Shown piece after piece: positions 1-61,019 of a DNA stretch of 61,019 nucleotides; position 1 is the first letter of the stretch; each line of letters starts with the position of its first letter. Source of the stretch: a virus. The position numbers were made by a program, and so were the translations under genes. The DNA is taken from IMG/VR virus record IMGVR_UViG_3300031576_000044, positions 1 to 61,019 of that record; one strand, given 5' to 3'. The notes under the pieces were generated by a model. The model was not told where the DNA came from. It did not search any database and saw only the letters and a list, made by a program, of their open reading frames with translations.

Positions 1-62
1 CGGCACAGACGATGGGCGGTGGCGTCCGGCGCGTCGGCGCACTGTCGGACGAGGAGAAGTAG
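1..62 (+). CDS. C-terminal end of the ParB-like fusion protein (partial)
   Basis: These 62 bases are identical to 60781-60842 and encode the last 20 residues (ending DEEK, stop TAG at 60-62) of the ParB-domain protein whose body lies at 58077-60842. The gene is split only because the circular sequence was linearised here. The stop is followed after 4 bases by the next start codon, so the operon continues across the junction. Confidence 0.9.
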   Translation, partial: AQTMGGGVRRVGALSDEEK

Positions 63-66
63 CGTC

Positions 67-321
67 ATGGCCAAACGCTCGTTCAGCGGCGCCCCGACTG
101 CGCCCCGCCACCCGCGCGCGCCGCATGTCGAGGCGGCGCTGTTCCTCTCCAGAGCGGCCCGTCGCTATGCGGAGGACCGCGAGCTGACCAGCGTGGTCGT
201 CGAGGCCTTCGTCGCGTTCCTCGACGCTGCGGATCCGCTCCTCTCCGGCCCGACGCGCACCGGGCTCTTGCTGCGGTTCCCATGGCTCGCCGACGTCGGC
301 CGCGAGGCCAGGAAGGAGTAG
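67..321 (+). CDS. Small hypothetical protein, 84 aa
   Basis: Starts MAKRSFSGAP. The ATG at 67 is chosen because GAGGAGAAG lies just upstream, overlapping the end of the previous gene. No recognised domain; basic, proline-rich N-terminus followed by a helical segment rich in Ala and Leu. The first 18 codons recur at 60847-60900, where they are fused in frame to the DUF5131 gene. This gene therefore spans the left edge of an indel polymorphism, and its 3' end is absent from the other allele. Function unknown. Confidence 0.55.
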   Translation: MAKRSFSGAPTAPRHPRAPHVEAALFLSRAARRYAEDRELTSVVVEAFVAFLDAADPLLSGPTRTGLLLRFPWLADVGREARKE

Positions 322-324
322 GCG

Positions 325-669
325 ATGCCCTGCGACGAGAAGCCAGACGCCGACGGCAAGCTGGTGGGGTTTGTCTGCACGGGGCGAGGAACGCGCGGTT
401 TCTGCGTCTCGTGTTCGCGTCCGTCGTCGAAGCTCTGCGACTGGCCGATCGCCAGGCGGTTCGGCTTCCCGGCCGAGGAGCTGCATCGGTCCGAGGTGCA
501 GACCGCCGACCTCATCGTGGTCGTGACCGAGAAGCGAGACCTGATGCGCGGGCACTGGCGCTGGCCGGTGCAGCAGACACATAGGCCGATGCTGGAGCGG
601 ATCGAACCGCTCGCGGCGGAGGCTGCGGAGGAGCTGTTCCTGGCGCGGTTCTTCGAGGTGAGGCCGTGA
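325..669 (+). CDS. Hypothetical protein with a Cys cluster, 114 aa
   Basis: Starts MPCDEKPDAD, 3 bases after the previous stop. It contains FVCTGRGTRGFCVSCSRP, a cluster of cysteines (C-x8-C-x2-C, then another Cys) that could bind zinc. The remainder is an acidic helical tail. The family was not recognised. It lies wholly inside the 1,029-bp segment missing from the allele at the other end of the contig, together with the HNH gene downstream. Its stop overlaps the next start (GTGA). Confidence 0.6.
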   Translation: MPCDEKPDADGKLVGFVCTGRGTRGFCVSCSRPSSKLCDWPIARRFGFPAEELHRSEVQTADLIVVVTEKRDLMRGHWRWPVQQTHRPMLERIEPLAAEAAEELFLARFFEVRP

Positions 670-1160
670 GCGCGACCACATCAATGGAGTCCATGCTTGT
701 CCAGAATCTTCTTGCGCGTAGTGGTCGCGCGCTCGGCGCCGTCAAGACAGCCGCAAGAAAAACTGGCGTCGATCTCGACCGATACATCGAGCGAGTCGCT
801 GGCGGGGAGAAGTGGTGCACCGGTTGCGGAACATGGCAAGCGCGAAACGCATTCGTTGCCGACCGAAGCCGATGGGACGGGGTGAGCGCAAGCTGTCTTG
901 AGTCAAAGCGCGGTCGACCGCGAGGAAGGCGCGACCCAGATCGCGAGCTGGCGCGACGAGCGGTTGCCGTTGCTGTTCGCTTCAAGAAAATCCCGCGACC
1001 GAATGAGCTTGCATGCGTCGACTGCGGGCACACTTGGATCGAAGGCGAGCGGCGACACGAGTACGACCACTACCTAGGCTACGACGTCAAGAGCCACCTC
1101 GACGTTCAGCCGGTCTGCACAACGTGCCACGCCGACAGGGAGAAGACGCGCCGTGGGTAA
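666..1160 (+). CDS. HNH-type endonuclease-like protein, 164 aa
   Basis: GTG start overlapping the previous stop (GTGA). The N-terminal half holds a first Cys pair (KWCTGCGTW, near residues 40-50). The C-terminal 55 residues carry CVDCG, then RRHEYDHYLGYD, then VQPVCTTCHADRE. This is the order of a zinc-stabilised HNH nuclease: CxxC, histidine-rich beta strand, CxxCH. In phages such genes are often free-standing homing or nicking enzymes. The segment that holds it is absent from the repeat copy at 60781-61019, which fits gain or loss as a mobile unit. It overlaps the DUF5131 gene by 8 bases. Activity is inferred from the motif only. Confidence 0.7.
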   Translation: MSATTSMESMLVQNLLARSGRALGAVKTAARKTGVDLDRYIERVAGGEKWCTGCGTWQARNAFVADRSRWDGVSASCLESKRGRPRGRRDPDRELARRAVAVAVRFKKIPRPNELACVDCGHTWIEGERRHEYDHYLGYDVKSHLDVQPVCTTCHADREKTRRG

Positions 1161-2169
1161 GACAGAGATCGCCTGGACCGATTGGACCTGGTCGCCGATC
1201 GTCGGCTGCCGGCGGGTCAGCCCTGGGTGCGAGCACTGCTACGCGGAGAGGCTCGCGGCCACGCGCCTATCTGGCCTCGACAAGTACCGGGGCATGTCGG
1301 ACTTCACCTTTGGCAGCCCGCGCTGGACGGGGCAGATCCGACTGGTCGAGAAGGAGCTGGAGGCGCCGCTTCGGTGGCGCAAGCCGCGGAAGATCTTCGT
1401 CTGCGACATGGGGGATCTTTTCTACGAGGAGGTGCCGGACGAGTGGATCGACCGCGTGTTCGCGGTGATGGCCTTGGCGCCGTGGCACACGTTCCAGGTG
1501 CTCACGAAGAGGGCGGCGCGGATGCGCGAGTACCTCAGTCATCCGGCGCGGGGCACCAGCGGTGGCGCGATCTGGTACGCGGCCGAGAAGCTCCGGCCAT
1601 CGCCGTCACCGAACCATTGGTACCACGCCCCGCGCGGCTTCTCGTGGCCGCTCCCCAACGTCTGGATCGGGGTGAGTGTCGAGGACCAGCAGCGCGCCGA
1701 CTCGCGCATCCCGCTGCTGCTCCAGACGTCGGCGGCGGTACGGTTCATCAGCGCGGAACCTCTACTCGGTCCGATCCAGCTGACCGGGATCTGTAGCGTG
1801 CCCGCCTGCTTCAACGCTCTCTTGCCTGGTCGGTACCCGCGCCTCGACTGGATCATCGCCGGCGGAGAGAGCGGGCCAGGCGCGCGACCATGCGACCTGT
1901 CCTGGATACGCTCCATCGTCGAGCAATGCCGCGAGGCGCGTGTGCCGGCGTTCGTGAAGCAGCTCGGGGCATTCCCGGTGACGCCGAACGCGACGGACGG
2001 GCTGGCGCGAGTCGTCCAGCGCGGCGTGCCCGCCTACCGCTCCGCGCTCGCGTTGCGTGATCGGAAGGGCGGCGACCCGGCGGAGTGGCCCGAGGATCTG
2101 CGGGTCCGCGAGTTCCTCCGACAGCCGGGACCAACGAGTCAGAGGGACGAACGTGCTGAAGCTCGCTGA
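1153..2169 (+). CDS. DUF5131 / phage Gp37-Gp68 family protein, 338 aa
   Basis: GTG start. The N-terminus TEIAWTDWTWSPIVGC, followed by VSPGCEHCYAERLA, is the hallmark of the Gp37/Gp68 (DUF5131) family. Cysteines at about 19, 26 and 29 resemble a radical-SAM-like metal site, and later blocks such as FVCDMGDLF, VLTKRAARM, WIGVSVEDQQ and WIIAGGESGPGARP also fit the family. The biochemical role of this family in phages is not established. It overlaps the next gene by 17 bases. At the other end of the contig (60901 onward) the same gene begins directly behind 18 codons of the MAKRSF gene, in frame. Confidence 0.85.
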   Translation: MGKTEIAWTDWTWSPIVGCRRVSPGCEHCYAERLAATRLSGLDKYRGMSDFTFGSPRWTGQIRLVEKELEAPLRWRKPRKIFVCDMGDLFYEEVPDEWIDRVFAVMALAPWHTFQVLTKRAARMREYLSHPARGTSGGAIWYAAEKLRPSPSPNHWYHAPRGFSWPLPNVWIGVSVEDQQRADSRIPLLLQTSAAVRFISAEPLLGPIQLTGICSVPACFNALLPGRYPRLDWIIAGGESGPGARPCDLSWIRSIVEQCREARVPAFVKQLGAFPVTPNATDGLARVVQRGVPAYRSALALRDRKGGDPAEWPEDLRVREFLRQPGPTSQRDERAEAR

Positions 2170-3853
2170 CGGCCTCAAGCTTCCCGTCGACGCGATCACC
2201 CAGACCTTCGGCGTCCTAGCAATGCGTGGCGCCGGAAAGAGCAACCTCGCCGCGGTCATGGCCGAGGAGATGTTCGAGGCCGGCCTACCCTTCGTCGTCG
2301 TCGACCCGGTCGGCAGCTGGTGGGGGCTGCGCTCGGCCGCCGACGGGAAGCGCCCGGGGCTCGCCGTCCCCATCTTCGGGGGCCAGCATGGCGACGTCCC
2401 CCTCGAGAAGACCGGCGGCCAGGTCCTCGCCGACCTGGTGGTCGACGAGCGCGCCTCGTGCGTCCTCGACCTGAGCGACATGTCGGAGGGCGACAAGATC
2501 CGGTTCCTCTGCGACTTCGCCGAGCGGCTCTACCGACGCAACCGCGACCCGCTCCACCTCTTCCTCGAGGAGAGCGACGACTACGCCCCGCAGCGCCCGT
2601 TCCGCGAGCAGGCCCGGCTCCTGCGTGCCTGGGAGAATGTCGTGCGCCGCGGCCGCGCCCGAGGCCTCGGGATCACGATGATCACCCAGCGCTCCGCGGC
2701 GCTGGCCAAGTCGGTCCTCACGCAGATCGAGACCCTCTTCGTCCTGCGCACCACGTCGCCCCAGGATCGCAAGGCGGTGCAGGCCTGGGTCGACTTCCAC
2801 GGCACGGCCGGGAACGAGGTACTGGAAAGCCTGCCCACCCTGCGTGCCGGAGAGGCCTGGGCCTGGTCGCCGCACTGGCTGGGGGTGACGAAGCGGCTGC
2901 AGGTGCGGCGGCGCTGGACGTTCGACAGCGGGGCGACGCCGAAGGACCTCCGGGCCAGGCGGCGCGCTGCGACGCTCGCCGACGTCGATCTCGGCGCGAT
3001 CCGGGAGCGTATGGCGGCCACGATCGAGCGGGCGAAGGCCGAGGACCCGCGCGAGCTGAAGCGGCGCGTGGCCGAGCTCGAGCTGCAGCTCGCCTCAAGG
3101 AGTACTCCGGCGCCGACCAAGGAGCATCGGGTCGAGGTGCCGGTGCTCAAGGAGGGCCAGGTCAAGCGCCTCGAGGCGGCGGCCGTCCGGGCGGAGAAGA
3201 TCGCGGCCGGGCTGCAGGAGCGGGTCCACGACCTCCGAGAGGAGGCGGCGGCGCTGCGGCAGGTCCTGCGGCAGCCCATACCCGGTTTTACCCGGCCTGC
3301 CCGTGAAATCCCGAACACCGGAAGGTTACACAAGATCCGGGCAACTCCAGCCGCGCCAGCAGATAGGTTTAGGTCAGAGCGCCAGCTCGAGCGGTTGCCC
3401 GGGAAATCCCAGAACCCGGATTTACCCGGACCGATCGGCGGCGGCCTCCGGCGGATGCTCGTCGCTCTCGCCCAGCGCCCCCAAGGCCTGAGCGCCAGGC
3501 AGCTCGGCGTCCGCGCTGGCCTCTCCTCGAGGAGCGGGACCTTCTGCACCTACCTTGCTCGCGCCAGGACGTCGGGCTGGGTCGCTGGCGATCGCGGTCG
3601 CCTCACCCTGACCGAGGCCGGGCTCGCGACGTGGCTCGGCGAGCTCGGCGGTGGCGCTGCGCGGATGATCGAGACGCTCGCCTCCGCATACCCGCGGGCG
3701 CTCTCGAAGCAGGAGTTGGGCGAGGCCTCGGGGCTCTCGTCTGTCTCGGGAACGTTCTCGACCTACCTGAGCCGGCTCCGCTCGCTCGAGCTGGTCGAGG
3801 GCCGAGGCGAGCTGCGCGCGAGCGGCGAGCTGTTCGAGGGAGAACCATCGTAA
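2153..3853 (+). CDS. HerA/FtsK-like ATPase with two C-terminal winged-helix repeats, 566 aa
   Basis: GTG at 2153 is preferred over a longer frame because GAGGGA lies 5-10 bases upstream and homology-like sequence starts here. Walker A is RGAGKSN (residues 25-31) and Walker B LHLFLEESDDY (about 133-143), followed by MITQRSA near 176; this is the order of HerA/DUF87 DNA-pumping ATPases. Residues about 280-375 look coiled-coil. The segment encoded by 3280-3429 is a low-complexity linker with unusual codons and direct DNA repeats. The last 140 residues contain two related winged-helix units, each with a 'GLSS-SGTF-TYL' core, probably DNA-binding. Known relatives move DNA; a role in replication here is inferred from the embedded repeats and the replication gene downstream. 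Confidence 0.75.
   Translation: MLKLADGLKLPVDAITQTFGVLAMRGAGKSNLAAVMAEEMFEAGLPFVVVDPVGSWWGLRSAADGKRPGLAVPIFGGQHGDVPLEKTGGQVLADLVVDERASCVLDLSDMSEGDKIRFLCDFAERLYRRNRDPLHLFLEESDDYAPQRPFREQARLLRAWENVVRRGRARGLGITMITQRSAALAKSVLTQIETLFVLRTTSPQDRKAVQAWVDFHGTAGNEVLESLPTLRAGEAWAWSPHWLGVTKRLQVRRRWTFDSGATPKDLRARRRAATLADVDLGAIRERMAATIERAKAEDPRELKRRVAELELQLASRSTPAPTKEHRVEVPVLKEGQVKRLEAAAVRAEKIAAGLQERVHDLREEAAALRQVLRQPIPGFTRPAREIPNTGRLHKIRATPAAPADRFRSERQLERLPGKSQNPDLPGPIGGGLRRMLVALAQRPQGLSARQLGVRAGLSSRSGTFCTYLARARTSGWVAGDRGRLTLTEAGLATWLGELGGGAARMIETLASAYPRALSKQELGEASGLSSVSGTFSTYLSRLRSLELVEGRGELRASGELFEGEPS
3280..3429 (+). repeat. Origin-like direct-repeat array inside the ATPase gene
   Basis: Two short motifs recur in mirrored order but the same orientation. 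Motif A, ACCCGG, occurs in pairs exactly 10 bp apart at 3280-3285/3290-3295 and 3414-3419/3424-3429. Motif B, GCCCGKGAAATCCC, occurs at 3299-3312 and 3397-3410 (13 of 14 identical). The order is A-A-(3 bp)-B, then 84 bp, then B-(3 bp)-A-A. Codons here (ATA, AGG, TTT, TTA-like context) are unlike the rest of the gene, as if the DNA sequence were selected over the protein. Iteron-like spacing and placement inside a linker recall the origin in lambda gene O. Function is inferred. Confidence 0.55.
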
Positions 3854-3906
3854 TGCACCACCACCAACGAGAAGGCCGCAGTTCGCGCGGCCGGAGACGA
3901 GCGCAC

Positions 3907-4485
3907 ATGGCGAAGAGAACGTCGCTGAGTAAGGCAACCCGCTTCGAAGTCTTCAAGCGCGACAAGTTCACCTGCCAGTACTGTGGCCGCACCCCGCCAC
4001 AGGTCATGCTCCAGGTCGACCACATCGTCGCTGTGGCAAGGGGTGGAAGGTCTGAGATTCTCAACCTGATCACCTCGTGCGCCGAGTGCAACCTGGGCAA
4101 GGGAGCACGAGATCTGTCCAGCGCTCCGCCGTCACTGGTTGACCAGATTCAAGAGCGCCGAGAGAGAGAGGAGCAGGCCGAGGAACACAACCGCTTCCTC
4201 CTAGAGATCTACCGCAAAACGGACGAGGCCATCGACGATATCGGGCGTCGCTGGTTCAACTACTTTACCAAGCGGAAGAACCGATTCACCTTCGGTCCTG
4301 AGCGGCGTCCTTCCATCCGTACTTTTCTCAAGCATCTGACGATCGTCGACCTTCAGGAGGCCATAGAGAAGGCGCACGGCAAGATCCCCGTGGAGCGCGA
4401 TTGCGATGAGCGGACGTGGAAGTACTTCTGCGGCATCTGTTGGGGAGTGATCAAGGAACGAAATGACCGACAGTCGAAGGGCTAG
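3907..4485 (+). CDS. HNH endonuclease, 192 aa
   Basis: Starts MAKRTSLSKATRFEVFKRDK, with FTCQYCGRTPP, then LQVDHIVAVARGG, then NLITSCAECNLGKG. These are the CxxC, DHI and N...CxxCN elements of a classical HNH nuclease within the first 65 residues. The C-terminal part is helical and charged. ATG 3907 has GGAGA upstream. A longer alternative begins at ATG 3853, which overlaps the stop of the ATPase gene (TAATG). It lies between the ATPase and the replication gene, a position where phages often carry homing endonucleases. Codon use is less GC-rich than its neighbours, consistent with separate acquisition. Confidence 0.8.
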   Translation: MAKRTSLSKATRFEVFKRDKFTCQYCGRTPPQVMLQVDHIVAVARGGRSEILNLITSCAECNLGKGARDLSSAPPSLVDQIQERREREEQAEEHNRFLLEIYRKTDEAIDDIGRRWFNYFTKRKNRFTFGPERRPSIRTFLKHLTIVDLQEAIEKAHGKIPVERDCDERTWKYFCGICWGVIKERNDRQSKG

Positions 4486-4497
4486 AAGGCAAGCCGG

Positions 4498-5679
4498 ATG
4501 CCGAGTCGGGCTCCAGCCTTCCAGTGGTACAGCGGTGACTGGCTCAAGGATCCAGGAGTTCGGGCCCTCAGCCTCGCCGCACGCGGTCTCTGGGCGGACA
4601 TGCTGAACCTCATGGACCAGTCCGAGACCCGCGGGTACTTGCGTCACCGGACAGGCGCGCCGGTATCGACGGAACAGCTGGCCAGGATGGTCGGCTCCGG
4701 GTTGCCGGAAGTGCGGCGGTGCATCGCCGAGCTCGAGCGCACCGGGGTGTTCTCTCGGGACCAAGATGGTGTCATCTTTTCCAGGCGAATGGTCCGAGAC
4801 GAGCGCAAGCGCGCGCTGTGCGCTGAGGCCGGGAAAAAAGGCGGGAATCCTGTATTAATGGGCACTTACGAGCAGCTGACCATTAAGGGTGATCCAAAGG
4901 GTGCTCCCAAGCCAAACCCAACCCCTTCTTCTTCTTCTTCAGCTTCTGCTTCAAAGCCTTTACCCCCGCTCGCTTCGCTCGCTGCCCCCAAGGGGGCGGC
5001 CGACCATACCGAAAACGGCTCGCCTGCGGCTGCGGTGCTCGACGTGGAGCACACGGACGACCAGGCGGCGGTCGGCGCTGAGGCCGATCGCTCCTCGCAC
5101 GCCGACGTGGGCGTGACGGAGAGGCCGAAGGTGAGGCGGCGCACCCCCCGGAGCAGCGAGAAGACGACCTGGACCCGCGTGCCACCGACCGAGACGCTCG
5201 ACGTGGAGCGCCGCCGGTTCGCCGTCGAGCTCGGCCTCGACGCCGAGTGGCAGTGGGCGAAGTTCGTCGACCACGAATACCGAGCACCCGGGCACTCCGA
5301 CGTGGGAGCGACCTGGCGTAACTGGTGCCGTGAGGCGGTCCGGCGCGGCGAGGCACAGGGGCCTCGGCGCGAACCCGATCCGTCACCCCCGCGAGCTGCG
5401 ACGTGGCAGCTACGGGCGCAGGTGACGGAAGCCGGGCGGGACGCCTGGCACGCGGCCCGAGAAGCGCTTCGCGCGCAGCTCAAGCGCGAGGCATGGGAGA
5501 TCTGGATCGCGCCGCTCGTGTACGTGGGCGACGGGGAGGGCGTGCTGTACCTGCGAGCGCCTTCGCAGTTGTTCGTCGACTGGCTCGGGGCAAACCACGC
5601 GAAGTCGTTCGGCGCGGCGTTGCCTGGCTGGCGCTGGTCGCTCGGCGTCGGCGAGGTCGAGTTCGTAGGCGTGGGCTGA
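4498..5679 (+). CDS. Phage replication protein: YdaU/DUF1376-like N-terminus, DnaA domain I-like C-terminus, 393 aa
   Basis: Residues 5-110 (FQWYSGDWLKDPGVRALS, AARGLWADML, VSTEQLARMVG) match the winged-helix start of YdaU/DUF1376-type replication proteins. AGKKGGNP at about 110-117 is typical of the same proteins. A Ser/Pro/Ala linker follows, encoded by a lower-GC pyrimidine-rich tract (about 4840-4980). Residues 310-385 (AWHAAREALRAQL, EAWEIWIAPL, LYLRAPSQLFVDWLG) resemble DnaA domain I, the part of DnaA that contacts the replicative helicase. The protein may thus combine origin binding with helicase recruitment; this is inferred. No helicase or primase of phage origin was seen, so host DnaB is probably used. 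Confidence 0.7.
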   Translation: MPSRAPAFQWYSGDWLKDPGVRALSLAARGLWADMLNLMDQSETRGYLRHRTGAPVSTEQLARMVGSGLPEVRRCIAELERTGVFSRDQDGVIFSRRMVRDERKRALCAEAGKKGGNPVLMGTYEQLTIKGDPKGAPKPNPTPSSSSSASASKPLPPLASLAAPKGAADHTENGSPAAAVLDVEHTDDQAAVGAEADRSSHADVGVTERPKVRRRTPRSSEKTTWTRVPPTETLDVERRRFAVELGLDAEWQWAKFVDHEYRAPGHSDVGATWRNWCREAVRRGEAQGPRREPDPSPPRAATWQLRAQVTEAGRDAWHAAREALRAQLKREAWEIWIAPLVYVGDGEGVLYLRAPSQLFVDWLGANHAKSFGAALPGWRWSLGVGEVEFVGVG

Positions 5680-5888
5680 TGGCGAATGGCCACCTGATGC
5701 GAGTGCGGCGGCTCCTCGAGGCGGAGATCGCGGACGCGCCGCGGATGTACAACCACGCGAGCGCTGCTGCGTCCCTGGAGGCCTTCCGGGAGCTGCTGAA
5801 GGGGGTAGGCCTGTGGCCGCTGACCGAGGGTGAAGCGACCGACGCGGAGCGGCGCCGGACTGCGGGCAAGGACGGCACTTGCCGCTGA
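5679..5888 (+). CDS. Small hypothetical protein, 69 aa
   Basis: ATG at 5679 overlaps the stop of the replication gene (TGATG). Starts MANGHLMRVRRLLEAEIADA; helical, with no recognised family. It overlaps the following head gene by 10 bases. It bridges the replication and head modules and its function cannot be judged. Confidence 0.5.
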   Translation: MANGHLMRVRRLLEAEIADAPRMYNHASAAASLEAFRELLKGVGLWPLTEGEATDAERRRTAGKDGTCR

Positions 5889-7405
5889 CCGATGCCCAGC
5901 GTGCCGAGCTCGGGCGACTTCACGCCCGCCGCAAGGAGTTGCTCGAGCGGATGACGGCGCTGCCGCAGAGCCTCGGAGCCGCTGGGCGTGACCTGCAGCG
6001 GATCCTGGTCGAGTTCGGCGAGGTCATCGAGCGCCTCGACGAGCTCGAAGTCATCGAGCACGGCCGCGAGCTCGCGCAGAAGATGGCGCGCGACCGGGCG
6101 ATGGCCGATGTCGCTGCCTTGCAACTGGACGCCGGCGAGGAGCTGCTCAAGGCGCATCTCGCTACCAGCCGCCAGATGGGGGCTCGGCTTACCGCCCGGG
6201 TCGGCAGCCGGCGCGAGGCCTCGGCGCTCATCGATCGCGGGCTGGGCCAGGTTGCCGCGTTCTCCGACGCCCGGATCCGCGCGGTCATACGGCGGACGGG
6301 GACCGTGGCGGCCGCGCTCCAGCACGAGCTCGACGTCCGGGTCTTCGGGCGGCGGGTCGACCAGCGTGCCGACGAGGTCGGGGTTGTCCTGGGTGGTGGC
6401 ATCGAGCGGAAGCTCGTGGAGCGTCTGTGGGATGGGAAGGTCGGCCGCCCCGGGCAGCTCGGACAGCTGTTCCTTGCGAAGGTCGACCGCGCCGCCGTGC
6501 TCAGCGCCGGCTACGAGGAGACGGCCGCACGCCTCAAGGCCGAGGTCGACCGGCTGCTCTCGCTCGGCCACAGCGCCCGTACCGCCACCGCGGCGCTCCA
6601 GCGCGCGAGCTTCAGCCTCGAGGGGTACGCGAAGTGGGTGGACCAACTGGCGGCCGCAGGCCGTGGGGCCATCCAGGGTGACGCCGGCGCGCGCAAGGGG
6701 TTCCAGGCTCTCCTGCGGACGGCCAAGCGCTACGTCCAGCGCCGCGGCGCCACCGAAGTCGCGCTCTCGACCCGCGGGGCGAGCGCCAAGCTCGTGCGCT
6801 CGATCGAGAAGGCGGTCCTCGACCTCAGCGAGCAGGCGATCCAGAGCGCGGTCACGCGCTGGGTCGCGAAGAAGGCCAACTACGAGGCCATCACCATGAT
6901 GCGCACCGTCACCAACGAGACCTACCGCGCGCAGGCACAGCTCGGGATGATCGAGCGGCCATGGATCTACGCGGTGGAGTGGCGCCTCTCGCTCAGCCAC
7001 CCACGCATCGACGTCTGCAACGCGATGGCCTCGGCCGACCTCGGGCTCGGGCCAGGGCACTACTTCATCGGTCACATCCCGACGGCCCATCCGAGCTGCT
7101 TGTGTAGGATCGAGCCCGTCATCGACCAGGACTTCTTCAAGCGCGACGGCCGCCCGCTCGCCTGGACGCCGCCGTCCGACTACGGCAGGAACCTCGACGC
7201 GCTCGCCTTCCACGGTGCCTTCGCGGCCGCGGCCAACGGCGCGAAGACCCCGGCCGAGCTGCGGGACCGGATGGCGAGGGGAGGGCTCCTTGCTCAGACG
7301 CCGGCGAAGCTCGATCGGGTCTCGCCCCGGAAGGCGACGCCGGCGAACCTTTTGCGAACGCGGATCGAGGCGTCGATGAAAAGGGAAGTTCTTGGGGCGC
7401 TTTGA
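5879..7405 (+). CDS. MuF-like head morphogenesis (minor head) protein, 508 aa
   Basis: The last 150 residues carry the Mu gpF/SPP1 gp7 signature: AVEWRLSLSHPRIDVCNAMA, then GHIPTAHPSCLCRIEPV, with paired Cys and His. The first 330 residues are mostly helical, with a potential coiled coil at 20-80. Such proteins are minor capsid components needed for head assembly and, in some phages, DNA delivery. TTG at 5879 is the only early in-frame start and overlaps the previous gene. The gene lies upstream of the terminase rather than next to the portal, a rearranged order. Confidence 0.75.
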   Translation: MPLTDAQRAELGRLHARRKELLERMTALPQSLGAAGRDLQRILVEFGEVIERLDELEVIEHGRELAQKMARDRAMADVAALQLDAGEELLKAHLATSRQMGARLTARVGSRREASALIDRGLGQVAAFSDARIRAVIRRTGTVAAALQHELDVRVFGRRVDQRADEVGVVLGGGIERKLVERLWDGKVGRPGQLGQLFLAKVDRAAVLSAGYEETAARLKAEVDRLLSLGHSARTATAALQRASFSLEGYAKWVDQLAAAGRGAIQGDAGARKGFQALLRTAKRYVQRRGATEVALSTRGASAKLVRSIEKAVLDLSEQAIQSAVTRWVAKKANYEAITMMRTVTNETYRAQAQLGMIERPWIYAVEWRLSLSHPRIDVCNAMASADLGLGPGHYFIGHIPTAHPSCLCRIEPVIDQDFFKRDGRPLAWTPPSDYGRNLDALAFHGAFAAAANGAKTPAELRDRMARGGLLAQTPAKLDRVSPRKATPANLLRTRIEASMKREVLGAL

Positions 7406-7447
7406 TTGGAGGAGCTGGCGCTAGACTATTCAAGAGGGGACTTACAG

Positions 7448-8704
7448 TTGCCGGACGAACCGAAACTAGCCGAAGAACACAACGACGTGTTCGCGCGGGA
7501 TGCAAGGCGCGACGGTCCGCTCGGCAGCGTGCAGGACCTGAAGCCAGACCCCGAGAACGCCCGTAAGCACGGCAAGCGCAACGTGGGCATGATGGTCGAG
7601 GCGCTCCAGGAGGTCGGGGCGGGCCGCAGCATCGTCATCGACGAGGACGGGGTCATCCTCGCCGGCAACGGCATCGTCCAGGCGGCGGCGGAGGCCGGCA
7701 TCGAGCGCGTCCAGGTGGTCGAGGCCGACGGCAAGACCATCATCGCCGTGCGGCGGCGCGACCTGACGCCGGAGCAGAAGCGGCGGCTCGCCCTCTACGA
7801 CAACCGGACCGCGGAGCTGGCGAACTGGGACGCCGAGGTGCTCCAAGCGCTGCACCAGGACGGCGCCCTTTCGGGACTGTGGACCGACGAGGAGCTGGGC
7901 GGTCTGCTCGACATCGAGCCCGACGGGGGTCCCGACGACCCCGGCCCCGAACTCGAGCGGGCCGAGGAGCTGCGCGCGAAGTGGGGAGTGGTTGCCGGCC
8001 AGGTGTGGCAGCTCGGCGAGCACCGGCTCGCCTGCGGCGACTGCCGCGACACGGCCACCGTCGATGCCGCCACCGCTGGCCGGAAGGCGTGCGCCATGTG
8101 GACGGACCCGCCGTACGGCGTCGAGTACCAGGGCGGCACGGGCCTGCGGATCGCGAACGACAACCGGGCCGAGCTGCCCGACCTGCTGCGGGGTGCCTTC
8201 GCCACCGCCGATGGGGCGCTCGAGAGCGGCTCGCCCATCTACGTCGCCCATCCGGCCGGGAGCCTGTCGCTCGTCTTCGGCCAGGCATTCCTCGACGTCG
8301 GCTGGCACTTCCACGAGACGCTGGTGTGGGTCAAGGACGCGCTGGTCCTCGGCCACTCCGACTACCACTACATGCACGAGCCCATCCTCTACGGCTGGAA
8401 GGGCACGATGCGGCGCTGGTACGCGGGCAGGAGCGAGACCTCGGTCTTCCAGATCCCGCGTCCCAGGAAGAGCGAGGACCACCCGACCATGAAGCCGGTC
8501 GAGCTGGTCGAGGCGCACCTCAGGAACAGCACCAAGGCCGGCGACCTCGTGTGGGAACCGTTCGGCGGGAGCGGGACGACCCTGGTTGCCTGCGAGCGGC
8601 TCCGGCGGCGCTCTGCCTCGAGCGAAATCGACCCGAGGTACGTCGCCGTGGCCCTCGAGCGCTGGGCCGTGATGACGGGCAAGGAGCCATCGCGTGTCGG
8701 TTGA
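7448..8704 (+). CDS. ParB-domain DNA methyltransferase (N6-adenine/N4-cytosine, beta-like), 418 aa
   Basis: Residues 20-110 form a ParB-like domain (LKPDPENARKHGKRN, DEDGVILAGNG, TPEQKRRLALYDNRTAE). The C-terminal part has the catalytic motif DPPYG (near 219) and the AdoMet motif FGGSGTT (near 371), in the order of beta-class methyltransferases. This fusion is widespread in phages and probably protects phage DNA from host restriction or marks it for packaging. TTG 7448 is preferred because GAGGGGA sits 7 bases upstream; a TTG at 7406 directly after the previous stop lacks a good site. It lies just before the small terminase. Confidence 0.85.
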   Translation: MPDEPKLAEEHNDVFARDARRDGPLGSVQDLKPDPENARKHGKRNVGMMVEALQEVGAGRSIVIDEDGVILAGNGIVQAAAEAGIERVQVVEADGKTIIAVRRRDLTPEQKRRLALYDNRTAELANWDAEVLQALHQDGALSGLWTDEELGGLLDIEPDGGPDDPGPELERAEELRAKWGVVAGQVWQLGEHRLACGDCRDTATVDAATAGRKACAMWTDPPYGVEYQGGTGLRIANDNRAELPDLLRGAFATADGALESGSPIYVAHPAGSLSLVFGQAFLDVGWHFHETLVWVKDALVLGHSDYHYMHEPILYGWKGTMRRWYAGRSETSVFQIPRPRKSEDHPTMKPVELVEAHLRNSTKAGDLVWEPFGGSGTTLVACERLRRRSASSEIDPRYVAVALERWAVMTGKEPSRVG

Positions 8705-8749
8705 GCTGCCGAGCGCCGAGGAGGTCCGGGGCGAGATGACCCGCGAGGG

Positions 8750-9769
8750 ATGGTCTTGAGCGAAGGCCCGAAGAGCCCTGAAGGCGGCTGGCGCGACGAC
8801 CCCCAGGCCAGGCCCGACACCATCGCGCGGCTCGAGAAGGTGATCGAGATTCTCGCCGTCCACGGGTACGTGGAGACCGCCTGCCGCCAGGCCAAGTGCT
8901 CGAAGGACACCTTCTTCGACTTCCGGTCGCGCCATGCCGACTTCGCCGAGGAAGCGGCACAGGCCGTCGAGCGGGCGAGGACGGAGTTGGAGGCGACCGG
9001 CTGGGCCTGTGCCCGCAAGGCGCTCACCGACCAGCGCTACCTGCCCGCGCTCATCTTCACGCTCAAGGCCAAGGCGGGCTGGAAGGAGAGCGCGCGGCTC
9101 GATCTCAACTCCGACGGCAAGCGGACGAAGGACCCGCGCGACATAAGCGACGAGGAGCTGGTGGCCCTGATCCAGGAGGGCCGCGAGGTGCTCGGTGACG
9201 GCCGCCTCGTGCCGAATCGTGCCGACGACGCGCGCGGGGGGGGGGAGGGCAGGGGTGACCGGGTGCCCGAGGAGACGGTGGTGCGCCGCACCGAGTTCGT
9301 CCGTCGCGCCGTCGAGCGGGGTTGGCCGGCGAGCAGGGTCCAGGCCGAGCTCGGCATCCACCCCGACACGTACCGCCGCTACCGCCGGCGGGTCCGGAAG
9401 GTGCTGCCGCTGCTGATCGAGCCGCGAGTGGTTCGGGCGGACCTCGGGCGCTGCATTCTCAAGTTCGAGACCCAGGAGGACGACATCCTCCGCCGCCTCG
9501 AGGCGGTCACGGACCCCCGGGGAGCTGCGATGCTCCTGGGTGAGCTGACCCGGGTCCGCCAGACCCGGATCGCGCTCTACAAGGAGCTCGGGCTCTTCCA
9601 GGCACCGGTGACGCGGGAGACCGTCGAGCGCGACCTGCTCGAGCGCTTGCGGAAGCTCCCCGACGCCGAGTTCGAGCTCGAGGCGGCCAGGATCGTCGAG
9701 CTCGAGGCAGACACCGCCGACCCCTCACGGTTCGTCCGGCGGCTCGAGGCGGGCCCGCCGAGCACGTAG
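8750..9769 (+). CDS. Terminase small subunit-like DNA-binding protein, 339 aa
   Basis: Residues 20-110 hold a helix-turn-helix (YVETACRQAKCSKDTFFDF) followed by LPALIFTLKAKAGWKE, as in many small terminases. A second helix-turn-helix follows at about 180-220 (GWPASRVQAELGIHPDTYRRY). It sits 3 bases upstream of the large terminase. The two halves are joined by a Gly/Glu linker encoded by a run of ten G (9236-9245), a likely slippage site. At 339 residues it is about twice the usual small terminase length, so it may be a fusion of two DNA-binding proteins. It presumably recognises the packaging site. Confidence 0.65.
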   Translation: MVLSEGPKSPEGGWRDDPQARPDTIARLEKVIEILAVHGYVETACRQAKCSKDTFFDFRSRHADFAEEAAQAVERARTELEATGWACARKALTDQRYLPALIFTLKAKAGWKESARLDLNSDGKRTKDPRDISDEELVALIQEGREVLGDGRLVPNRADDARGGGEGRGDRVPEETVVRRTEFVRRAVERGWPASRVQAELGIHPDTYRRYRRRVRKVLPLLIEPRVVRADLGRCILKFETQEDDILRRLEAVTDPRGAAMLLGELTRVRQTRIALYKELGLFQAPVTRETVERDLLERLRKLPDAEFELEAARIVELEADTADPSRFVRRLEAGPPST

Positions 9770-9772
9770 GCC

Positions 9773-11551
9773 ATGGCCACCGCCCCGGTGCCGGCGCCGG
9801 CGGCAGAGCCCGAGCGCCGTATCCCCCAGGAGGTCCTGCGGTGGCGCGAGCGCTGGCAGGACCCCGGTGAGCGGGCCCTCGATCTCGAGCGCTGCCGGCG
9901 GAGCCTCCTATGGTGGCAGCACCGCTGGGTCTACACCTTCGACCCGCATGGCCGGCCCAACCGGCGACGTCCGTTCCCGCGCTACCCCTACCTGGTGGAT
10001 CTCTCGCGGGCTTGGGGGGCCGGTCGCGCCGGTCAGGCCCCGGGCAACATGGGGATCTGGAAGCCACGTGCCCAGGTCGTCTCCTGGTGGTCGATGAGCG
10101 TGGCCACGCAGCTCCTCAACTACTCGCTCGAGCCCATCAGCGGCTTCGTGGTGTCCATGACCGTCGACCATGCGGACGACGGGGGGGAGCAGTCGACGCA
10201 CGAATCGCTGCTCGGGAAGGTGCGCTACATCTGGGAGCAGCTCGAGCCCTGGCACCGGGCGCCCCTCGAGTTCAAGCGCGGCATGGTGCGCAACCCGGTG
10301 ACGGGCTCCGTCCTCAAGGCGCTGCCGGCCAAGCGCGCCGGGCGCTCCGGCCAGTGGGACTTCGCCTTCCTCGACGAGATGGGGCACGTCGAGAAGTCCG
10401 AGCTGGTGATGGCGGCCGCCTCACAGGCCTGTCCCAACGGACAGATCTGGACCGGGACCCCGAACGGCATGCAGGGCGCGCTCTGGGTGCTCTACCAGGA
10501 GAAGCGACCCGACATGCAGCGGTTCTTCCTGGACTGGTGGCAGATCCCGGACCGGCGGCGGTGTCGGACCTGCGCGTCCGCCGAGCTCCTCGAGGAGAGC
10601 GTCGAGTGGAAGGGTCTTGAGGTGGGCGTGCGGCACCTACGCGACGACTGCGCGCCGACGGACGGCCTCTGGCGCGACCAGGTCCAGGACCGGTGGCGGT
10701 CGCCTTGGTTCGACAAGGCGTGCGCCAACCTGCCGAAGGTGCTGGTCTCCCAGGAGCTCGAGCGCGACTTCACCCGCTCCGCGGTCGGCCGCGTCTACGG
10801 GGACTTCCGCCGCGCGACCATGTTCCGGCTCGTGAAGCTCGACCGGCAGGCGAAGCACTTCATCTGGCGCGATTTCGGCGTGGGCGATGCGAGCGCCATC
10901 CTCTGGGTCCAGGTCCTGGGGGAGCAGGTCCAGATCCTCGAGGTCTACGAGAACAGCGGCGTGTCCGCGGAGCACTACTGCCTCTACGTCGCCTGGTGCC
11001 GGGGCGAGATGCAGGACGAGAACGGGAAGCTCTGGATCGGCGAGAAGCTGGCGGCGGAGTTCCGGCGCGCCTGGGGCGAGCCCGGCCGCTACCGAGGCCT
11101 CCGCTTCACCGAGGTGGGCGACCCCTCGGGCCGCAACCGCGACGCGATGCTCCAGGGCTGGTTCAAGTACCTGCGCCGCGGCGCCGAGCTGGAGCGAAGC
11201 GTCGCCGGCGGCGGGACGGAGACGGTGGTGGTCGGCAAGAGCTACGTCAAGCCGGCCCCGGACGTGAGCATGGACGACCGGATCCTGACGCTCCAGTGGG
11301 TGGTCGAGCGCGGCAAGCTGGTGGTGAACAGCGGGACCCACCTGGTGGAGGGCCAAGAGGTGCCGCTCGCGGAGCGTCTGGCGATCTGCCTCGAGAACTA
11401 CCGCTGGCCGACGAACGAGAGTGGGGCGGTGGTGGCGGCGACGAAGCCGCGACCGGTGCACGACGAGTTCTCGCACTCGACCACCGCGCTCGAGTTCGGG
11501 GTGACGTTCCTGTTCGGGGTGCGGCGGTTCCAGGCGGTGGCGATATCCTAG
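9773..11551 (+). CDS. terL: Terminase large subunit, 592 aa
   Basis: Packaging ATPase-nuclease. The N-terminal ATPase shows a degenerate Walker A region (KPRAQVVSW, near residue 97), a Walker B WDFAFLDEMGHVEKSE (near 198) and a coupling motif IWTGTPNG. The C-terminal nuclease half has three acidic positions in RDFGVGDAS, VGDPSGRNRD and HDEFSHSTTALEF, as expected for an RNase H-like fold. Length is normal. It ends in a 4-base overlap with the convergent minus-strand gene. The packaging type (cos or pac) cannot be decided from this alone. Confidence 0.85.
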   Translation: MATAPVPAPAAEPERRIPQEVLRWRERWQDPGERALDLERCRRSLLWWQHRWVYTFDPHGRPNRRRPFPRYPYLVDLSRAWGAGRAGQAPGNMGIWKPRAQVVSWWSMSVATQLLNYSLEPISGFVVSMTVDHADDGGEQSTHESLLGKVRYIWEQLEPWHRAPLEFKRGMVRNPVTGSVLKALPAKRAGRSGQWDFAFLDEMGHVEKSELVMAAASQACPNGQIWTGTPNGMQGALWVLYQEKRPDMQRFFLDWWQIPDRRRCRTCASAELLEESVEWKGLEVGVRHLRDDCAPTDGLWRDQVQDRWRSPWFDKACANLPKVLVSQELERDFTRSAVGRVYGDFRRATMFRLVKLDRQAKHFIWRDFGVGDASAILWVQVLGEQVQILEVYENSGVSAEHYCLYVAWCRGEMQDENGKLWIGEKLAAEFRRAWGEPGRYRGLRFTEVGDPSGRNRDAMLQGWFKYLRRGAELERSVAGGGTETVVVGKSYVKPAPDVSMDDRILTLQWVVERGKLVVNSGTHLVEGQEVPLAERLAICLENYRWPTNESGAVVAATKPRPVHDEFSHSTTALEFGVTFLFGVRRFQAVAIS

Positions 11552-12282
11552 CGGCTGTCGTTTTTCTGCTCGCACGTGGTCGCATTCGAATCCGAATTCT
11601 CGCACAGCGCGAACGTCTCGCTCTGCAAATCGTAGCGCCAGCAGAAGGTCAGGGCGCAGGGCTTGAACCCATTGTGATAGCGGATCGTGCCCGAGATGTA
11701 GAGGGTATAGAGGCCGATCCGAGCTCCGGAAAGAAAGCTGTCGAGACGACCCGGAAGTAGCTCAACCGCGAAACGGGCGCTGTCACCGGCCGCCAGCGGC
11801 CTGTGGTGGCGGGGAATGCCGGTGGAGACGGGATAGGGAGGGTTCTCCCGAGGAACCCCTTTGTCATCACCAAGCTGATACATGGCAGCCAATGATTCAA
11901 CCACGATGCGGCTGGCAGTGGCATGTCCAGCGTTCTGCAACCCGACCTCAACTGTAGGCTTCTTGGCCGGTGGTGCGCTGTCTGGTGGAATGGCGAAGCC
12001 GCCGACGCTCACCGCAGCGAGCTCGGCGCGCTGGCTTGTCTCCAGGGTCTGCATCGCGACGCTCAGAGACCGCTCGGCCGCGGAAAGCGCCCTCCGTGTC
12101 AGGCACGCCTGCCACAGCGTAGCAGCTGTGTATACAGCGAGGAGGGCAAGCGTGCCGATCGACACGTAGAGCTTCAAGCGCTCTCTGGCCGTCCCGCACT
12201 CCACATGGACCTGCCTGGCTAGCGTCGCGAGCCATCGAAGCCCATCGAACGGATCGGGTGGTTCTTCCTCAACGTCTGGCAT
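11548..12282 (-). CDS. Single-pass membrane protein of unknown function, 244 aa
   Basis: Minus-strand gene inserted between the large terminase and the portal. One transmembrane segment lies near residues 38-58 (LYVSIGTLALLAVYTAATLW), followed by a helical stretch (SAAERSLSVAMQTLETSQRA) and a beta-rich domain of about 150 residues with late Cys. Such proteins are common, uncharacterised bacterial membrane proteins. Orientation opposite to the late genes and lower GC suggest a moron-type gene transcribed separately, perhaps from the prophage. It overlaps terL by 4 bases at its 3' end. No function is proposed. Confidence 0.7.
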   Translation of the reverse strand: MPDVEEEPPDPFDGLRWLATLARQVHVECGTARERLKLYVSIGTLALLAVYTAATLWQACLTRRALSAAERSLSVAMQTLETSQRAELAAVSVGGFAIPPDSAPPAKKPTVEVGLQNAGHATASRIVVESLAAMYQLGDDKGVPRENPPYPVSTGIPRHHRPLAAGDSARFAVELLPGRLDSFLSGARIGLYTLYISGTIRYHNGFKPCALTFCWRYDLQSETFALCENSDSNATTCEQKNDSR

Positions 12283-12374
12283 GGGCCGTTTCCCGGCATG
12301 ATAGCTCAGGCTCGGTCGCGCTTGTGCTCGCTTTCAGCGTAAACTGTTTGCATCGGACGAGCGCCGGAGGCCCG

Positions 12375-14117
12375 TTGGCCGAGCAGGCGCTGGAACTGAA
12401 GGACGAGAAGTTCATCGGCATCGTCGCCGACAGCGGCGACGCCAAGAAGCGCTTCTGGGTCGAGCAGACCTACGAGGGCTACGACAAGAACGTTGCCTGG
12501 TGGGACCTCCTGGACGAGCTCTGGGAGGGCGGCAAGACCTTCCAGGAAGGCCGCCACCTCGTCCCGCATCGCATCGAGATCGGCGACGACGGGAAGACCA
12601 CGCAGCGCTACGACCGGCGGCTGGAGCAGAGCTACGAGCCGTACCCGCTCGTGTCCGGCCTCATCGAGCCACTCACGGACTTCGTGGCCGCGCATCCACC
12701 GACCGCGGCCGAGCTGCCCCAGGACCTCGCCGATGTCGGTGACGTCGTCGAGGCTGCCGACCCCGGTCGCTCGCAGGACCTGACCGAGCAGTCGCTCGAC
12801 TTCTCCGAGGGGCTTCTGCGCTACGGCATCTACTACCGCGCCGTCGACACCGAGCTGACCCTCGCGAACCTGCTGCAGCTGGCGCGGCAGGCCGGCCTCG
12901 AGGAGCCGACCCTGGACCGGGACGGCAACCTGGTCGTGCCCGAGAGCCTGCGGCGCGAGCTCGGTGACCGAGGGCTCCCGTACAGCTACCTCATCCACCC
13001 CTCGTGCGTCCGCTGGGGCCGGCATGATCGGGCGGGGGCGCTCATCGAGGTCATCGTCACGGAGGAGCGGGACCGGGGCGCAACGCTCCAGTCCGGCCAG
13101 GCGGGGCGCGAGCTCGTGTACTGGCACCGCTCCACCACCGAGTGGGGGCTCTACCGGATCGACGAGGACGAAAAGGAAGACGTCGGGAGCCCGAACCGCC
13201 GCAAGCTCGTCCAGCTCGACGGCGGCACGTTCCCGAAGCCTCGCCCCGTGCCGGTGTACATCGGGCGCCTGCGGAAGACGCGCTCGCCCTGGCGCGGCCG
13301 CAGCTACGTCGAGGTCTGGGCGCTGCTCGAGCTGGCGGCCTACAACGTCGCGTCCTCGCTCACGTTCGCGCTCATCGATCAGGCCGCCACCCAGGTGTTC
13401 GCCCGGGCGGACCTGGGCCACCTCGACGACGACGAGCTGAAGAAGGCGGTCGCGCGGCTCGAGGACACGCTCGGCAAGCCGGGGATGATCCTCGACACGG
13501 TCACCGAGGTCGGCACCATCGACAAGAACTTCGCCAACGCGGCGCTGATGAAGGACCTGATCGATGACTTCCAGCGCTGGGCCTTCCACCAGACCGGGTT
13601 CCGCAGCAGGGCGATGGACAGCGCGGCCCCGGAGAGCGGGGTCGCGCAGATCACGCAGTTCCAGCTCGTCAATGCCACCCTCGCTCGGGTCGGTGGCGTG
13701 CTCGGGAAGTCCGAGGTCTTCGCGCTGCGGGAGTTCGCGCGGCTCCTCGGCAAGGACCCGGCCAAGGTTCAGCGGAACGCGCGCCAGTACCCCAAGCGCT
13801 ACGACACGAGGTCCGTCTCCGACCTGGTGATCATGCGCAAGGAACTGGACGGGCTGACCGCCCCCGAGGTCCTCAACGAGATGGTGGTGGAGATCCTGCG
13901 GAAGGGCTGGGGCGACCTGCCCCAGGAGCAGCTCGACAAGCTGGTGGAGTCCGCCAGGGTCTGGAAGCCCAGCGAAAGCGCGTTCGGGGCCGTGGAACGC
14001 TTCGGCCAGGAGGCGGCGGGAGGCGGCCCAGGAGGACTTCCGGCTGGCGACCGGGACGCTGACGAGGAGGACAACGGCGAGGGGCTGCCAGATTCCGGTG
14101 AGGAGCCCGCCGCGTGA
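12375..14117 (+). CDS. Portal protein (probable), 580 aa
   Basis: Large protein placed between the large terminase and scaffold/capsid, with portal-like blocks: an early acidic region (WWDLLDELWEGGKTFQEGRHL), a clip/wing segment (HPSCVRWGRHD, VYWHRSTTEWGLY), and a helical stem (EVWALLELAAYNVASSLTFALIDQAATQVF). TTG 12375 follows GGAGG by 4 bases; the frame is open further upstream but runs into the divergent gene's promoter region. It would form the dodecameric DNA channel. The call depends on position and overall pattern more than on a single motif. Confidence 0.65.
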   Translation: MAEQALELKDEKFIGIVADSGDAKKRFWVEQTYEGYDKNVAWWDLLDELWEGGKTFQEGRHLVPHRIEIGDDGKTTQRYDRRLEQSYEPYPLVSGLIEPLTDFVAAHPPTAAELPQDLADVGDVVEAADPGRSQDLTEQSLDFSEGLLRYGIYYRAVDTELTLANLLQLARQAGLEEPTLDRDGNLVVPESLRRELGDRGLPYSYLIHPSCVRWGRHDRAGALIEVIVTEERDRGATLQSGQAGRELVYWHRSTTEWGLYRIDEDEKEDVGSPNRRKLVQLDGGTFPKPRPVPVYIGRLRKTRSPWRGRSYVEVWALLELAAYNVASSLTFALIDQAATQVFARADLGHLDDDELKKAVARLEDTLGKPGMILDTVTEVGTIDKNFANAALMKDLIDDFQRWAFHQTGFRSRAMDSAAPESGVAQITQFQLVNATLARVGGVLGKSEVFALREFARLLGKDPAKVQRNARQYPKRYDTRSVSDLVIMRKELDGLTAPEVLNEMVVEILRKGWGDLPQEQLDKLVESARVWKPSESAFGAVERFGQEAAGGGPGGLPAGDRDADEEDNGEGLPDSGEEPAA

Positions 14118-14338
14118 GCGTCGCCTTCTTCAGCACTCGGCCGCGCGCGCCCATCGCGCGAGAGCCGGTGCTCGCGTTCTCGGTCGACCCGGCGACGCTG
14201 GATATCGTTCCGACGCGACGTAGGCAACCGGCGACCGCGACCAGCGGGGCGTCCGCTGCCACTACCGAGACGCCGGCGCCGGCGATCGCTGGAACGTCGA
14301 GGCGCCGGAGGCTCTCGGAGCGGGCGCAACCGGCGTAG
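14114..14338 (+). CDS. Small hypothetical protein, 74 aa
   Basis: GTG overlaps the portal stop (GTGA). Starts MSVAFFSTRP; rich in Thr, Ala and Arg, with no recognised domain. Its last 77 bases overlap the convergent XRE gene, so one of the two may be mis-called at its 3' end. Confidence 0.4.
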   Translation: MSVAFFSTRPRAPIAREPVLAFSVDPATLDIVPTRRRQPATATSGASAATTETPAPAIAGTSRRRRLSERAQPA

Positions 14339-14549
14339 GCGGATCGACTAGCGCCTCGAGCCGGACGCCCAGGGCGCGGGCGAGCGCTACCAGCTTCGAA
14401 CATCGGATGTCGCCGGCGAAACCTCCCTCGACCTTGGCGATGTAGCCCTCGGAGCAGTGGACGCCCAGCGAGCGCATCCGCTCGGCGACCTCCCAGCGCT
14501 TCAGCTTGGCTCGCTCTCGGGCGATCCGCACGCGTTGGCCGCTGAGCAC
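14262..14549 (-). CDS. XRE/Cro-CI family transcriptional regulator, 95 aa
   Basis: Residues 3-60 form a classic lambda-repressor-like HTH: RVRIARERAKLKRWEVAERM, then the recognition region GYIAKVEGG, then LVALARALGVRLEAL. A Pro/Ala-rich tail follows. It lies on the minus strand in the middle of the head operon. The -10 element TAAAAT ends 6 bases before its GTG, so the transcript is probably leaderless. A perfect 10-bp inverted repeat at 14581-14623, between this gene and the scaffold gene, is a candidate operator. It may repress itself and modulate head gene expression. Confidence 0.75.
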   Translation of the reverse strand: MLSGQRVRIARERAKLKRWEVAERMRSLGVHCSEGYIAKVEGGFAGDIRCSKLVALARALGVRLEALVDPPTPVAPAPRASGASTFQRSPAPASR

Positions 14550-14561
14550 GCACCCATTTTA
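14550..14561 (-). promoter_or_regulatory. Promoter -10 of the XRE gene, probable leaderless start
   Basis: On the minus strand TAAAAT (14561-14556) is followed by 6 bases and then the GTG at 14549. Transcription would start at or next to the start codon. The -35 is weak: TTGCGG, with a 19-bp spacer, falls within the right part of the left inverted-repeat arm at 14581-14590, suggesting autorepression. Confidence 0.45.
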
Positions 14562-14580
14562 GGCGGGAGAAATATCCTAT

Positions 14581-14623
14581 CCGCAAGAGGCATTCCGAAT
14601 TAGTGTACGCAATCCTCTTGCGG
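14581..14623. repeat. Perfect 10-bp inverted repeat, candidate operator
   Basis: CCGCAAGAGG at 14581-14590 and CCTCTTGCGG at 14614-14623 are exact inverted copies separated by 23 bp. They lie in the only intergenic gap between the XRE regulator (minus) and the scaffold gene (plus), so the natural proposal is that the XRE protein binds here. The wide spacer is more like two half-operators or a looped site than an intrinsic terminator; no T tract follows. Confidence 0.55.
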
Positions 14624-14653
14624 CGCCGGGCTTGGATCCCGCACGCTGTTCCC

Positions 14654-15523
14654 ATGGCCGAAAAGCCTGGCGTTTCGCCGGAGGGTTCGTCCCATGAGGA
14701 CCCGCCTGCCGAGCCCGACGCCGATGCGGTGAAGCGCGCCGAAGAGGTTGCGGTTCAAGCCGAGGCCCGCTATCGCAAGCGCTGGAGCGATGCGTTCGGG
14801 AGGCTCCGCAAGGAGTTCCCGGACCTCCCCGAGACCGTGAAAGACGAGCGGTCCCTGGCCGAGCACCTGAAGCAGCGCCTCGCGAAGCCCACCCCGGAAG
14901 AACCCGAGCCCGAGTCGGACGACGAGCACCCCGAGGAACCATCCCGTAAGCCCCGCACCATCGGATTCGACCGCCACAAGGCCGAGCTCGCCCGCGCCCG
15001 GAAGGAAGCCGCTTCCGAGGCCTCGGGCCCGCTCAAGACGGAGCTCGACAAGCTCCGCGCCGAGACCGCTGAGCTGCACAAGAAGCTCCGGCGTGGCGTC
15101 GTCTACTCCGAGGTGCGCCGCCTCTGCGAGGACCCCGAGGTCGACCTCGTCCCCGACGGCGTCCTGCGCTACCTCGACGCACCCGATGCGGACGATCCGT
15201 TCGAGCTGCGACCCGGAGAGAAGCCGGGCTCGCTCCTCGTCTGGAACCGCAAGGACGACGAGGAAGCGACGGACGCCAAGGGCCAGCGCCTCGACGCGAT
15301 CGCGTACTTGGCGGGGCTGACGAAGCGGTCCGGCCTCGAGTACCTGAAGCGCACGCGTCTGTCCGGAGGCACGGGCGGCGGGAACGGCGCCAGCGCGGCG
15401 ACGAATCCCTCCGCGGCCGTACCCAAGAAGCGGACGAACGACCCCTGGGAGATGGAACCCGAGGAGGCCGTCGCCCGCGGCTGGGCCGAGGACGACGCGC
15501 GCAAGCAGAGGGCTCGAGCCTAG
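14654..15523 (+). CDS. Capsid scaffold protein (probable), 289 aa
   Basis: Acidic, highly charged protein with long predicted helices and a coiled coil around 110-160 (KTELDKLRAETAELHKKL), directly upstream of the major capsid gene. The C-terminal region (NDPWEMEPEEAVARGW) is also acidic. This is the usual position and character of a siphophage scaffold. ATG 14654 (MAEKPGVSPEG) is preferred over GTG 14603, which overlaps the operator repeat. No recognisable maturation protease is fused to it or encoded nearby. Confidence 0.65.
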   Translation: MAEKPGVSPEGSSHEDPPAEPDADAVKRAEEVAVQAEARYRKRWSDAFGRLRKEFPDLPETVKDERSLAEHLKQRLAKPTPEEPEPESDDEHPEEPSRKPRTIGFDRHKAELARARKEAASEASGPLKTELDKLRAETAELHKKLRRGVVYSEVRRLCEDPEVDLVPDGVLRYLDAPDADDPFELRPGEKPGSLLVWNRKDDEEATDAKGQRLDAIAYLAGLTKRSGLEYLKRTRLSGGTGGGNGASAATNPSAAVPKKRTNDPWEMEPEEAVARGWAEDDARKQRARA

Positions 15524-15534
15524 CTGCCGAAGCA

Positions 15535-15573
15535 GCCTCACGCAACGACTCGTCGGACGAGCCGTCGTGAGGC
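15535..15573 (+). promoter_or_regulatory. Hairpin burying the major capsid ribosome binding site
   Basis: GCCTCACG (15535-15542) pairs perfectly with CGTGAGGC (15566-15573); inside, CTCGTC can pair with GACGAG. The right arm contains the GAGG that serves as Shine-Dalgarno for the ATG at 15577. The structure occupies nearly the whole 53-base gap, which suggests translational control of capsid synthesis. It might also slow transcription, but no U tract follows. Confidence 0.5.
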
Positions 15574-15576
15574 ACC

Positions 15577-16497
15577 ATGGGAACGCTGCTCACCGAGCTG
15601 AGGAAGCTCACGCTCGGGACCAAGGAAGTCGGGCTCTTCAAGCACATCTTCAAGGAGGATCCCCTCCTCGGCGCCCTGCCGACGAAGCGGATCTCGTCCG
15701 ACCCGTACTACTACCAGCGCGAGAAGACGCGGCCCCCGGTCGGGCCCGTCGGCAGCGAGGGCGAGTTCATCGAGGGCACGCCCGAGTTCGACGAGCTCTC
15801 GGTGAAGCTGAAGCGCTTCGGCGGCCAGGTTCCCTACGACGACCTGGACATCAACGCGACCGCCGACGGCGACCCGCGCAGCTCCATCACCGAGCAGCTC
15901 GCCATGGCCACGATCGAGGAGGTCTCGCGGCTCCTGATCTACGGCGACGAGTCGACGAACGCCCTGCACTGGAACGGCCTGCGCAAGCTCTCCACGCTGA
16001 TCCCGGCCACGCAGAAGTACCAGATCGCCGACGCGACCACCAACGTGCTGGCGCTGAGGGACTTCTGGAAGGCCGAGACCCTGCTCCGGGCCGGGAAGGC
16101 GGGGGCCTTCTACATGGGGCCGACCGCCTTCATCCCCACCATCAAGGACAAGCTCGGCACGAACACGGCCGCGGCCGAGAAGATGCTACCCAACTTCGGG
16201 CGGCCCGTCCTGCACATCGGTCCCTACCCCTACTTCCCGAACGACCACCTGCTGATCACCGAGAACGGCACGGACTCGGCCGCCGGGACTTTCGGGTCGA
16301 TCTACCTGGTCGGCGCCGGCCCGCAGGCCTTCATGGCCGTCATCCCGAACAGCGGGGACAAGGCAGCGCGCGTCCAGACCATCGGCCCGCGGGAGAAGAA
16401 GGGCGGCTCCATCGTCCGCGCCGAGATCCAGATGGGCTTCGCGCTCCACTCCGCCTACGGCATGGTGCGCATGACGGGCATCGACCCGGCCAAGTAA
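15577..16497 (+). CDS. Major capsid protein, HK97-like fold, 306 aa
   Basis: Residues 20-60 (FKHIFKEDPLLGALPTKR) and 70-110 (GEFIEGTPEFDELSVKLKRF, PYDDLDINATADGD) resemble the N-arm and E-loop region of HK97-type capsids. The C-terminus ends with the expected beta strands (AEIQMGFALHSAYGMVRMTG). It is short, with no clear delta domain, so scaffolding would come from the preceding gene. A hairpin covers its ribosome binding site. It is followed by the decoration protein. Confidence 0.75.
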   Translation: MGTLLTELRKLTLGTKEVGLFKHIFKEDPLLGALPTKRISSDPYYYQREKTRPPVGPVGSEGEFIEGTPEFDELSVKLKRFGGQVPYDDLDINATADGDPRSSITEQLAMATIEEVSRLLIYGDESTNALHWNGLRKLSTLIPATQKYQIADATTNVLALRDFWKAETLLRAGKAGAFYMGPTAFIPTIKDKLGTNTAAAEKMLPNFGRPVLHIGPYPYFPNDHLLITENGTDSAAGTFGSIYLVGAGPQAFMAVIPNSGDKAARVQTIGPREKKGGSIVRAEIQMGFALHSAYGMVRMTGIDPAK

Positions 16498-16537
16498 CCG
16501 CCGAGCTGGCAGGCTGGCAGGAAAGGAGAACTGAGAA

Positions 16538-16957
16538 ATGGCGTTCGCATACGTGGGAACAGGCGGCATCGTCCTCGAGGGCGGCCAGAGCTTCATCGTC
16601 ACCGCCAAGGCCGGCGTCTCGGGCGAGTGCGGAACGGTACTCGCCGTCGACGGCTCCAACGACGTCGTCCTGGCGCTGGCCACCGTCGGCACCGCGCTCA
16701 AGGGGTCCTTCGTCGCGCTGCATCCGTTCGCGGCCGGGGCGAAGGTCCGGGTCTCGCGCACCCCGGTGATCCAGGGCATCGTCTCGGGCGCGACCCCGGG
16801 GGCACCGATCTACGTCGCGGAGGGTACCGACTCCGGCAAGCTCACGGTGATCCAGCCCTCGACGATCGGGGACGTGAAGAGCGCGGTCGGCATGACGCCG
16901 GCCGCCGACGTCGTCGCCTTCAACTGCCCGAACCCCGACCAGCAGGTCGTCGCGTAA
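16538..16957 (+). CDS. Capsid decoration protein, DUF2190-like, 139 aa
   Basis: Small beta-rich protein with Gly and Val repeats (GGIVLEGGQSFIV, KVRVSRTPVIQGIVSG, GAPIYVAEGTDSGKLTV) in the style of DUF2190 capsid-cement proteins, directly downstream of the major capsid gene. A strong AAGGAGAA site precedes ATG 16538. It would sit on the outer capsid surface and stabilise the expanded head. Confidence 0.6.
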   Translation: MAFAYVGTGGIVLEGGQSFIVTAKAGVSGECGTVLAVDGSNDVVLALATVGTALKGSFVALHPFAAGAKVRVSRTPVIQGIVSGATPGAPIYVAEGTDSGKLTVIQPSTIGDVKSAVGMTPAADVVAFNCPNPDQQVVA

Positions 16958-16966
16958 CCCAGTCAC

Positions 16967-16998
16967 GGCGCGGGCTCGGTCACGACCGGGCCCGCGCC
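16967..16998 (+). terminator. Strong GC hairpin after the decoration gene
   Basis: GGCGCGGGC (16967-16975) pairs perfectly with GCCCGCGCC (16990-16998), and the inner bases can extend the stem (CGGTC/GACCG). No T tract follows, so it is more likely a partial terminator or an mRNA stabiliser that sets the high capsid/decoration output relative to the connectors. Confidence 0.4.
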
Positions 16999-17017
16999 CC
17001 CGTAGAGAGGTGGTCAG

Positions 17018-17710
17018 GTGGCGTTCAGCTACACGCCGGAGCTGCGAGACCCGGTCTCCCGGGTCCGCGGCCTCCTCGAGGACAAGACCGAGGACCGCGC
17101 GCACTGGTCCGATGAGGACATCCGGCTCGCGCTCGCGGAGACCGAGTGGAAGTCCTTCGTCTGGCTGCACTACGACACCACGGCCGACGCCGCCGCCACC
17201 TCGGCGAAGGTCGAAATCCGCATCGGAACCACCACCTATGAGCTGGTCCTCACGGTAACCACCGGGCCCAATGCCGGCACCGTGACGTTCGACCTGTCGA
17301 GGGATGCACGCTACGACCTCATCCACGAGTTGGTAGACGGGATCAACGCGCTCACGCCCACGTGGGTGGTGGGGCTCGACTCCGGGGAGCGGGTCGTCTG
17401 GCTGCCGCGGCCGCTCTCGGGCTGGCCCGGGACCTGGGCGTCATCGGCGGAGTACCGCGACGCGCTCGAGCGCAAATCGATGGACATGGCTTTGACGCCT
17501 GGAGCTCTCGAGGCCCTGGGCGTGCCGAACAAGCGCCGCCTCAGCCTCTACCAGCCGAAGGCGGCCTCTCGGCGCCTCCTGCGCCAGGCGCTGTCGAGCC
17601 TGGACCACGTCGACAGCATCACCGCCGGCGACGTGTCGCTCTCGAGGACCAACCTCCAGGACCGGCTGCGGCTGCTGAACGTCCCGGTGGCCGCGGGGGT
17701 GGCGCTGTGA
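17018..17710 (+). CDS. Head-tail connector / adaptor protein, 230 aa
   Basis: Starts MAFSYTPELRDPVSRVRGLLEDKTEDRAHWSDEDIRLAL, a helical start typical of HK97 gp6-type adaptor proteins. A beta-rich insert at about 50-110 precedes a helical C-terminus (ASRRLLRQALSSLDHVDS). Position after capsid and decoration proteins supports a portal adaptor. GTG 17018 follows GAGAGGTGG. Confidence 0.55.
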   Translation: MAFSYTPELRDPVSRVRGLLEDKTEDRAHWSDEDIRLALAETEWKSFVWLHYDTTADAAATSAKVEIRIGTTTYELVLTVTTGPNAGTVTFDLSRDARYDLIHELVDGINALTPTWVVGLDSGERVVWLPRPLSGWPGTWASSAEYRDALERKSMDMALTPGALEALGVPNKRRLSLYQPKAASRRLLRQALSSLDHVDSITAGDVSLSRTNLQDRLRLLNVPVAAGVAL

Positions 17711-17826
17711 ACCAGAAGGCCAAGTTGAATCGCTCGGCGGCGGGCGGCGGAGCTAACCATGGGCTCGTCCGACACGCGGCTCGCCGTCCGAGCGAGGTTC
17801 CCCCTCGAGGAGGTCCTCGCCGATGA
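17707..17826 (+). CDS. Possible 39-aa coupled ORF
   Basis: GTG overlaps the previous stop (GTGA), and its own stop overlaps the next ATG (ATGA). The product (NQKAKLNRSAAGG...) is basic and has no recognised domain. Double overlap is the only support; it may simply carry ribosomes to the next gene. Confidence 0.3.
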   Translation: MNQKAKLNRSAAGGGANHGLVRHAARRPSEVPPRGGPRR

Positions 17827-18173
17827 CCGAGCTCGACCTCCACGAGAAGACCACGCTGGTCATCACCAGGACCTCCATGGTCTCGGTCGATGGCGGCGCC
17901 CAGGTCGAGGGCACCCCGAAGGCCATCGTCACCTGTCCAGCGGCCGTCGAGGACAACACCAGCGCCCTCAAGCGCACGCGCAGTGGCACGCGGATCACCC
18001 GCGGGGTGAAGGTCTACACGCGCAACTTGGCGGTCGTGCTTCCCGGTGATCGCGCCACCTTCTCCGCGTTCGGCCAGACCAACCTGGCCCTCCTGGTCGA
18101 TTCGGCCAAGCGCTACGACGTGCCGGGCTACCGCGGCCAGCAGATCCAGCTGGTCGACGAGCTGCGGGAGTAG
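17823..18173 (+). CDS. Head closure-like protein, 116 aa
   Basis: Starts MTELDLHEKTTLVITRTSMVSVDGG. Mostly beta-strand pattern, consistent with a head-closure (stopper) protein at this position between adaptor and tail completion genes. GAGGAGG upstream supports ATG 17823. No specific motif; the call rests on gene order. Confidence 0.4.
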   Translation: MTELDLHEKTTLVITRTSMVSVDGGAQVEGTPKAIVTCPAAVEDNTSALKRTRSGTRITRGVKVYTRNLAVVLPGDRATFSAFGQTNLALLVDSAKRYDVPGYRGQQIQLVDELRE

Positions 18174-18179
18174 CTGGCT

Positions 18180-18614
18180 ATGGCGACCATCGTCATCAAC
18201 AACCGGCAGGAGTGGGAGCAGTTCTCCCGACGCAGCCAGAGCATCTACCGCCAGCACCTGGTGCAGGGCATGACCAAGGCCGCGGACGAGATCGTCCAGG
18301 CCGCGCGCTCGGAACAGTACACCACCGGGACCTACCGAGACCGTACCGGGAACCTCCGCAACTCCACGGGCGTGGACACCGTCATCCGCGCCTCCGGAGG
18401 ACCGCTTAGCCTCGCCGAGGGGCAGGCGCTGGTGCATGAGACCCCAGCCTCCATCCTCATCGTGCTGCCAATCGGCATGGAGTACGCCACGCACGTCGCC
18501 GCCCGCGGGCCCTGGCCGGAGAACGTCGTCGAGGGACCGGCCCCCAAGATCATCGACCGGAACTTCCTCGAGTCCATGGACGCCGCGGTGCGCCGCATGG
18601 AGGCCGGCGCATGA
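18180..18614 (+). CDS. Tail completion / neck protein, HK97 gp10-like, 144 aa
   Basis: Starts MATIVINNRQEWEQFSRRSQSIYRQHL; a helical start with the core TGTYRDRTGNLRNSTG, typical of gp10-like neck proteins in which an R-TGNLR-S segment recurs. The C-terminus (RNFLESMDAAVRRMEAG) is helical. It overlaps the next gene by 4 bases (ATGA). Confidence 0.55.
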   Translation: MATIVINNRQEWEQFSRRSQSIYRQHLVQGMTKAADEIVQAARSEQYTTGTYRDRTGNLRNSTGVDTVIRASGGPLSLAEGQALVHETPASILIVLPIGMEYATHVAARGPWPENVVEGPAPKIIDRNFLESMDAAVRRMEAGA

Positions 18615-19249
18615 GGGAGTTCCGCCGCGCCCTCGTCGCCCGGATCGTCGGCGACACCCGCGTCTCCACGGTCGGCGCCGGCTCCACCACCACCGTCGTC
18701 CAGCTCGGCGCGGGCCAGGCCGCCTCCTGGGCCGTCGCGGACATCGCCTACCTGGGCACCGACGTCCGGTCCATCACCGTCGTGGACACGGTGCTCGACA
18801 AGGTCACCGTCGAGCCGGCCCTCAGCGCGGCGCCGGCGTCTGGCACGCAGCTCAAGGGCGGCTCCCGCGAGTGGCTCCGCTACGAGAGTGCCGCCAAGCC
18901 CGGTATCTACGAGTGGGGCTGGGAGCCCTCCCCGGTCGACTCCCTGCGCACCGCCGCCGGCGAGGGCCGGGTGGTGGTCATGTTCGGCCACGCGCCGGCC
19001 AGCCGTGAGATGTTCCGGCGCCAGCGCGACGAGCTCGAGCTGCAGCTCTTCGGCCGCAACGTCGAGTTCCTCGAGGGAGCGGTCCAGGCGCTCGAGCGCC
19101 TGCTCCACGGGCAGCGTACGGGCCTCGTCGTTACGGCCCACGACGTGTGGGACCTCTCGGTCGAGAGCACGCCCGCGTTCCGAATCGACGAGAAGCTGCG
19201 CTCGGCGATCGTCCTGGTGCGCGGCGCGATCGCGCGGAAGGTAGCCTGA
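18611..19249 (+). CDS. Hypothetical virion/neck protein, 212 aa
   Basis: Beta-rich N-terminal half with repeated TTTVVQLGAG and ITVVDTV segments, then a helical stretch (REMFRRQRDELELQLFGRNVEFLEGAV) and a beta C-terminus. Lies in the connector region, overlapping both neighbours. No family recognised; probably a structural neck or tail component. Confidence 0.5.
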   Translation: MREFRRALVARIVGDTRVSTVGAGSTTTVVQLGAGQAASWAVADIAYLGTDVRSITVVDTVLDKVTVEPALSAAPASGTQLKGGSREWLRYESAAKPGIYEWGWEPSPVDSLRTAAGEGRVVVMFGHAPASREMFRRQRDELELQLFGRNVEFLEGAVQALERLLHGQRTGLVVTAHDVWDLSVESTPAFRIDEKLRSAIVLVRGAIARKVA

Positions 19250-19722
19250 TGGCGACCATCCCGACCCGCCTCATCACCGCGATCGAGGCCCTCAAGACCC
19301 AGCTCGAGACCGACATCGCCGGCAGCTCCGTGCACGTCCTGCTGCGCGACGACGACCCGGTCAAGCTCCTCGAGCCGAGCGTCTGGCCCACCACCAGTCG
19401 GACGCTCATCGCCCTCTTGGTCGGCGGCGAGCTGGCCATGGTCGACGAGGATTCCCGCGCGCGCGGGACCCAGCAGCGCTACCACCGCGCCGCCCTCGAG
19501 CTGCGCGGCTACGTCTTCGACCCGGTCCTCACCAATGCCTGGAAGACGTTCCTGAACACGCGCCGGTCGGTGCTGAACGCTATCGAGACCGTCCGGCAGA
19601 CCTACGAGTTCGGTTCCAACGGCTGGTCGGTCGACTGGCAGCCTGCGGCCAAGGGCCTTGCCGAGGTCCCAGCTCCCTACGCCGGCTTCACGGTCCCCTT
19701 CGAAGTGCAGATCCACGAGTAG
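19249..19722 (+). CDS. Tail terminator-like protein, 157 aa
   Basis: ATG overlaps the previous stop (TGATG). Starts MATIPTRLITAIEALKTQLET, with a central beta region (YHRAALELRGYV) and a C-terminal strand (APYAGFTVPFEVQIHE). Size, helical start and position immediately upstream of the tail tube gene fit tail terminator proteins of the lambda gpU type. No diagnostic motif. Confidence 0.5.
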   Translation: MATIPTRLITAIEALKTQLETDIAGSSVHVLLRDDDPVKLLEPSVWPTTSRTLIALLVGGELAMVDEDSRARGTQQRYHRAALELRGYVFDPVLTNAWKTFLNTRRSVLNAIETVRQTYEFGSNGWSVDWQPAAKGLAEVPAPYAGFTVPFEVQIHE

Positions 19723-19734
19723 GAGGTCACGTCC

Positions 19735-21603
19735 ATGCCCCTCAAGAAGTATTTCGAGCACCAGCGGGACAACTTCTCGCTCGGGTCGCAGCTCTCCATC
19801 TACGTCGTGCAGGAGACGAGCAAGAACACGCTCGAGGAGCCGGCCGCCGCGGACCTGATCCTCGCCGCCGCCGACGTGCAGCCGAACCAGCAGGCCGAGC
19901 GCGTCACCTCGGACGCGAGGACCTCCGGCACCCGCTCGCCGGCGAAGACGTTCCTCGGGCGCCTGAACCACGGCGAGACGCCCCTCGAGTTCGAGCTCCG
20001 GCCGCCGGGCCAGATGACGGGCACCGACGTCCCCGTAGGGGCCAAGGTCCTCAAGGCGCTCACCGGCAAGCAGGTGATCGCGAACGGGCAGGCCAAGGTC
20101 AACATCAACGCGGTCAACGCGCACTCGCGCGCCTACACCGAGATCGACATCACGGATGCGATCGCCGACTGGGCGGTCGGGATGGGCGCCCGCTTCGTCT
20201 CGCTCAACAGCGGCAAGTCCAACCAGGCCGACGGACAGCTCTGCCTGGTGACGGTGGCCACGGACATCGGCGGCGGCAGCGTGCGGCTCCGGCTCGAGCC
20301 GGGCCTGGTCGCTCGGCCCATCGTCACGGGCACCAAGGACCAGATCCAGGGCGTCAACTGCTGGTACCCGGACGACACGGTCGACTGGAATACGACGTGG
20401 ACCATGTACGTCCTCGACGGCTTCGACGCGGCCTTCCTCGTCGGCTCGTCCATCGGCAAGAAGCAGCTGACCATCGATGCCAAGTCGCTGCTGAAGCTGC
20501 AGGGCACCGTCGGCTTCCGGGAGGCGGTCCGGTGCTCGGAGGACCAGATCGCCGGGAACGGCTCCACGGACACCCTGGCCACCACCGACACCACGCTCAA
20601 GGTCGGCGACGCCCGCAAGTTCGACGTCGGCGCTCGGATCAACCTCCTGCAGTACACCGTTTCCTCGGGCGCCCTGGTGGGCACCGAGACCAAGGCGATC
20701 GTCACAGCCCGCAACGTGGTTGCCAACACCATCACGGTCACCCGGGGGGCAAGCCCTCGCACCGCGACCGATCTCACCATCGCCACATCGACCCAGGAGG
20801 TCGTCGAGACCTACAACACCACCACCACGAACAAGCTCAAGCTGGCGATCGACAACCGGCCCGCGATCGTCGTCAGCCTGACCGCCGGCGCCACGACCAC
20901 GGCGGCCACCATCGTTACCGACATCAACAACGCGCTGCGGGACAGCGAGCACTACGGCCAGGCGCCGGACGTGCCCTATGGCGGTTTCGACTGGAGCGCC
21001 GTCGCTTCGGTCGTCGCCACCAAGGTGCGGCTGACCTCGAAGGCGTTCGGCTCGCAGTCGCGCATCCAGGTCCTCGACGAGGGCACCTCGGCCTCGGCGC
21101 ACGCCGTCATCTTCACCGGCACCTTCGACATCAAGGCGGTCGACGAGATCCAGATTGCGCCCTGGTCGCCCGGAGGCTCCGTCTCGCTCGATCCCATCCA
21201 CGGCAAGGACGGCTGGTCCTCGCTCGACGGCAACATCCTCAAGGAGGTCTCGACCGCCGTCAACTTCTCGAACGAGGAGGAGTGGCTCGAGGACGTGCGC
21301 AACCGCACCGACCTCCCGGAGGGTTTCATCCCCGGGCTGCGCCGCGCGCTCGACACGACGGTGCAGCTGCCCGCCTACGGATGGACAGGCCGGCTCCAGT
21401 ACATGGCCCGGCAGGACGAGGTCGGCTTCTTCCACACCCAGGTCGGGAAGGCGGAGGGCAAGAGCTTCGCCATCATCGAGCCGCGCGTGAAGGCGAACCT
21501 GCCGACCGTCGAGGGGGAGAACCGGCGTACGAAGAGCGTCGGATTCGCGCCGGAGGAGGACACGGCGAAGGGCCTCAAGGAGATCTACATCATCCAGGGA
21601 TAG
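19735..21603 (+). CDS. Major tail (tube) protein with large insertions, 622 aa
   Basis: First gene upstream of the tail chaperones, so position points to the tail tube. At 622 residues it is two to three times the usual length. The N-terminal 240 residues and the last 120 look like one beta-rich tube core, while about 270-480 is a Thr/Ala-rich insertion (TDTLATTDTTLKV, TYNTTTTNKLKLAIDN) resembling surface domains. GGAGGT precedes ATG 19735. The insertion may decorate the tail surface. Confidence 0.6.
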   Translation: MPLKKYFEHQRDNFSLGSQLSIYVVQETSKNTLEEPAAADLILAAADVQPNQQAERVTSDARTSGTRSPAKTFLGRLNHGETPLEFELRPPGQMTGTDVPVGAKVLKALTGKQVIANGQAKVNINAVNAHSRAYTEIDITDAIADWAVGMGARFVSLNSGKSNQADGQLCLVTVATDIGGGSVRLRLEPGLVARPIVTGTKDQIQGVNCWYPDDTVDWNTTWTMYVLDGFDAAFLVGSSIGKKQLTIDAKSLLKLQGTVGFREAVRCSEDQIAGNGSTDTLATTDTTLKVGDARKFDVGARINLLQYTVSSGALVGTETKAIVTARNVVANTITVTRGASPRTATDLTIATSTQEVVETYNTTTTNKLKLAIDNRPAIVVSLTAGATTTAATIVTDINNALRDSEHYGQAPDVPYGGFDWSAVASVVATKVRLTSKAFGSQSRIQVLDEGTSASAHAVIFTGTFDIKAVDEIQIAPWSPGGSVSLDPIHGKDGWSSLDGNILKEVSTAVNFSNEEEWLEDVRNRTDLPEGFIPGLRRALDTTVQLPAYGWTGRLQYMARQDEVGFFHTQVGKAEGKSFAIIEPRVKANLPTVEGENRRTKSVGFAPEEDTAKGLKEIYIIQG

Positions 21604-21657
21604 ATAACTCTCGGGGCCGGCGGCCCGCTCACCCACCACAGCGTGGTACGGGGCTCG

Positions 21658-21708
21658 ACCTCCTGACGAGCGGGGCGCGCTCGCCGGCTCCACTTCACGC
21701 CAGGAGGT
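21658..21708 (+). promoter_or_regulatory. Anti-Shine-Dalgarno hairpin upstream of the tail chaperone
   Basis: ACCTCCTG (21658-21665) is an exact inverted copy of CAGGAGGT (21701-21708), which contains the Shine-Dalgarno for ATG 21716. An inner hairpin, CGAGC/GCTCG with a 7-base loop (21667-21683), brings the arms together. When folded, the ribosome site would be hidden. It lies in a 112-base gap between the tail tube and chaperone genes that contains no other gene. Confidence 0.55.
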
Positions 21709-21715
21709 GGAGGCG

Positions 21716-22174
21716 ATGGTCTTCAATCTGGCGCCCCGGTGGGCGCCGTTCGAGAAGGACAACGAGCGTCTCTCGGGCTTCGAGATCCAGTGGAAGCCGA
21801 CCACGCGCGCGCAGTTGAACCAGGCGGCGCGCATGACGGACGCCTCCGACGCCGGCGACGCCCTGCTACGGGACACGGTCACGAGCTGGCGAGGCCTGAC
21901 GCCAGAGGTCATCCGCGCGCTGGTGGACGACGATGAGCTCGTGGGCGACGCCCAGGTCGAGGCGATGCGGGCCGAGCTGTCGACGAAAGGCCTGACCGAG
22001 TACCCGTACACCAAGGAGCGCCTGGTCGAGCTGCTCGACACCGCCCCCCGTTTCCTACGCCGACTCAACGACTTCGTGAACCGGGCCAACCCCTACATCC
22101 GTTCGGGGGCCGAGCTGCGAAAAAACGCCTCGGCCTCTGGATCCAGCACTGGCGCATCCGCGGCGGGGAGCTAG
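21716..22174 (+). CDS. Tail assembly chaperone (gpG-like), 152 aa
   Basis: Small helical protein between tail tube and tape measure, the usual place of the G chaperone. It ends in a low-complexity tail (ASASGSSTGASAAGS) like other frameshift donors. A heptamer A AAA AAC at 22120-22126, in frame as CGA AAA AAC, allows a -1 shift into the next frame and yields a longer product. AGGAGG at 21702-21707 selects ATG 21716. It binds the tape measure during tail assembly. Confidence 0.75.
   Translation: MVFNLAPRWAPFEKDNERLSGFEIQWKPTTRAQLNQAARMTDASDAGDALLRDTVTSWRGLTPEVIRALVDDDELVGDAQVEAMRAELSTKGLTEYPYTKERLVELLDTAPRFLRRLNDFVNRANPYIRSGAELRKNASASGSSTGASAAGS
22120..22126 (+). promoter_or_regulatory. Programmed -1 ribosomal frameshift site AAAAAAC
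   Basis: The zero frame reads CGA AAA AAC; the heptamer A AAA AAC matches the X XXY YYZ slippery rule exactly. After a -1 slip, reading continues CGC CTC GGC CTC TGG from 22126 with no stop until 22593. Frame -1 downstream is the only long open frame there. Confidence 0.8.
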
Positions 22175-22593
22175 ATCCGGAGGCCTTCGGCCAGTACTGG
22201 GACCAATGCCAGCCACATCCGCCATGCACGAGAGAGGAGCCGAGGCTCGACGCCATCGCCAGACGCGCGGTCGAGATCTACGAGCGCAGGCACTTCACCG
22301 ACCTGGTGCGAGTCGAGGTGTGGCCGGAGCAGCGGACCATCAAGCGGGACGCCGGATGGGTGAGCGAGCCAGTCACATGCCGGCGCTGGTACCTGGACAC
22401 GGCGGCCGCTCGCGAGCTGCTCGCCATCTTATTGGTACCGGCGGTCGCGCAGCCGGAGACGCTCGATTACCTCGAGGTGCTCCTGGCCGCGGACCACTAC
22501 GACGCGATCCACGACCTGCCGGAGGACCTGGTCAAGCTCGCCGACCCGGACGAGCCCTTCCGCGAGCTCGCCGCGCTCGGGATCGAGGGGTGA
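22126..22593 (+). CDS. Frameshift extension (gpGT-like T part), 155 aa beyond the slip
   Basis: Read only after a -1 slip at 22120-22126, giving a fusion of about 292 residues (137 from the G part plus 155). The extension starts RLGLWIQHWRIRGGELDPEAFGQYW in meaning but should be read in shorter pieces: LGLWIQHWRI, then DPEAFGQYWDQC, then a helical acidic tail (YLEVLLAADHYDAIHDLPED). Internal ATG/GTG starts such as 22306 lack a good ribosome site. The T part recruits the tail tube in lambda; the same role is inferred. It ends 3 bases before the tape measure start. Confidence 0.75.
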   Translation, partial: RLGLWIQHWRIRGGELDPEAFGQYWDQCQPHPPCTREEPRLDAIARRAVEIYERRHFTDLVRVEVWPEQRTIKRDAGWVSEPVTCRRWYLDTAAARELLAILLVPAVAQPETLDYLEVLLAADHYDAIHDLPEDLVKLADPDEPFRELAALGIEG

Positions 22594-22596
22594 CCC

Positions 22597-25500
22597 GTGC
22601 CCGCTGAGCTGAGGCACGTCTGGCGCATCGAGGTCGACCCCGCAATCCGGGACCAGGGCCGGTTCAACCGGGCCGTCTCTGGTGGGTACGACGCGATCGG
22701 GCGTGTCGAGGGCAAGGCCCGCTCCGCGTTCGCCTCGATCGGGAACGTGGCCAAGGCAGCTGCAGGGCTCGCCGGCATCGGATCGATCGGGCTCGCCCTC
22801 GCCAAGGCTGCCAGGGACGCAACCGCCTTCGACGCCCAGTTCACGAACGTCGTCACGCTCTTCGGAGACGCCAAGTCCGCGGCCGCGCAGTTCGGCGAGC
22901 CGCTCGAGAGCGTCCGCGACCGGTTGAAGGACATGTCGGGGGCGCTTGGCTCCGCCACGGACCTCACGCGCTCCCTCTACCAGACGATCTCCTCCGGCAT
23001 CCCGGCGGCCAAGGCCTTCGATGTGGTCACCGCCGGCGCCGAGCTCGCCGCGGCCGGCATGGCGGATGCCGAGCTGTCCACGAGTCTGCTCACCACGGTG
23101 CTCAACGCCTTCCCGGGCGTCGCCGGCGGCGCCGCGGGTGCGGCGGACCTGCTCTTCAACACCGTGAAGCTCGGCAAGGTCGAGGTTGCGGACCTGGCCC
23201 AGGGCTTCGGGAACATCCTGCCGGCGGCGCAGCTCGTCGGCGTGCGCCTCGAGGAAGCGGCCGCCGGCGTCGCGGCGCTGTCGCTGACCCAGCCGGCCGC
23301 GATCGCCATGACGAACCTGCAGAACGCGTTCACCTCCATCGCTAAGGAGGCGGACGACTTCAAGAAGGCCGGGATCGACATCATCCAGATCCTCAGGGAG
23401 GACGGTCTCGCCGGGGCTCTCAAGGTCCTGCGCGAGCGGTTCGGTGATGACCCGCTGAGCCTGCGCAACATCATCAAGGACCAGCAGGCGATCGCGGGCA
23501 TCGTCCCGCTCATCACCACCCAGTACAGGGCCTTCACGGACGCGCTGGAAAGCAACAAGAGCGCCGCCGGCGCTGCACACCAGGCCTACCTGCTCCAGGC
23601 CCAGAGCCTCTCCGGGCTCTGGAAGGAGCTGAAGGAGCGGGTCAACGTCGCTTTCGTCGATTTCGGCGAGGTCCTCCTGCGAGAGGTCGCTCCAGGAATC
23701 CAGAGCCTCACCGAGAGCCTGCGGACCGGCATCGAGTCCGGCCAGGTACGCGACTTCGCCCAGGCGCTCGTCGACGCCGCGCGCGCCGCGGGCGAGTCCT
23801 TCGGGCAGATCAGCGCCGTGGTGGACGACTTCACCCAGACCATCCGGATGGTTGGGGACGACGCCTCGATCACTTTCGGCGAGGTGGTCGTCGGCGCCAT
23901 CCAGTCGGCGGGCGCCACGTTCAACTGGCTCTCGGTGCGGGCCCAGCAGGCGTTCAACCTCATACTCGCGGCCGCGACCGCGACCGGCAGCGCCATATAC
24001 CAGGCCATCACCTTCTGGTTCCAGAAGGCCGTCGACGTCGTGGCCACGTTGACGGGCGGATTGCTCGAGCGGACCGGCCGCGTGTTCGACCAGTTCGGCG
24101 AGCGCTTCGGCGTCGATCTGCTCACGGATCTGGGAGCCGGCCTCCAGCAGGCAGCTCAGCAGGCCGAGCAGAGCATTCGCGGCGTCGCTGAGGCGATCCG
24201 CGGCCCCGGGCAGGACCTCGCCGACATCGCGGAAGCGGCTAACGAGAAGATCGTGCTCCTCGAGGGGCGGCTCGTCAACCTGGCGGACGCCGCGGGCCCC
24301 GCCGGCATCGCGATCAAGGCAGCCGCGGTACAAATCGAGGTGAGCGCCAGTGCGGCCGGTGAGACCGGTGAGCGTCTGAAGGTTCTCGGCGACGAGCTGA
24401 AGCGCCTGAGGGAGCAGGGCAAGGCCGGGACGCCCCAGTACAAGGCGGTCGCCGACGCGATCGAGGAGATCGGCCGTGAGAGCCGGCGTTCCGCGCCTGG
24501 CGTCGGCGCCCTCGGCAAGGAGATCGCCCAGATCCGCGACGAGCTGCTCAAGGCCGCCGGGTTCATCTCCACCGCCGACCTCAACACCAAGCTCGCAGGA
24601 TTCTCCAGCGCTTTTGCGACCCTAAAGGCACAGGGTGGCGCCACCGGGCCCGTCATCCTCAAGCTCTCGAACAACCTCGTCGAGTTCATCAAGGACGCGA
24701 AGGCCGGAGGCATTGCGGTGGACCGCTTCCTCACGCCGTCGCTCCGCCGGCTTCTCGCTGTGGGCAGGGAGCTGACCGAGCAAGAACAGATCGGATCGTG
24801 GCTCGACCAGAAAGCGGGTGAGGCTCAGGCTCGGGTGGATTTGCAAAACGAGCAGATGCACGCCATCGGGAAGGAGATGGACGAGGCGGATGAGCGCGAC
24901 CGCGAGCGCGCCAGGCGCGCGCGCAACGAGCGAATCCAGCTCTTCGAGGATGAGATGCACCGTCGAGCGCAGCTCCTCGACGCGGGGATCGACTACGCCG
25001 GCTCAAGAATCCGCGAACTGGGCGATGCCATCACATCGGGCCAAGGGATCGGGTCCGCGATCGGCGGTGCGTTCGAGGGTCTGTTGGGCGGCGCGCAGGC
25101 AGCGCAGGCGGCGCGTGGACCGGGAGCGTCATTCCTTGACGGGCTGAAGGACGTCGCCAAGAGCGAGGAGTTCCAGAAGGCCGGCCTGGAAATGCTCGCG
25201 CAGGTCGGCGCCGGTCTGCAGGCCGCGCAAGGCGCGCTGAAACAGACCCTCGGCGGCGTGATGGTCGGCGCCTCCACATTCATCCAAAACTACAAGGAGA
25301 CCGGAGATTGGAAGCAGGCCGGCTTTGCCGCCATCGGTGCGGTCGGAGAGGGCATCGCCAAGGGGGCGTACGGCGTCAAGGCGGCGATCGGCGGGGCGAT
25401 GTCGGGAGCTGCCAAGGGCTTCGTGGTCGCCGGCCCGGTGGGTGCCGTCGCGGGAGCGATCATCGGCGGAATCGCCGGGGCATTCAACAAAAAGCCTGCC

Positions 25501-27153
25501 TGGCTGAAGGTGAGCGAGGAAGTCCAGAGGAACCTCGGGGTCTCGCTCTCCGAAGGGGCCGCAAAGGCCATCATCGAGCTGAAGCAGGTGGTCGGGCCGC
25601 AGACGCGCGCGGTCCGCGAGACCCTCGGGCTCGACATCATCCTCCAAGAGGCGACGGTCGGCGCCGACAACATCGACAAGTTCTCCAACGAGTTCCTGAA
25701 GCTCGGACGGATGGCCCAGCAGGGCGGCCGCCTCGGCGAGGAGGCCCTCAAGCACTTCGGGGCCAGCTTCGGTCTCCTGGTGGGCAAGATGCGAGAGGCC
25801 GGGCTCTCCGGGTCCAAGGCCTTCGGGGACATCGTGGCGGCCGCCAAGGTGAACGGAGCGCGGCTCCCGGAGGTGACCGAGTTCCTGAAGGGCGCGGTCA
25901 CCGAGGCCGCGGCCGGGCTCAACATCCTGTTTCAGAACGCCGGACGCGGTGGCGCCGAGGCCTTCGAGCGGCTGGGCACCATCAGCGCCGACGTGTTCGC
26001 CGCCATGAAGACCCTCCCGGGCGGGGCGCGCGAGGCGATCGAAGCCCTCGGCCCTGGGCTCGACCGCATCGTCGCCAAGTCGAAGGAGCTCGGGCTCGCC
26101 CTCCCGGAGGGGATCGCGGGCATCCTCGGTGAGCGGGCCTTCCTGGAGAAGAACGCCGACCTGTTCGCCACCGTCGAGGGCCTGACCCGCGTCACCAAGG
26201 GCCTGGGCGAGGCCGGCTTCTTCACCGCCCAGGGCTTCCAGGCCGTCAACAAGTCGGCCGTCGACACGTTCAACCAGCTGGTGAGCGCCGGCCGCAGCCA
26301 GGAGATGGCGCTCACCGATCTGCAGCCGGTCCTGCAGGAGATCGTCAATGAGCATGTGCGCAACGGCAAGGCCATCGACGCCGGCACCCAGAGCCTGATC
26401 CAGCAGGCGAGCGAGATGGGGATCATCTCGCTCAAGGGCACCGACCTGGCCTCGACCTTCGAGCGGGTCGGGGACCGGATCATCGGTGCCATCGGGGCCG
26501 CACTCGGTAAGAGCGGCGCCGTGTCGAAGTTCATGAGCGAGTCCGCCAACGAGGCCGCCATGGCGGGCCAGAAGATCGGCTCCTCGTTTTCCACGGCTGC
26601 TGGCGTCGCGACCCAGTCGTTCCGGGCCGCCAAAAACCTCATCAGCGACGCCGCGGCCGCAGCCGAGGGGTCGGTCGTGCGCATCCAGGGCGCCTTCGAG
26701 CGCGCGCGCTTCTGGGGAGAGGACATCCGCCAGCGCCTGGCCGAGCGTGAGGCTGCAGGCGTCGCCGCCGCGGCCGCCCCGGCTCTGCCGCCAGCGGGGA
26801 CCCCCGTGCCGGCCCCGGGGGTCGGCGCCGGTCACTGGGAGACGCTCCCCGCCGGCAGCCGCAACGAGCGCGGCGGTGTCCGCCGCCAGCCTGAGCGCCG
26901 GTGGGTCCCCGGGTTCGCAACCGGCATCGACTTCGTGCCCTACGACATGCACGCCGTCATCCACAAGGGCGAGCGCGTCGTGCCGGCCAAGCAGAACCGC
27001 GCCGGGAGCTTCGGCGGCGAGCCCATGCAGCTGATCGTCCAGATCGTGGCAGAGACCGGCGAGGTCCTCCGGGAGATCGTCGTCGACACCGTCAACCGCG
27101 AGAGCCGGCGGCGCCGCATCACCATCCCCAAGCTCGCGGTGGTGGCGAGGTAG
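22597..27153 (+). CDS. Tape measure protein, 1518 aa
   Basis: The longest gene, directly after the tail chaperones. It has an N-terminal PhageMin-type region (SAFASIGNVAKAAAGLAG, FDAQFTNVVTLFGDAK, LYQTISSGIPAAKAFDV), long helices, and a Gly/Ala-rich hydrophobic stretch near 930-965 (GAMSGAAKGFVVAGPVGAVAGAIIGGI). The C-terminus ends GFATGIDFVPYDMHAVIHKGERVVP, typical of tape measures. By the usual 0.15 nm per residue the tail would be about 225 nm, so the virion should be a long-tailed siphovirus. Confidence 0.9.
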   Translation: MPAELRHVWRIEVDPAIRDQGRFNRAVSGGYDAIGRVEGKARSAFASIGNVAKAAAGLAGIGSIGLALAKAARDATAFDAQFTNVVTLFGDAKSAAAQFGEPLESVRDRLKDMSGALGSATDLTRSLYQTISSGIPAAKAFDVVTAGAELAAAGMADAELSTSLLTTVLNAFPGVAGGAAGAADLLFNTVKLGKVEVADLAQGFGNILPAAQLVGVRLEEAAAGVAALSLTQPAAIAMTNLQNAFTSIAKEADDFKKAGIDIIQILREDGLAGALKVLRERFGDDPLSLRNIIKDQQAIAGIVPLITTQYRAFTDALESNKSAAGAAHQAYLLQAQSLSGLWKELKERVNVAFVDFGEVLLREVAPGIQSLTESLRTGIESGQVRDFAQALVDAARAAGESFGQISAVVDDFTQTIRMVGDDASITFGEVVVGAIQSAGATFNWLSVRAQQAFNLILAAATATGSAIYQAITFWFQKAVDVVATLTGGLLERTGRVFDQFGERFGVDLLTDLGAGLQQAAQQAEQSIRGVAEAIRGPGQDLADIAEAANEKIVLLEGRLVNLADAAGPAGIAIKAAAVQIEVSASAAGETGERLKVLGDELKRLREQGKAGTPQYKAVADAIEEIGRESRRSAPGVGALGKEIAQIRDELLKAAGFISTADLNTKLAGFSSAFATLKAQGGATGPVILKLSNNLVEFIKDAKAGGIAVDRFLTPSLRRLLAVGRELTEQEQIGSWLDQKAGEAQARVDLQNEQMHAIGKEMDEADERDRERARRARNERIQLFEDEMHRRAQLLDAGIDYAGSRIRELGDAITSGQGIGSAIGGAFEGLLGGAQAAQAARGPGASFLDGLKDVAKSEEFQKAGLEMLAQVGAGLQAAQGALKQTLGGVMVGASTFIQNYKETGDWKQAGFAAIGAVGEGIAKGAYGVKAAIGGAMSGAAKGFVVAGPVGAVAGAIIGGIAGAFNKKPAWLKVSEEVQRNLGVSLSEGAAKAIIELKQVVGPQTRAVRETLGLDIILQEATVGADNIDKFSNEFLKLGRMAQQGGRLGEEALKHFGASFGLLVGKMREAGLSGSKAFGDIVAAAKVNGARLPEVTEFLKGAVTEAAAGLNILFQNAGRGGAEAFERLGTISADVFAAMKTLPGGAREAIEALGPGLDRIVAKSKELGLALPEGIAGILGERAFLEKNADLFATVEGLTRVTKGLGEAGFFTAQGFQAVNKSAVDTFNQLVSAGRSQEMALTDLQPVLQEIVNEHVRNGKAIDAGTQSLIQQASEMGIISLKGTDLASTFERVGDRIIGAIGAALGKSGAVSKFMSESANEAAMAGQKIGSSFSTAAGVATQSFRAAKNLISDAAAAAEGSVVRIQGAFERARFWGEDIRQRLAEREAAGVAAAAAPALPPAGTPVPAPGVGAGHWETLPAGSRNERGGVRRQPERRWVPGFATGIDFVPYDMHAVIHKGERVVPAKQNRAGSFGGEPMQLIVQIVAETGEVLREIVVDTVNRESRRRRITIPKLAVVAR

Positions 27154-27158
27154 CGGTC

Positions 27159-28754
27159 ATGGGCTTCCTCGACGTCGAGACAGCGGCTGGCGGCTCGAGC
27201 GACTTCTGCTCGATCCCGGCCACGGATGCCATCACCTTCCTCGCGCTCAACCTGCTCAACAACGGGTTCGCCAAGTCGGTCCTGCTCCCCGCGCTGACCA
27301 ACGTCTTCCCCAACCCCACCTCAGAGCTGCCGTGGGCGCCGGCGACGAACATCCGGGAGGGGCCGCGGCACCGCGCCTGGATCACCGAGGGCTGCTTCGC
27401 CTTCGGCGACAGCACTCTGTCGCCCGGTCGCGGCATCGAGATGACCACCGCCACCGGCGGAAACTACAACTTTCGGGTCACCGACAGCGGCGGGACCGCC
27501 AACGTGGATATCCGCAGCACCACCCCCACCACGTTTATCAAGTCGGGCGGTTACGGCGTCGCCGCGCAGCTCCAGAGCAAGCTCAACGCCGACACGACGC
27601 TCGCCGGCACCTACACCGTCACCTTCAGCGGCCGCAAGGACAGCTCGCCGACCTTCAAGTTCACGATCTCGTGCGCCGAGACCTTCTCGCTCGTTGCGCT
27701 TCGAGCGACCGACGTCAACAGTGGCTTTCCCTCGATCGGCTTCACGACGGACCGCTCGGCCGCCTCGAGCTACGTGGGCGACGAGATCGCCATCCACACC
27801 GAGGAGGCCCTGGTCATCGACATGGGGCCCACCGGCTGGCAGATCAACAACGCCACGCTCACCGACAAGTGGAGCTGGATCTACCTGGTGGACTGCAACT
27901 TCAGCGGGCCCGACGAGACCGACAGCTATGGCGGGAACAAGCTCAACCTGTACCTCGGGAGCACGCTGAGCGCCGTCGACAACAAGGCCGATGCGAACTT
28001 CAACCTGCACCGGACCATGTTCCGCCTGGGCCGCACCACCGTGCTCTCGCCCGCGACCCTCGCGAGCCTCGGCAACTGGGAGGGCACCGACACCGGCCTC
28101 TACGTGATGCGCTCAGGGGGCGCGGCCGCGGGCGCTTTCCCCAGCCGCCTCTACGCCGCCAACATCCAGCGCTGGCGGGCCGCGAACAACACGGGGGCCA
28201 ACGCCGAGGCCCCTAACCACCGCTACGTGCGGCTGAAGATCGTCGACCGGAAGAACCCCCAGGGGCAGGTGAAGGTCGGCAAGATCTACATCGGCCCCGG
28301 GTTCAGCTTCCTGCGCAATTGGATCTGGCGCTCGCTCTTCAGCCCCGTCGATCGCTCAGAGCGCTCCCAGGGCGTCGATGGCGGCGAGAACCGGCGCTTC
28401 CGGGAGCCAGGCCGTCTCGCCGAAGGCACCTGGGGCGATCGCAACCCGCTGACCGAGGTCGAGGCGATGCTGCTCGACTCTCTCGTCCTGCGCTCGCGCC
28501 GGGTCGAGCGCGACTCGAGCGGGAACCTGATCGCCACGCCGGGCCTCGACTCCGTCCTTTCGAACCCCAGGGTCATCACCGGGCGTTCGGCGCCCATGGC
28601 GGTCATGGACCCGAACTTCCGCCCCACGCTTGCCGACAGCTCGTTCAAGTACGCGGGCCAGATGCTCTACGGCACCGGCACGTTCAGCGACCTGGCGCCG
28701 CTGATGACCAACGGCTGGCAGGGTCGCTTCCGGCTCGACTCGGAGGTCCTGTAG
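27159..28754 (+). CDS. Tail tip/distal tail-like protein, 531 aa
   Basis: ATG 27159 (MGFLDVETAAGGSSDFC) lies 5 bases after the tape measure. Beta-rich with many Asn, Thr and Gly; the central part (SGGYGVAAQLQSKLNADTT) looks like an inserted carbohydrate-binding-like or Ig-like fold. The final 130 residues (SPVDRSERSQGVDGGENRRF onward) resemble a conserved tail C-terminus. Order suggests the distal tail protein ring. No catalytic motif seen. Confidence 0.5.
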   Translation: MGFLDVETAAGGSSDFCSIPATDAITFLALNLLNNGFAKSVLLPALTNVFPNPTSELPWAPATNIREGPRHRAWITEGCFAFGDSTLSPGRGIEMTTATGGNYNFRVTDSGGTANVDIRSTTPTTFIKSGGYGVAAQLQSKLNADTTLAGTYTVTFSGRKDSSPTFKFTISCAETFSLVALRATDVNSGFPSIGFTTDRSAASSYVGDEIAIHTEEALVIDMGPTGWQINNATLTDKWSWIYLVDCNFSGPDETDSYGGNKLNLYLGSTLSAVDNKADANFNLHRTMFRLGRTTVLSPATLASLGNWEGTDTGLYVMRSGGAAAGAFPSRLYAANIQRWRAANNTGANAEAPNHRYVRLKIVDRKNPQGQVKVGKIYIGPGFSFLRNWIWRSLFSPVDRSERSQGVDGGENRRFREPGRLAEGTWGDRNPLTEVEAMLLDSLVLRSRRVERDSSGNLIATPGLDSVLSNPRVITGRSAPMAVMDPNFRPTLADSSFKYAGQMLYGTGTFSDLAPLMTNGWQGRFRLDSEVL

Positions 28755-31472
28755 ATGGCGATCGGAACCCCGAGCATCGCCTCGCCGGTGGACGGCTCCG
28801 CCGCCCTGAACTGGCACGAGCCGATCTGCCTGCGCCTCAGCGCCTTCGTGGACACGGCGCCGCCCTCGACCTCGACCGAGCGGCAGAACTGCATCACCGA
28901 CCTCGACGGCAACTGGACCAACTCGGTGAAGTTCACGAACGGAACCGAGTTCATGGACGACCAGGCGTCCGCAACCGCGATCGGCAAGGCGAACCGCCAC
29001 GGGTTCTCGGGGCTCAACTTCACCGCGTCACCAACGCTGATCCTTTCCAACCTGCTGCTCACGCTCGACTACCTGGCGGAGTGGACGACCCCGCCCAACT
29101 ACGCCGGCAACGTCTACTGCAAGGGGCTGCTCAGCTACAAGCAGCGCACGGTTCAGGTCTGCAAGTTCCCGACGCCCACCACGCAGTGGACGAACACGCA
29201 CACGTCGACGGTGACCTACCGCAAGAAGGTCTCGATCCTGGCGACCGTACGCGACATCCTCGGGAAGCGCAACGTCACGATCGGCGACGTCGAGGGCATC
29301 GCCGCCGACCTGCACGTCGTCGTGGCGGTGGCCGGCGCGCGGCACAACTGCACCAACTTCCACGCCGGCCCGCTCTCGCTCGAGGCCGTCTACTACAGCT
29401 CGAACCCGCTCACCCAGGTCGCCGTCCAGTGGCAGTTCGCGACCGACACCGGGTTCAGCAGCATCGTGTACGACACAGGCGTCGTGGACACGGTCGAGGA
29501 CTACCTGTGGCTACCCGCGGATGCCCTGCCCCCGGGCTCTACGCTCTACGCGCGAGTGAAGCAGAAGGCCAGCGACAGCACCTTCTCCTCGTTCTCTGCG
29601 ACCCGCACGTTCACGACGCTCAGCACCGCTGCGGTCGGCGTGCTCCAGCAGGGCGCGAGCACGGTCCTCGTCGCCGACTTCGAGTTGCGAATGTTCATCG
29701 ACGGATGTCGGTGGACCGCCGGAGGCCTCAACTCCAACATGTGGTACCTCGACCTGCCTCGGTCTGGGCTCCCCTCACCCGCCTTCCGCGTCCTCGACAT
29801 CCTCGAGGAGGGCATCGCCAAGGGCTACACGGAGCGGGCGGCGGACACCGACTTCGTCGGGAATGGCGAGTTCGCCTACCCCGTCGGCGTCAACGAACGG
29901 CTCTGGGTCCGCACTTCGGATGCTCGTCCGCCAGGCGGCTGCAGCGACCACGGCATCCAGGTCCTCGTCGGCTTCGGGCTCGCGAGCAAGGGGCTCCTCG
30001 CCGGGCCCGGCGACACCTACGAATACCGCGGGCTCATCAAGAACCAGCCGGCGATCCAGGATTCGATCGACGACCTGGTGAGCGGCCATGGCGCGATCGC
30101 CACCAGCGGCCTCGAGCTGGACAACGCGGACGGGTTCTTCAACGCCTTCCTCGCCAACGTTTCGCCCGACTACGGCTGGATCGCGCACCAGTGCCGGGTG
30201 CAGCTCAGCGTAGTCGGATCCCACAGCCTCGGCGTGACCAAGTGGGCGGACCGGCACGTGCTCTGGGACGGGCTCTGCGAGTGGGAGCGCGCCGTGGTCG
30301 ACGGGACGACCGTACGGCTCGCCCTCGCGTCGCGCAAGGCAGAGACCGAGGCGCGCCTGGGGGTGACCCGGTTCACGAAGGATGAGTACCCGAACCTGCG
30401 GGACGCCGACGTCGGCCTGACCATCCCGGAGATGTATGGCGGCTTCGACCAGGTGCGCGTCCCGGCCTACGTCGTCGACTACACCGGCCGCATCCTCCGC
30501 CCGGTCGTCAAGGCGACCACGGTGGTGCACTTGTGGGCCGCCGGCGGGTCCGTCGACATGGGGACCAGCGGCACGAAGTGGAGCTTCGACTCCACCACGG
30601 GGCACATCAACATCCTCACGGCGGGCAACACCGACTTCGACAACAACAAAGACGGCGACTTCCGCTGCGAGATCTCGGTCGGCGACCGTCTGACCAACAG
30701 CCAGAGCGGCAACCTGGCGCAGTGCATCCTGCAGCGCGGCGGCGTGCCGGCCTCGCGCATCGTCTCGGCGAGCTTCGACAAGTACACGAGCGTCGCCCAG
30801 CTCTACCTCAGCGAGGAGACCGTGGTGGGGGACCTGCTCCGCCAGCTCGCGGCCGTCGATGGCTTCCACGTGGTGCAGCGCGCGGATCAGATGATCGAAG
30901 CTGTCCCCGACGTCCCGGACGGCCCTGAAGCGCGCACGGTGATCATCCTCTCCAAGGACGTGATCTCGCCGCCTCGGTTCTCGATCTCGACCGACCACAT
31001 GTGCGCGGTCGGCTCGCTGCGGTTCAAGGACCAAAAGCACAACGCCCACAAGAACGTCGAGGACGGCATGAACAGCGGGGCCTACCCCTCGGACCTGCTG
31101 CCGACCGCGACGCGTGCCGCCACCCTCTACCAGATCCGGCGCGAGATCGCCGAGGACTCGGCGGCTGACGTCAAAGTCGACATCGGCGAAGAGGTACCCG
31201 TGGTCGCCCGCTACTTCGCCGACGCCGATCGGCCGCGGCTGCACCTCGAGGTCGACACGAGCCTGCGCCACGCGCTGGCGATCGCCGGCAACACGGCGCT
31301 CGTGAGCCTGGACGAGGCGCTGCTCCCGCCGACGCCGGTCTGGTGGCCTGCCGGCATCCCGCGGCGCTTCGAGTGGGAGCTGTGCAAGGTGCTGAGCCGG
31401 ACCCGTGGCCGGGACGGGGTGACGCTATCGCTGCGTTGGCTGAAGACGCTTCCGAAGACCATCCAACCGTGA
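28755..31472 (+). CDS. Tail hub / baseplate protein with fibronectin-like segment, 905 aa
   Basis: Starts directly after the previous stop. Residues 1-220 have repeated beta segments, and 220-300 (VQWQFATDTGFSSIVYDTG, LPPGSTLYARVKQK) look like a fibronectin type III or Ig-like domain. The remainder (GLELDNADGFFNAFLANV, FNAFLA, TSLRHALAIAGNTALVSLDEA) resembles tail hub proteins of long-tailed phages. It also contains the acidic Asn/Asp loop DFDNNKDGDF near 630. Probably forms the tip that carries the fibres. Confidence 0.55.
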   Translation: MAIGTPSIASPVDGSAALNWHEPICLRLSAFVDTAPPSTSTERQNCITDLDGNWTNSVKFTNGTEFMDDQASATAIGKANRHGFSGLNFTASPTLILSNLLLTLDYLAEWTTPPNYAGNVYCKGLLSYKQRTVQVCKFPTPTTQWTNTHTSTVTYRKKVSILATVRDILGKRNVTIGDVEGIAADLHVVVAVAGARHNCTNFHAGPLSLEAVYYSSNPLTQVAVQWQFATDTGFSSIVYDTGVVDTVEDYLWLPADALPPGSTLYARVKQKASDSTFSSFSATRTFTTLSTAAVGVLQQGASTVLVADFELRMFIDGCRWTAGGLNSNMWYLDLPRSGLPSPAFRVLDILEEGIAKGYTERAADTDFVGNGEFAYPVGVNERLWVRTSDARPPGGCSDHGIQVLVGFGLASKGLLAGPGDTYEYRGLIKNQPAIQDSIDDLVSGHGAIATSGLELDNADGFFNAFLANVSPDYGWIAHQCRVQLSVVGSHSLGVTKWADRHVLWDGLCEWERAVVDGTTVRLALASRKAETEARLGVTRFTKDEYPNLRDADVGLTIPEMYGGFDQVRVPAYVVDYTGRILRPVVKATTVVHLWAAGGSVDMGTSGTKWSFDSTTGHINILTAGNTDFDNNKDGDFRCEISVGDRLTNSQSGNLAQCILQRGGVPASRIVSASFDKYTSVAQLYLSEETVVGDLLRQLAAVDGFHVVQRADQMIEAVPDVPDGPEARTVIILSKDVISPPRFSISTDHMCAVGSLRFKDQKHNAHKNVEDGMNSGAYPSDLLPTATRAATLYQIRREIAEDSAADVKVDIGEEVPVVARYFADADRPRLHLEVDTSLRHALAIAGNTALVSLDEALLPPTPVWWPAGIPRRFEWELCKVLSRTRGRDGVTLSLRWLKTLPKTIQP

Positions 31473-31483
31473 GGACCTCCGCC

Positions 31484-32800
31484 ATGATGACGATCGCCGC
31501 CTTGGTCTCGAGCGTCGCACTGAGCGCGACCCTCACCCACGGTCCGCAGGTCGGTGCGCTTGGCCCCACTTCGGTGCGGATCTGGGCCCGGGCCTGCACG
31601 CTCTCCGCAAACGGCACGTGTAGCGAGGCCCCCACGGCGGTGCTAGTGCGCTACCGCCAGGCTGGCACCTCCGGGGCATGGTCCATCGCCGGTCCCGTGA
31701 GCGCGATCTGGAGCAGCGACTGGACGGCCAGGATCGACGTGACTGGCCTGCTCCCGAGCACGAGCTACGACTACGAAGTGGACGTGGACGGCACGATCCA
31801 GGCGGCGGACATGTTCCGGGCGCTCCCGGCTCCTGGGGCCAGCTTCGCGCGCCTCGTTGTCGGTGGGGACCAGTTTACCGGGCTGGACGGTCCGAACGAC
31901 AACGCGCCGCCGTGGACCAGCTACGACCACGCGCTCGCGCTCGACCCGGATGCGTATTTCTTCATTGGCGACTGGAGCTACCCGAGTGGGACGAGTCTGA
32001 GCAAGTACCGCCTCGCCTACCGGACCACGGCGGCAGAGACGCGGATGAGGGCGTTCCTGCGGCGCGTGCCGACGGTCGCCATGTTGGACGACCATGAGAT
32101 CCGCAACGACTGGGACAGGGGCACGGCCCCGCCCTATCCGACCGCCCTGCGGGCCTGGAACGAGTACCCGGGCAGCCTGCGGCCGGCGCCCTACCGCGCC
32201 GGGGTGCTGTACTACACGCTGCGGGTCGGCCCGGCCGAGGTGTTCGTGGCCGACTGCCGTACTCACCGCTCCCTGAACAGCGCGCCGGACGACGCAAACA
32301 AGACGATGTTGGGTGCGCAGCAGGAGGCTGATGTCGCGCAGTGGCTCTCCCTGTCGCCAGCGCCGCTCCGGATCTTGGCGCTGCCCGTTCCAATGTTCGA
32401 CTACCAGTGCGTCCCAGGGGTCAACTGTGCCTGCATCCTATACGCCTCCTGCATCGACCGCTGGACCAACTTCAAGGCCGCTCGCCAGCGCCTACTCGAC
32501 GCCATCGACGCAGCGGGCAGCACCCCGGTGCTGATCGCATCCGCCGATCTGCACGCGCCGCATGTCGCGCTCTGGACGCTGGCGAGCGGTCGCACCGTCG
32601 AGGAGTGGAGCGGGGCGCCGATCGCCGCGTTCTCTGTCACCACCCCGCTCGTCGGGCCGCAGACCGTGTGGAGCGCATCTGGGGCGGGAGCCGCCTGGAC
32701 GCTGCTCGACGTATCGGTGCAGCTCGGGCAGGTAAGCGTCGCGGCCTCGATCCGCGACAAGCTCGGCGCCATTCGCCACCAGGGGGTGATCACGTGGTGA
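31484..32800 (+). CDS. PhoD-like phosphatase/phosphodiesterase, 438 aa
   Basis: ATG 31484 has GAGG 9 bases upstream. An N-terminal hydrophobic stretch (MTIAALVSSVALSATL) could be a signal peptide or part of the first strand. A PhoD-type N-terminal Ig-like domain follows (VGALGPTSVRIWAR, LLPSTSYDYEVDVDG). The metallophosphatase has VGGDQ (about 129), FIGDWSYP (about 160), the diagnostic LDDHEIRNDW (201-210) and SADLHAPH (352-359), matching the metal-binding order of PhoD. Known PhoD enzymes cleave phosphodiesters such as cell-wall teichoic acids. Here it sits among tail genes, so a virion surface depolymerase is possible but inferred. Confidence 0.8.
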   Translation: MMTIAALVSSVALSATLTHGPQVGALGPTSVRIWARACTLSANGTCSEAPTAVLVRYRQAGTSGAWSIAGPVSAIWSSDWTARIDVTGLLPSTSYDYEVDVDGTIQAADMFRALPAPGASFARLVVGGDQFTGLDGPNDNAPPWTSYDHALALDPDAYFFIGDWSYPSGTSLSKYRLAYRTTAAETRMRAFLRRVPTVAMLDDHEIRNDWDRGTAPPYPTALRAWNEYPGSLRPAPYRAGVLYYTLRVGPAEVFVADCRTHRSLNSAPDDANKTMLGAQQEADVAQWLSLSPAPLRILALPVPMFDYQCVPGVNCACILYASCIDRWTNFKAARQRLLDAIDAAGSTPVLIASADLHAPHVALWTLASGRTVEEWSGAPIAAFSVTTPLVGPQTVWSASGAGAAWTLLDVSVQLGQVSVAASIRDKLGAIRHQGVITW

Positions 32801-33612
32801 GGCGCCTCGCTCTGCTCCTCATGCTCCTGCTGCCGCGCGTCGCGGTGGGAGCGATCGCGGTCAGCGAGCCCACAGCCGACATCAACTCGACGGCAAACGC
32901 CACGTCCTACGCGATGGCGGCCTTCACCCCGGCGGCGAACTCGTTCCTGGTGGTGATGGTGTGCGCCTCCGCCACGCTGGCCGCGGATACCACGATGAGC
33001 GGCGGTAGCCTGACATGGACGCTCCGGCAGCAGCAGGGCTGGGACACCACATCGAGCGCCTACCTCTACACCGCTCCGGTAGGAGGATCGCCAGCGTCCA
33101 CGACTATTACCTTCTCGTGCGCCTCGGACGCTGCGACCGGCGCGAATATGATCGCGTACGAGTTCACCGGCAGAGACCCCACCACGCCGATCGTGCAGTC
33201 GGCGAAGAACGGCGGCACCTCCGCGAACCCGACGATCACCTTCGCGTCGGCGCTGAATACGAACAACGGGTACGCGTTCGCGGTCTGCGAGTTCCTCAAC
33301 CCGCCGGCTGGTACGCCTCCGACGAGCTGGACCGAAATCGCCGATGCCGGGCACGGCACCCCGACGGCGGGAGCTGCGGGGGCCTACCGCGCAGGAGGCG
33401 AGACGGGCACGACGTACACCTACACGGTCGCGAGCGCCGTCTGGGCCTCTCTCGGCATCGAGATCGCCGTTGAGCCGCCGAGCGTGGGCCAGCCGACGAT
33501 GCGCCGGTGGGAGCAGGTGCCCGGCATGCCGAGCGGCCGAGGCCGCGGCGGGATCACCAGGTACCGAGACGAGCTCCCATGCCTCGGGCAGGGATGCGAG
33601 GTAGAACCATGA
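32797..33612 (+). CDS. Secreted beta-rich tail-region protein, 271 aa
   Basis: GTG overlaps the PhoD stop (GTGA). MRRLALLLMLLLPRVAVGA is a clear Sec signal peptide. The rest is a Ser/Thr/Ala-rich beta domain (TSSAYLYTAPVGGSPASTT, ANMIAYEFTGRDPTTPIV) of the type found in adhesin-like proteins, then a Gly/Arg-rich tail. Placement among tail genes suggests a fibre or surface protein. The signal peptide is unusual for a virion protein. Confidence 0.65.
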   Translation: MRRLALLLMLLLPRVAVGAIAVSEPTADINSTANATSYAMAAFTPAANSFLVVMVCASATLAADTTMSGGSLTWTLRQQQGWDTTSSAYLYTAPVGGSPASTTITFSCASDAATGANMIAYEFTGRDPTTPIVQSAKNGGTSANPTITFASALNTNNGYAFAVCEFLNPPAGTPPTSWTEIADAGHGTPTAGAAGAYRAGGETGTTYTYTVASAVWASLGIEIAVEPPSVGQPTMRRWEQVPGMPSGRGRGGITRYRDELPCLGQGCEVEP

Positions 33613-35690
33613 GACGGCGAGCGCTCCTTCCTCCTGCGCGACCCGGGCACGCCACCGCGTCAACCGCGTCCGGGGTCAGCTCCCGGCGCCCGATTTCTAC
33701 CTCCGCGGTGGCGCGCTTCCTTTTCCTCGCGCTCTTCCTCTTTGCGCCGAGCGGCGTCGAGGCGGCGGCCAGCGACGCGAGGCCGGTTCCAATCAAGAAT
33801 GCGGCGTTCCGGATCACGCTGCCGATCCTGGATGCGGATGGCGATCTCGTGACGGGGGCCGCGACGCCTGACTCCGAGTGCTCCTGTGATGGCGGGACGT
33901 TCGCAGATTGCACCAACGAAATAACGGAGGTCGCCACCGCCTCCGGTGTGTACACCATCGACCTCACGGCTGGGGAGATGAACTGCGACACAACCGCCGT
34001 GATCGTGAAGACGGCGACGGCCGGCGCGAAGACGACGCCGATCGTGCTCTACCCGGCAACCTCAACCGGCGAGGAGATCCCGGTGGACACACGGGCTGTG
34101 GCCGGCACAGCGCAAACAGCGCGGGACCTCGGCGCGAGCGTGTTGTTGTCGGACGGGACGGGCGCTGGCCAGATCGACCTCAACGCTGGCGCGGTGGTCA
34201 GCGTCACGACGGCGACCACCTGCAGCACGGCGACGACGTGCACGAACGTGACGAACGTCTCCAGCGGCGGCATCACGGAGGCGTCGATCGCCGACGGGGC
34301 GATCAACCGCGCGACCTTCGCCGCGGACACAGGCCTCCAGACCGCCCGGAGCAACACCGCCCAGGCGGGCGCCGCGACCTCGATCACCCTGGACGCCGGG
34401 GCCAGCGCGACCACGGACTTCTACGCCCCGAGCATCGTCTACCTGACCGGCGGCACGGGGGCTGGCCAGGGATCCCGCATCGGGACGGCCTACAACGGCA
34501 CCAGCAAGGTGCTCACGGTGACGCCGGCGTGGGCGACGAACCCGGACGCGACCAGCACGTTCGCCGTCCTTCCGATCGGCGCGGCGACGCTGGAGGCGTG
34601 GCTGCGCGCCGTGCCGAATGCCCTCATTGCCGCCCGCGTGGACGCGAACGCGCAGGCGATGGGGGTCGACGTGGTTGGCCCCAGCCAGATCGCCGCGGGG
34701 GCCATCACCAGCAGCGAGGCGCCGAACCTGGACGCGGCGATGACCACCAGGATGGCGACGTACACCCAGCCGGCCGGCTTCCTGGCGGCGACCTTCCCGA
34801 GCGGCACCGTCGCCAGCACGACCAACATCACCGCCGGGACGATCACCACCTGCTCGGCGCTTACCACGAACAACGACAAGACCGGCTACGCGCTCACCGA
34901 GGCCGACAAGGACGCCATCCAGTGGCTCCGCACGGGCACGGCTGACTCTGGCACCAGCTCCACCTTCGTCGATGCTGCCTTGACGGAGGCGGACACCGAC
35001 TACTTCCACGACATCGCGGTGTGCTTCACGAGCGGCAACATCCTCGACCAGTGCGCGCTGGTGACTGGCTTCACCCCGGCGAGCGACACCGTGGCCTTCG
35101 CGCCGCCGGTCACCCAGGCGGTCGGCACCCACACGTACGGCTTCGCGGCAGCCTCGGCGGTGAACGTGGAGCGGTGGCGCCAGGCGCAGCCGCTGGCGCT
35201 CGCCTCCGGGCGCCCACAGGTTGAGGTGGACGCCTACGACGCGGCCGTGGACACGTTCACCAGGATCGGCGCCCCGGCTGGCGCCTCGATTGCCGCGGAC
35301 CTCGCCGCCATCCAGGGCGATACCAACCTCTACGACGCCGACGCCGAGCACTGCACCGCGGTCTGGGGATGCGACGCGACGTCGCAGCAGACCCAGGGCA
35401 GCTTCGGCGGGACGCTCGGGGACCAAGCGGCGGACACCGACGACGTGTGGGCGCTCTCGAACAGCTTCATGGGCGACACCTTCGCCGAGCCAGGCCAGGG
35501 GACACCGGCCGCGACCGCGACGCTGGCGACCAAGATCAACTGGTTGTACGTCGCGTGGAGGAACAAGAAGACCCAGACATCCACGCTCTTCAAGCTGTTC
35601 GCCGATGACACCACGACCGTGGTCACCAAGGCCACGGTCAGCGACGACGCGACCACCACGACCGTGAACGAGCAGGAGACCGGGCCATGA
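33609..35690 (+). CDS. Signal-peptide-bearing tail fibre-like protein, 693 aa
   Basis: ATG overlaps the previous stop (ATGA). After a basic N-terminus there is a hydrophobic segment (ARFLFLALFLFAPSGVEA) that looks like a signal peptide. The next 100 residues (PIKNAAFRITLPILDADGD, ASGVYTIDLTAGEMNCD) match the N-terminal fibre domain common in long-tailed phages. A long Thr/Ala-rich region with heptad-like helices follows, plus segments shared with phage fibres (GTGAGQGSRIGTAYNG, RAVPNALIAARVDA). It probably forms part of the receptor-binding fibre, but the export signal is odd. Confidence 0.65.
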   Translation: MRRRALLPPARPGHATASTASGVSSRRPISTSAVARFLFLALFLFAPSGVEAAASDARPVPIKNAAFRITLPILDADGDLVTGAATPDSECSCDGGTFADCTNEITEVATASGVYTIDLTAGEMNCDTTAVIVKTATAGAKTTPIVLYPATSTGEEIPVDTRAVAGTAQTARDLGASVLLSDGTGAGQIDLNAGAVVSVTTATTCSTATTCTNVTNVSSGGITEASIADGAINRATFAADTGLQTARSNTAQAGAATSITLDAGASATTDFYAPSIVYLTGGTGAGQGSRIGTAYNGTSKVLTVTPAWATNPDATSTFAVLPIGAATLEAWLRAVPNALIAARVDANAQAMGVDVVGPSQIAAGAITSSEAPNLDAAMTTRMATYTQPAGFLAATFPSGTVASTTNITAGTITTCSALTTNNDKTGYALTEADKDAIQWLRTGTADSGTSSTFVDAALTEADTDYFHDIAVCFTSGNILDQCALVTGFTPASDTVAFAPPVTQAVGTHTYGFAAASAVNVERWRQAQPLALASGRPQVEVDAYDAAVDTFTRIGAPAGASIAADLAAIQGDTNLYDADAEHCTAVWGCDATSQQTQGSFGGTLGDQAADTDDVWALSNSFMGDTFAEPGQGTPAATATLATKINWLYVAWRNKKTQTSTLFKLFADDTTTVVTKATVSDDATTTTVNEQETGP

Positions 35691-35959
35691 GGCGCCTTCT
35701 CGTGTTCCTCTTCGTCGCTGGCCTGGCCTCGCCCGCTGGCGCCGACCTCGATACGAAGCAGAAGCGCGGCTCGGTCGTGAGCATGGGTCAGCCCGGCCGG
35801 CCCTGGCTCGCCGAGCCGGACGGGACGCTCGCGAGCACCGACCGCATGTCGCTCATGACCTACGCCGCTGCCGTTGCGCCGGCGGCGCCTGGAGGCGTGA
35901 CGGTACCGCCGAAGGTCTACTACTACGAGCAGCTGCGAGCGCAGGAGGGGCAGCCGTGA
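35687..35959 (+). CDS. Small secreted tail-associated protein, 90 aa
   Basis: ATG overlaps the fibre stop (ATGA). MRRLLVFLFVAGLASPAGA is a Sec signal peptide. DTKQKRGSVVSMGQPGRPWL followed by DGTLASTDR is typical of small proteins encoded next to phage fibre genes, which normally start at this point without a signal. Function unknown. Confidence 0.6.
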   Translation: MRRLLVFLFVAGLASPAGADLDTKQKRGSVVSMGQPGRPWLAEPDGTLASTDRMSLMTYAAAVAPAAPGGVTVPPKVYYYEQLRAQEGQP

Positions 35960-36150
35960 AGATCGTCTGGCGAAACTGCCCGGATTGCGGCGTCCGGCTG
36001 ATGCACTACGGCTACTCGATGCACCGGCAGACGTGCCTGACCGCATCGCCTGGCTCTCGCGTCTTCTACGCGCGTAACCGCCGCTGGCCTATCACGGTCG
36101 CCGAGTTCCACGAGGCCAGGAGGCTCAACACGCGGAGGCGCAAGCGATGA
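35956..36150 (+). CDS. Small zinc-finger-like protein, 64 aa
   Basis: GTG overlaps the previous stop (GTGA) and the next ATG overlaps its stop. Contains NCPDCGVRLMHYGYSMHRQTC, a C-x2-C...H-x3-C arrangement typical of one C2HC zinc finger, then a basic C-terminus (RRLNTRRRKR). Probably a cytoplasmic nucleic-acid-binding protein, the only non-secreted one in this stretch. Confidence 0.6.
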   Translation: MKIVWRNCPDCGVRLMHYGYSMHRQTCLTASPGSRVFYARNRRWPITVAEFHEARRLNTRRRKR

Positions 36151-38132
36151 GGAAGCTCCTTGCGGTCGGCCTGTCGCTGGCTCTGGCGGCGCCCGCTGGA
36201 CCAGCGTGCGTCCTGAAGCAGAGCACGGCGAAGACCATCCGCGTCGGTCCCTTCGTGGACAAGACGGACGGCGTGACCGAGGAGGTCGGCCTCGCCACCA
36301 CGGGCACCGAGCTGTCGAAGGACGGCGGCGCCTATGCGGCCGGTCCGACGCTCGGGACGCACGACGCCGAGGGCTGGTACCCGCTGGCCCTGACCAGCGG
36401 CAACACGGACACGCTCGGGGAGCTGCTGATCAAGGTCCACGACGTCGCCACGCACCTGCCTCTGTGGCGGAGCTGCACCGTGCTGACGGCCAACGTCTTC
36501 GACTCGCTCTACGGCACCGGCGATGTGCTCGACGTGAGCACCATCCAGTTCAACGGGAGCGCCGTGATCCAGTCCGGCGGCCGGCCGGAGGTGAACACGA
36601 CGCACTGGGCTGGCGGCGCGACGGCCACCGACGACGTGGCTCTCGCGACGGCGCCGACCAACTTCGCCCTGTTCGAGGTCAACGCCTCCGGGCAGGTAGA
36701 CGTCTACCAGATCGAGAACGTGGACGCCACGAACCAGATCAACTCCGAGGTGGACGTCGCCCTCGACACGGCCATCCCGACCACGCCGACGACAGACTCC
36801 ATCAACGAGCGAGTCAAGACCCTCGACGACAACTACACGGCCGCGCGCGCGCCCAAGCTCGACAACGCCGACGTGGCGACGTCGACCAGGGCCACGCCGG
36901 CCCAGGTCGGCACCGAGCTCGACAACCGGCGGCTGGACGAGCTGGCCTCCGCCGACTCGGATCTAGACGGCGCGCAGCCCCCTGCGGTGGGCAGCTACTT
37001 CTTCGAGCTCATGTCGAAGTCGACCGGGAGCTTCACCTTCGACCAGACCACGGAGTCGACCGAAGCGCTGCGGGACCAGCTCTCCACCTACGCCGGCGGC
37101 GACACCGCGGGCACCACCACCCTGCTCTCGAGGATCCCCGGCGTCGTCCAGCCGCAGACGGGCGACTCCTACGCGCGCCTGGGGGTGCCCACGGGCGCGT
37201 CGACTGCGGCTGACATCGCGGCGGTGAAGACCGACACCGGCAACCTGGTGACCCGCATCCCCGATGGCGACCTCGACATCATGTCCAACCGCTGGCTCTC
37301 CATGATCCAGCTCGACGGCGCCGACTACGAGTACAAGCCGAGCGCCCTCGAGGAGGCACCGGGCGCGAGCGACCCGACGGTGCTGCAGAGCACGGTCATC
37401 GCGACCCTGGGGAGCCAGACCAGCCTCACCCTGACGGCCGGGTCGGGGGACGACAACGCCTACAACGAGGCGATCGCCATCTTCGTCGACGCCTCAACCC
37501 CGACCCAGAAGGCGGCCGTGGCGGTGCTCGACTACACGGGCTCGACCAAGACGGTCACCTTGGCCGAGGCGCCGGCGTTCACGATCGCGGCCGGGGACAC
37601 CATCCACCTAGTCGCGACCGGCCAGCCGTGGGACGTCGCCATGGCGGACCACCTGCTCGCGAACTCAACCGGGTCGAAGCTGAACTCGGCCGCGGCCGCA
37701 GGCGACCCTCTTTCCGCCAGCTGTCCAGGCGCGTACACCGGCAACCAGGTCGGCGCGCTCATCTGCTCCAAGCTGCCGCAGATCGGCTCGCTCGAGGTGA
37801 GCTGGACCGGTCCGTACACCGAGACCGGGGAGGTCGTCGTCACCAAGGGCGACGACACTACTCTCGACTGGGTGAACTCGACCGGGAACTGGGACACGCT
37901 GACCGGCGCCAGCATCACGCTCTACGTCTACCGCGGCCAAGTCCTGGTCCTGCAGAAGACCGGGAGCATCATCTTGCCGACGGGCGCACCAAAGCAGGTG
38001 CGGGTGACCCTGACCAACACCGAGACTGCGAGCTTCACCCCCGACAAGCACGACTACGTGGTAAAGGCCACGTGGACGGGTCCCGTCATCAAGACCCTCG
38101 CCCGAGGCGACTGGCAAGTGATCTGGCCATGA
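36147..38132 (+). CDS. Signal-peptide-bearing fibre-like protein, 661 aa
   Basis: MRKLLAVGLSLALAAPAGPA is a Sec signal peptide with a Cys shortly after (possible lipobox variant). The following domain (TIRVGPFVDKTDGVTEEVGL, KDGGAYAAGPTLGTHDAEGWY, ANVFDSLYGTGDVLDV) is a well-known phage fibre N-terminal fold. It later has repetitive Thr/Asp segments and a C-terminal 180-residue beta domain. It and the gene at 33609 look like paralogous fibre arms. Confidence 0.65.
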   Translation: MRKLLAVGLSLALAAPAGPACVLKQSTAKTIRVGPFVDKTDGVTEEVGLATTGTELSKDGGAYAAGPTLGTHDAEGWYPLALTSGNTDTLGELLIKVHDVATHLPLWRSCTVLTANVFDSLYGTGDVLDVSTIQFNGSAVIQSGGRPEVNTTHWAGGATATDDVALATAPTNFALFEVNASGQVDVYQIENVDATNQINSEVDVALDTAIPTTPTTDSINERVKTLDDNYTAARAPKLDNADVATSTRATPAQVGTELDNRRLDELASADSDLDGAQPPAVGSYFFELMSKSTGSFTFDQTTESTEALRDQLSTYAGGDTAGTTTLLSRIPGVVQPQTGDSYARLGVPTGASTAADIAAVKTDTGNLVTRIPDGDLDIMSNRWLSMIQLDGADYEYKPSALEEAPGASDPTVLQSTVIATLGSQTSLTLTAGSGDDNAYNEAIAIFVDASTPTQKAAVAVLDYTGSTKTVTLAEAPAFTIAAGDTIHLVATGQPWDVAMADHLLANSTGSKLNSAAAAGDPLSASCPGAYTGNQVGALICSKLPQIGSLEVSWTGPYTETGEVVVTKGDDTTLDWVNSTGNWDTLTGASITLYVYRGQVLVLQKTGSIILPTGAPKQVRVTLTNTETASFTPDKHDYVVKATWTGPVIKTLARGDWQVIWP

Positions 38133-38323
38133 CCGAGACGACCCGTCCCCTCGAGGTCGCCCGCGCGGACGCGGTGGTCGAGGCGCGCTCGCTCGAGCGC
38201 GAGAGCCGGGGTCATCACGTCTCCGAGGTCGACCGCCTGATGTGGCGGATCGAGGAGGTGTGGCTGGGCATGCGGGGCCGGCTCCGGGGGCTCGTCGACG
38301 ACGCGAAGGCGAGGCGCGGATGA
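38129..38323 (+). CDS. Small hypothetical protein, 64 aa
   Basis: ATG overlaps the previous stop (ATGA). Charged helical product (MTETTRPLEVARADAVVEAR), no membrane segment. It opens the lysis-associated operon; function unknown. Confidence 0.5.
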   Translation: MTETTRPLEVARADAVVEARSLERESRGHHVSEVDRLMWRIEEVWLGMRGRLRGLVDDAKARRG

Positions 38324-38673
38324 CGCCGGCCGAGGTCGCGCTCGGTGCGGCCGGCATCCTGCTCAACACCTTCTTGGCGCTCGTGGCCCTGGTCTACTCG
38401 CGCCGGGACAAGGGCAGCCAGGACCGCGAGGACCTGCGCAAGGCCATCGACGCGGTGGCAAAGGATCTCCATGACCACCAGCTCGCCTACGAGAAGCGGG
38501 TCGGCCGGTTCGTTGAGCGCTCCGAACTCGATCGTTGGGACGACTGTTTCGACGTGCTCACGGCCTCGATCGCCAGGCTCCGCGAGATCCTTGCGGCGCA
38601 ACGCGGACGTGCCGACGAGGTCGCGCACCCTCGGCGTGCACCCAAGGGGGGAGGGGACCTGGATGAACCCTGA
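38320..38673 (+). CDS. Single-TM coiled-coil protein (i-spanin or holin-like), 117 aa
   Basis: ATG overlaps the previous stop (ATGA). One N-terminal membrane segment (VALGAAGILLNTFLALVALVY) is followed by a charged helical domain (DREDLRKAIDAVAKDLHDHQLAYEKRVGRFVE). That topology resembles an inner-membrane spanin or a DUF2730-type phage protein. It precedes a multi-pass protein and an endolysin. Exact role uncertain. Confidence 0.55.
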   Translation: MTPAEVALGAAGILLNTFLALVALVYSRRDKGSQDREDLRKAIDAVAKDLHDHQLAYEKRVGRFVERSELDRWDDCFDVLTASIARLREILAAQRGRADEVAHPRRAPKGGGDLDEP

Positions 38674-38935
38674 GGTCCCCCGCCTGCTCATCGTCGCCAG
38701 CGGTGTCCTCGGCGCGGCCGCCATGGCGACGCTCGCCCTGCTCTGCCGCAACGGTACGGACCCGGCGCGCGCGGCGTTCCGCCGGCTCTTCTGGGTCTGC
38801 TCGCTGTCGTTCCTGCTCAGCGTCGCGCTCCGGCTGTTCGCGTCGACCTGGTACTGGGGCGGCGTGGTCAACCTGTGGCTGCCGGCGCTCGCGGCCGCAG
38901 CGACGGTCCATGCGCTGCGCGGAGGTCGGTCGTGA
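38663..38935 (+). CDS. Three-TM holin candidate, 90 aa
   Basis: ATG 38663 follows GAGGGGAC and overlaps the previous gene by 11 bases. Three hydrophobic segments: LLIVASGVLGAAAMATLALL, LFWVCSLSFLLSVALRLF and VNLWLPALAAAATVHAL, separated by charged loops. Size, topology and position directly before the endolysin fit a holin. No family match asserted. Confidence 0.6.
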   Translation: MNPEVPRLLIVASGVLGAAAMATLALLCRNGTDPARAAFRRLFWVCSLSFLLSVALRLFASTWYWGGVVNLWLPALAAAATVHALRGGRS

Positions 38936-39552
38936 CGGTCGACGAACTGCTTGCCCGCGCGCGCGCCCAGGTCGGGCACAAGGCCCGCAGCCTCCAGGAG
39001 CCGCAGGCTGGAGAGCGTGCGATCTACCAGCTCGGCGCCGGCGCTCTCGACCCCAGCGCCCCACACCCCTGGGGCGAGGGCGAGGACGGCGCCTGCGACT
39101 GCTCGGCGTTCTCCTGCTGGTGCTTGGGCGTCTCGAAGCTGCAGCGCGGCTTCCGCTGGCTCGTACAGCTCAACGGCGGGTGGCTCAACACCGACGGGAT
39201 CTGGACGGACGCGCAGCACGAGAGCGGGTTCTTCGAACGGCTCGAGCGGCCGCTCGTCGGCTGCGCGCTCGTCTACCCGAGCGCCAAGGTCGCGAAGCTC
39301 CCCGGCACCCCACCGATCGGACACGTCGGGATCGTGACCGCGCTCGACGCCCAGGGCCGCGCTGCAAAGGTCATCCACTGCAGCTCGGGCAACTATCGCA
39401 AGACCGGGGACGCCATTCAGGAGACCGACGCCACCGTGTTCAGCCGGGTTGGAGCCACGCTCGCCGCCTGGTGCGCCACCGTCGAGCGTCCCGAGCAGGC
39501 CCGACCCAAGAAGGAGGCTCCATGCAGACCTATCTCCGCGCCCTTGTCCTGA
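38932..39552 (+). CDS. NlpC/P60-like endolysin, 206 aa
   Basis: GTG overlaps the previous stop (GTGA). The catalytic Cys lies in DCSAF (about residue 55), the His in IGHVGIV (about 131), and a third polar residue near VIHCSSG (about 149), in the C-H-H order of NlpC/P60 cysteine peptidases. No signal peptide, so release would need the adjacent holin. It should cut peptidoglycan stem peptides. Its 3' end overlaps the next lipoprotein gene by 31 bases. Confidence 0.75.
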   Translation: MTVDELLARARAQVGHKARSLQEPQAGERAIYQLGAGALDPSAPHPWGEGEDGACDCSAFSCWCLGVSKLQRGFRWLVQLNGGWLNTDGIWTDAQHESGFFERLERPLVGCALVYPSAKVAKLPGTPPIGHVGIVTALDAQGRAAKVIHCSSGNYRKTGDAIQETDATVFSRVGATLAAWCATVERPEQARPKKEAPCRPISAPLS

Positions 39553-39833
39553 TCCTGGCCGCCGCGCTCGCCGGCTGCAGCGACGAGTCGCCGACCGGAC
39601 CCTTCCCAACCCCGACACCCGCCCCGGGCTGCCCGTTCACTCTCGAGGCCGTGCCCATAGCCGGCGCGGCCGGCTTCTACCACGTCCAGCCCAACCCGGC
39701 CGGGGACTACGTGCTCTTCGTCAACGGCTCGAGCACGTCGCTCGAGTTCGGCGTCATTTTCACCGCGGCGAGCGGAGACGTGATCTCCGGCTGCCGCCCC
39801 TGCGGCTGCACGACCCCCGTCACGCTGCGCTGA
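39522..39833 (+). CDS. Small lipoprotein (possible o-spanin), 103 aa
   Basis: ATG 39522 follows AAGGAGG inside the endolysin gene. The signal MQTYLRALVLILAAALAGC ends in a lipobox (LAGC), followed by a Pro-rich spacer (TGPFPTPTPAPGCPF). Outer-membrane spanins are short, Pro-rich lipoproteins that overlap lysis genes, which fits the position. The later beta-like segment and Cys pairs (RPCGCTT) are less typical. Tentative. Confidence 0.5.
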   Translation: MQTYLRALVLILAAALAGCSDESPTGPFPTPTPAPGCPFTLEAVPIAGAAGFYHVQPNPAGDYVLFVNGSSTSLEFGVIFTAASGDVISGCRPCGCTTPVTLR

Positions 39834-39845
39834 GAGAGGAGGACC

Positions 39846-40133
39846 ATGGTCCGCGCCAAGTTCAGGCTCAACAAGATCGAGACCTCGGAGCACACCAGGT
39901 CGCACCCGACCATCGACGGCAAGTACACGAGCGAGGTCCTCGAACTGCGCACCCTCATCTTCTCGCCCGTCTACAGCAGCGACCCCGAGAGCGAGAACCG
40001 CCACTTCTGGGATGCGACCCCGAGCGGCGAGATCCGGCTCGGCTGCGTGAACCGGGAGGCCTGGGAGAAGTTCCAGCTCGGTCACGAGTACTACCTCGAC
40101 TTCACGCCGGCGCCGGCGATGGCCACCCCATGA
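39846..40133 (+). CDS. Conserved-looking hypothetical protein, 95 aa
   Basis: GAGAGGAGG precedes ATG 39846. The product (MVRAKFRLNKIETSE, PVYSSDPESENRHFWDATPSG, YYLDFTPA) has a beta-barrel-like pattern common in small phage proteins of unknown role. No signal peptide. Confidence 0.55.
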   Translation: MVRAKFRLNKIETSEHTRSHPTIDGKYTSEVLELRTLIFSPVYSSDPESENRHFWDATPSGEIRLGCVNREAWEKFQLGHEYYLDFTPAPAMATP

Positions 40134-40147
40134 AAGGAGAATCCTCA

Positions 40148-40582
40148 ATGAAGTCCCGCCTGCTCCTCACGCTGCTCCTGCCCCTGCTCGTCATCCTCGC
40201 CGCCTGCGACTGCTCCAAGTGGTACGGCAAGTACCGCGCCGGCTACAGCTTCGTCTCGGGCGCGGTCTACGGCGTGCTCGATCCACTTGCCGGCGTCGAC
40301 CCAGGCATCGGAGCCCGCTACAACCCGCTCAAGACGGCGCTCGAGGCCGCGAACAGCCTCATCGACCGGCTCTGCGCGGCCGACCCCGGCGCGAAGGAGC
40401 AGCAGGACCTGGCGGCGGCGATCGCCAACGGGGCCCAGCTCGTGTCCGAGATCGCCAAGGTCTACGGCGACGTCGTGCGGCCGCGCGACCTCGAGGAGGC
40501 CAGGGCCTGGAAGGAGACGGTCGCCGAGATGGAGGGTCTGCAGGCGGAGATCCAGCAGGCGGCCGAGCGAGGCACCAGGTAG
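40148..40582 (+). CDS. Lipoprotein with helical body, 144 aa
   Basis: AAAGGAG is 7 bases upstream of ATG 40148. MKSRLLLTLLLPLLVILAAC is a lipoprotein signal ending in AAC. The mature part starts DCSKWYGKYRAG and is mostly helical (LEAANSLIDRLCAAD, ETVAEMEGLQAEIQQAAERG). Could act in lysis or in modifying the host envelope; unknown. Confidence 0.6.
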   Translation: MKSRLLLTLLLPLLVILAACDCSKWYGKYRAGYSFVSGAVYGVLDPLAGVDPGIGARYNPLKTALEAANSLIDRLCAADPGAKEQQDLAAAIANGAQLVSEIAKVYGDVVRPRDLEEARAWKETVAEMEGLQAEIQQAAERGTR

Positions 40583-40586
40583 CTCC

Positions 40587-41120
40587 ATGCTGTCGAAGCG
40601 CCCGCGCTCCTGGACCGCCGGCGAGCTCGCCGACCAGGTCGAGGTCCGCGTCGCCGGCGAACGCCGGAAGGTGCCCCGCCGTCTGCTCGACCTGATGGCC
40701 GGGCCACGGCCGCCAGTGGACTGCGAGTCCAACGGCTGCGGGCCGAAGCTCTCGGCGGTGCCGTGCCTGGGGCGCCTCGTCTCCTGGCTCGTGCCCGACG
40801 TGCTTCACGGCTGGCCGATCTGGATCGGATGCCACTGGCACGACTACCACTACGGGCCACACCGCCCGCTCGGAGGAACCTGGGCCTCGCGGCGGCAGGC
40901 CGACTTCCTGCTCGCCCGCAACATCCTGACCGTGATCGCTGAGGCCGGCGTCTGCAGCTGGCCGCGCGCCGCTACGGTGGCCGGGCTCTACTGGCTGGGC
41001 GTCCGCCTCGGCGGGTGGTGCGCGTTCAGCTACGGACCCGGAGAGGCCCCGCGCTCCGCCCTCGAGCGCGTCCGGGAGCGGACCGGGCTTTTCCGTCGCG
41101 CAGTGGGGAGCGTGACCTGA
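40587..41120 (+). CDS. DUF1353-like hypothetical protein, 177 aa
   Basis: ATG 40587 follows the lipoprotein by 4 bases. GWPIWIGCHWHDYHYG and SRRQADFLLARNIL resemble the His/Asp-rich core of DUF1353 phage proteins (HDYLY...R-ADR). The C-terminus is hydrophobic. It overlaps the caspase-like gene by 1 base (TGATG). Role not established. Confidence 0.5.
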   Translation: MLSKRPRSWTAGELADQVEVRVAGERRKVPRRLLDLMAGPRPPVDCESNGCGPKLSAVPCLGRLVSWLVPDVLHGWPIWIGCHWHDYHYGPHRPLGGTWASRRQADFLLARNILTVIAEAGVCSWPRAATVAGLYWLGVRLGGWCAFSYGPGEAPRSALERVRERTGLFRRAVGSVT

Positions 41121-42025
41121 TGGGCTGGTTCCGCAACTTCCTGGCGTGGCTGCGGGACGATGACGTCCCCGCGCCGGCACTCGCCTCGTCGCCGTCGCCG
41201 GTGACCGCTGAAGGTCGCCGCCTCACCATCGGCGTCGGCGTCAACGAGTACCTCGGCTCGCCTGAGAACGCGCTCCGCGGCTGCGTCAACGACTCGGTCA
41301 ACGTCCGCCACGAGCTCGAGCAGCGGGGATGGGAGGCACCGGCCGAGCTGCTCTTCGACCACGAGGCGACGAAGCGCCGCACCCTCGAGGTCATTGGCAA
41401 TACCTGCGCGAGCCTGCGCACCGGCGACACGCTGCTCGTCCAGTGGTCGAGCCACGGGACACGTATCCATGATCCGGCGGAGGCCGACGGGCTCCTCGAG
41501 GCGATTTGCCCGACCGACGCCATGGCCGACTGGCCACGGAACCTGGTGACGGTCCTGGACCTCGCCCGGATCTTGCGCGAGCAGGTGGCTCCCGGGGCGC
41601 TGGTGCTCCTCCTGGTCGACGCCTGCCACAGCGGGGTGCGGGGCGCGGATGCGGGCAACTACGCCCGGGCGCTGAACCCGCTCTACCGGCGGGCGCGCGT
41701 CCTCCTGGGGCCCGTGGCGGCCGGCGGGACACGGGTCCGGGGACTCAGCGGCGCTGTCACCGGGCAGGTGGCGACCCCCTGGTCGAGGACGGTGCTCCTG
41801 TCCGGCTGCCGCTCCGACCAGGTCTCGCTCGACACGTGCATCGCCGGCGAGTACCAGGGCGCGATGACCTGGGCGTTCCTGCGCGCGCTGCGCTGGACCC
41901 GGTCCGAGCGGACGCTCCGGGAGCTCCACGTCCACATGCGGCAGATCCTGACGGCGCAGGGGTACGCCCAGGAGCCGCAGCTCCTCGGGTCGCCGCCGCA
42001 GCTCGAGCGCCGGGTGTTCGGATGA
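41120..42025 (+). CDS. Caspase-like (peptidase C14/metacaspase-type) protease, 301 aa
   Basis: Overlaps the previous gene (TGATG). The p20-like fold is clear: RLTIGVGVNEY (35-44), ALRGCVNDSVNVRHEL (51-66), the His-Gly dyad in QWSSHGT (His112), and the catalytic DACHSG (Cys169). These are the motifs of metacaspases, which typically cleave after Arg or Lys. It lacks a signal peptide and extra domains; the last 120 residues complete the fold (LLSGCRSDQVSLD, AFLRAL). A phage lysis-module metacaspase is rarely described. Possible roles include host killing, anti-defence cleavage or virion processing; none is shown. Confidence 0.85.
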   Translation: MGWFRNFLAWLRDDDVPAPALASSPSPVTAEGRRLTIGVGVNEYLGSPENALRGCVNDSVNVRHELEQRGWEAPAELLFDHEATKRRTLEVIGNTCASLRTGDTLLVQWSSHGTRIHDPAEADGLLEAICPTDAMADWPRNLVTVLDLARILREQVAPGALVLLLVDACHSGVRGADAGNYARALNPLYRRARVLLGPVAAGGTRVRGLSGAVTGQVATPWSRTVLLSGCRSDQVSLDTCIAGEYQGAMTWAFLRALRWTRSERTLRELHVHMRQILTAQGYAQEPQLLGSPPQLERRVFG

Positions 42026-42294
42026 CGCCGGCGACGGTCGCCGCCGCGGACTCCTACCGGGAGCATCTCCGTACGCTGGGCGACGTCGAGCTGGCCAAGG
42101 AGATGCGGCGGTGCCTGGCCGAGGTCGCAGTGGTGCTGCGGGACACCGAGCCAACGGAAGGCCTGGTGCGGAGGTTGCGCGCTTGGCTCGAGGGACGGCG
42201 CCACCTCAATGTCGTGGTGACGCCCACCGGTAGGCCCGCAGTCAGGGCTTTCGTAGAGCGGTGCACAACGCCGCCACGAGCGAATCCGCCCTAG
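42022..42294 (+). CDS. Small hypothetical protein coupled to the caspase gene, 90 aa
   Basis: ATG overlaps the caspase stop (ATGA). Helical N-terminus (ATVAAADSYREHLRTLGDVE), then a short beta-like end. Tight coupling makes it a possible partner or inhibitor of the caspase-like protease; that is inference. It converges with the minus-strand cargo, overlapping its last gene by 4 bases. Confidence 0.5.
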   Translation: MTPATVAAADSYREHLRTLGDVELAKEMRRCLAEVAVVLRDTEPTEGLVRRLRAWLEGRRHLNVVVTPTGRPAVRAFVERCTTPPRANPP

Positions 42295-42768
42295 TCGAGT
42301 CCGCCTGGCGCGCGCTTCTCTCTCGAAAGAACGTAGCGCAGCGCCCAGCCGATGGTCTGGAGCCCACTCCGCACACGTCGCAGCGACCGCAGGAAGTCGC
42401 TGCGTCGCAAGTCCTCGACGCACAGAGGATCGGCGACCCGCACCCGTTGGAGCGGCAGGGCGACACCACCGAAGTCGACGCCGAGGGCCGTCAGCCGATT
42501 GCAGATCTCGTAGAAGAGCCACTCGCGTGCATGCTCGGGAAGGTTGACGACCATCTCCTGGTGCTGTGGCTCGAGCGTCAGGCCTCCACCTATCAGAAGC
42601 TCGTCGGGGTCGTGGGCGCCCTGGCCGACCTCGATGGTTGGTCCATCTGGTGGCTTCGCCATCACCGACCAGGCAGCCGAGGGATTCGACGACGTCAGTG
42701 ATGACGAACTGCTCGGCGCGCAGCCAGGCAAGTACCCTCTCGCGGGTGGCACTGAACCGTTCGTCCAT
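42291..42768 (-). pseudogene. DUF2299-like protein split by a frameshift
   Basis: Reading the minus strand from ATG 42768 gives MDERFSATRERVLAWLRAEQ...GCLVGDGEA, after which that frame turns to Arg/Pro-rich nonsense. The other frame (from ATG 42662) continues KPPDGPTIEVGQGAHDPDELL, HQEMVVNLP, RRVRSGLQTIGW. Together they look like one domain resembling the DUF2299 family. A single-base indel near 42645-42662 would restore it. Either a decayed gene or a sequence error; a start at 42662 could still make the 123-aa C-terminal part. Confidence 0.5.
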
Positions 42769-42819
42769 GGTGGAGTTGGTGACGGCGGACGAGAGCTGAA
42801 AGGAGGTCACGTTGGGGCA

Positions 42820-42825
42820 ATTATA
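42820..42825 (-). promoter_or_regulatory. TATAAT -10 element upstream of the split DUF2299-like gene
   Basis: A perfect TATAAT on the minus strand (42825-42820) inside a GGGG...CCCC flanked tract, about 52 bases before ATG 42768. The -35 region is weak. If active, the last cargo gene has its own promoter. Confidence 0.4.
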
Positions 42826-42859
42826 CCCCTCGACCCGTCCTCTCCAGTTCGCGTCCACC

Positions 42860-43114
42860 CTACGCGGCGTTCTTCGGCTTGGTGCACACCGGCGGGTCGC
42901 AGACCGAGCACGGCGTGTAGCTCTTGGCCGCCTCGCAGAGCTTCATCGCGATCTTCGACTTGGCCAGGTGCCGGCAGCCGTCGGCGTGGTACTTGGAGCC
43001 GGTCTTGGTGACGTAGACGGTGGGCTCGGTTCCCGCGAGGAGTAGCGCCGGTAAAACAAGCAGGAAGACGACTAGAGCAACAGAGCGATTCCGACTTTTT
43101 ACTCCATGCGGCAT
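42860..43114 (-). CDS. Secreted His/Cys metal-binding domain protein, 84 aa
   Basis: ATG 43114 is preceded by GGAGGG on the minus strand. A signal peptide (VALVVFLLVLPALLLAG) leads to VYVTKTGSKYHADGC, LCEAAKSYTPCSVC. The YH-x3-C ... PC-x2-C pattern is like the Ada/thermonuclease-associated metal-binding module. Small, exported, probably zinc-binding. The neighbour at 43128 carries the same pattern. Confidence 0.65.
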   Translation of the reverse strand: MPHGVKSRNRSVALVVFLLVLPALLLAGTEPTVYVTKTGSKYHADGCRHLAKSKIAMKLCEAAKSYTPCSVCDPPVCTKPKNAA

Positions 43115-43127
43115 GGTTCCCTCCAGG

Positions 43128-43607
43128 CTAATGTTGGGGCGGCTTGCAGTTCGTGCAAGGACGACGAGCACGCCTCGCCTCATCGAGACTCGTCGACCGT
43201 GCTCCAGGCTTGACGTATTTGCAGTCGTCGAAGTGGTAGGCCTCCCCTTGCAGGTTGACGTAGTAGCGCACCCCTGCCGGGAAGGGCCAGGATTTGGTGA
43301 TGCCCTCCATGGTGATCGCGCCGGCCTGGTCATCGGAGATTCCATACTTCGCGCGCACGGCCGCGAGCCGCTTGTCGGCCAGCCTTTCCTTCAAGTTCGC
43401 CTGCGCTGCGAGGACCTTTCCCATCTCCGCTTTGTTCATCGGGCCACGGCTGAGGTCAGGCGTCGGGATCCGTCCCTCGGCCTCGGCGCCGGCCCTGGCG
43501 CTCGCGGCGTACAGCGCCTGGTAGATCTCGATGCGCTTCGCCTCCGTCACCTCGGCCGCGGTAACCTGGCTGGAAAGGTAGAGCAAGAGAGCCGCAGCCC
43601 TCAACAT
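43128..43607 (-). CDS. Secreted protein with a second His/Cys metal-binding module, 159 aa
   Basis: MLRAAALLLYLSSQVTA is a signal peptide. A helical middle (IYQALYAASARAGAEAEG, GKVLAAQANLKERLADKRL) is followed by YYVNLQGEAYHFDDC and PCTNCKPPQH, the same YH-x3-C / PC-x2-C arrangement as the neighbour, but fused to a larger N-terminal domain. The two genes may be a divergent duplication. The start slightly overlaps the upstream lipoprotein gene's end. Confidence 0.6.
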   Translation of the reverse strand: MLRAAALLLYLSSQVTAAEVTEAKRIEIYQALYAASARAGAEAEGRIPTPDLSRGPMNKAEMGKVLAAQANLKERLADKRLAAVRAKYGISDDQAGAITMEGITKSWPFPAGVRYYVNLQGEAYHFDDCKYVKPGARSTSLDEARRARRPCTNCKPPQH

Positions 43608-44302
43608 AGCGGTCCAGGACAGCGGACGCAGCGCAGACCTCCGTGGCTCGAGCAGGTGCCAGATTGATTCTGCGAGCAGGTGCCCATCCCGTCGTTGCAG
43701 ATGCCGGTCACGTCGCGGCAGCCTTGGAGGCCGCTCGACGGCAGGATGCCGCAGACAGGAAGTCCGGATGGCCCCGGTGTTACGGATGGCGTAGGCGTAG
43801 GTTGCGGCGTTCCTCCCCCAGGGGGCGGAGTTGGGGTAGGCAGTCCGGCGCCAGCCACGATCGCGACCGTGGTCGAGGCTGAAAGCCCACGGCCCCGCGA
43901 GTCGGTTGCGGTGACAGCAATGTCGAGTCGGCCATCAGCTCTCCCGTTGTTGAAGGTGTAGACCAGGCCATCCTGAAGTTGGAAGACGCCACCTGGCGGT
44001 ATGGCGTTGGCGCCCAACGCCAGAAGGTCCGCGGAGGTCAGCGTGATCGAGCCGACGTTGGCCCCGTCGGAGTTGAAGAGGGTCTTCGTGACCGACTGAA
44101 TCGTCGCGCCATCCCCCGTGCTGAGCGTGGCGGTCAGAGTCCAGAGGGCCGCGAAGCTGAAGCCCGCCGTCGGCGAGGCGGTTGCCGAGATTGGGCTCGG
44201 GGTGACGGCGAGGATGAGACTTCCGAGGGGGGAGGTTGGCGACCCACCACCGCCGCAGCCTAGGAGGGAGAGGGCCGCAAGCCCCGCGAAGATGCGTCGC
44301 AT
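43601..44302 (-). CDS. Lipoprotein with Ig-like content, 233 aa
   Basis: AAAGGAG precedes ATG 44302. MRRIFAGLAALSLLGC ends in a lipobox, followed by a Gly/Pro-rich linker. The mature part is beta-rich (FSFAALWTLTATLSTGD, GRLDIAVTATDSRGRG) with a Pro/Thr-rich segment (TPTPPPGGGTPQPTPTPS) and a C-terminal Cys-rich end (CGILPSS, GCRDVTGICNDGMGTC). An exported outer-envelope protein, perhaps a lysogenic conversion factor. Confidence 0.6.
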   Translation of the reverse strand: MRRIFAGLAALSLLGCGGGGSPTSPLGSLILAVTPSPISATASPTAGFSFAALWTLTATLSTGDGATIQSVTKTLFNSDGANVGSITLTSADLLALGANAIPPGGVFQLQDGLVYTFNNGRADGRLDIAVTATDSRGRGLSASTTVAIVAGAGLPTPTPPPGGGTPQPTPTPSVTPGPSGLPVCGILPSSGLQGCRDVTGICNDGMGTCSQNQSGTCSSHGGLRCVRCPGPLC

Positions 44303-44383
44303 GTATCTCCTTTCAAGTGCGGGGAATGCCCGACCCGCCGCTCTACGGCGGCTGGATCGTTGCGGTTTATCCTTCGGTGAAGT

Positions 44384-44746
44384 TCACTGCGGCACCACGT
44401 CGTAGTAGCAAGCTGGCGACGTGGCCTCGACCGCCCAGACCTCGAGCCGGTATGTGGTCTCGGCGCCAGGCAGATCGTTGTACACGTAGTCCTTGGTGAT
44501 CGAGCAGGTGCCGTCGCGGTAGACCTTGGCCACGCTCTGCCAGGCGGATCCGTTCCAGCGCCTGAGCTGGTAGGATTCCACCGCGGCGGTCTCGTCGTCG
44601 GTTGACCAGGTCGCGCGAATCCCGTCCGCCTCGATGGTGCCGACGAAGCTCGCGGAGACGCCGGCGCAAGTGTCCGTGACGCCGCAGGGGTTCGCAAGCG
44701 CAGGGACGAGCAGGACCGCAAGGATTGCCGAAAGGGTTTGCCTCAT
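44384..44746 (-). CDS. Secreted fibronectin type III-like protein, 120 aa
   Basis: ATG 44746 overlaps the regulator's stop (TGATG). MRQTLSAILAVLLVPALA is a signal peptide. The rest (IEADGIRATWSTDDETAAVE, YQLRRWNG, LPGAETTYRLEVWAVE) fits a single fibronectin type III domain with Cys at both ends (PCGVTDTC, PACYY). Co-transcribed with the regulator gene. Confidence 0.65.
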   Translation of the reverse strand: MRQTLSAILAVLLVPALANPCGVTDTCAGVSASFVGTIEADGIRATWSTDDETAAVESYQLRRWNGSAWQSVAKVYRDGTCSITKDYVYNDLPGAETTYRLEVWAVEATSPACYYDVVPQ

Positions 44747-45642
44747 CAGGTCTCCTTCTTCGCCCAGGCCGGGTCTGGCCGCCACATCAGCATGAACGCG
44801 TACCCGGCGAGCGGCTTCCTGATCGTAACCCGAGCCTGGCTTCCAGGTGGAGCATCGAGGTGCCAGCTCTCGCAGGAGCCTCGATCGGCCAGATCCTCCT
44901 CGACGATCTCCGCAGCACCAGGAAATGCGGCACGGAACGTCCACTCCGGGGAATGGTAGCCCACCGGGAAGCTCATCGAGATCGTGAAATCCGTCAAGTG
45001 CTGACGCGGGATATAGCTGAACCGCTGGAACGCGGGTTCCGAGGCTGGATCTTGTCGCACCAGGAGGCCGGGAACCGCGCCGCTCACGAGACACCCGACT
45101 CCCGCGGCCGGCCAGGTCCCTCCCTTCGGCTCGATCTCGTGCCAGCGCCATCCGCCGGGACCGTCCGCTGTATGATGCTCGAAGAGGATCGCTGGGTTGT
45201 CGGAGACGACGGCATAGGAGGCGATGGTTGGAATCACCGCGCACTGCGCTGCAAGGATGCGCTCTCGGAATTCGATCTTGGCCTTGTCCCGCAACGGTCT
45301 GGCAGCGGCCCAGTGCCGAGTCAGCAGGGCGGCGCCGCTTGGTTCAACGGTCAGGAAGACGCTTAGGGAGGCGGCCTCCACGGTCAGCTGCTCGCGCTGC
45401 AGGAGCCAAGCCGACTCGAAGTGGTCGTGCCAGTCGACGCTCGCGGAGTGGGCCGGGGGCCCTTCCGCGATCCGGGCCAGTTCGGCCACCACCTCGACGT
45501 CGAGCTCGTGCGGCGGCTTGCGGAGCAGGCGCGAGACGTAGGAGGCGGACTTGCCGAGGCGCCGGGCGACCTCGCGGACCCCGAGAGCGCGGGCCAGCAC
45601 TACGACGTCGGCTGGCTCGATATGGGGAGCGGCGGTGTCCAC
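44746..45642 (-). CDS. HTH regulator with large C-terminal domain (candidate repressor), 298 aa
   Basis: GTG 45642 is 7 bases after the -10 TAGAGT, so it is likely leaderless. Residues 10-55 hold an HTH (VLARALGVREVARRLGKSASYVSRLLRKPP). The C-terminal 220 residues have no recognised family but contain repeated aromatic and acidic blocks (WHDHFESAWLLQREQL, GYHSPEWTFRAAFPGA), perhaps a sensor or dimer domain. It faces the integrase/excisionase side across a region of operator-like repeats, so it is the best candidate for the immunity repressor, but no peptidase motif for RecA-induced cleavage is seen. Confidence 0.65.
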   Translation of the reverse strand: MDTAAPHIEPADVVVLARALGVREVARRLGKSASYVSRLLRKPPHELDVEVVAELARIAEGPPAHSASVDWHDHFESAWLLQREQLTVEAASLSVFLTVEPSGAALLTRHWAAARPLRDKAKIEFRERILAAQCAVIPTIASYAVVSDNPAILFEHHTADGPGGWRWHEIEPKGGTWPAAGVGCLVSGAVPGLLVRQDPASEPAFQRFSYIPRQHLTDFTISMSFPVGYHSPEWTFRAAFPGAAEIVEEDLADRGSCESWHLDAPPGSQARVTIRKPLAGYAFMLMWRPDPAWAKKET

Positions 45643-45649
45643 GGGCCCT

Positions 45650-45678
45650 ACTCTAATCCAGGCGGCGAGAACGGTCAA
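45650..45678 (-). promoter_or_regulatory. Promoter of the HTH regulator (TTGACC-17-TAGAGT)
   Basis: On the minus strand TTGACC (45678-45673), a 17-bp spacer and TAGAGT (45655-45650), then 7 bases to the GTG. This is a good sigma-70 match and implies a leaderless message. Confidence 0.6.
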
Positions 45679-45746
45679 GGTCAGCGGCAGGCAACAGGTA
45701 CGGCACAGGCAGGCAACGACCGCTAGGTAGCGGCTGGAACGCCTCG

Positions 45747-45797
45747 GTGTTGCCGGTGTTACCGAGCGCTGGCATTTCCGGCAACGCCGGCAACACC
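45747..45797. repeat. Inverted operator-like repeat built from GTGTTGCCG units
   Basis: GTGTTGCCG and GTGTTACCG in tandem at 45747-45764 face CGGCAACGC and CGGCAACAC at 45779-45796, giving 18-bp arms that match at 16 positions with a 14-bp spacer. They lie between the two divergent promoters. Further copies stand at 47602-47610, 47735-47743, 47749-47757, 47791-47799 and 47824-47832. This pattern suggests the binding site of one phage regulator. Confidence 0.6.
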
Positions 45798-45835
45798 TGA
45801 CGGGGCAGACCGCGGCACAAAGCAACGCGTGAACG

Positions 45836-45864
45836 TTGACGGCGGTTTGACACCGTGGTACCTT
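45836..45864 (+). promoter_or_regulatory. Promoter of the RHH gene (TTGACG-17-TACCTT)
   Basis: TTGACG at 45836-45841, a 17-bp spacer and TACCTT at 45859-45864 with an upstream TGG (extended -10). The ATG follows after 7 bases, so the message would be leaderless. Confidence 0.5.
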
Positions 45865-45871
45865 TGTGGCC

Positions 45872-46066
45872 ATGGTCGACCAGGCCAAACGCGCGAAGCG
45901 GAGCAAGAAGGCGCTGCGCGACCGGTGGCTAAAGTTCCGGGCGACCGACGACGAGATCGAGCTCGTCAGACGCGGGGCGGCGGCGGAAGACCGGCGCCTC
46001 AGCGACTTCATGCGGGTTGCTGCGAAGGAACGGGCTCGCCAAGCCATCGAAGCCACGCGGAACTAG
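45872..46066 (+). CDS. Ribbon-helix-helix DNA-binding protein, 64 aa
   Basis: Starts MVDQAKRAKRSKKALRDRW. FRATDDEIELVRRGAAAE and SDFMRVAAKERAR form a ribbon-helix-helix of the MobC/DUF1778 kind. ATG 45872 is chosen because the -10 element ends 7 bases upstream. It could be the Cro-like or toxin-antitoxin-type partner opposing the minus-strand regulator. Confidence 0.65.
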   Translation: MVDQAKRAKRSKKALRDRWLKFRATDDEIELVRRGAAAEDRRLSDFMRVAAKERARQAIEATRN

Positions 46067-46119
46067 GCCCCGCCAGCCCGGCCCACAAGCACGTCGAGCG
46101 ATCACCAGATCCTCGCGAC

Positions 46120-46148
46120 TTGACTTGACCCTACGGCGTGGGTACAAT
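46120..46148 (+). promoter_or_regulatory. Strong sigma-70-type promoter for the excisionase gene
   Basis: TTGACT at 46120-46125, exactly 17 bp, then TACAAT at 46143-46148. The start codon at 46158 begins 9 bases later, so the leader would be 0-3 bases. Confidence 0.7.
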
Positions 46149-46157
46149 GGGGTCGCA

Positions 46158-46358
46158 ATGGACGGGACGCTCTGGAAGGTTTCCGACGTCGCGGCGTACC
46201 TTGCGGTCTCGGTCGCCTGGGTCTACGAGCGCGTCGAGCGCGGCGACATCCCGCACATGAAGATCGGCGCGCACGTCCGCTTCAAGCGCCAGGAGATCGA
46301 GGGCTGGGCGGAAGAGCACCGCCGGCCGCAGCCCGCCGCATCCGGGGGCTCGCGATGA
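46158..46358 (+). CDS. xis: Excisionase / AlpA-like HTH protein, 66 aa
   Basis: MDGTLWKVSDVAAYLAVSVAWVYERVERGDIPHMKIGAHVRF is written here only by parts: WKVSDVAAYLAVS, WVYERVERGDIPH, RFKRQEIEGW. These are the HTH_17/excisionase core, where a short winged helix bends DNA. Located just before the integrase, as for phage directionality factors. Strong promoter directly upstream. The gene symbol reflects role by position. Confidence 0.7.
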   Translation: MDGTLWKVSDVAAYLAVSVAWVYERVERGDIPHMKIGAHVRFKRQEIEGWAEEHRRPQPAASGGSR

Positions 46359-46381
46359 CTCTAGCTTCCTCGGCGCTGTGG

Positions 46382-46387
46382 TACCCT
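46382..46387 (+). promoter_or_regulatory. Extended -10 TGGTACCCT before the integrase
   Basis: TACCCT at 46382-46387 is preceded by TGG, and GTG 46395 follows after 7 bases. The same TGGTACCYT and 7-base spacing precedes the RHH gene. No good -35 is seen. Confidence 0.4.
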
Positions 46388-46394
46388 GCCCCGC

Positions 46395-47504
46395 GTGGTG
46401 TTCTACAAGCGGGGCAGGACCTGGTACGCGGACCTCGGTCGGCGCAACGGCCGACGCCTGGTCGTCTCGCTGCGAACCACCGAGCGGGAGAAGGCGGAGA
46501 GCCTCTACCTCGAGCTGGCGCGCCAGCGGCGGATCCGCGGCCTCGCCCTCGACGAAGCAATCCTCACCGAGAGGCAGCAGCCCCGGGACCCCGTCACCGT
46601 GGCCGCGGCGATCGCCGACTTCCTGTCCTACTCGCAGAAGCACCACTCTCCGACCACGATCGAGCGCAACCAGCGGATCAGCCGGTCGCACCTGGTCCCG
46701 CAGATGGGAACGCTGGTGCTCGGAGGCATCAGCCTCGAGGCGATCGAGCACTACAAGGCGAAGCGGCTCCACGATGGAGCGAAGCCGGAGACGGTCAACC
46801 GGGAGCTGCAGGTCCTGCGCAAGGCCCTCAACCACCAGGTGGCGCTCGGCAAGATGCCGTCGAACCCGCTCCAGCGGTTCAAGCTCCTGCCGGTCGTCCG
46901 CTCCGAGGTCCCGGTGCACCTGTTGCCGGAGCAATACCGAGCTCTCGTCGAGCTCGCCGAGGAGCCGTTGCGCACCATGATCGTCGTGGCCGTCCAGACC
47001 GGGTTGCGCAAGACGGAGCTGTTCCAGCTGACCTGGACACGGGTCGATCTCCAGCGCCGCTTCATCTTGGTCGACGCCAACGACGGGGAATGGCGGCCGA
47101 AGGGGCGGAAGGCTCGACCGTTACCGCTCAACGAGGAGGCCTACGCCGCGCTCAAGGAGCACCAGGCGCGGACCCGGCTTCGGTCTCGGTACGTCTTCTG
47201 CGGCCGCACAGGCCGCCCGCTTACCACGCTCAAGACCTCCTGGACCACGCTCCGGCGAAAGACCGGCGTGAAGGTGCGCTGGCATGACCTGCGCCACACG
47301 TTCTGCTCGTGGGCGATCCAGGACGGGGTCCCGGTCCAGGCCGTCGCGGAGCTGCTCGGCCATGCCGATCTCCAGATGGTCAAGCGCTACACCCACTTGC
47401 GGCCGGAGCACCTGCGGGCAGCGGTCGACACCGTTGCGCGGGCCAGCAAGCGGGTACATAATGGCGACAGTCGTGAGGCGTCGCCGAAGCCGCCAACCTC
47501 CTGA
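46395..47504 (+). CDS. int: Tyrosine recombinase integrase, 369 aa
   Basis: N-terminal arm-binding segment (VFYKRGRTWYADLGRR), then a SAM-like core-binding domain (VAAAIADFLSYSQKHHSP), then the catalytic domain with TGLRKTE (Arg near 205), HDLRHTF (His and Arg near 298 and 301), and LGHADLQMVKRYTHL (His near 324, Tyr near 333). All catalytic residues are present, so it should be active. It lies next to a 3' tRNA fragment that serves as attP. It makes the phage temperate. Confidence 0.9.
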   Translation: MVFYKRGRTWYADLGRRNGRRLVVSLRTTEREKAESLYLELARQRRIRGLALDEAILTERQQPRDPVTVAAAIADFLSYSQKHHSPTTIERNQRISRSHLVPQMGTLVLGGISLEAIEHYKAKRLHDGAKPETVNRELQVLRKALNHQVALGKMPSNPLQRFKLLPVVRSEVPVHLLPEQYRALVELAEEPLRTMIVVAVQTGLRKTELFQLTWTRVDLQRRFILVDANDGEWRPKGRKARPLPLNEEAYAALKEHQARTRLRSRYVFCGRTGRPLTTLKTSWTTLRRKTGVKVRWHDLRHTFCSWAIQDGVPVQAVAELLGHADLQMVKRYTHLRPEHLRAAVDTVARASKRVHNGDSREASPKPPTS

Positions 47505-47519
47505 AGCCCCATCGCACCG

Positions 47520-47564
47520 TGGTAGCAGGGGCGGGACTCGAACCCGCGACCCCGGCATTATGAG
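47520..47564 (-). other. attP: attP core: 3' part of a CAU-anticodon tRNA
   Basis: Read on the minus strand: anticodon loop CTCATAA, stem TGCCG, variable GGGTC, T-arm GCGGGTTCGAGTCCCGC, acceptor CCCTGCT, discriminator A and CCA. This is the 3' half of a tRNA with anticodon CAU (Met or Ile2 type). The 5' half is absent, so it is not a tRNA gene but the sequence shared with a host tRNA, placed 15 bases after the integrase. Integration would rebuild the host tRNA. Confidence 0.75.
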
Positions 47565-47848
47565 TGCGGTGGGCAGTGAGTTGCCCACTTGCCGTTCCTG
47601 AGTGTTGCCGCCGAAAACCGCGTCCATACGGTCAGTTCCGCTCAGGGTGAATCCTGCTCATTTCGCGCCGGTTCCAGGCGCTCCTGGCGACAGATCGGGG
47701 ACAGAATCCCGACAGGTGCCTGTGCCGGCCTGGTCGGCAACACGGGACGGGCAACACCGCGTCGCGCCGGCGCCAGACCTCGTGAACACCCGGCAACACT
47801 TTCACGTCGGTCCGGGGCAGCAGCGGCAACAGCTGGAGGGGGCCACCG
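47565..47848. promoter_or_regulatory. Early control region with clustered GTGTTGCCG-like sites
   Basis: Non-coding gap between attP and the early operon. It contains GTGTTGCCG at 47602-47610 and, in opposite orientation, CGGCAACAC at 47735-47743 and 47791-47799, GGGCAACAC at 47749-47757 and CGGCAACAG at 47824-47832. A weak TTGCCG-16-TACGGT pair (47605-47632) could be a promoter. The cluster probably controls the early operon through the phage regulator. Confidence 0.5.
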
Positions 47849-48433
47849 ATGATGCCCCTCCTGCTTGCGCTCTCCCTCGCGGGCGCTGACCATCTGCCAA
47901 AGGCGCTCGCCTACAACCGGACGCTGCCGGCCTACGTCCGCCTGGTCGAGATCCTCGGCACCGAGGAGGTCATCTGGGCGAGCCGGCGCGAATCCGAGCG
48001 CCGGCGCCGCGAGACGCCCTCCTTGGTCGCCTACGTCGACGGGCCCGTGGTGCGGGTCATCCGCCGGCGCTGGCCGCTCGAGGCGGTGCGTGAGAGGGAG
48101 CCGAAGCCCACCGACTTCTCGAGCGCGACCTGGGGCGGACTCGCCGGCATCCTTCGGCACGAGCTCGGGCACCAGCTCTACTACCTGGTGCTCTCTGAGG
48201 CGGAGCGCGCCCGGGTCGACCTCGCGGTCGCCCCTGTCACGACCTACGCAAGGACCTCGAAGCACGAGGCCTTCGCCGAGGCGGTCGCCCTGCTCACCCA
48301 CCCGCGCTACCGGCCCGACCGGTTCGCGCCCGAGGCGCGGCGCTACCTGGACGAGGTCGAGGCTGTGCTGGCGGGGAGAGGCATCCTGCCAGCGCGGCCG
48401 CTGCTCCTTGCGGAGGACCTGGCATGGCGCTGA
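47849..48433 (+). CDS. Zinc metalloprotease-like protein (HExxH), 194 aa
   Basis: ATG 47849 or 47852, with GGAGGG upstream. A short hydrophobic start (MPLLLALSLAG) may be a signal. The core holds GILRHELGHQLYY, an HExxH zinc-binding motif, and a downstream EAFAEAVALLTHP that could supply the third ligand. It is the first early gene after the operator cluster, a place where ImmA-like proteases that cleave repressors sit in other elements; that link is speculative. Confidence 0.65.
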   Translation: MMPLLLALSLAGADHLPKALAYNRTLPAYVRLVEILGTEEVIWASRRESERRRRETPSLVAYVDGPVVRVIRRRWPLEAVREREPKPTDFSSATWGGLAGILRHELGHQLYYLVLSEAERARVDLAVAPVTTYARTSKHEAFAEAVALLTHPRYRPDRFAPEARRYLDEVEAVLAGRGILPARPLLLAEDLAWR

Positions 48434-49168
48434 AGACGGCAGAAGAGACCTGCGGCTGCGGGCGGCCGCGATCGCACGGCGGCCTGTGCAAGGTGAGAGC
48501 TGCAGCCCTGCGTGAGCGGCGCAAGCGCGGGAAGGAGGAACCGCCCGCGAAGCCGAAAGCCGAGGCCAAGGCGGCGCGGGCGAGGACGAGGCCCTCCGTT
48601 GTAGACCGCGCGATCGAGGGGCTCGAGCGCCAGCGCGCGCGCCTGCGCCAGCGGCGCGCCCCGCTCGAACGTCGCATCCAGGACCTGCAGGAGAGGATCG
48701 GCGAGATCCAGCTTGCGGAGCAGCCGTTCTCGCGTGCGATCGAGGCGCTGCGCGGCAAGGCCTCCGCGCTGCCCCCCGGTGCGCAGGGCGCGCGAGGCCG
48801 ACGACGAGCCCGAGCCGACGCTGTCCGAGGCGCTCCCTGCCGAGGAGCTGCTCGCGCTGCGCGCCGTCAGGACATTGAAGCCCGATGCGCGCGGCGTCAC
48901 GCTCCCCGACATCCACGAGGCGGCACGCAAGCTCGGCTACGACCAGGGCGGCGCGCGCCTCGACCGGCTGCTGAAGCAGCTCGTCTCCCGCGCGGTGGCC
49001 GAAGCGGCGTTCGCGGAACTCGAAGCGATCGAGCGCGAGGCCATCGAGGCGGCGCACACCTCGAACTGCCACGCCTGGACGGTGCCGCTCACCACCCCGG
49101 AGCCGCGGCGCTCCGAGGTGATGGCCGAGCGGTGCGACTGCCGGACGAGGGAGGTGGCCCGTGGGTAG
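48424..49168 (+). CDS. Zinc-ribbon/coiled-coil protein read across a C6 frameshift
   Basis: The frame starting at ATG 48424 encodes CGCGRPRSHGGLC (possible zinc ribbon) and a coiled coil (RARLRQRRAPLERRIQDL). After six C at 48772-48777 it degrades into Arg-rich nonsense, while the +1 frame continues sensibly: READDEPEPTLSEALPAEEL, LPDIHEAARKLGYDQG, then CHAWTVPL and CDCRTREV to the stop at 49168. Either a programmed/phase-variable shift, a sequence error, or two genes with a GTG start at 48779. Function unknown. Confidence 0.5.
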
Positions 49169-49469
49169 CGCCCGCGTCCACCCGTCCGCGATCCTCGCCG
49201 GCGGCCTCAACGACCGAGCTGAGCGCAACGCCCACCTGGATCTCGCACGTCTGCGCAAGGCCACCGCGATCGCCGCTGCCATCCGCGAACAGGAGCAGCG
49301 CCAGGGCGTCCGCATGACCCGTGAGGCGGTCCGGCTCATCTCGCCCGAGGGGCGGCGGCAACTCGAGCGCGCGGCCCGGGTCAACGTCTCGAGCGAGGAG
49401 ACCTGGGCCCTCGTCGCCGAGCAGTTCCCTTGGTCGGAAGGGCAGTCGTGGTCGGAGGCGCAGGCGTGA
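49161..49469 (+). CDS. Small hypothetical protein, 102 aa
   Basis: GTG overlaps the previous gene by 8 bases. Helical product (RNAHLDLARLRKATAIAAAIREQ) ending in WALVAEQFPWSEGQ. No recognised domain. It is part of the early operon. Confidence 0.55.
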   Translation: MGSARVHPSAILAGGLNDRAERNAHLDLARLRKATAIAAAIREQEQRQGVRMTREAVRLISPEGRRQLERAARVNVSSEETWALVAEQFPWSEGQSWSEAQA

Positions 49470-49774
49470 CCTACCACCAGAGCACCTGGGACGACGCCTT
49501 CGCCGCCCTCGCCTCGCTCCGCGACCAGGTGGGCGACGATGACCGCCGCGCCAGCGATGCCATCGCCGATCTGATCCAGGCCGCGCGCGCCGCCGAGCGC
49601 GAGGTACGCTCCGCCTGGGTCGAGCACAACCACAACCACGAGCGAGAACGGGCCGCCCATCTGGCGTTGCTCACCGCGCTCGCTACCACCACCGCTCGGC
49701 TACGGGCCGCCAAGCTGGCGCTGCTCGCCACGCTCGCCACCATCAACGAACCGGCCGCGACGGATGCGGCCTGA
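49466..49774 (+). CDS. Small coiled-coil-like protein, 102 aa
   Basis: GTG overlaps the previous stop (GTGA). Helical and Ala/Arg-rich throughout (FAALASLRDQVGDDDRRAS, TARLRAAKLALLATLAT), with a His/Asn segment (VEHNHNHERE). Function unknown. Confidence 0.5.
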   Translation: MTYHQSTWDDAFAALASLRDQVGDDDRRASDAIADLIQAARAAEREVRSAWVEHNHNHERERAAHLALLTALATTTARLRAAKLALLATLATINEPAATDAA

Positions 49775-49787
49775 GAACGGAGGAACC

Positions 49788-50210
49788 ATGGAACGACTCG
49801 ACACGATCGCGGAGCGGATCCTGATGCCGCCCCGTCCCCGTACCTGCTCGGAACCGAGCTGCGCGCTCGTTCCTGGTCATACCGGGCCCTGCCGGGACAC
49901 CCTCGGCCGGGACCTCGCGCGGACCGCGGCGGCGGAGCGGGTGCAGACCTCGCTTGGTGTCCGCCAGGAGGCGGAACGCCGGCTCCAGGTCTGCGGCCTG
50001 GTCTGCGAGGGCATCCCCACGCGGAGGCTCGCCGACCTCGGGCCGGGCGGGCTGCACCGGGTCATCGAGGCCGTGCGTGCGGCCGAGCGTTCGCGCTCGC
50101 AGGTCGACGTCGCCGGCGCCTTCGCGGCGATCCAGGGCGCGGCGCTGCTCCTGGGCGTCGCCGAGCACACCGGGGAGCAGGGCTCGGAGCGGGCCGAGGG
50201 AGGGGCGTGA
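49788..50210 (+). CDS. Early hypothetical protein with N-terminal Cys, 140 aa
   Basis: ATG 49788 follows GGAGGAACC. The start (RTCSEPSCALVPGHTGPC) holds spaced cysteines and a His typical of a small zinc-binding module often seen in high-GC phages. The rest is helical. No function assigned. Confidence 0.55.
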   Translation: MERLDTIAERILMPPRPRTCSEPSCALVPGHTGPCRDTLGRDLARTAAAERVQTSLGVRQEAERRLQVCGLVCEGIPTRRLADLGPGGLHRVIEAVRAAERSRSQVDVAGAFAAIQGAALLLGVAEHTGEQGSERAEGGA

Positions 50211-50398
50211 TGCCTGGTCCCTACTCGATCACCGAGCTGCTCTGCGCCTGCGGGAAGCGCGCCACCAACCAGGTCCTCGCCGACGGCAAGGTGCACTCGA
50301 CCCGCTGCCGCGCCTGTGCGATGCGGGAGCTGCGAGACCTGACCCGGGCCGAAGCGCAGGCGCGCCGGGAGGCGGCCGCGAAGGCCGCGGCGAAGTAG
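50210..50398 (+). CDS. Zinc-ribbon-like small protein, 62 aa
   Basis: ATG overlaps the previous stop (TGATG). LLCACGKRATN and TRCRACAMREL form two CxC/CxxC pairs, suggesting a zinc ribbon, followed by a basic helix. Probably DNA- or protein-binding. It ends just before the structured RecT leader. Confidence 0.55.
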   Translation: MPGPYSITELLCACGKRATNQVLADGKVHSTRCRACAMRELRDLTRAEAQARREAAAKAAAK

Positions 50399-50407
50399 GA
50401 AGAGGGA

Positions 50408-50508
50408 CGAGGTCGCTGGAACGACCTCGCCCCCCGGAACGAAGCGCCGGCTGGGAAGCCGGCATGGATGGTCACGAGCAGTATAACGCGCCCGCAGGGG
50501 CGCGGAGG
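50408..50508 (+). ncRNA. Structured leader of recT: three perfect hairpins
   Basis: Within 118 non-coding bases lie three stems without mismatch. CGAGGTCG/CGACCTCG (50408-50429) has loop CTGGAA. GCCGGC/GCCGGC (50446-50463) has loop TGGGAA. CGCGCCC/GGGCGCG (50487-50504) has loop GCAG. The third stem ends exactly where the Shine-Dalgarno GGAGG (50504-50508) begins. The first two hexaloops share NTGGGA/NTGGAA character. It could be a cis-acting regulatory RNA or a processed small RNA; no known riboswitch was recognised. Confidence 0.5.
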
Positions 50509-50516
50509 TAGCAACG

Positions 50517-51542
50517 ATGTCGACTCAGGCGGCGGCCGTGACGGTCGCCCAACAGAAGAAGGACGCCCTCACCCAGTTCGAGGGGCAGCTGAAGAAGATG
50601 CTGCCGCGGATCGGAGAACTTCTGCCGCGGCGGGCGGGCGACCCGCACCGGTTCGTGCGCATGGTGATGATGGCCTGCGTCCGCACGCCGAATCTGCTGA
50701 ACGCCGACCGCAACACGCTTCTACTCGCGGTCATGAACGCCGCCGAGCTCGGGCTCTCCTGTTCCGGTGGCCCGGCGAGTCGGGCTCACCTGGTGCCGTT
50801 CAAGGGAAAGGTCACCTGTATCCCCGACTTCAAGGGCCTGATCGACATCGCCCTCGACTCCGGCAAGGTCGACTCGATCGAGGCGGAGACGGTCCACCAG
50901 GGCGACGAGTTCGAGTACCGGCGCGGGACGGACCCGATCCTCAAGCACGTCCCAAAGCTCACCGAGCGGGGGGAGATGATTGCCGTCTATGCCGTGGCGT
51001 GGCCGCATGGTGCCGTGCGGCCGGTCTGGGTCGTGATGTCCCGCGCGGAGGTCGAGGGCATCCGCGACAACTCGCCGGCGTACCGGTTCGCCAAGGACAA
51101 GGGCGGCGATACCCCCTGGATCAAGAGCTTCGGCGAGATGGCGAAGAAGACCGCGATCCGCCGGCTTTACAAGTGGCTGCCGACCACGGCCGAGATGCAG
51201 CGCGCTGAGGAGATCGACACCGCCGCGGACAGCGAGGACCTCGCCACGCTGGAGGCGATCGCGGCCGAGGGCTCGCAGCTTACGGAGGGCGAGAAGGAGG
51301 AGCGCCTGCTTCTCCTGAAGGCGATCGCGGCCAAGCGCGTGCAGGACCCGGACGCCGTGGTGAAGGCGTGCATCGATCTCGGTATGGACGACGGCGAGGC
51401 GCCGGATCACCTGCACCTCGTCGCTCTGCGGGACCTCGCGAACAACCTGGGGATCGGCGGTGGCGCGCCTCCTCCGGCAAACCCGCCGGCGGCCGCCGGT
51501 CAGGGATCACTACTCGACCCCACAGCCAAGAAGGGACGGTGA
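50517..51542 (+). CDS. recT: RecT-family single-strand annealing protein, 341 aa
   Basis: Single-strand annealing recombinase. VRMVMMACVRTPNLLNAD, LLAVMNAAELGLSC and HLVPFKGKVTCIPDFKGLIDIA are the RecT family core, followed by DTPWIKSFGEMAKKTAIRRLYKWLP. Length is a little above average because of an acidic C-terminal tail. It promotes recombination-dependent replication and repair of phage DNA. Its usual partner exonuclease is missing; an SMC/Rad50-like ATPase follows instead. A structured leader precedes it. Confidence 0.85.
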   Translation: MSTQAAAVTVAQQKKDALTQFEGQLKKMLPRIGELLPRRAGDPHRFVRMVMMACVRTPNLLNADRNTLLLAVMNAAELGLSCSGGPASRAHLVPFKGKVTCIPDFKGLIDIALDSGKVDSIEAETVHQGDEFEYRRGTDPILKHVPKLTERGEMIAVYAVAWPHGAVRPVWVVMSRAEVEGIRDNSPAYRFAKDKGGDTPWIKSFGEMAKKTAIRRLYKWLPTTAEMQRAEEIDTAADSEDLATLEAIAAEGSQLTEGEKEERLLLLKAIAAKRVQDPDAVVKACIDLGMDDGEAPDHLHLVALRDLANNLGIGGGAPPPANPPAAAGQGSLLDPTAKKGR

Positions 51543-51545
51543 GCC

Positions 51546-53870
51546 ATGCCGCGCATCGTCCAGCTGCACTACGCCGGCCTCAAGGCGCGTGACGCCTCGC
51601 TCTCCCTGCGCGATCCCCTCACGCTGCTGCTCGGTCCGGTTGGCGCCGGGAAGTCCAGTGCGGAGGAGGCGCTCCGCTTCGCCGCCCTCGGCTTCGTGCC
51701 GGCTCTCGGCCGCTCCGAGGCCGCGACCGCTCGCCTCCTGCGCCACGACCGGCTCGACGTCGAGGTCCACCTCGACGACGGCCGCCATTTCACGCGCGGC
51801 CTCGTCCGCGAGGGGGCGAAGCTCCGGAGCGAAGCGTTCGCCTCGTGGTTGCCGGCGAAGACGGGCGCTACCGAGGCGGGCGCCGCCATCACCGCGCTCT
51901 TCGGCGCTTCGTCGCTCGAGGCGGCGGAGGGGCTCGACCTGCGCGAGCTGCTGACCGCGACGCCGGCGACGCGCTCGAAGCGCATCGAGCAGCTCCTCGA
52001 CTCCTCGGGTCTCGCGCCCGAGGTCCTGGCGCGCCGCGGCTGGGCCCTGACGCTGCTGCGCCTCGCCGAGCTGCCGTCCGAGCGGATCCCGCCCGAGGCG
52101 GAGGCGGCCGCCACCCTGGCTGCTGCATGCGAGGCGACGATTCCCAAGGAGATCCAGGGCGCGGCCCGCGCGGTCACGCGCGAGATCGAGGAGTTACTGC
52201 GCGCGGCTGGGCTCGCCGTCGCCCAGGAGCGGGTCCGCCAGGCGAAGCTGGACGCGACGGCGGCTGTCCGCTCGAAGGTGGCGGCGCGCGGCGAGATCGA
52301 GGATCGCGCCGTCGCGGCCGCTTCTGGACCGACCGATACGGTGCAGGTCCTGCAGGTGAAGCGCGACGCCCTGGCAACCGCGAAGGCGCGGGCGGAGCGC
52401 GACCTGGAGGAGGGGGCGCGCGCCCAGCGGACCCGGCTCGAGACCGAGGAGGCCCTCCCCGCGCTCCGGGAGGCGGTGGCCGTCGCCGAGCGCGCCCAGG
52501 CGGCCGCTCTCGAGGCGCTGCCGCGCGCCGAACAGGCGCGCCGGGAGGCGGCGGCACTGGTCGATCCCCCGGACGTGGTGGCGCCGGCGGCGATGCCGCC
52601 CGACCCGGCCGAGATCGCGGAGGCGGACCGGTTCCTGCTGGAGGCGCAGGCGAGCTACCAGGCCGGCCAAGCGGTCGTGCTGCCGGAGCGGCTCAGTGCC
52701 GAGCGCGAGAAGGTCACCCTCGAGGTGGCCGAGGAGAAGCTGCGTGCAGCCGAGAAGAGCCCGTGGCGTCGAGTGGAGCAGATCGCCGATGAACTGGATG
52801 AGCTTGGCGGCCGCCAGATTGCGAACCAGCTGCGCGAACTCGCGGACGAGCACGGTGGCAGCGTCTTCAATCTGGCCCGAGTCCTCGATCAGGCCCGACA
52901 GCAGCTGAAGGAGGCCCGAGCCCAGATCGAGGCCCGCGACGGGGAGATCGCGACCGCGAAGGCGGAGCGCGCCCGGCTCCTGGCCAGCGCCGAGGAGCTG
53001 CGAGCCCGGGCGCTCGGGACGCGCAGCGCCGCGGTGGCCGCGGCCCAGTCGGCGGAGCGGCTGGCCCGCGGCACCTATGCCGAGGCTTTCGCCGCGCGCG
53101 CCCGGCAAGTCGAGCTGAACCGCCAGCATCGCAACCGGCTCCTCCAGGAGGCGTCCTATCACGAGGAGTCCGCGCGAGCGGCGCAGATGGCGCGCGACCG
53201 GGCCCGGACCGACCTGCAGGGGGTCGAGCAGCGGCTTGCCGGGATCGCCTCGGTGTCCGTGGACCTGGACGGGGCCGCGAAGGCGCTCGAGACCTCGCGC
53301 CAGGAGCTGGTGCTACTCGACGCGCGCCTGGTCGAGCTGCGCAAGGCCGAGGCCCGGCGCCAGGAGATGGCGGCACTGCTCCAGGAGATCGACCGTGCGA
53401 CGGCGCTCCAGCGCGCCTACGCGGCAGCCGAGTGGGCGTGCGAGCGGCTCCGCGGCGAGGACCTGGCGGCGCGCGCCACGGGGATCGAGGGCCGGATGCG
53501 GGGGTTCCTGCAGGCGGCGGGGCGCACCGAGGAGCCGTACTTGCGCGCCAACAAGGGCGGTGCGGAGTTCGGGCTGCGGCGCGACGGTCACGAGATCGCG
53601 GTCGAGGCGCTGTCGGGGGGCGAGCACGTGCTCTACTGTGCGGCGCTCGCCGCGACGGTGATCGCGCTGCGGGCCCCGGCGGTCCGGGTGCTCCTGGTCG
53701 AGGCGGCCGAGCTCGGGGCTGGTGAGGTGGCGCAGGCGCTGCTCCGGGGCTGCACGGCGATCGCCGGCGAGCTCCAGGTGGTGGTGGCCACGAACGCGGC
53801 CATCGAGCCACCGGAGGGGTGGTCGGTCCTCCGTTGCGGTGCGGAGACCGCGGCCGAGGTCGTGGCATGA
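51546..53870 (+). CDS. SMC/Rad50-like ATPase (SbcC-type), 774 aa
   Basis: Starts MPRIVQLHYAGL. Walker A GPVGAGKSS is near 36, long coiled coils cover about 200-620, the ABC signature ALSGGEHVLYCAAL is near 690, and a Walker B-like VRVLLVEAAELG is near 720. The Walker B has Glu where Asp is usual, so hydrolysis may be altered. No SbcD/Mre11 nuclease partner is encoded. Together with RecT and the helicase it likely processes DNA ends. Confidence 0.75.
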   Translation: MPRIVQLHYAGLKARDASLSLRDPLTLLLGPVGAGKSSAEEALRFAALGFVPALGRSEAATARLLRHDRLDVEVHLDDGRHFTRGLVREGAKLRSEAFASWLPAKTGATEAGAAITALFGASSLEAAEGLDLRELLTATPATRSKRIEQLLDSSGLAPEVLARRGWALTLLRLAELPSERIPPEAEAAATLAAACEATIPKEIQGAARAVTREIEELLRAAGLAVAQERVRQAKLDATAAVRSKVAARGEIEDRAVAAASGPTDTVQVLQVKRDALATAKARAERDLEEGARAQRTRLETEEALPALREAVAVAERAQAAALEALPRAEQARREAAALVDPPDVVAPAAMPPDPAEIAEADRFLLEAQASYQAGQAVVLPERLSAEREKVTLEVAEEKLRAAEKSPWRRVEQIADELDELGGRQIANQLRELADEHGGSVFNLARVLDQARQQLKEARAQIEARDGEIATAKAERARLLASAEELRARALGTRSAAVAAAQSAERLARGTYAEAFAARARQVELNRQHRNRLLQEASYHEESARAAQMARDRARTDLQGVEQRLAGIASVSVDLDGAAKALETSRQELVLLDARLVELRKAEARRQEMAALLQEIDRATALQRAYAAAEWACERLRGEDLAARATGIEGRMRGFLQAAGRTEEPYLRANKGGAEFGLRRDGHEIAVEALSGGEHVLYCAALAATVIALRAPAVRVLLVEAAELGAGEVAQALLRGCTAIAGELQVVVATNAAIEPPEGWSVLRCGAETAAEVVA

Positions 53871-53926
53871 GGACATCGGACATGCCGGAGCCGTACGCCC
53901 TCGCGGCGGTGGAGAGGGCCGGCTGA
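53867..53926 (+). CDS. Possible 19-aa coupled micro-ORF
   Basis: ATG overlaps the SMC stop (ATGA) and its TGA overlaps the helicase ATG (TGATG). The product MRTSDMPEPYALAAVERAG has no known motif. It may only link translation of the two genes. Confidence 0.3.
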   Translation: MRTSDMPEPYALAAVERAG

Positions 53927-55164
53927 TGTCCGACCTCCTCTCCACCCTCACCGACGAGCAGCGCGCCGCCGTCGAAGCAAGGGACGCCGAGGTCCACGTC
54001 CAGGCTGGGCCCGGATCCGGAAAGACGCTGGTGCTGGCTGGCCGCATCGTCCACCTGATCGCCTCGGGCGTCGACCCGCGCTCGATTCTCGCGCTGACTT
54101 TCACGCGCGCGGCCTGTGCCGAGATCCGCGACCGCGTGATCAGAGCGCTCGGGTTCGAGGTGGCGCCGCGCATCGAGACGTTCCACGGCTACGCCGCGTC
54201 GGTCGTCGTGTCACCCGGCCAGCGGGTGGCAACGGAGGCCGAGGCGGAGGCCGCCCTGCGATCGCTCTTTGAGGGGCCGATGCGACGTCCGCCGCGCGCG
54301 CTCCCGGGTATCGAGACGCTCCGCGAGGCGATTGTCAGCTACGAAGCCGAGGGGGTGTCACCTGGCAACGCCATGCGCCTGCGCCTGGTGCTCTCCCGGC
54401 TGACGTACGCCAACCTGGTACCGACCTGGGACCTGGTTCCGAGTGCGGTTGCAGGGGCGGTTGAGCTGACGAGCCGGTACCGGCACGTCCTAGTGGATGA
54501 GGCTCAGGATACCACTCACCAGGAGGAGCGTCTCGCCATCCGCGCCGTGGTTGGCGGGGGGGCCGTCTTCGCCGTCGGCGACCCGCGGCAAGCGATCTTC
54601 GGCTGGCGTTGGGCCACAGGCTGGAAGGGCGAAGTGACCCACCGCCTCACGCGCACCTTCCGGTTTGGCCACGGGATTGCCGCAATGGCCAACTCGATCG
54701 CGGCGCGTTGCGACGGAGAGCTGATCGAGGGGGCGCAAGACGTCAGCAGCGAGGCCGTGCGCCTTGACTACGGTCCTAGCCCCGGGGAGTTCGGGGCCGC
54801 GCTACACCAGGAGATCCTCGGCGGGCACGTCATCAGGCCCGCTGGCCAAGTCCTCATCTTGGCGCGGACCAACCGGGAGTGCGAGGCGATCGAGCAGATC
54901 CTGGGCAACGGCACGGCGAGACACGTCCAGCGCAACCCGCTCGATCCCCTCTCGTCGGAGTCGGATCGGTTCGTTCAGGTGTGGGCGGACGGGCGTGCGG
55001 TCATCAGCACGATTCACGCCGCCAAGGGTAAGGAATCCGACCGCGTCGTACTCGTTCGCGACCTGGAGCGCGAGGAGAAGGACCCGGAGGAGCGCCGCGT
55101 CGACTACGTCGCGTGCACCAGGGCGCGCCGCCGGTTGGCAATCCTGCGGGAGGCAAGGCGATGA
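53926..55164 (+). CDS. UvrD/Rep-type SF1 helicase, 412 aa
   Basis: Compact helicase: QAGPGSGKT (Walker A), LTFTRAACAEIRDR (Ia), VLVDEAQDTT (II), VGDPRQAIFGWRW (III), TRTFRFG (IV), STIHAAKGKESDRVVLV (V), VACTRARRRLAI (VI). All SF1A motifs are present although it is about half the length of UvrD, with the 1B and 2B subdomains reduced. It would unwind DNA with 3' to 5' polarity during recombination-dependent replication. Confidence 0.85.
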   Translation: MSDLLSTLTDEQRAAVEARDAEVHVQAGPGSGKTLVLAGRIVHLIASGVDPRSILALTFTRAACAEIRDRVIRALGFEVAPRIETFHGYAASVVVSPGQRVATEAEAEAALRSLFEGPMRRPPRALPGIETLREAIVSYEAEGVSPGNAMRLRLVLSRLTYANLVPTWDLVPSAVAGAVELTSRYRHVLVDEAQDTTHQEERLAIRAVVGGGAVFAVGDPRQAIFGWRWATGWKGEVTHRLTRTFRFGHGIAAMANSIAARCDGELIEGAQDVSSEAVRLDYGPSPGEFGAALHQEILGGHVIRPAGQVLILARTNRECEAIEQILGNGTARHVQRNPLDPLSSESDRFVQVWADGRAVISTIHAAKGKESDRVVLVRDLEREEKDPEERRVDYVACTRARRRLAILREARR

Positions 55165-55280
55165 GGGGCATCCTGTTCTGGCTGGTTTGGCATATGCCGC
55201 TGGGGCGGCTGGCGCCATGGATGCTCGGGCTCGCGCTCGGACAACGCCCGAGAAAGGTGCGGCGGGAGGTGGAGCGGTGA
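55161..55280 (+). CDS. Small membrane-like protein, 39 aa
   Basis: ATG overlaps the helicase stop (ATGA) and its stop overlaps the next GTG (GTGA). MRGILFWLVWHMPLGRLAPW is hydrophobic and aromatic, then a basic tail (RPRKVRREVER). Possibly a single membrane anchor. Confidence 0.4.
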   Translation: MRGILFWLVWHMPLGRLAPWMLGLALGQRPRKVRREVER

Positions 55281-55594
55281 AGCTCTCAGAGATCCGGCCG
55301 TGCGACGCGTGCGGCGGCGCCATCGCCACCGGCTCCTACCTGCTGCGCCTTTCCCTTCTGGTTGTCAGTCCGCGGGCGGTCAACCAGGTCCTCGGGCTCA
55401 ACCAGATCTTCGGCGGCGCGCTGAAGCTCGCCGAGGCGTTCGCTCCCGACGACAACCCGGTCAAGGTCGCCGGCGAGGAGGACCCATCGCTCTGGACCGA
55501 TGCGCTGGTGTGCCAGCGGTGCGCGCTCGGGGCGCCGATTGACCTGGGCCTGCTGCTGGCGAAGCGGGCGGAGGAAGGGGTGTCTCGTGCCTGA
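55277..55594 (+). CDS. Small zinc-ribbon-like protein, 105 aa
   Basis: GTG overlaps the previous stop (GTGA). RPCDACGGAIATG near the N-terminus and VCQRCALG near the end form two CxxC pairs, 70 residues apart, likely one split zinc site. The middle is hydrophobic (LLVVSPRAVNQVLGLNQIFG). Unknown role. Confidence 0.5.
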   Translation: MKLSEIRPCDACGGAIATGSYLLRLSLLVVSPRAVNQVLGLNQIFGGALKLAEAFAPDDNPVKVAGEEDPSLWTDALVCQRCALGAPIDLGLLLAKRAEEGVSRA

Positions 55595-55664
55595 CTATCG
55601 CGGCCGCGCGGCCGCCGGTGGTCCGGTCGTCGAGCGAACGCACGAATGGGGTCGGAGCCGATGA
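55587..55664 (+). CDS. Possible 25-aa coupled micro-ORF
   Basis: GTG at 55587 overlaps the previous gene, and the TGA at 55662-55664 overlaps the RusA ATG (ATGA). Arg/Gly-rich product (PDYRGRAAAGG). Support is only the overlaps. Confidence 0.25.
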   Translation: MPDYRGRAAAGGPVVERTHEWGRSR

Positions 55665-56227
55665 CCGAACCCATCGTCATTCGGCTGCCCGGAGAACCCC
55701 ACGCCCAAGGGCGCGGCCGCGCCGGCGTCGTTTTCGGCAAGGGCGGCAAGCCCGTGATGGTCAACGGTCGTCCCATCGTACGCGTCCACGACCCTGTCGA
55801 GTCGCGCAACTGGAAGGCGGCGGCGGCTGACCACTTCCTGCAAGCCATGAGCGGGCGGTCTCCGCTCACCGGCGGCGTCGCGGTCGAGATCGAGGCCGTG
55901 TTCACCTGTCCGCGCTCGGCCTGGAAGAAATGTTCGATGACGCCACGGCGCTGGAAACTCGGCAAGCCAGACCTCGAGAACGTCGCGAAGGCGGTCCTCG
56001 ATGCTGGCTCCGGGATCTGCTACATCGACGACCGCCAGGTGGTCGAGCTGCGGCTGCGGAAATTGGTAGGCGCCCAGGGCGAGGCACCCTACGTGCTCGT
56101 CCGCATCGAGGAGCTGCCGGAGCTGGTCGCCAGCGCTGCCAACCTGCACCGGCCCGCGCGCGAGCTCGCCGGCGCCTCGGTGCACAGCGAGGGGTCCCTG
56201 TTCGGGACCGTGGAAGGAGACGCATAG
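55661..56227 (+). CDS. rusA: RusA-type Holliday junction resolvase, 188 aa
   Basis: RLPGEPHAQGRGR at the start, then GKPDLENVAKAVLDAG (about 100-115) and CYIDDRQVVELRLRK (about 120-135), the paired Asp signature of RusA. The acidic residues bind magnesium and cut four-way junctions. It is longer than E. coli RusA because of a C-terminal extension. It resolves intermediates made by RecT and the helicase. Confidence 0.85.
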   Translation: MTEPIVIRLPGEPHAQGRGRAGVVFGKGGKPVMVNGRPIVRVHDPVESRNWKAAAADHFLQAMSGRSPLTGGVAVEIEAVFTCPRSAWKKCSMTPRRWKLGKPDLENVAKAVLDAGSGICYIDDRQVVELRLRKLVGAQGEAPYVLVRIEELPELVASAANLHRPARELAGASVHSEGSLFGTVEGDA

Positions 56228-56605
56228 ATGCAGATCCTCGTCTCGAAAGTGGTCATCAGCACCAAGCAGAACCGCGTCCTGTATGCCGTGACGGCCAGCC
56301 TCACGGAACCGGAACGCTGGGCCGAGGCCGTCGCTCTCGCGGGCGACGAGGTCCTCGTGGAGGCCGCCCGGGCGGGCATCCTGGAATCCGTCACGATCTC
56401 GGGTGCCCAGGGCAACCACAAGCTCACGCTGACCGGCCGCTGCAAGTGGGGCAAGAAGCTCGCCTCCCTCTTCGAGAAGGAGGGCGAGGTGGTCGAGAGT
56501 GCCGAGCTGAGGTTCGGCGCAGACGCGCGCGCGAAGGAGTGGATCGGCCAGGATCTGGAGCTCGAGCCCGCCCAGGCCGTGCTCGCGTTCGGCGGGAAGG
56601 GGTAG
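56228..56605 (+). CDS. Hypothetical protein, 125 aa
   Basis: Starts directly after the RusA stop. Beta-alpha pattern (ILVSKVVISTKQNRVLYAVTA, LESVTISGAQGNHKLTLTG, WGKKLASLFEKEGEVVESA). No recognised family; possibly a small early regulatory or DNA metabolism protein. Confidence 0.55.
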   Translation: MQILVSKVVISTKQNRVLYAVTASLTEPERWAEAVALAGDEVLVEAARAGILESVTISGAQGNHKLTLTGRCKWGKKLASLFEKEGEVVESAELRFGADARAKEWIGQDLELEPAQAVLAFGGKG

Positions 56606-56611
56606 GAAACG

Positions 56612-56788
56612 ATGCCCTCGCTGACTGTCGTCTTCATCCGCTTCCTCTTCGCCGCCGGGCTCGGGCTCGGGGCGCTTTTCACGCTCGGCATGTTCGCGAC
56701 GCTCAACGACAAGCGGGAGGCGGGGGCCGCTGCGATCGCGGCGGTGAGCTGCTGGGCGCTCGCCTGGGCCGCCTGGGGGCAGTGGTGA
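56612..56788 (+). CDS. Small two-TM membrane protein, 58 aa
   Basis: ATG 56612 follows AGGAAACG. Two hydrophobic stretches (VVFIRFLFAAGLGLGALF and AAIAAVSCWALAWAAWG) flank a short charged loop (NDKREAG). It was not obvious from longer open frames but reads cleanly, and its stop overlaps the next GTG (GTGA). Inner-membrane protein of unknown role. Confidence 0.5.
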   Translation: MPSLTVVFIRFLFAAGLGLGALFTLGMFATLNDKREAGAAAIAAVSCWALAWAAWGQW

Positions 56789-57099
56789 GCGTGCCGCCCA
56801 TCTGGATTCAGGTGCCGACGTCCGCTCCGACGCCGGAGGAGGAGATCCGCCGTTTGCGGCGCGACCTGCGGGACGCGCAGGCGCAGACCCACCGGCAGAT
56901 CGCCGTGACGCTTGACTTGCTCAACGCCTTGGACGCGGCGCAGCTCGCGCTCAGCAAGTACGAGATCCAGGCGGCAGTGTTGCGCGCCGACGTCGAGCGG
57001 CTGAAGCAGGAGGCGGAGCGCGGCGTCCGGGTGAACGCGCTCTGCTACCACTGCTCGGCGGTGGTCCGGCTCATGCCGGGGCCCGAGGGGGTAGCGTGA
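56785..57099 (+). CDS. Coiled-coil protein with C-terminal CxxC, 104 aa
   Basis: GTG overlaps the previous stop. EEEIRRLRRDLRDAQAQTHR and AQLALSKYEIQAAVLRADVERL are long coiled-coil helices, then LCYHCSAVV. Probably an oligomeric adapter. Unknown function. Confidence 0.5.
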   Translation: MSVPPIWIQVPTSAPTPEEEIRRLRRDLRDAQAQTHRQIAVTLDLLNALDAAQLALSKYEIQAAVLRADVERLKQEAERGVRVNALCYHCSAVVRLMPGPEGVA

Positions 57100-57314
57100 A
57101 GAGCCCTCGATCCGTTCCGCGCCGCGAGAAGATGCGCCGGTACCTGGTGACCATCGCGACGCGCGGCACCTGGGCGCAGCTGCAGGAGGCCTACCAGGTC
57201 GGCGAAGTGGTGACCTACGGCCTCATCGAGAACGACGACCTGGAGGTCGTCATCAAGGACATCCGGGAGGAGAGCCGGAAGCCGGCGCCCCGCGGACGCA
57301 GGAGGCTGCGGTGA
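57096..57314 (+). CDS. Small hypothetical protein, 72 aa
   Basis: GTG overlaps the previous stop (GTGA). YLVTIATRGTWAQLQEAYQVGE and DDLEVVIKDIREE suggest a small alpha-beta domain with a basic C-terminus (RKPAPRGRRRLR). Unknown. Confidence 0.5.
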   Translation: MKSPRSVPRREKMRRYLVTIATRGTWAQLQEAYQVGEVVTYGLIENDDLEVVIKDIREESRKPAPRGRRRLR

Positions 57315-58051
57315 GCTGGTACCCCAAGCGCGAGAAGCCCTGCCAGGACTGCGGCAAGCCCTTTGTCGGCGGGCCGCCCGCGCGCTATGGGCCGTGCTGC
57401 CGCTGGAAGCACCGCGGCAGGGTGAAGAAGTACTCGTGGACGCCGGAGCGCGACCAGCTGTTGCGCGACCGGTATGACAGCCGCATCCGAAACCGAGCGG
57501 GGGAGATCGCCGTCGAGCTCGGCTGGCCAGGCTGGGCGGTGAAGCGCCGCGCCCAAGAGCTCGGGCTCAGCGTGTCCTGGCCGGCGGACCGGCGCGATTG
57601 GACTCAGGAGGAAGAGGGGTTCCTGCTCGAGCACGCCGGCAGCCGTCACGTCAACTGGATGGCGAAGAAGCTCAAGCGCTCCCTCACGTCGGTCGTGGTC
57701 AAGCTCAAGCGCATGCAGATCTCGCGGCGCTGGCGCGAGGGGTACACCCTGCAGGAGCTCCAGCTGTGCTTCGGCACCGACCATCACGTCATCGACCGCT
57801 GGATCCGAGAGGGGAAGCTCGTCGGGCGCCGGCGAGGAACCGAGCGCAACGGCACGGGCGGGCGTGACGGTGGGCCCGCCGACGCCTGGGTGTTCACCGA
57901 CGAGGACCTGGTCACGTTCATCCGGAACCACCCGATGGCCTTCGAGCTGCGCAAGGTCGACCAGCTGTGGTTCATGGACTTGCTGCTCGCTGGCGGGCTC
58001 ATCCAGAGAGCGCTCGAGGCCGCGCGCGAGGGAGAGGCGCCCGCGGCCTGA
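57311..58051 (+). CDS. Early DNA-binding regulator: zinc ribbon plus SANT/Myb-like and HTH repeats, 246 aa
   Basis: GTG overlaps the previous stop. PCQDCGKPFVGG...GPCCRWK is a zinc ribbon. Two SANT/Myb-like repeats follow: SWTPERDQLLRDRYDS...IAVELGWPGWAVKRRA (45-80) and DWTQEEEGFLLEHAGS...MAKKLKRSLTSVVVKLKR (97-140). A MerR-like helix-turn-helix (LQELQLCFGTDHHVIDRWIREGKL) ends the core. Myb-like repeats in a phage regulator are uncommon. Likely controls late or early genes; direct evidence is lacking. Confidence 0.65.
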   Translation: MSWYPKREKPCQDCGKPFVGGPPARYGPCCRWKHRGRVKKYSWTPERDQLLRDRYDSRIRNRAGEIAVELGWPGWAVKRRAQELGLSVSWPADRRDWTQEEEGFLLEHAGSRHVNWMAKKLKRSLTSVVVKLKRMQISRRWREGYTLQELQLCFGTDHHVIDRWIREGKLVGRRRGTERNGTGGRDGGPADAWVFTDEDLVTFIRNHPMAFELRKVDQLWFMDLLLAGGLIQRALEAAREGEAPAA

Positions 58052-58076
58052 GCGCCGCGGCGACAGGAGGACGAAG

Positions 58077-60842
58077 ATGGCGAAGAGGAAGAGCAGTGAG
58101 ACGGCGGAGCAGCATGGCGGCGGGACGGCGGCGGCGATCGCGGAGGCGCCCCCGCCTGGCGCACAGCAGCTCATCCCTCTCGAAGCCATCCGCATCGGCG
58201 GCGCGAACCCGCGCCGGCACTTCGACGAGGCGAAGATGGCCGAGCTGACCGAGAGCGTCCGCCGGCACGGCGTCCTGCAGCCGGTGCTCGTCCGGCACTG
58301 GCCCGACCCGGGGAGCGACCGCTACGAGCTCGTCGCCGGCGAGCGCCGCTACCGAGCCGCGAGCAAGGCCGGCCTCTCCGAGATCCCGACGCTCATCCGG
58401 GAGCTCTCCGACGCCCAGGCTCTCGAGCTTCAGGTGATCGAGAACCTCCAGCGCGAAGACCTGCACCCGCTCGAGGAGGCTGAGGGCTACCGTCAGCTCC
58501 ACGAGGTCCACGGCTACGCCGTCGAGGACCTGGCCGCCAAGGTCGGCAAGTCCCGGATGTACATCTACGGCCGGCTCAAGCTCTGCGCCCTCTCGAAGCC
58601 GGCCAAGGAAGCCTTCCTCGAAGGGCAGTTCAGCGCCTCGATCGCGCTCCTGCTCACTCGACTACAGGAGCCGCAGCAGGCCGACGCGCTCAAGGAGCTG
58701 AAGCGCTGGGGCGAGGACGGTCCGTCGTATCGCGACTTCGCTGACCATGTGCAGAGCAAGTACATGCTCCGTCTCGACGGCGTGCCCTGGAAGCTCGATG
58801 ATGCCGACCTAGTCCCGAAGGCCGGGCCGTGCACGACCTGTCCCAAGCGCACCGGCAACCAGCCGGAGCTCTTCTCGGACGTCCGGAGTAAAGACGTCTG
58901 TACGGACCCGGGCTGCTATCGAGACAAGCAGGCCGCGACCTGGATGCAGGTGCAGGCCGAGGCGGAGTCCGAAGGCCTCGAGGTCCTCGGCGAGAAGGAG
59001 GTGAAGAAGGCCTTCCCGTACGGCGACCGTCCGGGCCACAACAGCGGCTTCGTCGCCATCACCGAACGGTGCGACGAGTCCCCGAAGGGCGAGAGCTGGC
59101 AGAAGACACTTGGCAAGGCAGCGCCGCCCGCGGTCGTGGCGTGGACGCCTGGCGGCGCCGTGGTCAAGCTCTACCGCGAGAAGGAGGCGCTCGACGCGGC
59201 TCGCGGCAAGGGCTACAAGTGGGCGCAGGCGCACCGTTCGGATGCCGGCTCGGGATCGAGCGACGCGGCCGACCGCCGGCGCATGGCGGAGCAGCGGTTG
59301 AAGGGTGCGGCGCGTCGTGAGGCGATCGGCCGGCTAGTCGCCGCTGCGGAGAAGAGGGAGCCGCCTGCCTCGATCTGGCGCGAGATCGCCGGCGCCATCA
59401 TGGGCGCGGTCTGGGCGCAAGTCTCGCGCGAGATCGCCCAGCGTCGCGGCATCGAGGCAAAGGGCGGAGGCTTCGGCGCCCAAGAAGCGATCAAGAAGCT
59501 CCTGGCGAAGATGACACCTGGGCAGGCCCGAGGCCTCGCCCTCGAGGTCCTGGTTGTGCGCGGCCTGCTGGACTTCGGGAATCGGCACGATGGCGCGCGG
59601 CAGCTCCTCCGCGCGTTCCACATCGACCTCAAGGCAATCGAGAACCAGCTCAAGGTCCAGCAGAGGGCGAAGGCCAAGGAGCCCCGCAAGACTCCCTCTC
59701 AACGCCAGCGCGAGGCCGGGGAAGCCGCAAAGGAGGCAGCCGACCAGGCCGATCTCGCCAAGCTGCCCGACAAGATCCCGGCGCTGGTCGAGGACTACCG
59801 CCGTACGCTGCAGGCCCGGCACAACTTCATGCTCAAGGGCAAGGTCAAGCAGGCGCAGGAGGCGACCCGGCGCCTCGACCTGCTCCAGGCGAAGGCCAAC
59901 GGCGGCAGGAGCTTTGGCTCCGGCGTCGAGACATCGCCAGCGGAGACGCTGCGCAGGCAGACCGCGGCCCCCATCGGGCAGGAGCCGCTCTGGGGCCAGC
60001 TGGGCGTCTTCCGTGTCGAGGTCGACGGCGTCCCCTACTTGGTCGAGCACGACACGTCGATGCACTTGGCCCTCCACGCCGAGCAGGCCTCCATGCGCTG
60101 CATCTCCGAGACCGGGTTTCATAGCTTCTTCCCAGCCACGCCCGGGTCCGACGAGGAGGTGCGCGCTTCCGTCGCCGACTACGTGGTGGAGCTCATCCGT
60201 GAAGAGGTCGCCACGGTCCCGAACCGCTCGGGCGCGCAGCGCGTGCCGCGCCCGGCGAGCAAGCCCCTGCCCTACCCGGAGCGGGTCTACCGCCTGCCGA
60301 AGAAGGGCGAGGGGAGGAAGCTCATCGAGCTTGCGGTGAAGGGCGGCCGGTCCGACGAGGTGCCGACGGCGCCGGCCAAGCACCCGGCCCGTTGCGCGCT
60401 GCGCCCCGCCGTCGGCGCGACCAAGGGCAACCACGCGCCTTGCACGCTCGAGCCCGGCCACAAGGCCAAGCACAAGAACCAGACCGAGAGCTGGACGAGG
60501 TGCGAGAAGCCGGCCGGCCTCCCGGGTGTTCCGCCGAGGGCGGTTCGTTGCCGCGCCTGCAAGGCGAAGCCCGGCTTCCCATGCACCGGCCACACCGGCG
60601 GCCGCAACTCGAAGTTCCACAAGGTCCGCGAGCAGGACGCGACGCGGGTCAGACAGGCCACGCCCGGGATCTGCTGCCGCTGCGGGTGCGTCGAGGCAGC
60701 CGCCTGCCCCGGCGGCTGCGCCTGGGTCAATGCCGACCGGACGGTCTGCAGTTCCTGCGCGACGCCCGAGGAGCTGCGGGCGGCACAGACGATGGGCGGT
60801 GGCGTCCGGCGCGTCGGCGCACTGTCGGACGAGGAGAAGTAG
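58077..60842 (+). CDS. Very large ParB/RepB-like fusion protein, 921 aa
   Basis: CAGGAGG lies upstream of ATG 58077. Residues 35-130 form the ParB/Spo0J domain (NPRRHFDEAKMAELTESVRR, ELVAGERRYRAASKAG, QVIENLQREDLHPLEEA), then a ParB HTH (AVEDLAAKVGKSRMYIYGRL). A Cys cluster follows (CTTCPKRTGN, CTDPGCYRDKQ), as in phage/plasmid ParB-like proteins. About 400-620 is helical and Lys/Arg-rich. The last 170 residues carry more zinc-like clusters (CRACKAKPGFPC, CCRCGCVEAACPGGC). No ParA is present. It may bind CTP and DNA; partition is doubtful. Its 3' end is repeated at 1-62. Confidence 0.75.
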   Translation: MAKRKSSETAEQHGGGTAAAIAEAPPPGAQQLIPLEAIRIGGANPRRHFDEAKMAELTESVRRHGVLQPVLVRHWPDPGSDRYELVAGERRYRAASKAGLSEIPTLIRELSDAQALELQVIENLQREDLHPLEEAEGYRQLHEVHGYAVEDLAAKVGKSRMYIYGRLKLCALSKPAKEAFLEGQFSASIALLLTRLQEPQQADALKELKRWGEDGPSYRDFADHVQSKYMLRLDGVPWKLDDADLVPKAGPCTTCPKRTGNQPELFSDVRSKDVCTDPGCYRDKQAATWMQVQAEAESEGLEVLGEKEVKKAFPYGDRPGHNSGFVAITERCDESPKGESWQKTLGKAAPPAVVAWTPGGAVVKLYREKEALDAARGKGYKWAQAHRSDAGSGSSDAADRRRMAEQRLKGAARREAIGRLVAAAEKREPPASIWREIAGAIMGAVWAQVSREIAQRRGIEAKGGGFGAQEAIKKLLAKMTPGQARGLALEVLVVRGLLDFGNRHDGARQLLRAFHIDLKAIENQLKVQQRAKAKEPRKTPSQRQREAGEAAKEAADQADLAKLPDKIPALVEDYRRTLQARHNFMLKGKVKQAQEATRRLDLLQAKANGGRSFGSGVETSPAETLRRQTAAPIGQEPLWGQLGVFRVEVDGVPYLVEHDTSMHLALHAEQASMRCISETGFHSFFPATPGSDEEVRASVADYVVELIREEVATVPNRSGAQRVPRPASKPLPYPERVYRLPKKGEGRKLIELAVKGGRSDEVPTAPAKHPARCALRPAVGATKGNHAPCTLEPGHKAKHKNQTESWTRCEKPAGLPGVPPRAVRCRACKAKPGFPCTGHTGGRNSKFHKVREQDATRVRQATPGICCRCGCVEAAACPGGCAWVNADRTVCSSCATPEELRAAQTMGGGVRRVGALSDEEK

Positions 60843-61019
60843 CGTCATGGCCAAACGCTCGTTCAGCGGCGCCCCGACTGCGCCCCGCCACCCGCGCGCG
60901 GCCGTGGGTAAGACAGAGATCGCCTGGACCGATTGGACCTGGTCGCCGATCGTCGGCTGCCGGCGGGTCAGCCCTGGGTGCGAGCACTGCTACGCGGAGA
61001 GGCTCGCGGCCACGCGCCT
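60781..61019. repeat. Terminal repeat of 1-120 joined to 1150-1268 (variant allele)
   Basis: 60781-60900 equals 1-120 without a mismatch, and 60901-61019 equals 1150-1268. The intervening 1,029 bp (121-1149) is missing. Such an overlap is what an assembler leaves when a circular or terminally redundant genome is linearised, but here the two ends differ by one clean deletion. The genome is probably 60,780 bp with the segment or about 59,751 bp without it. Confidence 0.85.
60847..61019 (+). CDS. In-frame fusion of the MAKRSF ORF start to DUF5131 (partial, variant allele)
   Basis: From ATG 60847 the frame reads 18 codons of the small MAKRSF gene, then Ala, then Val-Gly-Lys-Thr-Glu-Ile, the start of the DUF5131 protein, and continues to the window edge. 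The 1,029-bp difference is exactly 343 codons, so the indel keeps frame. In this allele the DUF5131 protein would carry a 19-residue extension, or begin internally at its GTG. The Cys motif (GCRRVSPGCEHC) is intact. Confidence 0.7.
   Translation, partial: MAKRSFSGAPTAPRHPRAAVGKTEIAWTDWTWSPIVGCRRVSPGCEHCYAERLAATR

Follow-up and report, generated by a model that had tools for sequence, protein, structure and literature searches.

Genomic context of the caspase gene

The plus-strand gene at 41120–42025 of the window (the whole stretch of DNA analysed, 61,019 bases, which is the size of IMG/VR virus record IMGVR_UViG_3300031576_000044) starts with ATG and encodes a phage metacaspase of 301 residues with both p20 and p10 domains, recognised by Pfam, phmmer and AlphaFold with Foldseek. 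Only one gene follows it in a long plus-strand run, which extends to 42294 and there meets genes of the opposite orientation, and the plus-strand genes before it form a lysis cassette. First comes a 117-aa protein (38320–38673) with a single N-terminal TM segment and then a charged stretch, holin- or spanin-like by hydropathy and with no significant family match, followed by a protein of 90 aa (38663–38935) for which three TM segments are predicted, a holin candidate called from its hydropathy and TM pattern only. A candidate endolysin (38932–39552) has a CHAP domain above the Pfam cut-off (PF05257, E=2.3e-6) and precedes a small lipoprotein and spanin candidate (39522–39833; lipobox LAGC), a 95-aa protein (39846–40133) matching phrog_6978 (E=9.7e-10), to which PHROG assigns no function, and a 144-aa lipoprotein (40148–40582; lipobox LAAC), both lipoproteins being recognised from sequence and hydropathy.

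The caspase gene is translationally coupled on both sides. The TGA of the 177-aa gene upstream (40587–41120, plus strand), at 41118–41120, shares base 41120 with the caspase ATG, and an ATGA overlap at 42022–42025 joins the caspase to the final gene of the operon, which encodes 90 aa (42022–42294, plus strand) and has a low coding score. A sequence-only reading of this DNA had described a phage-encoded caspase in the lysis region, coupled to its neighbours and lying beside an endolysin and lipoproteins, and all of this is borne out. Its label of DUF1353-like for the 177-aa protein is not, as that protein has no Pfam match and a weak PHROG match only (phrog_6098, E=8.6e-4). The same reading had the caspase standing alone. 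This is correct for defence partners, PADLOC matching only the caspase itself (E=1.7e-14) and finding no gasdermin, NLR, CRISPR or CARD partner among the seven neighbours scanned, but not for the gene as such, which has relatives at about 55 IMG/VR loci. A consensus scan of the plus strand from 38000 to 46100 gave no promoter-like site, which is weak evidence.

The record also encodes a packaging ATPase (phrog_2666), portal, major capsid protein and tape measure, together with RecT, helicase, RusA and ParB-like proteins and a tyrosine integrase (46395–47504, plus strand; PF00589, E=4e-34). Surrounded by structural, packaging and integrase genes of this kind, the caspase gene belongs to a temperate phage and is not part of adjoining host sequence. 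The integrase matches are spread too broadly to point to a host, neither the portal nor the 177-aa protein has matches among phages, and single-sequence scans of IMG/VR found no relatives of the capsid protein or of a 531-aa protein from the tail region. The packaging-type ATPase (2153–3853) has matches to HerA/DUF87 as well as to a phage terminase family, and no standard large terminase was recognised in the window. Between the head-morphogenesis and small-terminase genes lies a DNA methyltransferase with a ParB-like N-terminus (7529–8704; phrog_498, E=1e-102).

The final 239 bases of the record repeat its start but skip positions 121–1149, in that 60781–60900 is an exact copy of 1–120 and 60901–61019 an exact copy of 1150–1268. 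This is most simply explained by a genome closed into a circle of ∼60,780 bp, in which positions 121–1149 can be bypassed by an alternative path. Such a presence/absence variant, of ∼1 kb, would surround the small genes at 67–669.

Fold and active site

The metacaspase-type p20 fold proposed from the motifs alone is confirmed by several comparisons, and a p10 domain is found in addition. Pfam Peptidase_C14 (PF00656) matches residues 39–289 with E=3.3e-19 and 69.9 bits against a cut-off of 21.4. Among solved metacaspases, phmmer matches AtMCA4 (6e-16), CgMCA1 and Yca1, aligning both p20 and p10 for the first two, and a family profile picks up Yca1, CgMCA1, AtMCA4, AtMCA9, TbMCA2 and GSU0716 with values from 1e-37 to 1e-60. 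The AlphaFold model has the caspase fold (pLDDT 80.2, pTM 0.79), with a core above pLDDT 90 and low order at the N-terminus (residues 1–22) and between the domains (174–185 and 199–217). Its top fold matches in the PDB are AtMCA9, GSU0716, AtMCA4 and CgMCA1 (E from 4e-17 to 3e-12).

The motifs named earlier are present exactly, with NEY at residues 42–44, RGCVNDS at 53–59, SHG carrying the catalytic His112 and DACHSG carrying the catalytic Cys169. The two catalytic residues, and also Asp58, Ser110 and Asp167, are kept in all 44 aligned phage caspases, and Cys55 in 43 of the 44. Cys55 and Asp58 are encoded at 41282–41293, Ser110 and His112 at 41447–41455, and Asp167 and Cys169 at 41618–41626, all on the plus strand. 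The S1 pocket of TbMCA2 is reported to be formed by Cys92, Asp95, Ser156 and Asp211 (PMC4357240), Cys92 and Asp95 corresponding with Cys55 and Asp58. Because Cys55, Asp58, Ser110 and Asp167 share the spacings of this pocket, the phage enzyme is predicted to cleave after Arg or Lys.

The p10 domain, the second phmmer domain to AtMCA4 and CgMCA1, is encoded at 41789–41998 on the plus strand (VLLSGCRSDQ...GAMTWAFLRAL...EPQLLGS). A disordered linker joins it to p20 (residues 174–217; 41639–41770, plus strand); pLDDT is below 50 at 174–185 and 199–217, and the sequence is Arg-rich, making it a candidate region for self-cleavage. With p10 aligned at about 205–293, the linker is about 50 aa by eye, so that it falls within the rule that type I metacaspases have a p20–p10 linker of no more than 66 aa (PMC6426788). 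The type I label is limited to this p20–p10 layout, because the zinc-finger, Pro-rich prodomain of type I is not present; the N-terminus has 33 residues and no Cys.

One position sets the phage enzymes apart. Seven residues after the catalytic Cys, the window caspase has Ala176, and 35 of the 41 phage caspases read have Arg or Lys, whereas the residue is Asp in Yca1, AtMCA4 and TbMCA2, where we take it (Asp220) to belong to the Ca2+ site. For TbMCA2, four Asp are described in that site, three of which are shown (PMC4357240). Given that Asp is absent here, Ca2+ activation may differ from that in the Asp-bearing metacaspases.

The N-terminal region

The protein begins with a predicted amphipathic helix, MGWFRNFLAWL (residues 1–11; 41120–41152, plus strand), which has a hydrophobic moment of 0.64 and a hydrophobicity of 1.04 and is followed by an acidic, Pro- and Ala-containing linker (residues 12–33). 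The AlphaFold model also has a helix over residues 3–11, at low pLDDT. A similar composition recurs in the 18 phage caspases that have at least 25 residues before the core, when these are compared with the 1,026 other genes of their loci. Trp occurs within the first 20 residues in 67% of the extended caspases against 19% of the other genes, at least three Trp or Phe in 44% against 9%, and Cys at positions 2–8 in 50% against 8%. TM segments are found in two relatives, N-terminal in L036 and C-terminal in L009. From the Trp, Phe and Cys enrichment, the helix of the window protein and these TM segments, the simplest reading is that the caspase may dock on a membrane. A Cys near the N-terminus together with Lys or Phe (MCFKK, MCKIL, MCKLC, MGCKC) recurs in L005, L014, L016, L029, L030, L042, L051 and L055, phage caspases that have otherwise diverged.

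Relatives in other phages

Two profile scans of IMG/VR gave 55 caspase loci (L005–L059, some of them near-duplicates), on contigs of up to 485 kb, so that the search for the gene in other phages proposed by the sequence-only reading was productive, with the His-Cys dyad intact in each of the 44 relatives aligned. Other searches gave less: a single-sequence scan of IMG/VR with the window caspase gave no relatives, GenBank phages gave a match in one 485-kb uncultured phage only (30% identity), and no match was found among 38,880 PHROGs. A phage large terminase (phrog_2 type) is present in 22 of the 44 caspase-bearing records tested. An origin of the contigs from giant viruses was considered and discarded on the basis of these terminases and of the lack of any NCLDV capsid in the 44 records, a control that gave no match anywhere.

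In unsaturated pairs of relatives, which do not include the lineage of the window, dN/dS is 0.11–0.39, from which we conclude that the phage caspases are kept functional by purifying selection. Most phage caspases form clades apart from bacterial metacaspases, and the window sequence lies on a long branch (1.84) amid mostly viral sequences, with no firm placement. Recent acquisition from a bacterium was rejected on account of this long branch, the lack of close kin and a base composition (GC 0.72, GC3 0.92) close to that of the neighbouring genes. In the viral fold library BFVD, the 23 fold matches at E<=0.001 are all named for giant viruses or an ascovirus, and no phage protein reaches that value.

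Several of the loci have unusual features of their own. In two phages (L029:1837–2748 and L030:9728–10579) the caspases, about 45% identical, are rearranged, such that a strand-helix module with the catalytic His (SSHG), normally located before the Cys, is found at the C-terminus after p10; the AlphaFold model of the L029 protein (pLDDT 70.5) still matches metacaspases. Type III metacaspases are rearranged differently, the whole of p10 preceding p20, whereas in L029 and L030 only the His module has moved. Two other caspases (L024:4801–6795 and L049:6752–8830) contain an intein with an HNH-like region, inserted in both at one position that immediately follows the catalytic SGHG (C...HN|S). In L015 a complete Fe/Mn superoxide dismutase (10797–11393) is encoded immediately 3′ of the caspase. 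Finally, in a Bacteroidetes MAG contig (L064, JAGVVH010000315.1) the caspase lies amid phage-like genes and groups in the tree with that of phage L014; the contig is probably a prophage or a misbinned phage.

Neighbours of phage caspase genes

Neighbouring genes were compared at 49 non-duplicate caspase loci, counting those within three genes of the caspase and ignoring kinship among the loci. On this basis, small proteins with at least two TM segments occur at 11 of the 49 loci against 3.5 expected, a number that none of 20,000 simulations attained, and lipoproteins at 8 against 2.5 expected (P=1.5e-4). A stricter combined TM/lipoprotein score is likewise raised (22.6% versus 13.1%, p=2.6e-4). 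A looser criterion of any TM neighbour shows no enrichment (42 loci versus 40.9 expected) and was dropped as a sign of lysis context.

The holin-like cases cover about seven lineages, by our own grouping, and for most of these neighbours holin profile matches are sub-threshold at best. In L014 a coiled-coil protein with a TM segment precedes the caspase (−1); after it come, at +1, a protein with two TM segments and, at +3, an amidase that matches phrog_822, annotated as lysis, with E=1.6e-27. The window itself does not score as holin-like within three genes, its holin candidate being six genes upstream.

Proposed role

We tentatively favour the view that the caspase acts late, tethered to the membrane, as a protease that contributes to killing or lysing the host, although we rate this at somewhat below an even chance. 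The fold, the intact active site, the phage genome, the late-operon coupling, the recurrent holin-like and lipoprotein neighbours and the composition of the N-terminal helix are computed features; from them we infer activity, a basic P1 specificity, membrane docking, late timing, a part in lysis and the nature of the substrate. An active, type I-like metacaspase would be made late, alongside the lysis proteins, and its short amphipathic helix would attach it to the cytoplasmic membrane from the inside, where it would cleave proteins of the host or the phage after a basic residue (Arg or Lys). It could mature a lysis component, such as the holin-like protein, the CHAP endolysin, the lipoproteins or the coupled 177- or 90-aa protein, or alternatively cut host envelope or housekeeping proteins; in either case cleavage would make the death of the host and the escape of virions faster or more certain. 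Precedents for the opening of bacteria by proteases are bacterial caspase-gasdermin operons, some with amidases (PMC9612521), and the LypABC proteases, which are needed for gene-transfer-agent lysis and have peptidase domains with a part in lysing the host and releasing the agents (PMC13236601). Several observations count against a lysis role: the phage already has a canonical lysis cassette and does not obviously need a protease as well, in L037, L011, L012 and L013 the caspase lies among tail-fibre, DNA-metabolism or unassigned genes, the window has no gene counted as holin-like within three genes, neighbours with any TM segment are not enriched, and the N-terminal helix is modelled at low pLDDT.

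Of the three functions that had been offered from the sequence, host killing is consistent with where the gene lies in the late lysis cassette, with the membrane-type N-terminus and with the statistics on neighbouring genes, and the disarming of a host defence is possible, whereas capsid processing is disfavoured. Counter-defence, in which the caspase would cleave an immune protein of the host, or else block or forestall its caspase-gasdermin pathway, is the main rival, though we consider it unlikely. Counter-defence genes are usually early, whereas this one is located inside the late operon, no other defence genes were found among the neighbours tested, and the strictly conserved dyad gives no sign of inactive decoys. 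Its patchy distribution and variable position across phages would nevertheless suit an accessory arms-race gene, and relatives of the caspase do serve bacterial anti-phage systems, as reflected in the PADLOC match (PMC9612521).

A virion- or tail-associated protease, acting at entry or on a non-capsid virion protein, would be in keeping with L027, L037 and L053, in which the caspase adjoins tail-fibre or large structural genes. We regard it as improbable, since no structural neighbour is consistent across phages and the window caspase lies well beyond the tail genes, after the endolysin. Also quite improbable is expression in the lysogen, with the prophage caspase killing the cell or blocking other phages by abortive action or superinfection exclusion. 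The phage is temperate, the gene is at the operon end near a minus-strand block, and bacterial caspases serve in abortive defence, but the gene is coupled to late genes and has neither a sensor domain nor a partner, many of the relatives are in large phages not known as temperate, and the consensus scan, weak evidence as it is, shows no promoter-like site ahead of it.

The idea that the caspase replaces a missing HK97-type capsid maturation protease is very unlikely: no S77 or S78 domain is matched in the window, as the sequence-only reading had noted, but what it drew from this absence fails, because the 306-aa major capsid protein (15577–16497, plus strand) aligns over its full length with phrog_212 (residues 4–305 to 7–296 of 301, E=7e-22) and has no extra, removable N-terminal domain, a charged, scaffold-like protein without a family match fills the usual slot between the portal and capsid genes (14654–15523, plus strand), the caspase gene is distant from the head module, and eight other caspase-bearing records have a prohead protease of their own (S77 in six, S78 in two), showing that the caspase is not a general stand-in for that enzyme. 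The window phage does not seem to need a maturation protease.

Comparison with known systems

The phage caspase resembles the type I metacaspases (Yca1, 4F6O; C. glabrata MCA1, 7QP0; T. brucei MCA2, 4AF8) in its p20 and p10 domains, dyad, fold, sequence and acidic Cys/Asp/Ser/Asp S1 pocket, but differs in being phage-encoded and in having a short N-terminal helix in place of the zinc-finger prodomain. It is like the free-standing bacterial metacaspases (GSU0716, 3BIJ; Bradyrhizobium and Bacteroidota copies, L062–L074) in its single domain and similar length, and nearly all of these have a basic residue at Cys+7, as do most of the phage relatives; identity is however only 27–31%, the clades are mostly separate, and the window sequence remains on its long, unplaced branch. 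The top BFVD matches (Clandestinovirus, Medusavirus, Fadolivirus and Spodoptera frugiperda ascovirus) are also virus-encoded caspase folds, but from viruses of eukaryotes. Caspase-gasdermin operons and LypABC share the principle of protease-triggered cell opening, sometimes with amidases nearby; in contrast to the phage gene, near which no such partners were recognised, these belong to hosts and work together with pore-forming, CARD or NLR partners.

Among the open-licence papers searched, beyond which earlier work may exist, the one precedent is a sentence from 2012 according to which eight metacaspase operons of Clostridium botulinum seemed to be related to phages (PMC3501461); we found no study of phage-encoded metacaspases. 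There, as here, a metacaspase is near phage genes, but in the passage concerned it is mentioned only briefly, with no link to lysis, no phage family and no proposed function. Within the databases and literature searched, a phage metacaspase family with a recurrent lysis-type setting appears to be new.

Complete caspase-type proteases of this sort are known chiefly from cells and giant viruses, and it may be that certain phages employ one in killing or opening their hosts. A broader proposal, doubtful at present, is that phages widely use membrane-tethered metacaspases to lyse or kill hosts, as a class of proteins not yet described, which would include the His-module-rearranged enzymes and the intein-hosting active sites and would be a counterpart, and possibly the source, of the caspase-plus-pore pairing in bacterial gasdermin systems. 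Work on caspase-type proteases concerns their part in the death of host cells and in the immunity of bacteria. Should phages encode active copies next to holins and endolysins, lysis by phages might include a proteolytic step; a simple system would then be at hand for testing how membrane killing driven by caspases arose, and a large, unlabelled family of phage proteins would gain a defined chemistry.

Follow-up and report, generated by a model that had tools for sequence, protein, structure and literature searches.

Genes and promoters of the locus

The window, that is the whole stretch of 61,019 nucleotides analysed here, is a 61-kb virus record in which phage genes lie on both sides of two clusters of a short repeated word. 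Head and packaging genes are found from about 5.9 kb, and genes for RecT, an SMC/AAA-like protein, RusA and a ParB-like protein run rightwards from 47.8 kb. The region between the clusters is ordered as a leftward regulator gene, cluster 1, rightward genes for a ribbon-helix-helix (RHH) protein, an HTH_17 excisionase and a tyrosine integrase (int), a putative attP with cluster 2, and the early genes, which is the gene order of a temperate-phage switch. The genes and promoters are as follows.

44746 to 45642, minus strand: regulator gene, 298 aa, N-terminal HTH (residues about 10–60), sub-threshold HTH_38/HTH_3 matches
45650 to 45678, minus strand: predicted regulator promoter from the promoter scan, TTGACC-17-TAGAGT, apparently leaderless
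45836 to 45864, plus strand: candidate RHH gene promoter, TTGACG-17-TACCTT, weak −10, picked by eye and below the promoter-scan threshold
45872 to 46066, plus strand: RHH protein, DUF1778/TacA-like (Pfam TacA1 above cut-off, DUF1778 structures weakly)
46120 to 46148, plus strand: predicted HTH_17 gene promoter from the promoter scan, TTGACT-17-TACAAT, leaderless
46158 to 46358, plus strand: HTH_17/excisionase-family protein (Pfam HTH_17 2e-13; phrog_1840 excisionase; TIGR01764 excise)
46395 to 47504, plus strand: tyrosine integrase (Phage_integrase 3.7e-34; phrog_1; N-terminal alignment)
47849 to 48433, plus strand: first gene to the right of the putative attP, with a HELGH metallopeptidase-like motif, starting the early gene block (RecT, SMC/AAA protein and RusA next)

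The integrase has complete catalytic motifs (GLRKTE/HDLRHTF/LLGHADLQ/KRYTH) and, by alignment, a short N-terminal domain of the arm-binding type, and the HTH_17 protein is a candidate recombination directionality factor. The AlphaFold2 model of the regulator is confident for residues ~10–60 only, and its C-terminal domain has no recognised relatives. The RHH protein is solitary, with no recognised GNAT toxin alongside. The product of 47849–48433 has a HELGH zinc-metallopeptidase-like motif and no PHROGs or Pfam match.

The promoter scan of the region returned two promoter-like sites where 0.1 were expected. For the regulator, RHH and HTH_17 genes, the predicted −10 box ends about 6–9 bp short of the start codon (45640–45655, 45859–45875 and 46143–46160), which suggests that these transcripts are leaderless; the gene at 47849 instead has a Shine-Dalgarno-like GGAGGGG.

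Elsewhere in the record, 41015–42025 encodes a caspase-like protein between the tail genes and the regulator, with a weak, below-cut-off match to the NCBIfam EACC1-associated caspase. A 992-aa ORF at 57864–60842 has a ParB-like domain, and 7406–8704 encodes a ParB-domain DNA methyltransferase, the phage also having an integrase. Positions 1–120 are repeated exactly and directly at 60781–60900, near the other record end, followed by unrelated sequence; circular permutation may explain the repeat, or it may be an artefact of assembly.

A locally clustered word in two gaps

The word GTGTTGCCG (reverse complement CGGCAACAC) was first described in an earlier note made from the sequence alone, as four related 9-mers forming a 16/18 inverted repeat at 45747–45796 with five exact or near copies in 47602–47832. 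Both the coordinates and the pairing (45747–45764 with 45779–45796) were reproduced, and the five further copies are all present at the positions given, those at 47749(−) and 47824(−) reading GTGTTGCCC and CTGTTGCCG, respectively. Widened to 45746–45797, the repeat pairs at 17 of 19 positions. Additional GGCAAC cores at 45690 and 45712 extend cluster 1 to 45687–45797, larger than the earlier note had it, and another core at 47580 lies within a small hairpin. The sites around the two clusters are listed below.

45687 to 45718, minus strand: two extra motif copies (GGCAACA at 45690, GGCAACG at 45712), 22 bp apart, upstream of the regulator −35 box
45746 to 45797, unstranded: core of cluster 1, tandem 9-bp sites at 45747 and 45756 and an inverted tandem pair at 45779 and 45788, forming the 17/19 inverted repeat
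47452 to 47469, plus strand: degenerate pair GGGTACA/GGCGACA on the int side (putative P′), 11 bp apart, at −52/−41 from the int stop
47602 to 47832, unstranded: cluster 2, putative distal-arm motif copies at 47602(+), 47735(−), 47749(−), 47791(−) and 47824(−)

Every 6- and 7-mer of the window was given a Poisson local-clustering score relative to its own frequency and, because the word had been picked by eye, the scan maximum was set against 60 dinucleotide shuffles. GGCAAC(A) ranked first in the two-cluster score, above the maximum of all 60 shuffles, and in the one-cluster score the 7-mer GGCAACA and the 6-mer GCAACA also exceeded every shuffle. The motif does not stand out in raw k-mer counts made without correction for word frequency; it is the corrected score that singles it out. 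The earlier note had asked whether the motif is as frequent in coding sequence, and it is not: the exact 9-mer occurs five times in the two gaps (573 bp together) and twice in the other 60.4 kb, a density ratio of 264 (binomial p 1.5e-9), and the non-coding DNA outside the gaps contains neither the 9-mer nor the 7-mer. The genome is GC-rich and short two-copy repeats are common, yet with all 60 shuffles exceeded in an unbiased scan and the motif absent from other non-coding DNA, the reading of the clustering as chance or a composition artefact is refuted at the level of clustering and keeps a negligible probability. The motif is a real, non-random and locally clustered word. Dispersed sites of the stoperator type (L5/Bxb1) were considered and rejected on the same absence of exact and 7-mer copies from other non-coding DNA.

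When 12 copies were aligned with their flanks, information was confined to ~8 contiguous bases, (G)(G)TGTTGCC(G), with neither a conserved dyad partner within 10 bp on either side nor a conserved flank. Successive copies are 22, 37, 9, 22 and 9 bp apart in cluster 1 and 24, 132, 14, 42 and 33 bp apart in cluster 2, in both orientations. Such an asymmetric ~8-bp shape fits monomeric recognition, as by the arm-binding domain of an integrase. It does not fit a CI-like operator, in which half-sites are dyad-symmetric, and the spacings do not fit the direct repeats one turn apart by which Apl/Xis/Cox sites are defined (PMC7498355). The data support the view that proteins bind the word in two regions where this temperate phage is controlled.

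A tRNA-Met-like fragment as the putative attP core

The earlier note overlooked a tRNA-Met-like 3′ half beside int.

47520 to 47566, minus strand: putative attP core, comprising anticodon loop, T arm and CCA end (the 3′ half) of a tRNA-Met(CAT)-like gene

The fragment reads CACTCATAATGCCGGGGTCGCGGGTTCGAGTCCCGCCCCTGCTACCA on the minus strand and begins 16 bp past the int stop codon. Its identity to tRNA-Met genes annotated in other phages is about 84%. The Rfam tRNA model scores 47523–47593 at 26.8 bits, just below the gathering threshold of 29, and ARAGORN found no complete tRNA at the fragment. Because Salmonella phage epsilon34 and Enterobacteria phage mEp043 have their annotated attP, a tRNA 3′ half, in this same place, the fragment is read as an intact attP core.

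On this reading the tRNA-Met of the host would end in ...GGTCGCGGGTTCGAGTCCCGCCCCTGCTACCA. A search for the host through the core gave no match in 57 genomes with related integrases, in 395 further genomes of one phylum or in viral contigs, and a looser pattern matched only tRNA 3′ ends of similar type. Among the loci inspected, the Bradyrhizobium plasmid p186_1 carries an orphan tRNA-Met 3′ half (301–352 of the extracted locus) between an IS3 transposase gene and an LPD7-domain gene, with no complete tRNA by ARAGORN; it is possibly an attachment-site remnant.

Cluster 2 as the probable distal arm of attP

All strong copies of cluster 2 lie on the far side of the core from int, and near the core no repeat other than GGCAACA is conspicuous. 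On the int strand four of the five sites read GGCAACA, or GGCAACAG at 47825. The degenerate pair on the other side, inside the 3′ end of int, scores 5/7 and 6/7 and stands where mEp043 has its own pair; a pair of this kind arises at 0.03% of positions under the null for spacing 11 and at 0.15% for spacings 10–12. An unrestricted weight-matrix scan of the int side found no significant site there, as 14% of random windows score as well. Since the integrase has an arm-type N-terminal domain, it needs arm sites, and cluster 2, taken alone, probably represents the integrase arm sites of attP. The distal sites lie farther from the core than in mEp043, which counts against the arm reading.

Relatives of the integrase, about 26–37% identical, were screened for repeated words around the int end. 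In total, 18 of 143 distinct loci passed the array threshold, not all of them attP-like, and most of the 143 have no conspicuous array, so that the absence of visible arm sites is common. In mEp043 the word GGCACAA stands at −50, −39, +127 and +179. One locus (L046) and its kin have eight copies of ACCCACA around a tRNA-like core and none elsewhere in 11 kb, and L046 and its relative L050 repeat the 9- and 14-bp spacings seen in the window. Further arrays were found in L030 (five copies of TGACACA), L040 (GGCACC) and L055 (GGGCAC). With some exceptions, the words of these arrays are GGCACA-like when read on the int strand, as are four of the five cluster 2 sites. That they are arm sites is itself a prediction, and as such they would show what arm sites of this integrase family look like. 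Among the relatives examined, the full arm word occurs at attP and hardly anywhere else; the window differs by a second array at 45690–45797, and no parallel to such an array at the switch was seen among them.

Candidate binders of cluster 1

Cluster 1 lies between the predicted promoters of the regulator and the RHH gene and overlaps the −35 and −10 boxes of neither. It is probably bound by the same protein as cluster 2, although taken by itself it could be an operator set. Two other origins were tried and rejected. As to a duplicated attP arm, a longer alignment between the clusters stands out only mildly: about 1% of random pairs do as well, and the alignment includes the motif itself. As to a transcription terminator, cluster 1 lies upstream of both predicted start sites and has no T tract.

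A Cox/Apl-like factor and a repressor are serious alternatives as the binder of cluster 1. The first would be a dual-purpose protein, the HTH_17 excisionase (or the RHH protein), binding the motif at attP for excision and between the switch promoters for repression. Sites at attP and between switch promoters are exactly where Apl of phage 186 binds, similar to RdfS (PMC7498355, PMC11963761), an HTH_17 excisionase-family gene is encoded between the clusters, and the best-conserved sites lie on one side of the core. Against this, operators of the Apl/Xis type are direct repeats one DNA turn apart, while the spacings here are irregular and the orientations mixed, and the strong promoter of the HTH_17 gene (46120–46148) has no motif copy. 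A factor of this type is an unlikely binder on balance.

The earlier note likened the clusters to operator sets of temperate phages. Spelled out, the regulator at 44746–45642 or the RHH protein would control its own divergent promoters through cluster 1 and the early block through cluster 2, and adjacency to attP would be a by-product of gene order. Binding sites in two control regions stand; operators of the regulator or the RHH protein are not the best reading of them. Cluster 1 does separate the divergent promoters of regulator and RHH operon, the early gene block does follow cluster 2, all copies in the clusters are intergenic, and an RHH oligomer could well occupy contiguous 9-bp sites in tandem and inverted order. 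However, the 12 aligned sites show no dyad half-site partner at a fixed distance, cluster 1 leaves the predicted promoter boxes uncovered, the cluster 2 gap contains no sigma-70-like promoter that could be found, the isolated single sites of cluster 2 are ill-suited to RHH dimers, and cluster 2 falls in the putative distal arm of attP. Classical operator sets are thus improbable, although they deserve to be taken seriously.

In a further layout, cluster 1 would be a remote recombination arm, bridged by Int to the core through looping, with the int, xis and RHH genes in between. The same exact word in tandem 9-bp pairs does occur on the int side, the side with the weak near arm, but the weak near pair is present at the usual place and core-like sequence within cluster 1 is no better than chance, which leaves this layout very improbable. 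To our knowledge, no tyrosine integrase has an arm 1.75 kb away.

The integrase as proposed binder of both arrays

The best explanation, in which our confidence is evenly balanced, is that GTGTTGCCG is the arm-type word of the phage's own tyrosine integrase and that a second array of it is placed at the switch. Cluster 2 and the weaker pair inside the int 3′ end would then form the two arms of attP around the core at 47520–47566, the N-terminal domain of the integrase holding the arm sites and the catalytic domain recombining the core. Cluster 1 would repeat these sites in a second array, about 1.75 kb away in the gap that separates the regulator promoter from that of the RHH-xis-int operon, where bound integrase would probably regulate transcription and couple the level of integrase, or the integration complex, to the lysogeny switch. 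What the sequence shows is the motif, its clustering, an attP-like core and the layout of the family; Int as the binder and any action at cluster 1 are what we infer.

With int pointing towards attP, an overlap of attP with the int promoter is impossible. A detached array could serve in its place: such arm sites would supply the feedback that other phages obtain from an int promoter overlapping attL. The stronger version, in which the arm-binding domain doubles as a switch regulator and the abundance or complex of Int directly controls the divergent promoters of the regulator and of RHH-xis-int, is conceivable but doubtful.

The earlier note proposed conservation in related prophages as a check, but searches of viral contigs and phages yielded no close relative, which limits what sequence alone can decide. 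In particular, no relatives of the regulator were seen in viral contigs or in phages, none of the RHH protein, RecT or the major capsid protein in viral contigs, and no match there to the 45747–45796 inverted repeat searched as a degenerate pattern.

If Int does bind both clusters, one word would serve recombination and transcription in a phage whose attP overlaps no promoter. Besides int promoters that overlap attL and factors of the Cox/Apl type, phages would then have a third means of linking the lysogeny switch to the decision to integrate. For annotation, the locus is a warning that repeated words next to int in temperate phages are easily taken for repressor operators when a tRNA-derived attP core is overlooked.

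Comparison with known systems

The layout is like that of mEp043 and epsilon34, in which an annotated excisionase gene (HTH_17 in mEp043) overlaps the start of int, and the tyrosine integrase gene is followed by an annotated attP, a 44–48 nt tRNA 3′ half on the minus strand 13–17 bp past int. The repeated word of mEp043 stands at −50/−39 and +127/+179. Their integrases are only ~27% identical to that of the window and the tRNA is different; the arm word is GGCACAA, a 7-mer with no further copy in the 13 kb examined, and no second array in a switch region was seen.

For Apl of phage 186 and Cox of P2, too, one binding word serves attP as well as the promoters of the lysogeny switch (PMC7498355). 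The Apl sites are direct repeats 10–11 bp apart, different from the irregular sites of the window in both orientations (PMC7498355). In cluster K mycobacteriophages (CrimD, Pixie), paired arm repeats of 11 bp or similar, direct or inverted, flank a tmRNA/tRNA core (PMC3203893), but the arm sites described are all at attP, and attP lies 5′ of int.

Feedback of Int and the recombination directionality factor (RDF) on promoters is established (PMC2951348, PMC11963761). In KplE1 (IntS/TorI), arm sites of the integrase double as operators on its own promoter (PMC2951348). In ICEMlSymR7A (IntS/RdfS), five repeated arm-type sites lie in a 283-bp attP and the RDF also acts on its own promoter (PMC11963761); the arm word there is TGKTGGTATC, and the RdfS sites are without consensus. 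In both cases the operators are inside the att site, for KplE1 inside attL because the int promoter overlaps it, whereas the supposed operators of the window are detached, about 1.75 kb away.
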